Assembly (NCBI GenBank): GCA_025966365.1
Contig: JAICWV010000018.1
Location: forward strand, 1-35,442
DNA from: Chloroflexota bacterium
GTDB taxonomy: Bacteria; Chloroflexota; UBA5177
Length of the DNA stretch: 35,442 nt
Direction of reading: 5' to 3'
Positions 1 to 35,442 of this stretch are shown piece by piece (position 1 is the first letter of the stretch; the number at the start of each line of letters is the position of its first letter). The position numbers were made by a program, and so were the translations under genes. A model generated the notes under the pieces. It ran no database searches and was not told where the DNA came from. It worked only from the letters and a program-made list of their open reading frames with translations.

Positions 1-614
1 CCGGTCACGGTCAGGACCACGGCGTCGGTGGGAATACCGAATCGGGCCCGCCCACTCTTGCGGCTGGCAGTGAGGAATTCTTCCCGGACGGGATAGCCGG
101 TAACCACGACCTTCCTGGCGGGAAAGTAGCGCAGCGAGTCCTCGGTGGTGACGGCGATCCAGCGGGTCAAGGGGACCAGTCGGGAGACGGCCTTACCGGG
201 CACGACGTCGGGAAGAAAGAAGACGACGGGCACGCGCAGCAGCCAGGACGCCAGCGCGGCGGGCACGGAGACATAGCCCCCGGTGCCGAAGGTGACGCGC
301 GGGCGGGACCGCATGAGCAGGAGCACGGCGCGGACGGATGCAATCGCCAGGAGGACCGCTCCACGAATCGATACAGGAGGAGCCATGGGCATGAAGTAGC
401 TCCTCATACCCGTCCCGGCGACCAGCGACCGCTCCATTCCCCGCGAGCTACCCAGGTAAATGAGATCAACCTGAAGTGCGGGCGCGGCTTCCGGAGATGC
501 CGCGGGGGGCGGGCGCCGGCCGGCGTTTGCCCGTCTCAGCGATCGAACCACTGACAGCGCCGGATAGATGTGTCCTCCGGTGCCCCCGCCGGTAATCAGT
601 GCGAGTGCGCGCAA
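1..614 (-). CDS. murG: MurG, lipid II synthase (N-terminal half, runs off the window)
   Basis: MurG adds GlcNAc from UDP-GlcNAc to lipid I at the inner face of the cytoplasmic membrane, giving lipid II. I translated the minus strand by hand: the frame is open from a TTG at 614 to base 1 (204 codons), so the UDP-GlcNAc-binding C-terminal half lies outside the window. The glycine-rich loop GGGTGGHIYPAL follows eight residues after the start, then FGTGGYVSVPAA and TGYPVREEF, all typical of MurG. TTG is chosen because GGGAG sits six bases upstream and no better start precedes the glycine loop. The gene is last in the visible dcw operon and overlaps ftsW by 149 bases. Oddity: the usual HEQN-type stretch of the acceptor domain reads LPDVVPG here. 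The family call is firm; the exact start is less so. Confidence 0.9.
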   Translation of the reverse strand, partial: MRALALITGGGTGGHIYPALSVVRSLRRANAGRRPPPAASPEAAPALQVDLIYLGSSRGMERSLVAGTGMRSYFMPMAPPVSIRGAVLLAIASVRAVLLLMRSRPRVTFGTGGYVSVPAALASWLLRVPVVFFLPDVVPGKAVSRLVPLTRWIAVTTEDSLRYFPARKVVVTGYPVREEFLTASRKSGRARFGIPTDAVVLTVT

Positions 615-1731
615 ATCCTTCTCCCGTCGCGTGCCGCGAGATATTGAGCAAGATGCCCGTGGCGACCATGGTGATAAGCAGGGATGTTCCGCCGTAGCTG
701 ATCATCGGCAACGGTACCCCGGTAAACGGAACCGACGATGTTATCACGGCAATGTTGAGCAGGGCCTGGAGGGTAATCCAGCTGGTGATGCCGGCGGCCA
801 GCAGACGCCCGAACATGTCAGGCGCTGCCAGCGAGATCTGGATTCCGCGGTACGCGATCAGCATGAAGAGAGCGAGGATGGCCACCGTGCCCACCAGCCC
901 CCACTCTTCTCCAATCACGGCCACGATACTGTCGGTGTAAGGAGCGGGCAGGACATGCTTCTCCACGCTATTGCCCAGACCGACTCCAAACACCCCCCCT
1001 GCGCCAAGTGCCAGAAGCGCCTGAACAGTGTGATAGCCCGTGCCGTACTGATCTTTCCAGGGGTCCATGAACGCTGTCAGCCGGTCCAGGCGATAGCTGG
1101 AGCTGTGCGCCAGCGTCCAGGCCACGACCGCCGCGCCGGTCAGGAGCGCGCCGATGTGCGTGAGACGTCCTCCGGCCAGGTAATAGACGGCGAACATAGA
1201 GGCCGTGAGGACGATGGTGGTACCCAGGTCGGGCTGCTTGACCACCAGCAGGGCGATCATGCCCACGATGAGGCTGAAGGGGAAAAACGTGGCTTTGAAG
1301 TCACCCACACGGTCGCCCTTCGAGGTCAGCCAGGCCGACATGTAGATAATCCCCGCCAGCTTCATGATCTCGCTGGGCTCGATCGAAATGCCGAAGCCGA
1401 GCGAGAACCATCTCTGCGCCCCGTGCGAGCTGTGGCCGACATGGGGCATGAGCACCAGCAGGAGGAGTGCGAGCGATGCGCCGAAGAAGGGGAGCGCGAT
1501 GCGTTGCCAGTTCAAGTAATCGATCTGCATGGTGATGAGGAAGGCAGCGAACGCGATCACGACCCAGACGATCTCGCGCTGGATCACGTAGTACGGAGAG
1601 CCGTCGTTGACATAAGAGGAAGCGACACTGGCGCTGTAGACCATGATGACGCCGATACAGAGGAGGGCCAGGACGGCCAGGGTAAGCCAGGGATCGATGC
1701 CCCGGGCGGCTTTTCGGACACTATGCTGCAT
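466..1731 (-). CDS. ftsW: FtsW/RodA/SpoVE-family septal peptidoglycan polymerase
   Basis: SEDS-family membrane glycosyltransferase that polymerises lipid II at the septum with its partner class B PBP (FtsI, four genes upstream). About 421 residues with many hydrophobic helices. Family motifs are visible: EPSEIMKLAGII, KQPDLGTTIV, and near the end FTGVPLPMISYGGTSLL. The ATG at 1731 gives the natural N-terminus (MQHSVRKAARGIDPWL, then the first helix) and overlaps the murD stop by 11 bases, so translation is probably coupled. The open frame upstream of 1731 is only murD sequence in another frame. After the last helix (about residue 370) comes an Arg-rich low-complexity tail of about 50 residues, encoded out of frame over the 5' end of murG. 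That tail may be real or the mark of an unusual overlap. Confidence 0.93.
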   Translation of the reverse strand: MQHSVRKAARGIDPWLTLAVLALLCIGVIMVYSASVASSYVNDGSPYYVIQREIVWVVIAFAAFLITMQIDYLNWQRIALPFFGASLALLLLVLMPHVGHSSHGAQRWFSLGFGISIEPSEIMKLAGIIYMSAWLTSKGDRVGDFKATFFPFSLIVGMIALLVVKQPDLGTTIVLTASMFAVYYLAGGRLTHIGALLTGAAVVAWTLAHSSSYRLDRLTAFMDPWKDQYGTGYHTVQALLALGAGGVFGVGLGNSVEKHVLPAPYTDSIVAVIGEEWGLVGTVAILALFMLIAYRGIQISLAAPDMFGRLLAAGITSWITLQALLNIAVITSSVPFTGVPLPMISYGGTSLLITMVATGILLNISRHATGEGFARTRTDYRRGHRRTHLSGAVSGSIAETGKRRPAPAPRGISGSRARTSG

Positions 1732-3085
1732 GTAACCGCTCCACGGCGCGGGCAAAAGCGTCCCCGCGCTCCTCGTAATCAGAAAACATGTCGTAGCTGG
1801 TGCACGCGGGGGAGAGAAGCACGACCTCTCCGACCCGGGCAGACCGAGCCGCGCGCCCCACTGCCTCGTCCAGCGTCCGGCAGCGGACAACTGCCTCGAG
1901 CAGGTCATTCTCACCGGCTGCCCGGTTCACGGCCCGCTCGATATCGTCCGCCGCTTCGCCGATCAGGAACAGCATGCGAACCCGGCGTGCGGCGAGATGC
2001 GCGAAGTCGTCCCAGGGGAGACGCTTGTCGCGACCCCCGGCAATGAGCAGAACCGGCGCGTCGATTGCCTCCACTGCCACGCATGCACGTGCAGGAGATG
2101 TGGCGATAGAGTCGTCGATGTAGAGAACACCGTCGCGTCTGGCCACCGTCTGGAGACGGTGCGGCGCCGGGTGGAAGGACTCGATCGCAACGCGCATCTG
2201 CTCGGGCACCGCCCCGACGATGGTGCTCGCGGCCAGGGCGGCGAGCACGTTCTCGAGGTTGTGCCGGCCGAGAAGGGGCACGTCCGACTCCTGCATCACC
2301 GGAGCAAATCCGTCAGCGGTAACCAGCCCCACGACCCCGTCACGTGCATCCGCTCCGATCGTGCTGCCCCTGCCGAACCAGCGGACAGTGGCGGCGGTTG
2401 ATCCGGCAAAGGCCCGCACCTGGGAATCTGCTGCGTTGAGTACCGCCCAGTCGTTCTCGGTCTGATACTCGACGATGGTCCGCTTGGCGGCGATATAGCT
2501 CTCCATGGTTCCGTGCCGGTCCAGGTGGTTGGGAGAGATATTGGTGACGACGGCAACATGGGGACTGCGGTGCAGCAGCCCGAGCTGAAAGCTGCTCAAC
2601 TCGAGCACGACCAGCGTGCCGGGACCGATGGAGGGAAGCAGGTCCAGCATGGACCGGCCGATATTGCCGCCCACAACCACGTCGCGGCCGGCGGTCTGAA
2701 GAATTGCCCCGATCAAGCTGGTGGTCGTGGTTTTCCCGCTACTGCCGGTGATGCCGATGATGGGACCCGGACAGAGGTCAAAGAACAGGGTGGTCATGCT
2801 GCGAATCGGCACTCCGCGGTCCGCCGCGGCCCGATAGACAGGGTTGCTTTCGGGTACTCCGGGGCTGACGTACAGCACCTCGGCATCCTCCACGAGGTCC
2901 GGGCGGTGGTCGCCCAGGGCCAGGTGGACAGGGAGCCCGGAAAGTGCATCCAGCCGGCCGCGGAGCCGCGAGTCGGAGGCGACGTCGGTGACGGTGACGT
3001 CGTTTCCACGAGCACAAAAATACCGCGCGAGAGACTCGCCCTCGCGGGCCAGGCCGAGAATGAGGATGCGCGATTCGTGATCCAT
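1721..3085 (-). CDS. murD: MurD, UDP-MurNAc-L-alanine:D-glutamate ligase
   Basis: Cytoplasmic ATP-dependent ligase adding D-Glu to UDP-MurNAc-L-Ala. The 454-residue length is normal for the family. A Rossmann-like N-terminus (RILILGLAREGESLARYF) is followed by the Mur-ligase P-loop GITGSSGKTTTTSL at about residues 111-124, the central-domain motif NHLDRHGTMESYIAAK and a C-terminal domain with YIDDSIATSP and AGGRDKRL. The ATG at 3085 abuts the mraY stop codon (3086-3088) with no spacer; the 3' end overlaps ftsW by 11 bases. The order mraY-murD-ftsW-murG is the standard dcw order. No unusual residue was seen. Confidence 0.95.
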   Translation of the reverse strand: MDHESRILILGLAREGESLARYFCARGNDVTVTDVASDSRLRGRLDALSGLPVHLALGDHRPDLVEDAEVLYVSPGVPESNPVYRAAADRGVPIRSMTTLFFDLCPGPIIGITGSSGKTTTTSLIGAILQTAGRDVVVGGNIGRSMLDLLPSIGPGTLVVLELSSFQLGLLHRSPHVAVVTNISPNHLDRHGTMESYIAAKRTIVEYQTENDWAVLNAADSQVRAFAGSTAATVRWFGRGSTIGADARDGVVGLVTADGFAPVMQESDVPLLGRHNLENVLAALAASTIVGAVPEQMRVAIESFHPAPHRLQTVARRDGVLYIDDSIATSPARACVAVEAIDAPVLLIAGGRDKRLPWDDFAHLAARRVRMLFLIGEAADDIERAVNRAAGENDLLEAVVRCRTLDEAVGRAARSARVGEVVLLSPACTSYDMFSDYEERGDAFARAVERLHAA

Positions 3086-4087
3086 CTAGCTAAAGGCGAG
3101 CGCCAGGCCGGCCACTCCCGCCACCATGCTGACGATCCAGAAGCGCTGGGTGATCTGGTTTTCGTGCCAGCCAATCAGCTCGAGATGATGGTGCAGCGGC
3201 GCCATCCGCAGCAAGCGCTTGCCGCCGGTGTACTTGAAATAAGCGACCTGGACGACGTCGGAGATCACCATGATGACGAAGACGAAGCCGATCACCGGCA
3301 GTACCAGAAGCTGATTGAGCAGAAGTGCGACGGTGGCCAGGGCGGCCCCCAGCGCCAGAGACCCGGTATCGCCCATGAAGATGCGGGCCGGGTAGATGTT
3401 GAACCAAAGGAAGGCCAGAAGGGCTCCCACCATGGTGAAGCAGAAGTCGGCGGTGTACCCGTAGTTCTTGGTGAGCAGGGCGATGGCGCCGAAGGAGCCA
3501 AAAGCGACCGCCCCCGTGCCAGCCGCGAGCCCATCGAGCCCGTCGGTGAGATTGACGGCGTGGGCAGTGGCCACGATGGCGAGGACGGCCAGCGGCCAGT
3601 AGGCCAGGCCGAAGTCGACAAAGCCGTACGAAGGAATCCAGACGTTATTGGGGTGAGCCAGAAGCTTGGGAATATGGAGGACGGCGACGATGACGATAGC
3701 GATTGCCAGCGTCCAGGCCAGCTTGAATCGAGCGCGAAGGCCGGCACTGCCGACCCGAAGCGTTTTGAGCAGATCGTCCACGCCGCCCAGAACGCTGGAG
3801 CTGACCAGGGCGCCCAGCGTCAGCAGCTGAGAGTAGTGGCCGAAGAGGTTGAAGGCAATGGTCAACACGGTAGTGACGCTGGTAAAGAGCACGCCGCCCA
3901 TGACCGGCGTCCCCACCTTGATCTGGTGCGACTGGGGCCCTTCCAGACGAACGGTGGTACCGGCCTTCATGCGACGCAGAAACTGAATAACGTACGGGGC
4001 CGCGAACATGGTGAGCGTAAAGCTGGCCACGCCAAAAATGGCGGCGGGCAGTAAAAGTGGCAAGAGTTGCTTGGCCAGCCCGTTCAC
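3086..4087 (-). CDS. mraY: MraY, phospho-MurNAc-pentapeptide transferase
   Basis: Integral membrane enzyme that moves phospho-MurNAc-pentapeptide from UDP to undecaprenyl phosphate, making lipid I. The 333-residue protein has about ten hydrophobic segments. Diagnostic motifs are GTPVMGGVLF near the N-terminus, the Asp pair in GGVDDLLK, NLTDGLDGLAAG, FMGDTGSLALG and the histidine motif APLHHHLELIGW followed by a final helix. It starts four bases inside the murF stop (ATGA overlap, 4084-4087) and ends directly against murD, so it is translated as part of the dcw operon. Family and role are secure. Confidence 0.95.
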   Translation of the reverse strand: MNGLAKQLLPLLLPAAIFGVASFTLTMFAAPYVIQFLRRMKAGTTVRLEGPQSHQIKVGTPVMGGVLFTSVTTVLTIAFNLFGHYSQLLTLGALVSSSVLGGVDDLLKTLRVGSAGLRARFKLAWTLAIAIVIVAVLHIPKLLAHPNNVWIPSYGFVDFGLAYWPLAVLAIVATAHAVNLTDGLDGLAAGTGAVAFGSFGAIALLTKNYGYTADFCFTMVGALLAFLWFNIYPARIFMGDTGSLALGAALATVALLLNQLLVLPVIGFVFVIMVISDVVQVAYFKYTGGKRLLRMAPLHHHLELIGWHENQITQRFWIVSMVAGVAGLALAFS

Positions 4088-5541
4088 GAAGTCTCTCCCG
4101 TCGTCAGTTTCTCCACCACTTCCTCCATCCGCATCCCACGCGATCCCTTGACCAGAATCGCTACCGGAGCGTTCCGGCTTTCCCTCTCCATAATCTCTCT
4201 GACAGTTTGCGCCGCTTCCGCGTTTCCGGGTACCTGGCGCACATGCTCGGCGGGCATGCCGCTTCGCGTCGCCTCCTCGGCGATCCAGCCGCTGCGCGCT
4301 CCCCGAGCCACCAGCCAGTCGGCGGCGCCCGCAGCGAACCTGCCGACTTCACGGTGCGCGGCCTCCTCCAGAGGTCCCAGCTCGAGCATGTCCCCCAGAA
4401 CGGCGATCTTGGTACCGGGCGCCTCGCGAAGGAGATCGAGGGCAGCGCGCACCGACATGGGCGCGGCATTATAGCTATCGTCGATGATCAGGGTCCCGTC
4501 GGTTCGGATAAATCGCTGCCGCTCATCCAGCCTGGCAGCGGCCACCGCCTCCTGCAGATCCGCCCACGACATTTCCAGCCGTCGGCCTACGGCCAGGGCA
4601 CTCAGGAGCGCGTGAATGGTGTGCGATCCGGGAATCGAGGAGCGAAACGGAATGCGGCGCCCCTCGGCGACAACCGTGAAGGAGAGGCCGTTCAGTCCAT
4701 CGGCCTGAATATCCACCGCCCGCACATCGCAGTCGTCGCTCTCCCCAACCAGGACCACGGGGGCAATACCACTGGTCTCCGCCATGGCACGAGTCCAGGT
4801 GTCGTCCCCGTTGAGTACCGCAAGCGCATCCGCAGCCAGTGACGCAATCAGCTCGCTCTTGGCTCTCGCGATGCGTTCGATACTTCCCATCCTCTCGAGG
4901 TGAATGGGAGCCACATTGGTGACGATTCCCACCTCTGGCCGTGCGATGGAAGCGAGCAAGGCGATGTCGCCCGGTGCGTACATGCCCATTTCAAGTACCG
5001 CTGCCCAGTGGTCCTCCCTCAGATCCATCAAGGTGAGAGGGAGGCCGATCTCGGTATTCAGATTGGCTGTGCTCTTGAGGACTGGACCGCGCGAAGAGAG
5101 AATCTCGGCCACGATCTCCTTGGTCGTCGTCTTACCGATGCTGCCGGTAATCCCGATGACCTCCGCCGCATGGACCTGCCTCCAGAACGATGCCAGCTGC
5201 TGGAGCGCGGCAAGCGGGTCATCCACGAGAAGTAGATAGCGGCTTCGCTCCGGGGCAGGCAGAGCCATCTCGGGCACCCGGGAAACCAGAGCGGCTACCG
5301 CACCCGCGTCGAATGCCTTGCCGACGTAGTGATGACCGTCCACCCGCTCCCCGGAAAGAGCCACGAAGAGGACCGCCGGAGACACCTGACGAGAGTCAAG
5401 GCTCACGCCCGCGAACGGTGTTTCGAGGTCGGCCACGTCCAGCGGCGATGACGAATGCTGTCCGGTATCGCTCGCGAGGTCTGCCAGGCGGATGACGCGG
5501 GCGCCGGTCGCGGTAACAACCGCCGCCAGATTCAGTCTCAT
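4084..5541 (-). CDS. murF: MurF, UDP-MurNAc-tripeptide:D-Ala-D-Ala ligase
   Basis: Cytoplasmic Mur ligase that adds the D-Ala-D-Ala dipeptide, the last step of UDP-MurNAc-pentapeptide synthesis. It is 485 residues long. The N-terminal substrate domain contains GVSLDSRQV. The P-loop GITGSIGKTTTKE is at about residues 130-142, and NLNTEIGLPL and VLEMGM follow. The C-terminal domain has DDSYNAAPMS, VLGDMLELG and VLVKGSRGMRME, which separate MurF from MurE. It overlaps ftsI by four bases (ATGA) and mraY by four. In most dcw clusters murE lies between ftsI and murF; here there is no room for it. Confidence 0.95.
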   Translation of the reverse strand: MRLNLAAVVTATGARVIRLADLASDTGQHSSSPLDVADLETPFAGVSLDSRQVSPAVLFVALSGERVDGHHYVGKAFDAGAVAALVSRVPEMALPAPERSRYLLLVDDPLAALQQLASFWRQVHAAEVIGITGSIGKTTTKEIVAEILSSRGPVLKSTANLNTEIGLPLTLMDLREDHWAAVLEMGMYAPGDIALLASIARPEVGIVTNVAPIHLERMGSIERIARAKSELIASLAADALAVLNGDDTWTRAMAETSGIAPVVLVGESDDCDVRAVDIQADGLNGLSFTVVAEGRRIPFRSSIPGSHTIHALLSALAVGRRLEMSWADLQEAVAAARLDERQRFIRTDGTLIIDDSYNAAPMSVRAALDLLREAPGTKIAVLGDMLELGPLEEAAHREVGRFAAGAADWLVARGARSGWIAEEATRSGMPAEHVRQVPGNAEAAQTVREIMERESRNAPVAILVKGSRGMRMEEVVEKLTTGETS

Positions 5542-7325
5542 TTGTTAAGGGCGCCGGGGTTCGGCGGGATGTGATAGTACATGAACAGTTCCTGGAACAG
5601 ATTGTGGAGCACCGGGGCGGCTGCCTCCGAACCCCAGATGGTGTCGCGCGGCCGGTCAATCTTGACCAGGATGAGCAAACGCGGGTGGAACGCCGGAGCG
5701 TAGCCGATGGTGCTGGCGATGGTCGTGTTCGGGAGATACCCGCCGCCGGGCCCGGGGATATTCGCCGTGCCGGTTTTGGCGGCGATGTTGTATCCCTTGA
5801 CCAGCGCGAGTTGCGCCTCTCCGTCGATGGCTGAGTGAAGCAGCATGTCGGTCAGGGTGTGCGATGTCCGCGCGGAGATCACTCTCCCTTCTGCCACCGG
5901 CGGCCGGTTGATGATGCGCCCGTCGTAGACGATGCGGCGGACGATTTGCGGCCGCATCATCACGCCGCCGTTGGCGACAGCCTGAACCGCCGACGTGAGC
6001 TGCAGCGGCGTCATGGCGAGGCCCTGCCCGAAAGAATTGGTGTAAAGATTGACGATCGACCAGTTTTTGTTCCCGGGAAGCGGCACGTCGCCGGCCGACT
6101 CACCGGGTAGGTCAATCCCGGTTCGCTGGCCGAAGCGGAAACGATGCAGGTAGGTGTAGAAGCGGTCAGTTCCGAGCCGCCCTGCCACGAACGAGGCACC
6201 GACGTTGGCGGAGTGCTGAAGCACCTGCGTCATGTTTTCCTGGCCGAATCCGCTCAGATTCCAGTTGTGAATGGTGGTGCCGTCGATGGTGAAGGTGCCG
6301 TTATCGTAGAAGCTGGTCTCCGGGGTGATCACGCCGGAATCGAGGCCCGCTGCCATGGTCAGGATTTTCATGGTGGACCCGGGCTCGTAGGTGTCCTGGG
6401 TGATGGGATTCACGTAGACCGCGTGAGGATCCGTGGCCGTGCCCACGTGATTGGGATTGAAGGTGGGGGTACTGGCCATGCCCAGGATGTAGCCCGTGCG
6501 AGGATCCATGACGATGATGGATCCGCCAATGGCCCCGTGTTTCTTTACAGCCTTGGACAGCTCGTCCTCCACCAGACCCTGGACCGTGTTGTCCAGCGAG
6601 AGATGCAAATCGGCGCCGTTATGCGACGGAATGGGCGATTGGGTGCCGATGCGGACGTCGTTTCCCGCGGTGTCTCGCAGCACCGAGCGCAGGCCGGCGG
6701 TCCCGGAGAGCAGGTGATCGTAGTACTGCTCCAGGCCGGCCTGACCCTGATTTTCATCGTTTGTGAAGCCGAGTAATTGGGCCGCCTCAGTTCCTCGCGG
6801 ATAGACGCGCGAGGCACGGGGGTCGAGCATGATGCCGGGCAGGGCCAGGTTTCGGATGCGCTGTCCCTGGTTCACGGAGACGGGCGGCGAGAGCTCGATC
6901 GGAATCCTGTCTTTGTTGGTGGTCAGCAGCCGGTCGAGATTGTCAGCCGGCTCATGGACGACCGGGGCCAGCAGGGTAGAGGTTCGGCGCGGGTCCTTCA
7001 CCTGCCACGGCGCAGCCAGGACCCGGTACTGGTTGACGTCGGTCGCCAGCGTGTTGCCACGGTCGTCGAAAATCTGACCTCTCAGCCCTTCCTGGACGCT
7101 GAGCGAGATCTGCTCGCTGGCCTGCAGCGCCGACAACTTTCCATGTTCCATCACCTGCCAGAAGGCGAGCCGGGCGGCGAGACCCGCGGCGGCGAGCATC
7201 AGAACGGAGAGGAGCAGGAAAGGACGCAGCGAGCTGGGCCGGGTGTCGGCCTTGGCTCCGGCCCCCGCGGTCAGGCGAACGGCGCGTTTGGCCCGTGTTG
7301 GGGCAGCCGCGCGAGAGGTAGCCAT
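5538..7325 (-). CDS. ftsI: FtsI/PBP2B-type class B penicillin-binding protein (division transpeptidase)
   Basis: Septal DD-transpeptidase that cross-links peptidoglycan with FtsW. It has 595 residues: a basic cytoplasmic tail (1-34), one transmembrane helix (about 35-56), a PBP-dimer domain with GQIFDDRGNTLAT, then the transpeptidase domain. All three catalytic motifs are present: SxxK as S317-T-M-K320, SxN as S372-A-N374, and K517-T-G519. There is no PASTA repeat after the transpeptidase domain. The ATG at 7325 shares one base with the stop of the preceding ftsL-like gene, and the TGA stop overlaps the murF start by four bases. The position second after rsmH fits the division PBP rather than an elongation PBP. 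Confidence 0.94.
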   Translation of the reverse strand: MATSRAAAPTRAKRAVRLTAGAGAKADTRPSSLRPFLLLSVLMLAAAGLAARLAFWQVMEHGKLSALQASEQISLSVQEGLRGQIFDDRGNTLATDVNQYRVLAAPWQVKDPRRTSTLLAPVVHEPADNLDRLLTTNKDRIPIELSPPVSVNQGQRIRNLALPGIMLDPRASRVYPRGTEAAQLLGFTNDENQGQAGLEQYYDHLLSGTAGLRSVLRDTAGNDVRIGTQSPIPSHNGADLHLSLDNTVQGLVEDELSKAVKKHGAIGGSIIVMDPRTGYILGMASTPTFNPNHVGTATDPHAVYVNPITQDTYEPGSTMKILTMAAGLDSGVITPETSFYDNGTFTIDGTTIHNWNLSGFGQENMTQVLQHSANVGASFVAGRLGTDRFYTYLHRFRFGQRTGIDLPGESAGDVPLPGNKNWSIVNLYTNSFGQGLAMTPLQLTSAVQAVANGGVMMRPQIVRRIVYDGRIINRPPVAEGRVISARTSHTLTDMLLHSAIDGEAQLALVKGYNIAAKTGTANIPGPGGGYLPNTTIASTIGYAPAFHPRLLILVKIDRPRDTIWGSEAAAPVLHNLFQELFMYYHIPPNPGALNK

Positions 7326-7846
7326 TACAGCGACGACTGCACGCTGTTCAAGAAACGACCCATCCAGGCAAGCGGGGCCGATTGCGTCTCCGCTGCCATG
7401 GCATCGGCGTTCACAGGATGCACGGGGGCGAGCGGCGGCACCGCCACCTGCACCCAGATGTAGGCGCTGTTATCGGGGGCCGACATTCCCAGGCGAGTGC
7501 TGGCGGTCTGATCGATCCTGGTGGCGGACTGCAGAGAGGTGGCGCTGGTGCGCAGGGTTGTGTTGTTCGCGACCAGCTGCATGTGGTTGGAGCGCAGGAC
7601 GGAGAGGTTGATCTGCTGGACCGAGATCTGGCTCTCCTGGGCCATATACAGGAGAAAGGCCACGGCGATGAAGGTCATGGCCAGCATGAGCTGGACCAGA
7701 ACGGACTGGCCGAGCGCTTCCATCAGCCGCTCGCGCCCCGCCATTGCGGGCGCCGCCCGCAGCGACGGCAGCCGCCACACGCGCTCCTGCCCGATCGTTA
7801 CGCGCTGCGGAACCGGTACTGCCCTGTCTGCAATCATGTCTTCCAC
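7325..7846 (-). CDS. ftsL: FtsL-like septum-formation protein
   Basis: 173 residues: a polar N-terminal region of about 47 residues, one transmembrane helix (about 48-70, SVLVQLMLAMTFIAVAFLL), then an extracytoplasmic stretch rich in Gln, Ser, Leu and Asn that should form a coiled coil (about 70-125), and a Pro/Ala-rich end. This layout and the place between rsmH and ftsI are those of FtsL, which forms a bitopic complex that activates FtsWI. FtsL sequences diverge strongly, so the call rests on topology and position. The C-terminal extension of about 45 residues is longer than in enteric FtsL. The start is 37 bases after the rsmH stop, with a GAGTGGAAG-type ribosome site upstream. Confidence 0.75.
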   Translation of the reverse strand: MEDMIADRAVPVPQRVTIGQERVWRLPSLRAAPAMAGRERLMEALGQSVLVQLMLAMTFIAVAFLLYMAQESQISVQQINLSVLRSNHMQLVANNTTLRTSATSLQSATRIDQTASTRLGMSAPDNSAYIWVQVAVPPLAPVHPVNADAMAAETQSAPLAWMGRFLNSVQSSL

Positions 7847-7883
7847 TCCTCGCTAGTTGGATTCATTGGTATCTGGGTGATGG

Positions 7884-8819
7884 TCATAGCCGCTCCGCGA
7901 CCCGGAGCTTTGCGCTCCGTGCTCGCGGGTTTCGTTCCACCTCGTCCGGCGTGGCCACGATTGGGCGAGGGGAAATGATGCGGAGCCGCGGCGTGCGCCC
8001 GCAGACGCAGACCGGGACCTCCGGAGGGCAGACGCAGCCGCGAGCTTCATCGCGCATGAATCGCTTGACGATGCGATCCTCCAGCGAGTGGAAGCTGATC
8101 ACGACCAGACGCCCACCGCTCTGCAGCACTTCGACTGCCTGGGGCAGTGCGCGCTGTAGGCGGTCGAGCTCACCATTGACGGCGATGCGAAGTGCCTGGA
8201 AAACACGGGTGGCGGGGTGGATCCCCTCGCGACTTCGGGGCCTGGCCCGGGCAATCAGGGCAGAGAGCTGCCCGGTGGTGGCGATCGGGCCGGCGCGCCG
8301 TTGCTCGACAATGGCTCGAGCGATGCGCCGCGCGAACCGCTCTTCTCCGTAGTCCGAGAACACACGCTCCAGCTGTTTCTGCGACCACTGATTGACGACT
8401 TCGGCCGCAGAGGTATCGGCCGACGGTCCCATGCGCATATCGAGGGGCGCGTCGGTGCCGAAGCTGAAGCCCCGCTCGGCAGTGTCGAGCTGTGGTGAGC
8501 TGACGCCGAGGTCAAACAGAATGCCGTCGCTCTTTCCGAAGCCGGTGCGCTCGGCGATGGCGCCCAGGTCGTCGAAGTAGGACTCGACTGTGATCAGCCG
8601 ATCGCCGAACCCGGCCAGGCGCTGACGGGCGGCTTTGAGGGCCGCGGGATCTGCGTCGACGCCCAGAAGGACCCCGTTCGGACTTGACAACTCCAGCACT
8701 CGCTCCGCATGACCGCCCCCGCCCAGGGTCGCGTCGACGTATAGTCCACCCGACCTGGGTTGAAGCGCTGCTATGGTTTCTGAGAGAAGGACAGGAGTGT
8801 GAGCGAACGCTGAGGTCAC
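7884..8819 (-). CDS. rsmH: RsmH (MraW), 16S rRNA m4C1402 methyltransferase
   Basis: SAM-dependent N4-methyltransferase acting on C1402 of 16S rRNA, and the standard second gene of the dcw operon. It is 311 residues, as usual. The N-terminus HTPVLLSETIAAL, the SAM loop YVDATLGGGGHAE, the motif ILFDLGVSSPQLD, ERGFSF and, near the end, RLVVISFHSLEDRIVKRFM are all typical. The start is a GTG at 8819 that overlaps the mraZ stop as GTGA. A late insert with several Cys (RGCVCPPEVPVCVCG) is common in the family. Function is secure. Confidence 0.95.
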   Translation of the reverse strand: MTSAFAHTPVLLSETIAALQPRSGGLYVDATLGGGGHAERVLELSSPNGVLLGVDADPAALKAARQRLAGFGDRLITVESYFDDLGAIAERTGFGKSDGILFDLGVSSPQLDTAERGFSFGTDAPLDMRMGPSADTSAAEVVNQWSQKQLERVFSDYGEERFARRIARAIVEQRRAGPIATTGQLSALIARARPRSREGIHPATRVFQALRIAVNGELDRLQRALPQAVEVLQSGGRLVVISFHSLEDRIVKRFMRDEARGCVCPPEVPVCVCGRTPRLRIISPRPIVATPDEVERNPRARSAKLRVAERL

Positions 8820-9253
8820 GCCCCCGACGCGCTGAGCGCGTTCTTCGGCACCTGCTCGGTTTCAAGCCCCTGGAACCCTTGACTGATCTGATTCCAGGTG
8901 GTCCGATTCCAGACCTCCACACGGCTACCGACTCCAACCACGGTGACATCACCGGAGATGCCCGCGTACTCCCGCAGGTATGCCGGGACGATGACCCTTC
9001 CGTGGCTGTCGAAGTCACACGGAACCGCGCCGCTGAATAGCGCCCGAGCGCGAAGACGTGCTTCGGGGCGAAGGTCCTGGAGATCGTTAGCGGCTTGAGC
9101 GAGCGCTTCCCACTTCGCAGCCGGATAGATGCACAGACAATTGTCGAAGCTGCGAGTCATTACCGCACCATGTCCCAGGCCGTTCCGAAGTTCACCGGGA
9201 ATCGCCAGTCTGCCCTTGTCGTCCACGGTTCTGTCATACTGCCCGAGAAACAC
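8816..9253 (-). CDS. mraZ: MraZ, transcriptional regulator of the dcw operon
   Basis: 145 residues made of two tandem SpoVT/AbrB-like half domains. Each carries the DxxGR signature: DDKGRLAIP near residues 11-19 and DSHGRVIVP near the middle. MraZ forms a ring-shaped oligomer that binds TGGG repeats in its own leader and controls the operon. I chose the GTG at 9253 because it gives the family N-terminus MFLGQYDRTVDDKGR and has a GAAAGG ribosome site about seven bases upstream. The longer open frame reaching 9469 would run through the promoter and operator and is not credible. The stop overlaps the rsmH start by four bases. Confidence 0.93.
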   Translation of the reverse strand: MFLGQYDRTVDDKGRLAIPGELRNGLGHGAVMTRSFDNCLCIYPAAKWEALAQAANDLQDLRPEARLRARALFSGAVPCDFDSHGRVIVPAYLREYAGISGDVTVVGVGSRVEVWNRTTWNQISQGFQGLETEQVPKNALSASGA

Positions 9254-9337
9254 TGCGTTACCTTTCGCCACTAGCTCCCACAGCTGTCCGCGATCGAGGC
9301 TCCGTGGGCCTTGCTTGAGGGGTGATCCTCCATTTAT

Positions 9338-9362
9338 CCCCACTTGCTCCCACTTTCTCCCA
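9338..9362 (-). promoter_or_regulatory. MraZ operator: three TGGG boxes at 10-base steps
   Basis: On the minus strand the leader reads TGGGA, five bases, TGGGA, five bases, TGGGG (box ends at 9362, 9352 and 9342). This is the direct-repeat pattern known for MraZ sites, (TGGGN-N5)x3. A further TGGGT at 9378-9382 lies in the promoter spacer, one empty step away. The boxes begin just downstream of the -10 element, so bound MraZ would cover the transcription start. The natural reading is autoregulation of the whole dcw operon. Confidence 0.88.
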
Positions 9363-9370
9363 CAGAGCAC

Positions 9371-9399
9371 ATTAAACACCCATGGCCGGCGGAAATCAA
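9371..9399 (-). promoter_or_regulatory. Promoter of the mraZ/dcw operon
   Basis: On the minus strand, TTGATT (-35, bases 9394-9399) is followed by a 17-base spacer and TTTAAT (-10, bases 9371-9376). This matches four of six and five of six sigma-70 consensus positions at ideal spacing. Transcription should start near 9364, right at the first MraZ box, leaving a leader of about 110 bases before the mraZ GTG. Confidence 0.75.
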
Positions 9400-9460
9400 G
9401 AGGGACGAAAGGAGAACGAGCCGGACGTTTTCGTTGCAGGAAGCCAAAAGTGGAAGCGGT

Positions 9461-9489
9461 TGTGGACAAATCCCAAAAATTGTGGACGA
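9461..9489. promoter_or_regulatory. Pair of DnaA-box-like motifs between mraZ and the HAD gene
   Basis: TGTGGACAA (9461-9469) is the exact reverse complement of TTGTCCACA, the DnaA box form common in GC-rich bacteria. TGTGGACGA (9481-9489) differs by one base. The two lie in the same orientation exactly 20 bases apart, on one face of the helix, about 60-95 bases upstream of the dcw promoter and just upstream of the HAD gene. Binding by DnaA is an inference. Confidence 0.45.
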
Positions 9490-9506
9490 CGAACGTCCCC
9501 TACACT
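9480..9506 (+). promoter_or_regulatory. Candidate promoter giving a near-leaderless HAD transcript
   Basis: TACACT (9501-9506) matches four of six -10 positions. TTGTGG (9480-9485) could serve as -35 at a short 15-base spacing. Transcription would begin near 9512-9515, at the ATG itself. The lack of any ribosome-binding site before that ATG fits leaderless translation. Confidence 0.3.
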
Positions 9507-9514
9507 GGGCGGCT

Positions 9515-10240
9515 ATGCGGCCGGTGATCTTCCTCGACAGCGGCGGGGTCATCAACGACAACCAGGCGCGAGCTCCCCAATGGCGGCGTCACGTGGCCGA
9601 GTACTTCGCACCGCGCCTCGGCGGTGACGGGCCTGCCTGGGAGGAAGCGAACCGGATCACGCTGGAGCGCATCATCCAGCCCGCCGCCTGGGAGGCCCGC
9701 ATGCAGGAGTCCAGCGATTGGCTTTCCTTCGACCGCCAGTACAACCTCGACTGGCTGCGGTCGATGTGCGGGCTGGTGGGAGTGCCGTGTCCCGGTGAGG
9801 ATGAAGCGCTGAGGCTGGCCGGCGACGCCGGCCGCACGATCATCAGGCTTGTGCGGGCGCCGATGCCTGGAGCAGCCGGTGCGATTCTGGCTCTACACCG
9901 CCTCGGCTTCGAACTGCATACCGCCTCGGGCGAGTACTCGGAGGACCTCGATTCGATTCTCACTGACCTGGGGGTCCGGCAGTGCTTCGGCCGGCTCTAT
10001 GGCCCCGACCTTATCAACACCCTCAAAGCAGGTCCGGAGTACTACCGGCTCGTCTTCAAGGGTGCCGGTGTACGGCCGGCGGAGACGCTGGTGGTGGACG
10101 ATAGTGCCCGCGCATTGCGATGGGCGGAGCAGGTGGGCGCGCCAACGGTGCTGGTACAGAGAGAGCCGCCGCCCGGATGGGCGACGGCTCACATTGGGTC
10201 ACTGGCGGAACTCCCTCGACTGCTCGAGGGACGGACCTAG
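9515..10240 (+). CDS. HAD-superfamily hydrolase-like protein with altered motif I
   Basis: 241 residues. The haloacid-dehalogenase fold is suggested by motif I near the N-terminus (IFLDSGGVI, Asp8), a small helical cap, motif II around HTASGE (Thr136/Ser138), Lys171 in LKAGPEYY and the Asp pair VVDD (195-196). In HAD phosphatases motif I is DxD; here the second Asp is Gly10, so the usual acid/base residue is missing. The protein may be a non-phosphatase member, have unusual chemistry, or bind without catalysis; the substrate is unknown. The ATG at 9515 gives a clean family N-terminus; there is no Shine-Dalgarno site before it. The longer frame upstream crosses the dcw promoter. The gene is divergent from mraZ and convergent with the next gene (four-base gap). 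Confidence 0.8.
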   Translation: MRPVIFLDSGGVINDNQARAPQWRRHVAEYFAPRLGGDGPAWEEANRITLERIIQPAAWEARMQESSDWLSFDRQYNLDWLRSMCGLVGVPCPGEDEALRLAGDAGRTIIRLVRAPMPGAAGAILALHRLGFELHTASGEYSEDLDSILTDLGVRQCFGRLYGPDLINTLKAGPEYYRLVFKGAGVRPAETLVVDDSARALRWAEQVGAPTVLVQREPPPGWATAHIGSLAELPRLLEGRT

Positions 10241-10244
10241 TCCG

Positions 10245-11579
10245 CTACGGCCTCGTGGTGTAGTAGGTGTAGCAGTTGCCGTTGTTGTTGTCGATCTCCG
10301 GCTGGCCGTTTCTCGGTATGGTGACCGCCTCGTAGTAGTACTGTGTGCCGGGGGTAATACCGACATCTCCGACCGTGCCGGGAAGGTCATTGCCAGATAC
10401 AAAGACGGTATGGGTTGTGGAGGTTGGGGAGATGTCGCGCGTGGCTACCTCAACCAGGGCATTGCAGCTGGGACCGAAGTAGATCATGCCCTGCCCCGGT
10501 ACCTTGCTGTAGAAGGTCACCGCAAACCCGCTTGCGACGGACAGCGGCGTGTTGTTCGCCATCGGCTGCGTGAGATCGGTCATGGGCTGCACCGAGCCGT
10601 CGCAGGTATGCAGCAGGCAGCCCAGATCCCAATTGTCCTGGATGGTCTTCATCAGGGAGTAGTGGTTGTACGCGTTGAGCGAGACCAGGTGCGTCGGTGT
10701 ATTGGTGATGACGATGGTGGGAACCCGTCCGCCGCCGTCGTTGGGCGGGCTGCCGCAGCACCCCTCAGTTCCCGCGTAGCCGCGCGTCGGTCCGCTGGAA
10801 GGCAACCCGCTGGACTCGTTCTCGTCCCAGGTGACGACGATGACTGAGTCGGAGGTCCAGGCGGGTGATGACATGATGGTCGTCACCAGCGTTTTCAGAT
10901 AGCTGTCGGCCGCCTGGACGGTCGCATGAGGGATGACGAAGTTCGGCGGATAGCCGCACCAGGGCATGCCATAGGCGGCGGCGCTGGGCGGTGAAACGCC
11001 GTGCATGTCGTGGCACTCGTCGGGGGCCAGGAACGCATAGTTCGGCGCCGTGCCCGTCGCCAGGTCGGTGGCGAGGTCGTCCATGGGCTTGATGTTCTTC
11101 AATCGGTTCGCGTTACTGTTGATGTCGTTGAACAGCATGAAAGGATTGTGCTTCTTGACGTACAACCCCGTTCCGGTCGCCGGGTACTGATCCACTGTCG
11201 AGCCGACTGCCGGCAATCCCTGTTGGTAGGTGGCCCAGGTCAGCCCCTTCGACTCCAGCTGATCGACGAGGTTGGTGGCATCTGACCGGAAGCTGGGATC
11301 ATCGGCGTGCAGACCGAAGAAGTCGCCGGCGATGCTCGCGATGTAGTTGGGCTCGCTGGGGTGCGTGACCCCGTAATAGTTGGCGGCAAAGCCGTACGTG
11401 CTGATCAGTGAGTTGATATAGGGAGCGTCGGCCATATTTCCGACGATCGCGTCGTAGCTGGTGTTCTCCTCCATGATCACATAGATGTGACTGAAGCCTG
11501 GGGCCGCGGACGCCTGGGTGAACTGGGGCAGGAACAATGCCAGCGCGATCGCCAGGGACGAGACAACGCGAATAAGCAT
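10245..11579 (-). CDS. Secreted phosphoesterase family protein (phospholipase C/acid phosphatase type)
   Basis: 444 residues beginning with a Sec signal peptide (about 1-25, hydrophobic core then ASAAP). The mature part opens with FSHIYVIMEENTSYDAIVG, the N-terminal metal-site motif of the phosphoesterase family that includes bacterial phospholipases C and AcpA-like acid phosphatases. It continues with THPSEPNYIASIAGD, VVTWDENESS and a His-containing motif LNAYNHYSLMKTI. The last 100 or so residues form a separate beta-rich region ending in GTQYYYEAV, similar to a fibronectin-like module. It would act outside the membrane on phosphate esters; whether lipid or small molecule cannot be told. 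The ATG at 11579 has a strong GAGGAGG ribosome site six bases upstream. The gene is divergent from hpt. Confidence 0.85.
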   Translation of the reverse strand: MLIRVVSSLAIALALFLPQFTQASAAPGFSHIYVIMEENTSYDAIVGNMADAPYINSLISTYGFAANYYGVTHPSEPNYIASIAGDFFGLHADDPSFRSDATNLVDQLESKGLTWATYQQGLPAVGSTVDQYPATGTGLYVKKHNPFMLFNDINSNANRLKNIKPMDDLATDLATGTAPNYAFLAPDECHDMHGVSPPSAAAYGMPWCGYPPNFVIPHATVQAADSYLKTLVTTIMSSPAWTSDSVIVVTWDENESSGLPSSGPTRGYAGTEGCCGSPPNDGGGRVPTIVITNTPTHLVSLNAYNHYSLMKTIQDNWDLGCLLHTCDGSVQPMTDLTQPMANNTPLSVASGFAVTFYSKVPGQGMIYFGPSCNALVEVATRDISPTSTTHTVFVSGNDLPGTVGDVGITPGTQYYYEAVTIPRNGQPEIDNNNGNCYTYYTTRP

Positions 11580-11700
11580 GGGAATTCCTCCTCTTTATTG
11601 CTGGCGGTGAAGGGCACACCGTCCATCACATCGTCGCACGGCGCCCCTTCATGCGCAACCCTGCCTCGGGTAGCATGAGAGAACGTCGCAGGAGGGTCAG

Positions 11701-12267
11701 ATGCAGGATCTCATCTCTGAAGAGGCGCTCCGGCGCCGGATCGAGGAGGTCGCGGACGAGATCAACGCGGACTTCGCCGGGGCAGACTTGCTCAATCTGG
11801 TCGTGGTCTTGCGCGGCGGCTGCTTTTTCGGTACCGATCTCGCCAAGCGGTTGACCATGCCCTGTCGCCTCGATTACATCCGGGTCACCAGCTATTCCGG
11901 TGACAAGTCATCCGGGGTGGTTAGTCTGATGAGCGATATCCGGACCGATATCCGGAACCAACCGGTGCTGGTGGTGGATGACATTATTGATACCGGCTTC
12001 ACCATGGCCTGGATCCTTCGCTATCTCGACCTGAAGAGCCCTGCCTCGGTACATGTCGCATCGTTGCTCGACAAGCCCGCGCGCCGGGAATTTGAAGTTC
12101 CCATCCACTACGTGGGCTTCATCGTGCCCAATGTATTCGTTGCCGGGTACGGCCTGGACGGGTTGGACGATCGCATGGCCAATATTCCGCGGATTGTGGC
12201 GGTCGAGCCCACCAACGAGGAGGCGCGCATCCCGCCGACACGCGAGCGGCTTCCCTCGCTGCACTAG
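11701..12267 (+). CDS. hpt: Hypoxanthine phosphoribosyltransferase
   Basis: Purine salvage enzyme: hypoxanthine (and often guanine) plus PRPP gives IMP or GMP. It is 188 residues, normal for bacterial Hpt. The PRPP-binding motif VLVVDDIIDTGFTM lies at about 89-102. VVVLRGGCFFGTDL forms the first loop, and the flexible-loop SY is present in RVTSYSGDKSSG. The C-terminus has YVGFIVPNVFVAGYGLD, the purine-binding segment. A strong AGGAGGG site precedes the ATG by four bases. A weak promoter may be present (TTCATG at 11648, TAGCAT at 11671). The 3' end overlaps the convergent small gene by four bases. Confidence 0.93.
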   Translation: MQDLISEEALRRRIEEVADEINADFAGADLLNLVVVLRGGCFFGTDLAKRLTMPCRLDYIRVTSYSGDKSSGVVSLMSDIRTDIRNQPVLVVDDIIDTGFTMAWILRYLDLKSPASVHVASLLDKPARREFEVPIHYVGFIVPNVFVAGYGLDGLDDRMANIPRIVAVEPTNEEARIPPTRERLPSLH

Positions 12268-12596
12268 GCCGTGGCGGTTTTGGCGGCGGCGACCTTGCGG
12301 TTCTGCCAGCGCCAGTGGCCGTAGCAGCCGACGCACATGTCCCGCGCCTTGTGCAGTTTAATCTCCCCGCAGGACACGCACCGACGCAAGCGCGGCTTGC
12401 GTGGGACCTCCTCCCGCAACGCACGCATCTTGGCCCGACACCGCTCCTGGGATGCCTTGTAGCGATCGGGATAGCGCTCACGCCAGGTTCGTGCCGACCG
12501 GGTATTCTGCTCGAGCTTGCGCTCCCGGTGGGCCAGGTAGTACTGCCGGTTGTATTCTCGTTGCCGTGCCTTCTTCTCTTCCTCCGTCAACGCCAC
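12264..12596 (-). CDS. Small basic zinc-ribbon protein, function unknown
   Basis: 110 residues, very rich in Arg and Lys. The first 60 residues look like one long charged helix with repeated Arg-Tyr units (REYNRQYYLAHRERK, then RERYPDRYKASQERCR). The C-terminal half carries a CxxC-x11-CxxC zinc ribbon (CVSCGEIKLHKARDMCVGC). Similar basic-helix plus zinc-ribbon layouts occur in small DNA-binding and HNH-associated proteins of phages and bacteria, but no HNH catalytic residues are visible. The start is a GTG at 12596 with AAAGGA eight bases upstream. The stop region overlaps hpt convergently by four bases, which supports the frame end. I would not assign a function. Confidence 0.6.
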   Translation of the reverse strand: MALTEEEKKARQREYNRQYYLAHRERKLEQNTRSARTWRERYPDRYKASQERCRAKMRALREEVPRKPRLRRCVSCGEIKLHKARDMCVGCYGHWRWQNRKVAAAKTATA

Positions 12597-12655
12597 CGCC
12601 CGTATCCTTTCGGAGTGTGGAATCTCTCATCCACAATGGTTTGCGTTCAGCTTAC

Positions 12656-12675
12656 TGACAAATTGCCGATTGTCA
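12656..12675. promoter_or_regulatory. Perfect palindrome, possible operator
   Basis: TGACAA, eight bases, TTGTCA: a perfect six-base inverted repeat lying alone in the 135-base gap between the divergent zinc-ribbon gene and the nucleotidyltransferase gene. The half-site TTGTCA also resembles a -35 element. The size fits a dimeric helix-turn-helix regulator; the regulator is unknown. Confidence 0.4.
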
Positions 12676-12731
12676 ATACGCTTTTCCTTTCACGTGCAAG
12701 GGTGCGCGTATTTCGGTGACGGTGATCCAGG

Positions 12732-13343
12732 GTGAAGAGAGCAGAAGCTATAGCGGGTGTAGTCCTTGCCTCGGGCATGTCCCGCCGATTCGGTGCGGGG
12801 AATAAGCTCCTGGCAGATGTCGGCGGCATGCCGGTCGTCCGGCGCTCGACTCGGGCCTATATCGACGCGGGATTGGAGCCCGTGGTGGTGTCCATCGGCT
12901 ACCAGCACCGCGCCGTCCGGGCGGCGCTCACCGGGCTTGACGTAACTCTGGTCGAGAACCCTGAATACGAGCAGGGGCAGAGCAGGGCGCTCGTGCATGC
13001 GGTTGTGCGACTGCCGGAGCGCGCGGAAGCCGCGGTCATTGGCGTTGGAGACCAGCCGTGGCTTCAGCCGGCCACGATCAGGCAGCTCATCGAAGAATGG
13101 CAACGGACGCATGCACCAATCGTGGCACCGCTGTACCTCGGGCGGCGGGGAAACCCGGTGCTCTTCGCGCGAGTGCTGTTCCCCGAGCTCGCGGACGTCA
13201 CCGGCGACGTCGGCGGACGGCCCGTCATCCAGAAACATCGTGACGAGGTGGCCTGGGTGCCGGTCCCGGATGCCCTGCAGGCCGCCGACATTGACACGCC
13301 CGCCGATCTGCCGTCTGGTGATCGGGACTCGCAAGAACCGTGA
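12732..13343 (+). CDS. MobA/MocA-like nucleotidyltransferase
   Basis: 203 residues with the NTP-transferase fold of molybdopterin guanylyl/cytidylyltransferases. The nucleotide loop is AGVVLASGMSRRFGAGNKLL, followed by VENPEYEQGQSRALVHAV, the metal-binding VIGVGDQPWLQP, and a late RGNPVLFAR with GDVGGRPVI. These features are closest to MocA (MCP cytidylyltransferase) and its relatives next to xanthine-dehydrogenase-type enzymes. No molybdenum enzyme is in the window, so the role in molybdenum cofactor maturation is a family-based inference. The start is a GTG at 12732 with only a weak CCAGG before it. Confidence 0.85.
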   Translation: MKRAEAIAGVVLASGMSRRFGAGNKLLADVGGMPVVRRSTRAYIDAGLEPVVVSIGYQHRAVRAALTGLDVTLVENPEYEQGQSRALVHAVVRLPERAEAAVIGVGDQPWLQPATIRQLIEEWQRTHAPIVAPLYLGRRGNPVLFARVLFPELADVTGDVGGRPVIQKHRDEVAWVPVPDALQAADIDTPADLPSGDRDSQEP

Positions 13344-13425
13344 CGTATCGATATGGGTCGAACTCCTGAAGCTCGGTCTGCGGCGATGCTGATCCTGCGG
13401 AGTCACACCTCCTCGTCGAACAACC

Positions 13426-13836
13426 TCAGCCCGAGGTGGGCGTGCCCGCGACTGCTTCTGTTCGTGCTTCCTGGCGCAGCTCACGCTGGAGGAAAAAGTT
13501 GAGGACGGTCCGGAGCACGATGATGGCAGCCAGGATGCCGATGTCCGTCCTGGTCGGGTTCCGGGCGGTAGAGACGATATCGGCTCCGAGCTGAAACTCA
13601 AGAGCCAGGGCCAGGGATCTGCCAAGGGACAGGCGAACTTTCTCGCGCGGGACGTCCGGGCCCAGGGTGAACAGGTCGCGCAGATAGAGGATGAGGCCCC
13701 GGAGCGTTCCCACGCCCACCACCAGCCCCCCGGTGAAGTTGGCCAGAAAGATGACGCCGCCCAGGAATTGATCCAGGAGCGAGCCGCTGTCGATCCCGCT
13801 CACGCCGAGGGCGAGGAGCGGGAGGTGACACAGCAC
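13426..13836 (-). CDS. DUF1622 family membrane protein
   Basis: 136 residues with three hydrophobic segments (about 20-45 and 90-115, and the N-terminus). The conserved core REKVRLSLGRSLALALEFQL, the motif ADIVSTARNPT and IGILAAIIVLRTVLNFFLQREL are hallmarks of the DUF1622 family, whose function is unknown. It starts 18 bases after the thiolase stop on the same strand, so it may be co-transcribed with the operon upstream. The GTG start at 13836 has no clear ribosome site; a GTG about eleven codons later is possible. Downstream there is only a small GC hairpin with a short T run, too weak to call a terminator. Confidence 0.8.
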   Translation of the reverse strand: MLCHLPLLALGVSGIDSGSLLDQFLGGVIFLANFTGGLVVGVGTLRGLILYLRDLFTLGPDVPREKVRLSLGRSLALALEFQLGADIVSTARNPTRTDIGILAAIIVLRTVLNFFLQRELRQEARTEAVAGTPTSG

Positions 13837-13854
13837 GGCGAAAGCGGGCGCCGG

Positions 13855-15036
13855 CTACGCCGGTACTGACTCGAAGAGTACCGCTATACCCTGGCCGCCG
13901 CCGATACACGCCGATGCCACGCCGTAGCGCCCGCCGCGGCGCCGGAGCTCGAGCAGGAGGTGGAGGCCGATGCGGGTACCGCTGGCTCCGAGCGGATGTC
14001 CGATCGCGATGGCCCCGCCGTTCACGTTGGTCCTGGAGCGATCCAGTCCCAGCTCCCGCTCCACGGCGACGTACTGTGGTGCAAAGGCCTCGTTCACCTC
14101 GATGAGGTCGAGGTCGTCGAGTGTCAGTCCGGCCCGCTCGAGTGCCAGTGGAATGGCTCTGGCAGGACCGATACCCATGATTTTGGGGTCAACACCCACC
14201 GTGGCCCAGGAAACGATCTTGCCGAGGGGGAGCATTCCGTTCAGCCGATCCTCGGTGGCCAGGACGACCGCCGCCGCGCCATCCACGATGCCGCTGGCGT
14301 TTCCAGCCGTGACCACGCCGTTGTCGCGAAAGGCGGGTGGAAGCCTGGCGAGCGCGTCTCTCGTGGTGTCGGGGCGTGGATGCTCGTCGCGCTCGATCAC
14401 GACCTCTCCGCGCCTGGTCTTGACCGGCACGGGCACGATCTCGCTGCTGAAGTAGCACTGCTCCTGCGCTCGCTTTGTTTCTTGCTGGCTGCGCAGCGCG
14501 TACTCGTCCACGTCCTCCCGGCTGATGCCGTATTGCTCGGCAAGGTTTTCGGCGGTATTGGCCATGTCGCAGCCGGCGTAGGTGTCGGTCAGCGCTTCCC
14601 AGAGATAGTCGGTGAGCTGAGCGTTGCCCAACCGGAGGCCCCAGCGCGCGCCGTAGCTCTGAAAAGGCGCCTGGCTCATGTTCTCGGTGCCGCCGGCCAG
14701 GACCACACCGGCCTCGCCTAGCATCATGGCCTGGGCGCCGCTGATCATGGCCTGCAGGCCGGAGCCGCAAAGCCGGTTGACGGTCAGGGCGGGCGCCTCC
14801 ACCGGCACCCCCGCTCGCAGTCCGACGTGCCGCGCCATGTACACGGCATCGGGACTGGTCTGAATGACATTGCCGACCACGACCTGTTCGACCGCGCCGG
14901 GGTCCACTCCCGATCGCTCCATGGCCCCGCGTGCCGCCACGGCGCCGAGCTCGATGGCCGACACGTCCTTGAAGGCGCCGCCGAAGGCGCCGAAGGGCGT
15001 TCGAGCTCCGTGGACGACGAAGATGTCCTTGCTCAC
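13855..15036 (-). CDS. Thiolase (acetyl-CoA acetyltransferase type)
   Basis: 393 residues, full length for a biosynthetic or degradative thiolase. The acyl-enzyme Cys is C90 in NRLCGSGLQAM. The C-terminal motifs NEAFAPQYVAVER, GGAIAIGHPLGASG (catalytic His) and CIGGGQGIAVLFE (second Cys) are intact. It would condense two acetyl-CoA or cleave 3-ketoacyl-CoA; chain-length preference cannot be read. The GTG at 15036 is preferred because it gives the family N-terminus MSKDIFVVHGARTPFG and has GAGAGG eight bases upstream. It lies 13 bases after the dehydrogenase gene, so it is the fifth gene of the chain-elongation operon, which is unusual company for a thiolase. Confidence 0.92.
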   Translation of the reverse strand: MSKDIFVVHGARTPFGAFGGAFKDVSAIELGAVAARGAMERSGVDPGAVEQVVVGNVIQTSPDAVYMARHVGLRAGVPVEAPALTVNRLCGSGLQAMISGAQAMMLGEAGVVLAGGTENMSQAPFQSYGARWGLRLGNAQLTDYLWEALTDTYAGCDMANTAENLAEQYGISREDVDEYALRSQQETKRAQEQCYFSSEIVPVPVKTRRGEVVIERDEHPRPDTTRDALARLPPAFRDNGVVTAGNASGIVDGAAAVVLATEDRLNGMLPLGKIVSWATVGVDPKIMGIGPARAIPLALERAGLTLDDLDLIEVNEAFAPQYVAVERELGLDRSRTNVNGGAIAIGHPLGASGTRIGLHLLLELRRRGGRYGVASACIGGGQGIAVLFESVPA

Positions 15037-15049
15037 TGTTTCATCCTCT

Positions 15050-16117
15050 CTATGATCGCACTCGCCCCGAGACTTCCTCCGCGACCAGATCGCCAACCTG
15101 GGCTGTGTCCAGTCCGCTTCCGGCATCCAGCGACGGAATACGTCCCGACACCAGGAGGTCGCGCACCGAGGATTCCACCTCGCCCGCGGCTTCGCGCTCG
15201 CCCAGAAAGTCAAGCATCATGGCCACGGCCAGAATGGCGCCGACGGGGTTGGCGACTGACTTCCCCGCTATATCAGGCGCCGAGCCATGAATCGGCTCGA
15301 ACATCGATACCCGACCGGGATGAATGTTGGCGGAGGCGGCGCTTCCCATCCCGCCCTGAATGACGGCGCCCAGGTCGGTGAGGATGTCGCCGAAGAGATT
15401 GGTGGTCACGATGACATCGAACCGGGCCGGGTCGGAAACCATGAACATAGCGGCCGCGTCGACATAGATCTCGTCGGTGCTGACGTCGGGGTAGTCGCGC
15501 GCCACCTCGCCAAATACGCGGCGCCAGATTTCCTGCGCCCGAATGGCGTTGGACTTATCGACCAGCGTGACCTTGCGCCGCTGGCCCCGCTTCCGTGCCA
15601 GATCGAAGGCGTACCGGATGCACCGCTCGACGCCGGCGCGAGTGTAGATCATCTCCGCGATTGCGATCTCTTCCGCCGTCCCCGCGCGCATGCTGCCGCC
15701 GATGCCGACGTACGCGTCTTCGGTGTTCTCGCGCACGACCGCCATGTCCACGTCGGCCGGGGTGACTCGCTTTAAAGGAGTTAGACGTTCGGCGTAGAGC
15801 ACGATTGGACGGAGGTTGATGTAGAGATCGAGGCCCAGCCGCAGCGTCATGATGACGGACCGCTCGATGAGACCGCGCTCCAGGCGCGGATCGCCAAGGG
15901 CGCCCAGGTAAATGGCGTCAAAGGCGCGCAGGTCATCGAGCGGCACCTCCGACATCAGCCGTCCCGTGTCCAGGAAAAACTGGCTGCTCCACGGCAGACG
16001 CTCTATATCCACGCAAAACTCGAAACGGCTCGCCGCGGATTCGAGCACTTTGAGCCCCTCGGCGACGACCTCCGGGCCGATGCCGTCTCCCGGGATGACG
16101 GCGATGTGGTACGGCAT
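15050..16117 (-). CDS. leuB: Isopropylmalate/isocitrate-dehydrogenase family enzyme
   Basis: 355-residue NAD(P)-dependent beta-decarboxylating dehydrogenase. The N-terminus IAVIPGDGIGPEVV, the substrate Arg region LERGLIERSVIMTLRLGLDL followed by YINLRPI, the VRENTEDAYVGIGG loop, the Lys of VTLVDKSNAI, the Asp-rich FDVIVTTNLFGDILTDL and the GSAPDIAGK end are all present. In the leucine pathway it would oxidise 3-isopropylmalate. The RENTE loop and length would also fit homoisocitrate- or tartrate-dehydrogenase relatives, so the substrate is not certain. It starts two bases after the leuD-type stop. The gene context (synthase, LeuC, LeuD before it) makes oxidative decarboxylation of a 3-substituted malate the likely step. 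Confidence 0.85.
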   Translation of the reverse strand: MPYHIAVIPGDGIGPEVVAEGLKVLESAASRFEFCVDIERLPWSSQFFLDTGRLMSEVPLDDLRAFDAIYLGALGDPRLERGLIERSVIMTLRLGLDLYINLRPIVLYAERLTPLKRVTPADVDMAVVRENTEDAYVGIGGSMRAGTAEEIAIAEMIYTRAGVERCIRYAFDLARKRGQRRKVTLVDKSNAIRAQEIWRRVFGEVARDYPDVSTDEIYVDAAAMFMVSDPARFDVIVTTNLFGDILTDLGAVIQGGMGSAASANIHPGRVSMFEPIHGSAPDIAGKSVANPVGAILAVAMMLDFLGEREAAGEVESSVRDLLVSGRIPSLDAGSGLDTAQVGDLVAEEVSGRVRS

Positions 16118-16119
16118 TG

Positions 16120-16629
16120 TTAGGAAGCCGACTGCCGCGCCAGCTCTTCCTCGGCGTAACCGCGAAGGCCGCCCCGGCTCATGATGGTTTGCAGGAACTC
16201 GGGGAAGGCAGCGGCTTTGTACTCGGTCCCCTTGGTCAGGTCATGAATGGTACCGGTGTCCGGATCAATCTCGACCTCGTCCCCCTCGTCTATCTGCTCG
16301 TAGGCTGCTGCGGACTCAAAGATCGGGAACCCGATGTTGATGGCGTTGCGGTAGAAGATTCGCGCAAAGGACGGTGCTACCACCCCGCCGATTCCGGACG
16401 CCTTGATGGATAGTGGGGCAACCTCCCGGGACGATCCACAGCCAAAATTGCCGCCCGCGACCACGATGTCGCCCGGTTTGATCTTCTTGATGAACTCGGT
16501 GTCCAGGTCGGCCATGCAGTACCTGGCCAGTTCCTTGGGATCGGTGATGTGACAGTACCGGCCGGGAATAATCACATCGGTGTTGATGTTGGGCCCGTAC
16601 TTCCAGACCCGACCTCGAAGCTTCTCCAT
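16120..16629 (-). CDS. leuD: Isopropylmalate isomerase small subunit (archaeal-type LeuD/homoaconitase)
   Basis: 169 residues, the short archaeal-type form. It carries the swivelling domain of the aconitase fold: INTDVIIPGRY near the start, AGGNFGCGSSREVAPLSI (63-74 region) and PSFARIFYRNAINIGFP. It pairs with the large subunit encoded immediately upstream to isomerise 2- to 3-alkylmalate. The loop that sets substrate choice in this family follows Tyr25 and reads Y-C-H-I here, which differs from the leucine-type Y-L-R-T that I recall for archaeal enzymes. Substrate is therefore open between isopropylmalate, homocitrate-type and other compounds. Nine bases separate it from leuC. Confidence 0.87.
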   Translation of the reverse strand: MEKLRGRVWKYGPNINTDVIIPGRYCHITDPKELARYCMADLDTEFIKKIKPGDIVVAGGNFGCGSSREVAPLSIKASGIGGVVAPSFARIFYRNAINIGFPIFESAAAYEQIDEGDEVEIDPDTGTIHDLTKGTEYKAAAFPEFLQTIMSRGGLRGYAEEELARQSAS

Positions 16630-16638
16630 TGCGCTCTC

Positions 16639-17919
16639 CTATCCGGCGGCGACCGGGCTCGCCACCTCGTCCGGGTGGGCGATGCGGCCGCTCACGGCCG
16701 ATGCCGCCGCCACGGCCGGGTTTGCCAAATAGATCTCGGCCGTTCGGGCCCCCATGCGCCCGACGAAATTGCGGTTTGTGGTCGAAACACACTTCTCATA
16801 CTCACCTAAAACGCCCATGTGGCCTCCGATGCAGGGCCCGCATGTCGAGGTTGAGACGATGCAGTCGGAGTCCAGGAAGATCTCCATGAGGCCTTCCTTG
16901 ACCATCTGCCGCTGGACCTCCTGGCTACCGGGGACCACGATGCAGCGGACACGCGGATCGACATGATGGCCGCGCAGGACGTGGGCGGCCTCGCGCATGT
17001 CTTCGATCCAGCCGTTGGTGCAGGTGCCGATGACTACCTGGTCGATCTCCACCGTACCGGCCTCGGTGACGGGCCGCGTGTTCTCCGGAATGGCAGGGAA
17101 GGCGATCTGCGGTTCGATGGTCCCGGCATCGATCTCAACGTCACGCTCGTAGGCGGCATCGGGATCGCTTCGGAACTCGGTGTACCGGTTATGTCCGACC
17201 GAGCCCAGGTACTCTCTGGTGATGTCGTCCGGGTGGAAGATGCCGTTCTTGGCCCCCGCCTCGATGGACATGTTGGCCATGGTGAACCGACCGGCCATCG
17301 GCAGCTCCGCCAGTGCGTCGCCATGGAACTCCATGGCCATATAGGTCGCGCCGTCCACCGTCAGCTGTCCGATGGTGTACAGAATCAGGTCCTTGCCGGT
17401 GACCCACGGTCGCAGCCGGCCATGATAGGTCACCTTGACTGTAGGAGGAACCCGCAGCCACGTCTGACCGATGGCCCAGGCCACAGCCACATCGGTCGAG
17501 CCGACGCCGGTGGAGAACGCGCCGAGCGCGCCGTAGGTGGTGGTGTGCGAGTCACCGCCGATGATGACCTGCCCCGGCCCGACGATTCCGTTCTGGGGCA
17601 GGACGCAGTGCTCGATACCGGCGCGGCCGACCTCGAACCAACGAGCATTCTGTTCCAGGGCGAACTCGCGGACGCGCTGGACAAGCTTCGCCGTGGTGAT
17701 GTCCTTGTTGGGCGTGAAGTGATCGGGCACGAAGACCGCGCCCTCGGGGTCTCTGATCCGCGTGGCTCCTTCAATCTTCTTGAATTCGTCGATGGCCAAC
17801 GCTGCCGACAGCTCGTTGGCCAGGACGACGTCGACGTCGACCATGACGATTTCGCCAGGTTCGACCCTGTCCCGGCCGGCATGCGCTGCCAGGATCTTCT
17901 CGGTGATGGTCATTCCCAT
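16639..17919 (-). CDS. leuC: Isopropylmalate isomerase large subunit (archaeal-type LeuC/homoaconitase)
   Basis: 426 residues, the length of the archaeal-type large subunits rather than the 465-residue enteric LeuC. The three [4Fe-4S] Cys ligands are visible: C300 in GTCTNG, and C360 and C363 in TCGPCIGG. Other active-site segments are GGDSHTTTYGALGAF and AGAKNGIF. It works with the small subunit in cytoplasmic hydration and dehydration of an alkylmalate. The start at 17919 has AAGGG about seven bases upstream. It lies 13 bases after the synthase gene. The order synthase-C-D-B matches a leucine or related 2-oxoacid elongation operon. Confidence 0.9.
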   Translation of the reverse strand: MGMTITEKILAAHAGRDRVEPGEIVMVDVDVVLANELSAALAIDEFKKIEGATRIRDPEGAVFVPDHFTPNKDITTAKLVQRVREFALEQNARWFEVGRAGIEHCVLPQNGIVGPGQVIIGGDSHTTTYGALGAFSTGVGSTDVAVAWAIGQTWLRVPPTVKVTYHGRLRPWVTGKDLILYTIGQLTVDGATYMAMEFHGDALAELPMAGRFTMANMSIEAGAKNGIFHPDDITREYLGSVGHNRYTEFRSDPDAAYERDVEIDAGTIEPQIAFPAIPENTRPVTEAGTVEIDQVVIGTCTNGWIEDMREAAHVLRGHHVDPRVRCIVVPGSQEVQRQMVKEGLMEIFLDSDCIVSTSTCGPCIGGHMGVLGEYEKCVSTTNRNFVGRMGARTAEIYLANPAVAAASAVSGRIAHPDEVASPVAAG

Positions 17920-17932
17920 ATCCGGTTCCCTT

Positions 17933-19183
17933 CTAGACGGCTTCTCGTGCTTGGTTGGCTCGATGTGCGGCGACCAACGCCAGGATCTCCCCCTCTGTCA
18001 GCAGTCGATCCGCGCGCTTGCAGTCCGCGAATATTGACTCCACCAGGACCGAATCCGGCTCGATTCCCCGGGATTCCAGCCAGAAGACGACGTTGGACTG
18101 GCCGCTCATGGGACCGATCTCGATCGTCTGCGAGCGGCCGAAGTAATCCGCAGGGACACCGGAATACACCCGATTCGCCAGCCAGCTGTCGCCTTTGCGA
18201 AGTGCCTTGATCACTGCCGCGGCATGGACGCCGGTGGCCGTTCGATAGGCATCCTGGCCAAGCACGGGGTAGCTGGCTGGAATGGGCACGCCGGTGATGG
18301 CCGACACAAAGTCGCAGTACGGCCCCAGCTGCGAGAGGTCGGTGTCGGTCCAGCCCAGCAATTTGAAGTTCACGAGCAACTGGTCGACGGCGGTGTTGCC
18401 GACGCGCTCGCCGATGCCCAGCGCGGTCCCGTGGACGCGATGCGCGCCCGCCACCGCGGCTGTGAGTGCGTTGATCAAGCCGAGCCCGCGGTCATTGTGG
18501 CCGTGCCAGTCGATTTTCACGTCTTCGCCGGTGTTCGCGACCACCGCTTTGATAAACATGACAAGATTCCAGGCTCCATCCGGCGTGGCGTGTCCGACGG
18601 TGTCGGCCAGACAAATGCGACGCGCGCCCGCCTCAATCGCGGCTGTGTACAGCCGCCTCAGCGTTTCCGGCTGGGCGCGCGTCGTATCTTCGGTCACATA
18701 CATGACCGGTAGGCCACGCTCGACCGCATAGCTCACCGCGTCCACGCTGTGCTGGAGCATGCGTTCGAGAGTCCAATCCTCGGCGTATTGGCGGATAGGA
18801 CTGGAGCCGATGAAGACCGCGGTCTCGATGGGAAGCCCCGCTGCTTCTGAGGCTTCGAGGATGGGGTCGATGTCCACCCGCAGAGTGCGTGCGGCGCAGT
18901 TGGGAACCATAGTGAGCCGCCCGTCTCTGATCTCGCGAGCCAGCGCCATCACATCGCGCTTGACCCGGGGGCCGGCCCCCGGCAAACCAATGTTGGCTGA
19001 CGAGATGCCGAGGGCGTCGATGAAGTGAAGGACCCGGATCTTATCCTGGATGGATGGGGCCCGAACCGACGGGCTCTGGAGCCCGTCGCGCAGGGTCTCG
19101 TCGTCGAGCTCCACCGCTGGGCGATCCGGCGTGCGTCGCTCCCCCCTGACGTTCCAGTCGTAGATCAGCTCTCGCTGCTCCAT
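17933..19183 (-). CDS. Isopropylmalate/homocitrate-synthase-like acyltransferase without regulatory domain
   Basis: About 416 residues of the HMG-CoA-lyase-like TIM-barrel family, which condenses acetyl-CoA with a 2-oxoacid. The entry motif is DDETLRDGLQSP (Arg32, Asp33) instead of the usual DTTLRDGEQ. Metal ligands H227 and H229 lie in HGHNDRGLG, and TALGIGERVGN is intact. The protein ends soon after the linker region, so the LeuA allosteric dimer domain that senses leucine is absent. The oxoacid may be 2-oxoisovalerate, 2-oxoglutarate, pyruvate or something else. ATG 19183 is preferred, eight bases after GGAGG; a GTG codon directly before it is an alternative. It is the first gene of the operon, with a TATAAT box just upstream. 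Confidence 0.82.
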   Translation of the reverse strand: MEQRELIYDWNVRGERRTPDRPAVELDDETLRDGLQSPSVRAPSIQDKIRVLHFIDALGISSANIGLPGAGPRVKRDVMALAREIRDGRLTMVPNCAARTLRVDIDPILEASEAAGLPIETAVFIGSSPIRQYAEDWTLERMLQHSVDAVSYAVERGLPVMYVTEDTTRAQPETLRRLYTAAIEAGARRICLADTVGHATPDGAWNLVMFIKAVVANTGEDVKIDWHGHNDRGLGLINALTAAVAGAHRVHGTALGIGERVGNTAVDQLLVNFKLLGWTDTDLSQLGPYCDFVSAITGVPIPASYPVLGQDAYRTATGVHAAAVIKALRKGDSWLANRVYSGVPADYFGRSQTIEIGPMSGQSNVVFWLESRGIEPDSVLVESIFADCKRADRLLTEGEILALVAAHRANQAREAV

Positions 19184-19202
19184 CACCCGGACCTCCGCCG
19201 CG

Positions 19203-19208
19203 ATTATA
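19203..19208 (-). promoter_or_regulatory. Candidate -10 box of the synthase-leuCDB-thiolase operon
   Basis: A perfect TATAAT on the minus strand ends about 20 bases before the synthase ATG. No good -35 lies 16-18 bases upstream. Transcription would begin close to the GGAGG ribosome site (19192-19196), giving a very short leader with no room for a leucine attenuator. Confidence 0.45.
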
Positions 19209-19251
19209 GAACTGCTCGCGAAGAACCTGTCCGCACGGCGCGAGCCGGAGC

Positions 19252-20478
19252 TCAGGCGGCGTGCACGGGAGCCCGGAAGTAGGAGACGTACCGGAAGAGC
19301 TCCAGGTATGCCCGGGCCACGCTCGCCCAGACCATGGGCCGGCTGAAGCGGTAGGCCTTCTCTTCCATGGCCAGAAGTTTCTTGCGGTCGGTGAGGAGAG
19401 AGCTCACGGCGGTGGCGATGGCCGGGGAGTCGCGGAAGGGGACGATGATGCCCCGTCCGTTGGCCAGCATCTCTTCGGCATAGGCAAACGGCGTCGCTAC
19501 CACAGCCTTGCCACAGCCGACCGCATACGCAAGCGTGCCGCTTACGATCTGGTCCTTGCCCAGGTAGGCCATGACATAAACATCGGTGGCGGCAAGATAG
19601 CGGATGAGCTCCGAGTTGGTCAGAAACCGATTATTGAAACGGACATGCCGCTGCACACCCAGCTCTTTAGCTCGTTCCATGAGAGCGTTGCGATAGGCTT
19701 CACCCTCCCGCTGCCGGATGTGCGGGTGGGTTTCGCCGATCACGAGATACAGCGCCTTCGGGTTCTTCTCGACGATCTCGGGAAGGGCTTCGATCACATA
19801 TTCGATGGCTTTGCTGGGGCCAATGAGGCCGAAGGTGGAGAGAAGGGCCTGGTCGCCCAGACCAAGCAGTTTCTTGGTCCGGCGCCGGATGGCTTCCTTG
19901 CGCGTGAAATTGGGAATGCCGTGTGGAATCATGTGCAGCCGGTCGGGCGGGAGCCTGTAATTGTTGAGGATCAGGGGCACCGCCGAGCGGGCCAGAACCA
20001 CCACGGCCGATGCCTCGTCCAGCAGACTCTGGGTTACCTCTTTAAAGTGACCTTCCGGTTGCGGCAGCACCGTGTGCATGGTGAGCACGACGGGCTTGTT
20101 GAGCCGGCGCATGAACTCGAGAATCGATTCGCCGTCGTCGCCCCCGTAGATCCCGTACTCGTGCTGAATGTTGACCACCTGGATCCGCGAGCGATTAATC
20201 TCGTCAGCCACCTCGATGTACGAGCCGGGGTCGTCGGCGTCGATCTGCCAGCGCACGCGCCCCTGATAGTCGTGCAGGTCGTAGTCGTACATCTGACCGT
20301 AGTCGTTCACGGCGGCGACAGTTGAGAGGCGGGTCGGATCGATCGAGTCGTAGGCGTTCACCAGGTCATAGGTAAATGTCCCGATGCCGCATTCCCGGGG
20401 TGGATAGGTGCCGACAAAGGCGACCCGAGGCGATGAAGACAGAGCCGATGAGGGTGCATCCATATAGGATTCCTGCAT
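19252..20478 (-). CDS. GT4-like glycosyltransferase
   Basis: 408 residues with two Rossmann halves (GT-B fold). The N-terminal half has RVAFVGTYPPRECGIGTFT, VVNIQHEYGIYGGDDG and VLTMHTVLP. The C-terminal half has STFGLIGPSKAIEYVIEALP, YLVIGETHP and VRFNNRFLTNSELIRYLAATD. In the donor site the usual GT4 E-x7-E is replaced by a Gln-containing version, DQIVSGTLAYAVGCGKAVVA, found in a subgroup often annotated as mannosyl- or glucosyltransferases. It is cytoplasmic, transferring sugar from a nucleotide donor; donor and acceptor are unknown. The ATG at 20478 has GGAGGAG five bases upstream and its own promoter. It lies before the leu-type operon with a 68-base gap, so it may be a separate unit. 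Confidence 0.85.
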   Translation of the reverse strand: MQESYMDAPSSALSSSPRVAFVGTYPPRECGIGTFTYDLVNAYDSIDPTRLSTVAAVNDYGQMYDYDLHDYQGRVRWQIDADDPGSYIEVADEINRSRIQVVNIQHEYGIYGGDDGESILEFMRRLNKPVVLTMHTVLPQPEGHFKEVTQSLLDEASAVVVLARSAVPLILNNYRLPPDRLHMIPHGIPNFTRKEAIRRRTKKLLGLGDQALLSTFGLIGPSKAIEYVIEALPEIVEKNPKALYLVIGETHPHIRQREGEAYRNALMERAKELGVQRHVRFNNRFLTNSELIRYLAATDVYVMAYLGKDQIVSGTLAYAVGCGKAVVATPFAYAEEMLANGRGIIVPFRDSPAIATAVSSLLTDRKKLLAMEEKAYRFSRPMVWASVARAYLELFRYVSYFRAPVHAA

Positions 20479-20508
20479 CTGATCTCCTCCGGTTCCGCCT
20501 GTTGCCCC

Positions 20509-20537
20509 ACTCTATCAGGCCCCCTGAAACGCGGCAA
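20509..20537 (-). promoter_or_regulatory. Promoter of the GT4 gene
   Basis: On the minus strand, TTGCCG (20532-20537) and TAGAGT (20509-20514) are separated by 17 bases. Each matches four of six consensus bases. The leader would be about 25 bases, enough for the GGAGGAG ribosome site. Confidence 0.55.
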
Positions 20538-20574
20538 GGGTGGGCTGGCTCAGGTCCGCGCACGGTCCCCTTGC

Positions 20575-20603
20575 TTGACAGGCCGCGAAAATCCTGGTAG
20601 TTT
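20575..20603 (+). promoter_or_regulatory. Promoter of the NlpC/P60 hydrolase gene
   Basis: A perfect TTGACA -35 (20575-20580), a 17-base spacer and TAGTTT (20598-20603). The -10 is weak by consensus but similar to other TAG-type boxes in this window. Transcription would begin near 20610, leaving a leader of about 80 bases. It is divergent from the GT4 promoter about 40 bases away. Confidence 0.6.
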
Positions 20604-20620
20604 GGTTTTGCGTTTTGCGT

Positions 20621-20690
20621 GCTGAGCCCAAGCCGTGCCTTAGGCGTGGCAGCCCAGGGCCTCAGTGCGACCAAAAATTTTGGAGGTCGC
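20621..20690 (+). promoter_or_regulatory. Structured leader of the NlpC/P60 gene, ribosome site in a hairpin
   Basis: Two structures can form. First, CTGAGCCC (20622-20629) pairs with GGG-c-CTCAG (20657-20665) and encloses an eight-pair hairpin GCCGTGCC/GGCGTGGC with a TTA loop (20632-20650). Second, GCGACC (20667-20672) pairs with GGTCGC (20685-20690), burying the Shine-Dalgarno GGAGG at 20682-20686; inside it CCAAAA/TTTTGG offers a competing fold. This suggests control of translation. I do not recognise a known riboswitch class. Confidence 0.5.
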
Positions 20691-20692
20691 GG

Positions 20693-22324
20693 ATGAGGAA
20701 ACCGCTGCTCGCTCTAGGACTGGTTGTGACTACCGGTCTAGGAGCCTTACCGGTGGCCGACGTTATGGCCGCCGCCCCCCCAGGCTCAAATTTGGCAGCT
20801 TCTCCCCCCAGCTACTCCCCCCAGGCCACTTCGGCAAACTCCAGCAGCCTCTCGAAGTCCCAAAGTGTTTCCGGCGCACAGATCGTGGCCACGGCCATGA
20901 AATACCTCGGCTACGAATACACCGCAACCGGTAATAGCCCGAGCACCGGATTCAGCTGCATTGGATTCGCCTCCTACGTGTACCGCCAGAACGGCATCAA
21001 TCTGCCGGGCGATCTCCAGGACGCGTGGAACTTTGCGCCGCAGATCTCCTTCTCGCAGCTTCAACCCGGCGATCTGCTCTACTTCAAGAACACCGTGTGG
21101 CAGGGTCTGTCTCACGTCGCCATTTACATAGGCGGCGGCAAGATGATTCATGCCGAGTACTACGGACGTGGAGTGAGGATCACTTCGTTCTACAACGATC
21201 CGACGGACGGCAACTACTGGCCGCAGCATTACATGGGCGCGAATCGGCCCTGGACCGGGGCGTCGGTGAGCCCGGTGGTGCCGACTGCGCCGGCGACGGG
21301 AACGACAGACCAGTCGCCGACAGTGACGCACCCCACGACGGCCAGTGTGCCCGCAGGGGCCGCGTCGGCGGTGGTGACTGCCTCCTCCGGCCTCAATGTC
21401 CGGACTGGCCCGTCAAAGAAGTCAACGGTGGCTGCTGTTGCCGCTTCCGGCTCGACCGTCTACGTGCTTGGCCATAGCGGCAACTGGTATCACGTACAGC
21501 TGCCGAACGGGGTATCAGGATGGGTCCTGGGCACCTTCATTGGTATGGGATCGACATCGGGCGGGACTTCGCAGACGGCCCGGCCAGTCAGTCCTGCCAG
21601 AGCCGGGCAGCCGCTGGCCGCGACCAACCGGCCGACCATCGCGAGTCGAGTTTCGGTGCTGAACGTTCACGCATCGCCGACCACCACCGGCGCGGTCGTC
21701 GGATCGCTCCCCAGGGGCGAGAAGGTCGTGGTACTGGCGCGCCGTGGCGCCTGGATGAAAGTCCAGCTGCCAGACGGGTCCGTCGGATGGGTGCTCGGTT
21801 CGTACACCACCGGCGGGGCGGCTTCCAGCGGCAGGGCTTCGAAGTCAACCGGGGTGAAATCTACCGGGGTGAAGTCGGTCGCAAAGCGATCGACCACCGG
21901 TGTGGCTGTGAACGTCCGGCAGCGTCCGTCGCTCAGAGCCGGAGTCGTGACCACGATCTCCAGTGGCACCTCGTACACCATTCTCGGATGGTCGAATAAC
22001 TGGGTGCACGTCCGCCTCGCCAACGGCACCACCGGCTGGATTGCCGGGAGCGTGATCGGCGCCCTCAAGTCAAGTCCGGCTCACTCGACGACCAGGACAG
22101 TGAGCCGGTCGACCACCGTGAGTACGACGGTGAGCAAGACGCAGTACCCCCACGTGGTAACGGCGTCGGTCCGCGTCCATGCAACCCCCAGCCTGAAGGG
22201 CCGGGTGATCGGCGGAGCTACCGCCGGCACGCGCGCCCAGGTGTTCGGCTACAGCAACGGCTTCGCCCACGTCAGCCTTTCCAACGGCGTGCGCGGATTC
22301 GTGTACGGGACGTACGTCCGGTAA
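20693..22324 (+). CDS. Exported NlpC/P60 peptidoglycan hydrolase with four SH3b repeats
   Basis: 543 residues: signal peptide (about 1-27, ending VMAAA), a Ser-rich linker, NlpC/P60 domain (about 60-188), then four bacterial SH3 repeats at about 225-284, 317-372, 402-457 and 486-543, joined by Thr/Ser/Gly-rich linkers. Catalytic residues are likely C89 (in FSCIGFASYVY), H141 (in LSHVAIYIGGG) and H153. The usual DCSG around the Cys is SCIG here, a minor deviation. Such enzymes cut D-Glu-to-diamino-acid bonds in stem peptides, and the SH3b repeats bind the wall. The ATG at 20693 follows GGAGG by six bases and gives the clean signal peptide. The repeats share 3-4 anchor positions (NVR..PS, W.HV.L.NG..GW) but are diverged. 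Confidence 0.9.
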   Translation: MRKPLLALGLVVTTGLGALPVADVMAAAPPGSNLAASPPSYSPQATSANSSSLSKSQSVSGAQIVATAMKYLGYEYTATGNSPSTGFSCIGFASYVYRQNGINLPGDLQDAWNFAPQISFSQLQPGDLLYFKNTVWQGLSHVAIYIGGGKMIHAEYYGRGVRITSFYNDPTDGNYWPQHYMGANRPWTGASVSPVVPTAPATGTTDQSPTVTHPTTASVPAGAASAVVTASSGLNVRTGPSKKSTVAAVAASGSTVYVLGHSGNWYHVQLPNGVSGWVLGTFIGMGSTSGGTSQTARPVSPARAGQPLAATNRPTIASRVSVLNVHASPTTTGAVVGSLPRGEKVVVLARRGAWMKVQLPDGSVGWVLGSYTTGGAASSGRASKSTGVKSTGVKSVAKRSTTGVAVNVRQRPSLRAGVVTTISSGTSYTILGWSNNWVHVRLANGTTGWIAGSVIGALKSSPAHSTTRTVSRSTTVSTTVSKTQYPHVVTASVRVHATPSLKGRVIGGATAGTRAQVFGYSNGFAHVSLSNGVRGFVYGTYVR

Positions 22325-22338
22325 AAGCGTGATTCCAG

Positions 22339-22372
22339 AGAGGCCGGCCGCATGCGGCTGGCCTCTTCTTTC
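22339..22372 (+). terminator. Intrinsic terminator after the NlpC/P60 gene
   Basis: AGAGGCCGGCCG pairs with CGGCTGGCCTCT (22339-22366, twelve pairs with one G-T, four-base loop), followed by a pyrimidine run TCTTTC. It begins 15 bases after the stop codon. Confidence 0.85.
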
Positions 22373-22468
22373 ATTTCGAGCTCCATCACTGCGTGGGAGC
22401 GATAGGATTGAGCGGGGGCCCGGCGAAGGTGGCCGGCGCTCCCGGAGTCAATGGGCCAGGGGGGTGGA

Positions 22469-23392
22469 ATGCTGCGTCAGATGCTGATCCGGCTCTCCCA
22501 GGAACCGCGTTTGCGAGACATGACCGTGCACAACGGCATGATGCGGTCGATGGCGCGCCGCTTTGTTGCCGGTGAAACACTGCCCGAGGCGATCGACGTC
22601 GTCCGTCAGTTGAACCGGAGAGGGATGACAGCCACCCTGGATCATCTGGGGGAAAACGTGTCGACGGAAGCAGAGGCGGCGGCCGCGGCGGACGACTATT
22701 GCCGCATGCTGGAAGCGATCGCGGATGCCGGGGTGGACAGCAACGTTTCGCTCAAGCTGACTCACATGGGGCTGGATCTGGGAGAGGATGTGGCCTATGG
22801 CAATACCCTGCGCATCGTCCAGGCGGCCTCACCCAATTTCGTCCGTATCGACATGGAAAGCTCGGAATACGTGGATCGGACGCTGCGGATCTTCCACCGC
22901 CTGTTCCAGGATCACACGAACGTCGGCGTCGTCATCCAGTCCGCCCTCTACCGTAGCGAGGCAGACGTGGAGGGCCTGATCGAAGTTGGCGCCCGTGTCC
23001 GGCTGGTCAAGGGAGCGTACCTGGAGCCGCCAAGCATCGCCTACCAGGACAAGGCCGACGTGGACGCCGCTTATGTTCGGCTGATGGGGGCGCTGCTCCT
23101 GCGGGGCAACTTCCCGGCCATCGCTACCCACGACCCGCGGATGATCGACGCGACCAGGGAATACTCCCTGGGCCATGGAATCGACCCCTCGCGCTACGAG
23201 TTTCAGATGCTCTATGGAATCCGCCGCGATCTTCAGGCTCGCCTCGTGGGGCAGGGCTACAAGATGCGCATCTACGTTCCCTACGGAACCGAGTGGTATC
23301 CATACCTCATGCGTCGGATGGCGGAGCGTCCTGCCAACCTCATGTTTGTGGTGGGGAACATCGCGCGAGAAAGCATGCCCGGGCGCCGTTAG
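22469..23392 (+). CDS. Proline dehydrogenase (monofunctional)
   Basis: 307-residue FAD-dependent TIM-barrel enzyme oxidising proline to pyrroline-5-carboxylate. Markers are TATLDHLGENV, NVSLKLTHMGLDLG, FVRIDMESSEYVDRT, GVVIQSALYRSEAD, RLVKGAYLEP, ATHDPRMID, EFQMLYGIRRDLQ and RIYVPYGTEWYPYLMRRMAERP; these line up with the strands and proline-binding Arg residues of monofunctional ProDH. The start at 22469 is chosen for AGGGGGG four to five bases upstream and the natural MLRQMLIRLS start; an ATG at 22451 with a closer GGAG is an alternative. The partner P5C dehydrogenase is not in the window. The 3' end overlaps a convergent small gene by four bases. Confidence 0.9.
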   Translation: MLRQMLIRLSQEPRLRDMTVHNGMMRSMARRFVAGETLPEAIDVVRQLNRRGMTATLDHLGENVSTEAEAAAAADDYCRMLEAIADAGVDSNVSLKLTHMGLDLGEDVAYGNTLRIVQAASPNFVRIDMESSEYVDRTLRIFHRLFQDHTNVGVVIQSALYRSEADVEGLIEVGARVRLVKGAYLEPPSIAYQDKADVDAAYVRLMGALLLRGNFPAIATHDPRMIDATREYSLGHGIDPSRYEFQMLYGIRRDLQARLVGQGYKMRIYVPYGTEWYPYLMRRMAERPANLMFVVGNIARESMPGRR

Positions 23393-23550
23393 CTCAGAGC
23401 TGCCGCCAGCGCCAGGTAGAGGATGAAACCCCAGAAGAGTGACAGGAACACCAGTCCAACGATCCGTTCTAGAACACCGCTTCGAAAGGCAAGGGTCAAG
23501 GTCTGCGCCTGAATGGAACGCTCTGTCAGTTGGTACTCGTAGGGCCGCAT
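23389..23550 (-). CDS. 53-residue single-pass membrane protein
   Basis: Found by hand on the minus strand. The start ATG at 23550 has GAGGTG six bases upstream, and a good promoter lies 45-75 bases upstream. The product has a polar N-terminal half (RPYEYQLTERSIQAQTL) and one hydrophobic helix (VGLVFLSLFWGFILYLALAAAL) reaching the C-terminus, so it is probably an inner-membrane peptide with a cytoplasmic N-terminus. It overlaps the proline dehydrogenase stop codon by four bases on the opposite strand. No family is recognised. Promoter, ribosome site and a clean helix together make it more than a random frame. Confidence 0.65.
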   Translation of the reverse strand: MRPYEYQLTERSIQAQTLTLAFRSGVLERIVGLVFLSLFWGFILYLALAAALS

Positions 23551-23596
23551 CTGCTCACCTCATTAATAGTACGGTTGTTCTCGGTCGCGTGTTCTA

Positions 23597-23625
23597 AATC
23601 TAAGGGAGCGAGGGGCGCGCGTCAA
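23597..23625 (-). promoter_or_regulatory. Promoter of the small membrane protein gene
   Basis: On the minus strand, TTGACG (23620-23625), a 17-base spacer and TAGATT (23597-23602): five of six and four of six consensus matches. The leader would be about 40 bases. Confidence 0.6.
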
Positions 23626-23669
23626 GACGGAATCTGTGTCGCCCACCGCGGGTCATTGTCTTGCTGCGA

Positions 23670-23699
23670 TTGACCGGTTTTTCGGCCTACTGCTAGACT
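23670..23699 (+). promoter_or_regulatory. Promoter of tRNA-Asp
   Basis: TTGACC (23670-23675), an 18-base spacer and TAGACT (23694-23699). The start would be near 23706, six bases before the mature tRNA 5' end. It points away from the small-protein promoter, whose -35 lies about 45 bases to the left. Confidence 0.6.
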
Positions 23700-23711
23700 C
23701 GTAGGCGACGT

Positions 23712-23790
23712 GGTCCCGTGGTGTAGTCTGGTTTAACATGCCACCCTGTCAAGGTGGAGATCGCCGGTTCAAATCCGGTCGGGACCGCCA
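23712..23790 (+). tRNA. tRNA-Asp (GTC)
   Basis: A full cloverleaf. The acceptor is GGTCCCG/CGGGACC (23712-23718 with 23780-23786), the D stem GTGT/ACAT, the anticodon stem CCACC/GGTGG with loop CTGTCAA (anticodon GTC), and the T arm GCCGG-TTCAAAT-CCGGT. The discriminator G and an encoded CCA end (23788-23790) are present. The GTC anticodon reads Asp codons GAC and GAT. Confidence 0.97.
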
Positions 23791-23796
23791 CCATCT

Positions 23797-23822
23797 GCCG
23801 GCTGAAGGGCCGGCTTTTTGTT
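23797..23822 (+). terminator. Intrinsic terminator of tRNA-Asp
   Basis: GCCGGC (23797-23802) pairs with GCCGGC (23809-23814) around a six-base loop, followed by TTTTTGTT. It ends the tRNA transcript, so the glycosidase operon downstream needs its own promoter or read-through. Confidence 0.85.
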
Positions 23823-23848
23823 ACTTCTACTCGTGCCGTTGCAGTTCG

Positions 23849-23854
23849 CATAAT
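23849..23854 (+). promoter_or_regulatory. Candidate -10 box of the glycosidase operon
   Basis: CATAAT matches five of six -10 positions. No good -35 was seen at 16-18 bases. If used, transcription starts near 23861, downstream of the ATG at 23853, which supports the ATG at 23910 as the true start of the first gene. Confidence 0.25.
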
Positions 23855-23909
23855 GAGTCCATCCGCGGGGAACACAGACCTGGTTTCCTCGCAACCCAGT
23901 GGGAGATGG

Positions 23910-25685
23910 ATGCTGGTCCGCCGCGAGGAAGCAGAGTGCTTTACCTCGGATTCCTATACCCTTCGCTTCGATACGGAGCGCCCCTTCGTGACTCTGTCCG
24001 ATTCCGGTGGCAGCGTCATCGCCGAGTTGTTCGCGCTGGCGGGTGTCAACACCGAGACGGGACTGGACGACGCTGCGCGCATCGGCGAGTGGACCCGCAC
24101 CGAGAGCACGGCCAGCGTTGACTACTCGCTGGACGTCGTCAGTTCTGTCTGGGAGCGGAAGACGGTTCGCTTCCGCTGTTTTCCGACTCGTTTTCTCCAC
24201 GAGGTTGAGGTGGAGGGATGCGGCTCCCTGACGGGGATAACGTACTTTGGCGGCTACATGTCGGCTGTTCCTCGCTGGGGCTCCGGTTTCTTCCTCTCCG
24301 GCCACGCCTTCACCAGGCTTTTCAATCCGGAGCCGAACACCGAGGATCGCAACTACCTTTCGCCAGATGCCGGGTCGGTCATCGACCTCACCGGCGCGCC
24401 TCTGCCCGGCAAGCGTCATTGGTTTTTCAACCCACCGCCGTTCTGCTTCGGTGCCGAGAGCCCCACGGGCTGGATCGGATTCGGCGTCGAGACGGCGCCG
24501 GGCCAGAACCGCTTCACGGAGTATCGGTACCATGGCGCCGATGGTTTCTGGCTGTCCTTGTCATACGAGGGCCACACCGAGGTGCGAGGTACATACGTCC
24601 TTCCGGCTATCGGAGTGGATTTCGGTACGAGCGAATACGAGGTACTGGCAGCACATGCTGACGGCCTGCGGCGGGTGGGCCGGGCCCCCGATATTCACCG
24701 TGCCAGGCCGGAGTGGTGGTCGCGGCCGATGTTCTGCGGCTGGGGCGCCCAGTGTGCCCGGGCGGCGGACGAGTTGGGTCGTGAGAGCCCGCGCGCATTT
24801 CTTGCAGCCATGGCTCACGCTCGGGACTACGCTCGCCAGACCGAGTACGAGAGCTTTCTCTCCACACTGGCGTCTCATGGAATCCGGCCCGGAACCGTGG
24901 TGCTCGACGACAAGTGGCAGAGCACATACGGAGAGAACGAGGTCGACAGTGAGAAATGGCCGGACTTGCCCGGGTTTGTTGCCCGGAGGCATGCCCAGGG
25001 CCAGCGCGTGCTGCTCTGGCTCAAGGCCTGGGACCGTGAGGGCGTTCCCGATGAGGAGTGCATCCGAAACGCGGCAGGTTTGCCGCTCTCGGTCGACCCG
25101 ACCAATCCCGCCTTCGAAACTCGCCTTCGCGCGTCAGTGCGCCGGATGCTGGGACCGGACGGATACGACGCTGACGGTTTCAAGATCGACTTCACCCACC
25201 GGATCCCGGTGGGTCCGTCCCTTGGGCTGCACGGGGACACGTGGGGGCTGGAGCTGATGAAGCGTTATCTGGAGATCATCTACGACGAGGCCAAACGGGT
25301 GAAAGACGAGTCCCTGGTGATGACACACACACCCAATCCCTATCTGGCCGATGTCACGGACATGATCCGACTGAACGATATGCTCGATCTAACCAGGCTG
25401 GATGACCCGACGGCGGGAATGGATATCGGGCGAACTCTGACCCACCGTGCGGCCGTGGCCCGAATTGCCTGCCCGGATGCCCTGATCGACACTGACAACT
25501 GGCCGGTTCGCAGCCGAGCCGTCTGGCGCGACTACGCACGGCTACAGCCGTCTCTGGGCGTGCCCTCTCTGTACTTCTCAACCGAGATCGACTTGACCGG
25601 CGAGCCGTTGGAAGAAACCGACTACGAACTTATCCGTGAGGCATGGAATGGTATCAATAGCCCCTGTCCCGCCGGGACCGGATAG
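23910..25685 (+). CDS. TIM-barrel glycoside hydrolase of GH31/GH36 type
   Basis: 591 residues: an N-terminal beta-rich domain (about 1-270), then a catalytic barrel beginning near VVLDDKWQSTYGEN and KWPDLPGFVARRHAQGQRVL. The strand YDADGFKIDF carries the likely nucleophile D427 (KxD, as in GH31/GH36/GH27 retaining alpha-glycosidases). DTDNWP (D527/D529) may hold the acid/base, but I cannot fix it. Substrate could be alpha-galactoside, alpha-glucoside or another alpha-linked sugar. No signal peptide. The start at 23910 is preferred for GGGAG four bases upstream; ATG 23853 would add 19 residues but has no ribosome site. It opens the glycan operon and overlaps the next gene by 38 bases. Confidence 0.78.
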   Translation: MLVRREEAECFTSDSYTLRFDTERPFVTLSDSGGSVIAELFALAGVNTETGLDDAARIGEWTRTESTASVDYSLDVVSSVWERKTVRFRCFPTRFLHEVEVEGCGSLTGITYFGGYMSAVPRWGSGFFLSGHAFTRLFNPEPNTEDRNYLSPDAGSVIDLTGAPLPGKRHWFFNPPPFCFGAESPTGWIGFGVETAPGQNRFTEYRYHGADGFWLSLSYEGHTEVRGTYVLPAIGVDFGTSEYEVLAAHADGLRRVGRAPDIHRARPEWWSRPMFCGWGAQCARAADELGRESPRAFLAAMAHARDYARQTEYESFLSTLASHGIRPGTVVLDDKWQSTYGENEVDSEKWPDLPGFVARRHAQGQRVLLWLKAWDREGVPDEECIRNAAGLPLSVDPTNPAFETRLRASVRRMLGPDGYDADGFKIDFTHRIPVGPSLGLHGDTWGLELMKRYLEIIYDEAKRVKDESLVMTHTPNPYLADVTDMIRLNDMLDLTRLDDPTAGMDIGRTLTHRAAVARIACPDALIDTDNWPVRSRAVWRDYARLQPSLGVPSLYFSTEIDLTGEPLEETDYELIREAWNGINSPCPAGTG

Positions 25686-28386
25686 CGCCGCCGGGCACCT
25701 GCCCTTCTATCGGCTGTTTCTGGTTCATCACACCCACTGGGATCGTGAGTGGTGGGCCACCTATCAGGACTTTCGGGTACGGTTGGTGGACCTGATCGAC
25801 ACGCTCCTCGATACCCTCGATCGCGTGCCCGACTTTGACAACTTCCTGCTGGACGGTCAGACGGTCGTGCTGGATGACTACCTCGAAATCCGGCCGGAAA
25901 ACCGCGAGCGACTGATCCGGCACATTCGAACCGGACGGATTCAGTGCGGTCCCTGGTACATCCTGCCCGACGAGTTCCTGGTCAGCGGAGAATCTCACAT
26001 CCGGAATCTCTGGCTCGGGATCAGAATCGGTCGCAAGCTCGATGTGCCTCTCCTGCGGATCGGCTACACGCCGGACCTATTCGGGCACATAAGCCAGATG
26101 CCCCAGATTCTTCGCGGGTTCGGCATCGACAACGCCTTCGTCTGGCGGGGACGGGGTGGCCAGCCAGGTCAGGTGAAGCAGGAGTTCCTGTGGCGGTCAC
26201 CGGACGGAAGCGAGGTGCTGGCGCATTGGTTTCCGAACGGCTACTACCAGATGCCGTTCCTGCACTTCGGCAATCCGGACCGACCCTATGAGGACAAGTT
26301 GGGCCGGATTCGACAGGCGATGGAGGACTTTGGAGCTCGGGCCTCGACCGGCGCCCTTCTCCTGCCGTACGGGGGAGATCACCGGCCAATCGATCCCGAC
26401 CTTCCCGCCAAGATCCGCGAGGCCAACGCCCAGATCGAGGGGGAGGGCGAGGTCATCTGGGCCACGCCGGAGGAGTACCTGGGCGCGGTTCGAGAGGCAC
26501 AGCCAGAGCTCGCGATCGAATCCGGAGAGCTCAGAGCCTTTGGACCGGCGTTCCCCCTCGTTCTACCTGGCGTCCTTTCTACACGACTCTATCTCAAGCG
26601 TCGTAACGCCCTGGGACAGATGTGGCTGGAGCGGATGGCGGAGCCGATGTCGGCGCGAGCCTGGCTGGCAGGAGGACGCTACGACGCGGGTTTTCTCTGG
26701 AAGGCCTGGGAGCTTCTGGTGCAAAACCACCCGCATGACAGCATTTGTGGCTGCAGCATCGATCAGGTGCACCGAGAGATGCTTCCCCGATTCGACCAGT
26801 CTCGGCAGATTGCGGAAGTGCTCACGCGCCGGGCGGCTGCGACCATTGCCGAATCCATAGACACCTCGTCGTTCCGTGAGGGCGATCGGGCTATTGTCGC
26901 CCACAACACCGTGCCTCTCTCTCGCACAGGGTGGGTGTCTGTCTGGATCCCACGCGACCGCACTATCTCCCCACGGAGCCACGTCTTGCTGGATAGCCGC
27001 GGGACAGAAACTCCCTTTCAGACCCGTGATGTGGAGGGCGTGGTCCCGACCAGCGACCGATACCTCTGGACCGAAGTCGGCTTCGCAGCCGAGGCCGTGC
27101 CTGGACTGGGACATCGTACCTATCGGCTGACGCAGCGAGAGATTCCCCTGGACGTCAAGCAGGTGTTTTTCACGAGCAGGCACCCCACCGCCCGCTACAA
27201 AGGGAGTCTGCAGGTAAGCGATCTCAGCGTGGGGGATAACTCGCTTGAGAACCGTTACCTGCGCGTCGAGGTGAATCCGGATACCGGCGAGCTCGCGGTG
27301 ACCGACAAGCGCAGTGGCAGCGTCTACCCGCGACTGCACACCTTCCGAGACGGTGGAGACGCCGGGGACGCGTACAACTATTCTCAGCCGCTGAACGACC
27401 TGGTGCGACATTCGGCGGGACAGGCTCGCGTGCACGTGTCGGTGGCAGTGGCGGGATACGCTCGTGCGACGTTGCGCGTTGATCTCGACTGGCTCCTGCC
27501 GGAATCGCTGACGCCCGACCGGCTCAGCCGCAGCGCCCTGGACCTCCCGACGCGGATCTCTTCGTTTGTCACGCTCACCTCCGGAGTCCCGCGCGTCGAT
27601 ATAGAGTCCGAGTGGGACAACGTTTCCTGCGATCATCGCCTCCAGGCTCTCTTTCCCCTGGGGGCTGCGGTGGAGCAATCCGCTGCGCTCGGCGATTTTG
27701 TCGTGGAGGAGCGGCCGGTCGCTCCCCCCGACCCCGGGAACGGCTGGCCGGAACCGCCTGTTCCAACCGCCCCCAACTCCGGGTGGGTCAGCGTGTGCAG
27801 CGGCGCTCTCGGTCTCACCATCGCCAACCGGGGGCTTCCGGAGTACGAGGTACTGCCGGACGGCACGGTCGCGTTGACGGTACTTCGCTCGGTGGGCTGG
27901 CTATCGCGGGAGGACATTCTGTCCCGGGTGGGCGGAGCCGGGCCGGAAACGCCCGCCCCCGATGCGCAGTGCCTCGGACTCAACCTCGTCAGTTACAGCA
28001 TCATTCCTCATGCCCGGGACTGGCTTACCTCGGCCGCCTATCGCGAAGCAGAGTCGTATCTGTCCCCCTTCTATGGATCGGAAACCGGGATTCACCCGGG
28101 GACGGATTCGCTCGACGGAGGAATGACCGAACTGGAAGGTGATCATACGCTGGTGAGCAGCGCGCTCAAGAAAGCCGAGGACGGAGAACGCCTTGTGCTC
28201 CGCGCCTGGAACGCGGCACGCGATGAGACGGTGGCCTGGCTGAGGCTGGGCCGCAGGCCACGCACCGCCCGGCGGGCCGACCTTCGGGAGGAGGTGGATG
28301 ACGCGCTTCTGCCGATGGACGCTGAGGGGCGGGTCCGGATTTCGGCCGGACCGGCTGAGATCGTGACTGTCATCGTGGAATTTTGA
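25648..28386 (+). CDS. GH38 alpha-mannosidase (first copy)
   Basis: 912 residues, the length of full GH38 enzymes. The catalytic domain starts at once: HTHWDREWW (zinc ligands H28/H30 region and D32), then GYTPDLFGHISQMPQIL with nucleophile D143. FVWRGRGGQPG and NHPHDSICGCSIDQVHREM (third zinc-site region) follow, with the beta-sandwich domains beyond residue 400. It removes alpha-linked mannose from oligosaccharide non-reducing ends, in the cytoplasm by absence of a signal peptide. ATG 25648 follows GAGG by six bases; a GTG at 25636 is possible. It overlaps the preceding gene by 38 bases and its stop shares a base with the next start, so the genes are tightly coupled. It is clearly diverged from the second GH38 in this operon. 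Confidence 0.93.
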   Translation: MVSIAPVPPGPDSAAGHLPFYRLFLVHHTHWDREWWATYQDFRVRLVDLIDTLLDTLDRVPDFDNFLLDGQTVVLDDYLEIRPENRERLIRHIRTGRIQCGPWYILPDEFLVSGESHIRNLWLGIRIGRKLDVPLLRIGYTPDLFGHISQMPQILRGFGIDNAFVWRGRGGQPGQVKQEFLWRSPDGSEVLAHWFPNGYYQMPFLHFGNPDRPYEDKLGRIRQAMEDFGARASTGALLLPYGGDHRPIDPDLPAKIREANAQIEGEGEVIWATPEEYLGAVREAQPELAIESGELRAFGPAFPLVLPGVLSTRLYLKRRNALGQMWLERMAEPMSARAWLAGGRYDAGFLWKAWELLVQNHPHDSICGCSIDQVHREMLPRFDQSRQIAEVLTRRAAATIAESIDTSSFREGDRAIVAHNTVPLSRTGWVSVWIPRDRTISPRSHVLLDSRGTETPFQTRDVEGVVPTSDRYLWTEVGFAAEAVPGLGHRTYRLTQREIPLDVKQVFFTSRHPTARYKGSLQVSDLSVGDNSLENRYLRVEVNPDTGELAVTDKRSGSVYPRLHTFRDGGDAGDAYNYSQPLNDLVRHSAGQARVHVSVAVAGYARATLRVDLDWLLPESLTPDRLSRSALDLPTRISSFVTLTSGVPRVDIESEWDNVSCDHRLQALFPLGAAVEQSAALGDFVVEERPVAPPDPGNGWPEPPVPTAPNSGWVSVCSGALGLTIANRGLPEYEVLPDGTVALTVLRSVGWLSREDILSRVGGAGPETPAPDAQCLGLNLVSYSIIPHARDWLTSAAYREAESYLSPFYGSETGIHPGTDSLDGGMTELEGDHTLVSSALKKAEDGERLVLRAWNAARDETVAWLRLGRRPRTARRADLREEVDDALLPMDAEGRVRISAGPAEIVTVIVEF

Positions 28387-29903
28387 TGAGTGTTGGGAGG
28401 ACCGCTCTGGAGCTGCTCGGGGTTGACGTGGGCACGACACACTGCAAGGCTGCTGTCTACGATCCGGCGGGCAGGTGCACAGCCCTCGCCTCCGGTCCGA
28501 CTCCGGTGCGGCAGGACACTGGCGGCCGGCCCTTTATCGGTCCGGATGCGCTGTGGGCGTGCGTGGCCTCCTTGATCACGAAAGCTGCAGACGGGATGCA
28601 GCTGGGGATCGTGGGCGTGGCGGGTATGGCGGAGGCCGGTCTCCTCGTGGATCGAGCCACCGGCATTCCCCGCTCCGAGATCATCCCCTGGTATGACTCC
28701 CGCTCCTCCGTCCAGGCTGACCGGATGGAGATGATGGAGCCGGCCAAGACCGGATTCCGCCGATCGGGTTTGCATCCCAGCTTCAAGTACGGGCTGGCGA
28801 AAATCCTCTGGCTCAGAGATCGCGACGAGACGGCACTGGAAGGCTCTGTCTGGCTGTCTGTGCCTGATTACATTGTCTACCGGTTGACGGGGCACATGGT
28901 GACGGACCCGTCCCTCGCCGCCCGGACCTATGCCTACTGTGTTCCCGGCAGCCAGTGGGACCAGGCCTGGATCGAGCGGCTGGGTCTTGCTCCCTCCATG
29001 TTTCCGCCCGTACTGCCCAGCGGTGTCCCTGTCGGTGGGGCCGATGGCGTCGGGGCGGCGGAGTGCGGTCTCGCCTCTGGGACCCCGGTCGCCGTGTCCG
29101 GTCACGATCATATCTGCGCACTTGCCGGCGTTGGAATCACGAACAGCGGACCGGTCCTGGATTCCATGGGGACCGCTGAGTCACTGATGGGGGTGATGCC
29201 GCGGTGGGACGACCGCGCCTACGACTCGGGGCTGACCGAGGCTCCCTGCGTCCTTCCCGGCCGATACTGCTGGCTGGGCGGGCTGCCCGCGTCGGGCGGA
29301 TCCATCGAGTGGCTACGGGCGCAACTGGGTGAACGTCCGGTCCCGTATTTGGAGCTCGAGCGCCTGGCGGCTGACGCCGGCCCCGAACCCACCGGCATTA
29401 TCTATTTCCCGTACCTCTCCGGCAGTGGAGCACCTCGACACGACCAGAACGTACGAGCCGCGTTTCTCGGGCTGAGCGCCCGCCACGGTCGCGGAGACCT
29501 GATTCGCGCCGTCATGGAGGGCACCGCCTATCAGTCGCTCTCGATCCTGTATGCGGCCCGGGACCTGACCGGCGTGGATGCGTCCGAGGTACTGGCGGTC
29601 GGGGGCGGTACCAGGAGCCGCGAATGGCTCCAGATCAAGGCGGACGTCAGCGGGAAGCGGCACCTCGTCCCGGAAGACGAGGAGGCGGCAGTTCGCGGTG
29701 CTGCCTTCACCGCCGCCCTCGGCGCCGGTCTGCTCGACCTCGATTCCCTGCCCATGGCCGGCGGGGTGACGGCATTTGACCCGGATGCCGAGAGGCACGC
29801 CCGATACCTCGAGCACTTCGAGACCGAATTCGTTCCCTTTCAGCGCCCGCTTCGGACTCTGGACGCATCGGGAACAGCAGCAACGAGCCTGGCCCATGCC
29901 TGA
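28386..29903 (+). CDS. FGGY-family carbohydrate kinase
   Basis: 505 residues with the two-domain actin-like fold. The N-terminal phosphate motif is LGVDVGTTHCKAAVYD (Asp14), the substrate domain contains GMAEAGLLVD and PWYDSRS, the central SGHDHICALAGVG and LDSMGTAES form the ATP phosphate 2 region, and PYLSGSGAPRHDQNVRAAFL plus VLAVGGGTRSREWLQIKAD are the FGGY C-terminal signatures. FGGY kinases phosphorylate ketoses, polyols or sugar acids (xylulose, gluconate, glycerol and others); mannose and GlcNAc are usually left to ROK or hexokinase types, so its substrate here is puzzling. The ATG shares one base with the GH38 stop (TGATG). It overlaps the GH84 gene by eight bases. Confidence 0.9.
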   Translation: MSVGRTALELLGVDVGTTHCKAAVYDPAGRCTALASGPTPVRQDTGGRPFIGPDALWACVASLITKAADGMQLGIVGVAGMAEAGLLVDRATGIPRSEIIPWYDSRSSVQADRMEMMEPAKTGFRRSGLHPSFKYGLAKILWLRDRDETALEGSVWLSVPDYIVYRLTGHMVTDPSLAARTYAYCVPGSQWDQAWIERLGLAPSMFPPVLPSGVPVGGADGVGAAECGLASGTPVAVSGHDHICALAGVGITNSGPVLDSMGTAESLMGVMPRWDDRAYDSGLTEAPCVLPGRYCWLGGLPASGGSIEWLRAQLGERPVPYLELERLAADAGPEPTGIIYFPYLSGSGAPRHDQNVRAAFLGLSARHGRGDLIRAVMEGTAYQSLSILYAARDLTGVDASEVLAVGGGTRSREWLQIKADVSGKRHLVPEDEEAAVRGAAFTAALGAGLLDLDSLPMAGGVTAFDPDAERHARYLEHFETEFVPFQRPLRTLDASGTAATSLAHA

Positions 29904-31323
29904 GTCACCGTTCGCTATCCGGGGAGTCATCGAAGGCTTCTATGGAACGTACTACACGTTTCCCGAACGCAACGATCTGATCCGGTTCCTCGGACGACAC
30001 GGCTTTAACTTTTATGCGTACGGACCCAAGAACGACCGGCAGCACCGCATGCGTTGGTGGGACCCCTACCCTCCGGAAGTCCTGAGGCAGTTCGGACGGA
30101 CGATCGGCATCGCGCGTGACGTCGGAGTCGACTTTTGCTACACGATATCCTTCGGTGTACCGCCCAGCTATGCCACCGCCGAGGACTTTGACGCGGTTAC
30201 CGAGAAGCTCCGGCACTTCTACGACATGGGCTGCCGAAACTTCGGCATCCTCCTCGACGACTCGCCCACCGGGTTCTCCCACGAGGCCAATCGCAGGGCC
30301 TTTCCCTCCGTCGCAGCTGCCCATGCCGACTTTTGCAACCGCACCCTTGCCTGGCTCAGGACGCTGCCGGAGCATTGCTCGCTGCTTATGGCCCCGACCG
30401 AATATTTCGGGTTTCCTCCCTTTACCGAGTATTTGCACGACCTGGGGCGGCTCCTGGACCCTGGCATTGCTGTCTGCTACACGGGCAGGAACATCTGCGT
30501 GCCTACCCTCACCGTTGCCGATGCCGACGCGTTCGCGGCAGTCGTTGGGCGCAAGCCCCTCGTCTGGGACAACTATCCGGTTAACGATCTGCAGATGAAG
30601 CCGCAGCTTCACCTGGGCCCGCTCGAGGGGCGCGATCCACACCTGCCGGAAGCAGTGATGGGGATGCTGTTCAATCCCATGCTGCAGGCGGAAGCATCCA
30701 AGATTCCGTTGCTCACGATTGCGGAATATCTCACAGACCCTCTCGGCTACAATCCGACTGCCGCCTGGGAGCGTGCAATTCGCGCGGTGGCGGGCGACCG
30801 CGGCTACGGCGCGATGCACGTTTTCGCCGAGAATTGTCTGGGCTCATGCCTGCATGCGGAGGAGGCCCCCCTGACTGATCGCCTCACCTCTGCGGCGCTG
30901 TCGGCGATCCAGGCCGGCGAGCGCGTGGATGACAGTGCGTCGGTGGCTGCCTTGAGCGAGTACCTGGACCGCGTCGACGAGTCCATCTACAACATTCGCA
31001 ACCGCATGCCCAATACCACGCTGCGTCAAAACATCCTTCCCTGGGTCGAATCACTCGACGAGAAGTTGTGGCTGGGTCGCCGCGCCCTCAGCGTCCTTCG
31101 AGCGCGGCAGGATGGCGAGGACACTGCCCGGGTTTTAGCCGGGTTGAAAGAGTCAATCGGCGAGGTGCGTTCCAATCCGAGAAGTGTTGGGGGCACGCAA
31201 TTGGCGGCGCTGGGCGAATATGTGTACCGGCTGGTCGAGGATGTGGCCGGCGGTGAGGAACCCCGGGTTCCTGAACCGCAGCGGCATGAATACGGAGGGG
31301 CGGCTTTCGCCGCCGATCGGTAG
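29896..31323 (+). CDS. GH84 beta-N-acetylglucosaminidase
   Basis: 475 residues. The barrel begins at once with RGVIEGFYGTYYT, the hallmark of GH84 (O-GlcNAcase/NagJ family), followed by NFYAYGPKNDRQHR. The adjacent catalytic Asp pair D121-D122 lies in GILLDDSPTGF; the enzymes work by substrate-assisted catalysis through the N-acetyl group. The loop PLVWDNYPVND is also typical. The C-terminal 120 residues are helical. No signal peptide is present, so it should act in the cytoplasm on GlcNAc-containing oligosaccharides. The ATG at 29896 lies eight bases inside the kinase stop; the longer frame upstream is kinase sequence in another frame. Its neighbours suggest work on N-glycan-like fragments. 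Confidence 0.9.
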   Translation: MPESPFAIRGVIEGFYGTYYTFPERNDLIRFLGRHGFNFYAYGPKNDRQHRMRWWDPYPPEVLRQFGRTIGIARDVGVDFCYTISFGVPPSYATAEDFDAVTEKLRHFYDMGCRNFGILLDDSPTGFSHEANRRAFPSVAAAHADFCNRTLAWLRTLPEHCSLLMAPTEYFGFPPFTEYLHDLGRLLDPGIAVCYTGRNICVPTLTVADADAFAAVVGRKPLVWDNYPVNDLQMKPQLHLGPLEGRDPHLPEAVMGMLFNPMLQAEASKIPLLTIAEYLTDPLGYNPTAAWERAIRAVAGDRGYGAMHVFAENCLGSCLHAEEAPLTDRLTSAALSAIQAGERVDDSASVAALSEYLDRVDESIYNIRNRMPNTTLRQNILPWVESLDEKLWLGRRALSVLRARQDGEDTARVLAGLKESIGEVRSNPRSVGGTQLAALGEYVYRLVEDVAGGEEPRVPEPQRHEYGGAAFAADR

Positions 31324-31329
31324 CCGCTC

Positions 31330-32640
31330 ATGGCGTTCGTGTCTCCCTCGCCGGTACTGGACCGTGCCCGTGATGAAGCCGAAGGCATCCTTCTGGGTAA
31401 CGGGGGAGAACTCGGTCTCCTTGGGTCCAGCACCGCCTATCAGCAGGTATGGGCACGGGACAGCATGATATGCGGGCTGGGCCTCCTGCTGGGGCGGGAT
31501 CCGGAAGGAGAGCGGATCTACACTCGCTCGCTGGAGACCCTTCGCCGCTACCAATCCCCGCTGGGCCGGATACCGCACAACGTCGGTAGGGCCAATGTAT
31601 CGGACCCTGCTCTGATCGCCCACGGCGGACGGCTGGAGGGAGAGAACATCGTCATCGACACCATCCACGCCGGGTGTGTCGACGGCGCCCTCTGGTATAT
31701 CGTCGGCCATTACCTGCGCTACATCGCGACCGGCGAGATTGAGTTGACGAATACGGCCTGGGACAGCCTGGAGCAAGCGCTCCTCTGGCTCCGGTATCAG
31801 GACTCCAATGAGTGCGGTCTCATCGAAGTGCACGAGGCCATGGACTGGGCCGATCTCTTCGTCAACCGCTACAACGTTCTGTACGACAACGTCCTTTACT
31901 TTGCCGCGTGGAACGCTATGGCCATTCTGGCCGAGGCAACGGGACGGCCCGCGAAGCAGTATCGGCGCACTGCTCGAGACGTGCGGCGCAAGGTCAACGC
32001 CGTACTCTGGGTCGGCCCTGAAGAGCCCCGAGACTGGGAGTGGATTGCCGAAGAGCGGCGCGAGTGGCTGTACACCTTGCGCCGCATCGAGACCGAGCTG
32101 GTCGAGCGACCGTTCTATCTGCCCTACGTCGCGTTTCGCGACTACGCGGACCGGCTGGACACTCTCGGAAATCTCCTGGCCATCATTACCGGTGTCGCGG
32201 ATGAGATCAAGTCGAAGAAAATTCTGGATTACATTGCCGCCACCGGGTTGAACCGGCCCCGGCCCGTGCGCGCACTCTATCCGGTCATCAATCCGGGCGA
32301 GCGCGATTGGCGCGACTACTATCGCGTCCGCAACCTCAACCTGCCCAATCACTACCACAACGGAGGGGCCTGGCCCTTTATCGGGGGTTTTTATGTTGCG
32401 GCACTGGTCCAGGCGGGCCGGCAGGACGAAGCCCGTGATGAGCTGGACCACCTGACCGCCATGGTCCGAGTCGGAAAGACGCGGGAGTGGGGTTTCAACG
32501 AGTGGTTTCATGGACTTTCCGGCGAACCGATGGGATACGATGGTCAGTCCTGGTCGGCGGCACTCTACCTGTTCGCGCTGGAAGCGGTTCGGCGGGGAAG
32601 CGTGCCTATGTTTGGAGAAGAACGCTGGGCGTGCGAGTGA
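31330..32640 (+). CDS. Six-hairpin glycosidase (debranching-enzyme/GH100-like)
   Basis: 436 residues predicted to form an (alpha/alpha)6 barrel. Motifs include NGGELGLLGSSTAYQQVW followed by ARDSMI, then VDGALWYIVGHYLRY, ALLWLRYQDSNECGLIEVHE, MDWADLFVNRYNVLYDNVLY, NGGAWPFIGGFYVAAL and GFNEWFHGLSGEPMGYDGQSW. These resemble amylo-alpha-1,6-glucosidase C-domains, neutral invertases (GH100) and GH63 glucosidases. The acidic residues in EVHEAMDWAD and FNEWFHG are candidate catalytic groups. Exact family and sugar are not settled. It starts six bases after the GH84 stop with no strong ribosome site, so translation may depend on the upstream gene. No signal peptide. Confidence 0.75.
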   Translation: MAFVSPSPVLDRARDEAEGILLGNGGELGLLGSSTAYQQVWARDSMICGLGLLLGRDPEGERIYTRSLETLRRYQSPLGRIPHNVGRANVSDPALIAHGGRLEGENIVIDTIHAGCVDGALWYIVGHYLRYIATGEIELTNTAWDSLEQALLWLRYQDSNECGLIEVHEAMDWADLFVNRYNVLYDNVLYFAAWNAMAILAEATGRPAKQYRRTARDVRRKVNAVLWVGPEEPRDWEWIAEERREWLYTLRRIETELVERPFYLPYVAFRDYADRLDTLGNLLAIITGVADEIKSKKILDYIAATGLNRPRPVRALYPVINPGERDWRDYYRVRNLNLPNHYHNGGAWPFIGGFYVAALVQAGRQDEARDELDHLTAMVRVGKTREWGFNEWFHGLSGEPMGYDGQSWSAALYLFALEAVRRGSVPMFGEERWACE

Positions 32641-32701
32641 AAGAATGTTTGATCCGCCCGGCCGTGAGCCGCCGGCGGGGTCAGGATAGACGAGGAATCA
32701 G

Positions 32702-35188
32702 ATGACAATCGGTGAGGAAGAGCGAACGCGAGCCGGCTCTCGGACGGAGCACGATATCAAGGACTACATCCTGGACATGATCGGGAATGCCCATCTGGAC
32801 CCCGTGTGGCTCTGGCAGTGGCAAGAGGGTTTTCAGGAGGCCAAGGCGACCTTCCGCTCCGTCCTGAATCTCATGCGTGAGTACGATGACTTCCTGTTCA
32901 CCTCGAGCTCGGCCGCGATCTACGAGTGGGTCCAGGAGAACGACCCGGACATGTTCGAGGAAATCAAGCAGCGGGTGGCCGAGGGCCGCTGGGAGATTGC
33001 CGGGGGCTGGTGGATCCAGCCGGACTGCAACATTCCCAGCGGGGAGTCGTTCGTTCGGCAAGGGCTCTACGGGCAGCGGTATTTCAAGGAGAACCTGGGA
33101 GTGGCGGCCACGGTCGGCTACAACGTGGACAGCTTCGGCCACGCCGCATCACTGCCGCAAATCCTTCGCAAGAGCGGCATGGACTCCTATGTCTTCATGC
33201 GACCCATGCCGCACGAGGCGCGGCTGCCCCGCCTCTTCCACTGGGAGTCCGAGGATGGGTCCCGCGTGCTGACCTATCGCATCCCCTACGAGTACACCTC
33301 CTGGGGCAAGGATTTACGCCTGTATATCGAGCGCACCATGTCGGAATTTCGGGGGGGACTGGATGAGCTGATGTGCTTTTATGGCGTGGGCAATCACGGT
33401 GGAGGTCCGACGCGCGAGAACCTGGAGAGCATCCATGCCTTGAATCGGGACTCCGGATTTCCCACACTCCGGCTCAGCACGCCCTCCAGGTATTTCCGCT
33501 CCGTGCGTGACAGGGACGTGAGTCCGCCGACCGTCCAGAACGAGTTGCAGCAGCATGCGATTGGCTGCCATTCCGCGCACTCCGGAGTGAAGCTCTGGAA
33601 TCGACAGGCTGAAAACGCACTGGTGACGGCGGAAAAAATGTCTGTCCTGGCAGAGCGAGTGAGCGGGTTGCCGTACCCGGGCGACTTCGGCCGTGCCTGG
33701 AAGAACGTCCTCTTCAATCAGTTCCACGACATCCTGGCCGGGACAAGCATCGAACCGGCGTACGAGGATGCGCGCAATCTCTACGGGGAGGCGCTGACAA
33801 TAGCCGGCCGCAACCTCAATGGAGGGGTCCAGGCTATCAGCTGGCGAGTGAATATCGAGGAGGAGGAGGGAGCACGTCCGTTCGTCGTGTTCAATCCGCA
33901 CGCCTGGCCCATCCATGCCCCGGTCGAGGTCGAGTTCGGGCGCGTTCGCCCCGAAGACGTTCTGCTTGGCTCGTCCAGCCAAACGGTACAGTCGCAAGCC
34001 GTCCAGCCGCTGGCCAGCGTATCGGGGCCGCGGGAGCGACTAGCCTTTATTGCCGATCTTCCCCCATTCGGGTACGAAACCTATCGCCTCGTGCCAGGGG
34101 AGGACGTCGAAACCCCGCCGCCCATGGCGGCCGACCGAAAATCCATGGAGAACCGCTTCTTTCGGATGGAGATAGATCCGGCCACCGGCTGGATTACCAG
34201 CCTCTATGACAAGCGGCTTCAGTTCGAGTGGATCCGGAGGCCGGCAGCTCGTCCTTTCGTTCTAGAGGACCGCAGCGACACCTGGAGCCACGGCGTCACG
34301 CGTTACGACACCGTGGAAGGAGAGTTCACGGCCGAATCGGTGCGCCTGGTGGAGCACGGCCCCGTTAAGTCCGTGATCCGCGTGGACAGCGTGTACCGGT
34401 CATCCCGAGTCACGCAGGACTTCGCCATGTACGCCGATCTCGACTACATCGAGGTTGAGGTGAAGGTTGACTGGCACGAGCGGTTCACGCTGCTCAAGCT
34501 CGATTTTCCCATCAATGTCTACTTCTCAACCGCCACTTTCGAGATCCCTTACGGGGTGATAGAACGCGCAGCAAACGGCAACGAAGTGCCGGCCCATAAC
34601 TGGGTCGATCTGACGGGCATCGGCCGCGGCGATGGTCGCCGGATGGGCATGAGTATCCTGAACGATGGGAAGTACAGCCTTGACGTCGTGGAGCACGCAA
34701 TTCACCTGACCGTCCTCCGCAGCCCTATTTTCGCCCACCACGACCCGTACGTTCCCGAGCCCGGCCGGGACTACACCTTCATGGACCAGGGCGCACAACG
34801 CTTTACCTACCGTCTGCTTCCTCACGCCAACGGGTGGCAGGAGGCGGAGACGCCCAGACGCGCGCTGGAGCTCAACCAGCGGCCAATCGCTCAAATGGAG
34901 AGCTTCCACGAGGGACCGCTTCCGACCCGGCGCTCCTTCGCGCAGGTGGATGGTGATGGCGTTGCTGTGACGGCGCTCAAGCGCGCCGAAGACGGCGGAG
35001 GCACCATCATACGCTGCTTCGAGACCAACGACAGGCTGTCCAGGGCCACAATCGAGCTCACAGCATGGGATCGCTCAATCGACGTGATGCTCGCCCCGAC
35101 CGAGATCAAGACTTTTTTGGTTCCAGACGATAAATCGCAGCCCGTTCGCGAAGTGAACCTGATTGAGTGGGATGTGGAGCCGCTATAG
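32702..35188 (+). CDS. GH38 alpha-mannosidase (second copy, cytosolic ManA-like)
   Basis: 828 residues. The catalytic domain opens with IGNAHLDPVWLWQW (zinc ligands H31 and D33), then WIQPDCNIPSGESFVRQ, and GYNVDSFGHAASLPQIL with nucleophile D143. NQFHDILAGTSIEPAY holds the third His. These are the forms seen in cytosolic-type GH38 enzymes, clearly different from the HTHWDREW/TPDLFGH forms of the first copy, so the two are old paralogues and probably have different linkage preferences. The ATG at 32702 follows CGAGG by six bases. It comes 61 bases after the six-hairpin gene, the longest gap in the operon, and is the last gene visible. Confidence 0.93.
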   Translation: MTIGEEERTRAGSRTEHDIKDYILDMIGNAHLDPVWLWQWQEGFQEAKATFRSVLNLMREYDDFLFTSSSAAIYEWVQENDPDMFEEIKQRVAEGRWEIAGGWWIQPDCNIPSGESFVRQGLYGQRYFKENLGVAATVGYNVDSFGHAASLPQILRKSGMDSYVFMRPMPHEARLPRLFHWESEDGSRVLTYRIPYEYTSWGKDLRLYIERTMSEFRGGLDELMCFYGVGNHGGGPTRENLESIHALNRDSGFPTLRLSTPSRYFRSVRDRDVSPPTVQNELQQHAIGCHSAHSGVKLWNRQAENALVTAEKMSVLAERVSGLPYPGDFGRAWKNVLFNQFHDILAGTSIEPAYEDARNLYGEALTIAGRNLNGGVQAISWRVNIEEEEGARPFVVFNPHAWPIHAPVEVEFGRVRPEDVLLGSSSQTVQSQAVQPLASVSGPRERLAFIADLPPFGYETYRLVPGEDVETPPPMAADRKSMENRFFRMEIDPATGWITSLYDKRLQFEWIRRPAARPFVLEDRSDTWSHGVTRYDTVEGEFTAESVRLVEHGPVKSVIRVDSVYRSSRVTQDFAMYADLDYIEVEVKVDWHERFTLLKLDFPINVYFSTATFEIPYGVIERAANGNEVPAHNWVDLTGIGRGDGRRMGMSILNDGKYSLDVVEHAIHLTVLRSPIFAHHDPYVPEPGRDYTFMDQGAQRFTYRLLPHANGWQEAETPRRALELNQRPIAQMESFHEGPLPTRRSFAQVDGDGVAVTALKRAEDGGGTIIRCFETNDRLSRATIELTAWDRSIDVMLAPTEIKTFLVPDDKSQPVREVNLIEWDVEPL

Positions 35189-35442
35189 ATGGGGCACGGT
35201 TCCTCAATCTCTGGGTTTTGCCGCGGTCTGGTGTGCTGGGCCACGAGACGTAGAACGGTGCCTCAGTGGCCGGCTCCCCTGGCTCGCCATGGCTGTTGAT
35301 CCGACCAATGCCTGTCTGTGCTCTGCTTCTCGCAACCGGCTGGTTGGGTCACCAGACCACTGCCTCCCGGTAGCTGGTCCCTCCGCGGGCCGGATGGGCA
35401 CGGACCAGGGGGGTGGGTAGGAACCAGAAGGGGATCGACCCA
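35189..35442. other. 254-base end region without a convincing gene
   Basis: No frame here shows protein-like features, and no intrinsic terminator was seen. Inverted repeats are present: CTGGTCC and GGACCAG around a 21-base loop near 35370-35410, and a smaller GTCT-x-GTG/CAC-x-AGAC pair near 35225-35250. A purine-rich AGGAACCAGAAGGGG near the very end could precede a start codon beyond the window. It may be the 5' part of a mobile element or just the gap to the next gene. Confidence 0.3.

Follow-up and report, generated by a model that had tools for sequence, protein, structure and literature searches.

A putative glycan-degradation operon with two types of GH38 mannosidase and a GH84 enzyme beside a tRNA-Asp gene in a Chloroflexota genome

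Gene content of the operon

The window (the whole stretch of DNA analysed, 35,442 nucleotides) contains an operon of six co-directional genes at 23910-35188, all on the + strand. The operon and its flanking features are as follows.

23712..23790, +, tRNA-Asp(GTC), left boundary of the inserted segment (ARAGORN); ends 120 bases before the operon
23797..23814, +, terminator-like hairpin and T-run between tRNA-Asp and the operon (pattern scan)
23910..25685, +, clan GH-D barrel glycosidase (GH31/GH36-like), 591 aa (Pfam GH31, 25.7 bits, cut-off 23.5)
25636..28386, +, GH38-1, SpGH38/MngB-like alpha-mannosidase (Pfam GH38N, PRK09819, structure-chain matches)
28386..29903, +, FGGY carbohydrate kinase (Pfam FGGY_N 104.3, FGGY_C 90.7)
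29896..31323, +, GH84 beta-N-acetylglucosaminidase, without signal peptide (Pfam NAGidase/GH84, 275 bits, cut-off 25)
31330..32640, +, six-hairpin glycosidase related to GH100 and glucosylglycerate hydrolase (Pfam GH100 52 bits, MGH1-like 42.7)
32702..35188, +, GH38-2, Ams1/B. longum Man38-like alpha-mannosidase (Pfam; 7vqo, 7ufs and 6lz1 at 209-243 bits)
35189..35442, no strand, noncoding tail up to the contig end; the operon ends 254 bases before the contig end, and contig C108 is placed next by synteny

All six open reading frames were confirmed at these coordinates. Junctions between the genes range from about -50 (overlap) to +61 bases (gap), and GC content by codon position is as expected for coding DNA, at 0.74-0.78 for position 3. 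Coordinates, strand and codon-position GC uphold the six-gene operon with overlaps or gaps of at most 61 bases proposed in a first-pass annotation, and Pfam matches above cut-offs agree with its family calls (a GH31/GH36-type barrel, two GH38 proteins, an FGGY kinase, GH84 and a six-hairpin glycosidase). It had also described the enzymes as lacking signal peptides. By a Kyte-Doolittle hydropathy proxy, rather than SignalP, this holds: over the first 45 residues the highest 15-residue mean is 0.47-1.09, and no operon protein has an N-terminal hydrophobic segment. Profile scans of 16 window proteins found no SusC/SusD pair, again as described, and among the window genes scanned there was no match to GH92, GH125 or GH20. 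No ABC importer lies between the operon and the contig end at 35442.

The GH38N Pfam scores of the two GH38 proteins are 125.9 and 225.3 bits (cut-off 25), the higher belonging to GH38-2. GH38-1 matched PRK09819, the mannosylglycerate hydrolase model, at 431 bits and structures 3lvt, 5kbp and 2wyh at 369-392 bits. GH38-2 also matches chains 7ufr-7ufu, which we take to be the B. longum Man38 set. The zinc and nucleophile motifs of the pair differ, as had been noted from the sequence alone, with HTHWDREW/PDLFGH in one protein and GNAHLDPVWLW/NVDSFGH in the other. By their matches, the two types correspond to the two known bacterial GH38 groups. An alternative ATG start for GH38-1 is possible at 25648.

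The GH84 protein retains the catalytic Asp pair (DD) and the motif WDNYPVND, and its nearest solved structure is the Thermobaculum O-GlcNAcase TtOGA (5diy, 240.7 bits). The FGGY kinase scored 219.5 bits against the XylB model, under the equivalog cut-off of 380. In two relatives its orthologues form a fusion with a class II ketose-bisphosphate aldolase; no relevant literature was found on this kinase-aldolase pairing.

Family placement of the barrel and the six-hairpin enzyme is uncertain. The barrel is barely above the GH31 cut-off in Pfam and nearest to GH31 alpha-galactosidases (8j53/8j50) in profile searches, whereas the best folds for its structure model (pLDDT 69, pTM 0.74) are GH36 FpGalNase and then GH31 MYORG. 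The barrel has invariant DGFKxD and IDTD motifs. For the hairpin enzyme, the GH100 match exceeds the cut-off of 23.6 bits but covers residues 275-417 only. Profile matches include 5goo (E 1.4e-17) and 5oi1 (E 1.5e-10), and glucosylglycerate hydrolase structures are among them. Residues D175 and E391 do not vary across the enzyme's own family. The structure model (pLDDT 49) was too poor for use. A role as GH125 substitute by homology was rejected, with neither a Pfam nor a structure match to GH125.

Insertion site

In two relatives from the same family (G003 and G005), hemG lies within about 30 bases after tRNA-Asp, representing the empty site. Synteny places contig C108 downstream of the window's contig (C30). 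This arrangement points to a single inserted segment, 22 kb or longer, separating tRNA-Asp from hemG, with the C30-C108 junction predicted from synteny. Beyond the operon, the island content on C108 comprises a beta-mannosidase-like GH2, a GH5, a xylulokinase and an SIS isomerase. The GH2, at the head of C108, is nearest to solved beta-mannosidases; it is cut by the contig edge, and its adjacency to the operon is likewise predicted by synteny. The C108 kinase is separate from the operon FGGY kinase and exceeds the XylB cut-off of 380 (567.7 bits). The tail of C30 was considered as the missing GH2 C-terminus, or as overlapping C108, and rejected because no such match was found. An att site formed by a duplicate of the tRNA 3' end at the far boundary was also rejected (no match of at least 12 bases), and no integrase occurs among the recognised genes; integrase-driven insertion is thus unproven. 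Elsewhere in the window genome, ROK and NagB genes lie on other contigs, and a relative's solute-binding protein (SBP) has no close homologue, the best matches being 25-27% over partial length.

Occurrence in related genomes

The first-pass annotation had proposed a search of related genomes for conservation of the gene order. The exact six-gene order was not found in the loci examined, which hold only sub-sets in other orders, and none of them shares the full gene set. Close hairpin and barrel homologues are missing from all six other genomes of the window's own class. In a sample of 298 genomes from a single related class, the same four genomes, and no others, carry the barrel and the close hairpin form (65-70% identical), a coincidence with a chance of about 1 in 3x10^8 if the two were independent. 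They are clustered in all four, and GH38-2 is also in the cluster in G401, G434 and G530. Hairpin homologues with 50-54% or about 45% identity have none of the other glycan genes beside them, except for ABC genes in some cases, which restricts the system to the close subgroup.

A sugar ABC importer of the form SBP-permease-permease is found in six relative loci (L005, L136, L151, L116, L004 and L064). GH84 lies beside the barrel in L004, L005 and L064, where importer genes are present, and FGGY is found in L005 and L064. A GH2 of the beta-mannosidase type adjoins GH38-2 in three relative loci, and relative clusters also include GH35. ROK, NagB and GH3 adjoin GH38-1, the barrel and the hairpin enzyme in L115. 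Neither an endo-N-glycosidase nor a GH92 was observed in these loci. Sulfatase and ThuA genes occur in or near relative clusters, and xylulokinase, isomerase and SIS genes recur beside GH38-2.

Predicted function

The operon is probably (about 60%) the catabolic half of an acquired island for N-glycan-type oligosaccharides built on Man-alpha-Man-beta-GlcNAc. Import and cytoplasmic breakdown of such a substrate are suggested by the enzyme families and motifs, the lack of signal peptides, the co-occurrence pattern, the importers and GH2 in relatives, the GH2 on C108, and precedents in other bacteria (PMC5215778, PMC6160142, PMC10154615). Gene content, enzyme families, catalytic motifs, co-occurrence and the insertion site are direct observations; we infer the substrate, the direction of import, the order of action and the roles of the barrel, hairpin enzyme and kinase. 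An ABC importer (SBP and two permeases), seen in relatives only, would carry released oligosaccharides into the cytoplasm. GH38-1 and GH38-2 would take off alpha-linked mannose and probably differ in the linkages they prefer; the GH2 across the assembly gap would cut Man-beta-GlcNAc, and GH84 would take GlcNAc off trimmed arms or the chitobiose core. The barrel, whose nearest characterised relatives are alpha-galactosidases, and the hairpin enzyme may strip capping or side sugars. One of the released sugars, probably first isomerised to a ketose, may be channelled by the FGGY kinase towards an aldolase.

Import-dependent cytoplasmic dismantling of a mannose/GlcNAc glycan, as first proposed, is thus supported by the importer and GH2 in relatives, but exact six-gene conservation is not supported. 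Several observations argue against the N-glycan reading. The assembled neighbourhood has no importer and the rest of the genome no close SBP homologue; none of the window genes scanned is a GH92, GH125 or GH20; ROK and NagB are on other contigs; and the exact gene set is unique. Mannose and GlcNAc are not usual substrates of FGGY kinases. In addition, a contig edge truncates the GH2, and it is synteny rather than sequence that joins C108 to C30.

Some of these genes would also suit a mannose-rich substrate other than an N-glycan, namely a bacterial or algal heteropolysaccharide oligomer or a glycolipid head group containing alpha-/beta-mannose and HexNAc. Genes for the barrel, the hairpin enzyme, GH35, FGGY/aldolase, sulfatase and ThuA fall outside the standard N-glycan repertoire, and the loci showed neither endo-N-glycosidase nor GH92. 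We nevertheless consider this substrate unlikely, since alpha-mannosidase, beta-mannosidase and beta-GlcNAcase, with NagB/ROK in a relative, form an N-glycan core signature. Action of GH38-1 and the hairpin enzyme on small solutes (mannosylglycerate and glucosylglycerate) rather than glycans is improbable. It would fit the PRK09819 match and the glucosylglycerate hydrolase structures among the hairpin enzyme's profile matches, but both proteins score far under the curated cut-offs (1138 and 550 bits), solved GH38-1 homologues are SpGH38-type mannosidases, and the operon has no glycerate kinase. It is very improbable that GH84 is an intracellular protein O-GlcNAcase, with its operon location incidental, as in Thermobaculum terrenum, whose TtOGA is intracellular and active (PMC4683255) and has identical catalytic residues, because a GT41 O-GlcNAc transferase partner (PF13844) was not found in the assembled genome by a search whose control worked, and GH84 sits in a glycosidase operon here and recurs by the barrel in the three relative loci above.

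Comparison with known systems

The first-pass annotation knew of no described system with this set. No precedent has this enzyme set, but cytoplasmic GH38 N-glycan loci have already been described, and Bifidobacterium, Streptococcus and Cutibacterium are known to use this strategy. Most descriptions of N-glycan catabolism in bacteria come from host-associated Bacteroidetes, Firmicutes and Actinobacteria, and nothing relevant to this gene set in Chloroflexota was found in the literature. If the N-glycan reading is correct, mobile, ABC-importer-linked N-glycan catabolism in Chloroflexota-type genomes would extend this range to groundwater and other environments.

Streptococcus pneumoniae has a cytoplasmic GH38-based N-glycan locus, SP_2141-2146, with the ABC_NG importer NgtS-P1-P2 (PMC5215778). 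Shared features are a GH38 of the same SpGH38 group, cytoplasmic exo-trimming, and an SBP with two permeases and no linked ATPase, although the importer is here seen only in relatives. The window genes scanned lack GH125, GH92, GH29, GH20 and ROK and instead include GH84, the GH-D barrel, the GH100-like hairpin enzyme and the FGGY kinase. Cutibacterium acnes has a cytoplasmic GH38/GH5_18/GH20 locus with ABC importer genes that follows the same alpha-mannosidase, beta-mannosidase and beta-hexosaminidase logic for a Man3GlcNAc2 core (PMC6160142), whereas the window genome has a beta-mannosidase-like GH2 and GH84 in place of GH5_18 and GH20, and two GH38 types. The B. longum operon, with three GH38 genes and a GH125 (reviewed in PMC10154615), likewise combines several GH38 genes, and GH38-2 resembles its enzymes in its chain matches, but the window pair comes from two different GH38 groups and the window has no GH125.

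The barrel and hairpin enzyme are two tightly co-occurring enzyme families whose specificity is directly testable. We tentatively suggest, as a minority possibility, that they are paired uncharacterised glycosidase families acting, with the FGGY kinase, on a decoration outside known bacterial N-glycan systems. A plant-type or algal-type N-glycan bearing xylose is one candidate, as suggested by the xylulokinase, isomerase and SIS genes beside GH38-2.

Operon structure and genomic surroundings

The first-pass annotation described a six-gene operon, and positions 23910-35188 are indeed filled by six plus-strand ORFs, overlapping or narrowly spaced and all coding by codon-position GC. The enzyme families named there were borne out, with the stated domains scoring over curated cut-offs in the operon proteins, and the N-termini (0/6 hydrophobic) agree with the claimed absence of signal peptides. 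The window covers contig C30 from end to end (35,442 bases); the draft genome it comes from totals 3.59 Mb over 253 contigs. The final 254 bases of C30 are noncoding. A mur/fts cluster at 1721-8819 (minus strand; MurD, MraY, a second Mur ligase, a PBP transpeptidase, and an RsmH-like ORF) is ordinary chromosomal surroundings.

Features before the operon and at the head of contig C108
C30, 23790: end of tRNA-Asp
C30, 23797-23814: terminator-like hairpin after tRNA-Asp
C30, 23910: ATG of the first operon gene, preceded by a purine-rich stretch
C108 head (L163, G000:C108), 1-10640: GH2, GH5, xylulokinase, xylose-isomerase-like TIM barrel, GmhA-like SIS protein, adenosylhomocysteinase-like protein

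Three same-family genomes share the order proDH - tRNA-Asp - hemG - miaB, with hemG about 30 bases from tRNA-Asp in G003 and G005 and a small ORF intervening in G004. C30 of the window genome carries proDH - tRNA-Asp, and contig C108 carries hemG - miaB - PNPase in the same orientation (MiaB 80% and PNPase 85% to G003). Given this split, the operon together with 10.6 kb at the start of C108 appears to be a single insertion of at least 22 kb, divided by an assembly gap; synteny would place C108 against C30 and make its head the right part of the insertion. The segment may also derive from more than one insertion event. A tRNA duplication at the far end was looked for and not found. The C108 xylulokinase scored 567.7 bits, exceeding the cut-off. 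The GH2 at the C108 edge is 35-37% identical to those of relatives L151 and L136 and has beta-mannosidases nearest; for the L136 GH2, beside GH38-2, the nearest solved structures are beta-mannosidases (5n6u, 2je8).

Related loci and co-occurrence

The six operon families were traced by BLAST in fetched loci of relatives. Conservation of gene order, a check proposed in the first-pass annotation, was not found, as none of these loci has the window's exact order.

Gene order in relatives (::, fused; SBP, solute-binding protein; MBL, metallo-beta-lactamase-type protein)
L005/L137 (Anaerolineae MAG): DeoR - barrel - GH35 - racemase - FGGY::aldolase - GH84 - SBP - permease - permease - hairpin enzyme - MBL - FAD oxidoreductase - GH38-2
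L151: LacI - SBP - permeases - barrel - GH35 - hairpin enzyme - MBL - GH38-2 - GH2
L136: LacI - SBP - permeases - hairpin enzyme - MBL - GH38-2 - GH2
L153: barrel - FGGY::aldolase - hairpin enzyme - MBL - GH38-2
L139: barrel - GH35 - racemase - FGGY - hairpin enzyme - MBL - ... - GH38-2
L115: GH38-1 - ROK - barrel - GH3 - NagB - hairpin enzyme
L118: GH38-1 - hairpin enzyme - SIS - ROK
L116: GH38-1 - barrel - SIS - SBP - permeases
L138: xylulokinase - ROK - SIS - GH38-2 - GH2
L064: racemase - barrel - importer - MBL - GH84 - FGGY

The MBL gene (L136:9704-11533, L005:15817-17613, L151:7285-9138) encodes a protein of about 600 aa, each half of which has metallo-beta-lactamase-type domains. In most clusters of the relatives this gene adjoins that of the hairpin enzyme; the window operon lacks it.

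In a sample of 298 genomes of G401's class, the barrel (≥440 bits) and hairpin enzyme (≥626 bits) both occur in G401, G434, G530, and G538, and neither occurs in the remainder. A close hairpin enzyme is present in 2/399 other genomes of a phylum sample, both with the barrel. The chance that both enzymes fall in the same four genomes of the class sample, if independent, is 1/C(298,4), about 3x10^-9, and the hypergeometric value for the phylum sample is 7.6x10^-5, but such probabilities exaggerate the independence of events because genomes within one class are kin. Less similar hairpin homologues occur without other glycan genes.

Enzyme families

GH38-1 resembles EfGH38 and SpGH38 over its full length (369-392 bits), and GH38-2 resembles the Ams1/7ufs group; they are thus two different known GH38 types. 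Their metal and nucleophile motifs are distinct, as first proposed, and each set is kept among its own relatives. Of the loci seen, only the window holds both types. In L152, a divergent GH38-like protein (7268-9691; PF01074, 50.6 bits, match from residue 311) replaces GH38-2 beside barrel and hairpin genes.

GH84 is nearest to T. terrenum TtOGA and retains the Asp pair. Its nearest named relatives (L004-L006) are Chloroflexota, which suggests that the window genome belongs to that phylum.

The barrel is a member of clan GH-D. By sequence profile it is nearest to GH31 alpha-galactosidases, and its predicted model (pLDDT 69) to GH36 FpGalNase and GH31 MYORG, a proven alpha-galactosidase (PMC9491548). 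The affinities of the hairpin enzyme are with GH100 invertases and with glucosylglycerate hydrolase, and no GH125 appeared among its homology and profile matches. D175 and E391, kept throughout its family, are taken to be the catalytic acids. A remoter homologue (about 45%) adjoins a phosphofructokinase-like gene in L122, L123, and L127 (G334, G165, and G340), with an aldolase-like gene nearby in 2/3.

FGGY orthologues in two genomes are natural fusions to a class II ketose-bisphosphate aldolase (L005:7128-9653; L153:8162-10699, minus strand), which argues for a ketose as kinase product. An Asp/Glu racemase-family gene lies immediately upstream of FGGY in L139 (2911-3576) and L005 (6466-7128).

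Proposed pathway and known systems

Oligosaccharides would be imported through an ABC system, known from relatives only. In the cytoplasm, the two GH38 enzymes are predicted to remove alpha-mannose, GH2 beta-mannose, and GH84 GlcNAc; the barrel and hairpin enzyme may strip further sugars, and the FGGY kinase would channel one released product. NagB-like and ROK genes are present elsewhere in the window genome.

Systems of S. pneumoniae (PMC5215778), C. acnes (PMC6160142), and B. longum (reviewed in PMC10154615) pursue the same strategy by means of other enzymes. The window system, as read from its genes, would share this strategy and differs in its enzyme set, so we count it as a variant: the window genes scanned lack GH125 and GH92, GH84 replaces GH20, and there are genes for the barrel, the hairpin enzyme, and FGGY.
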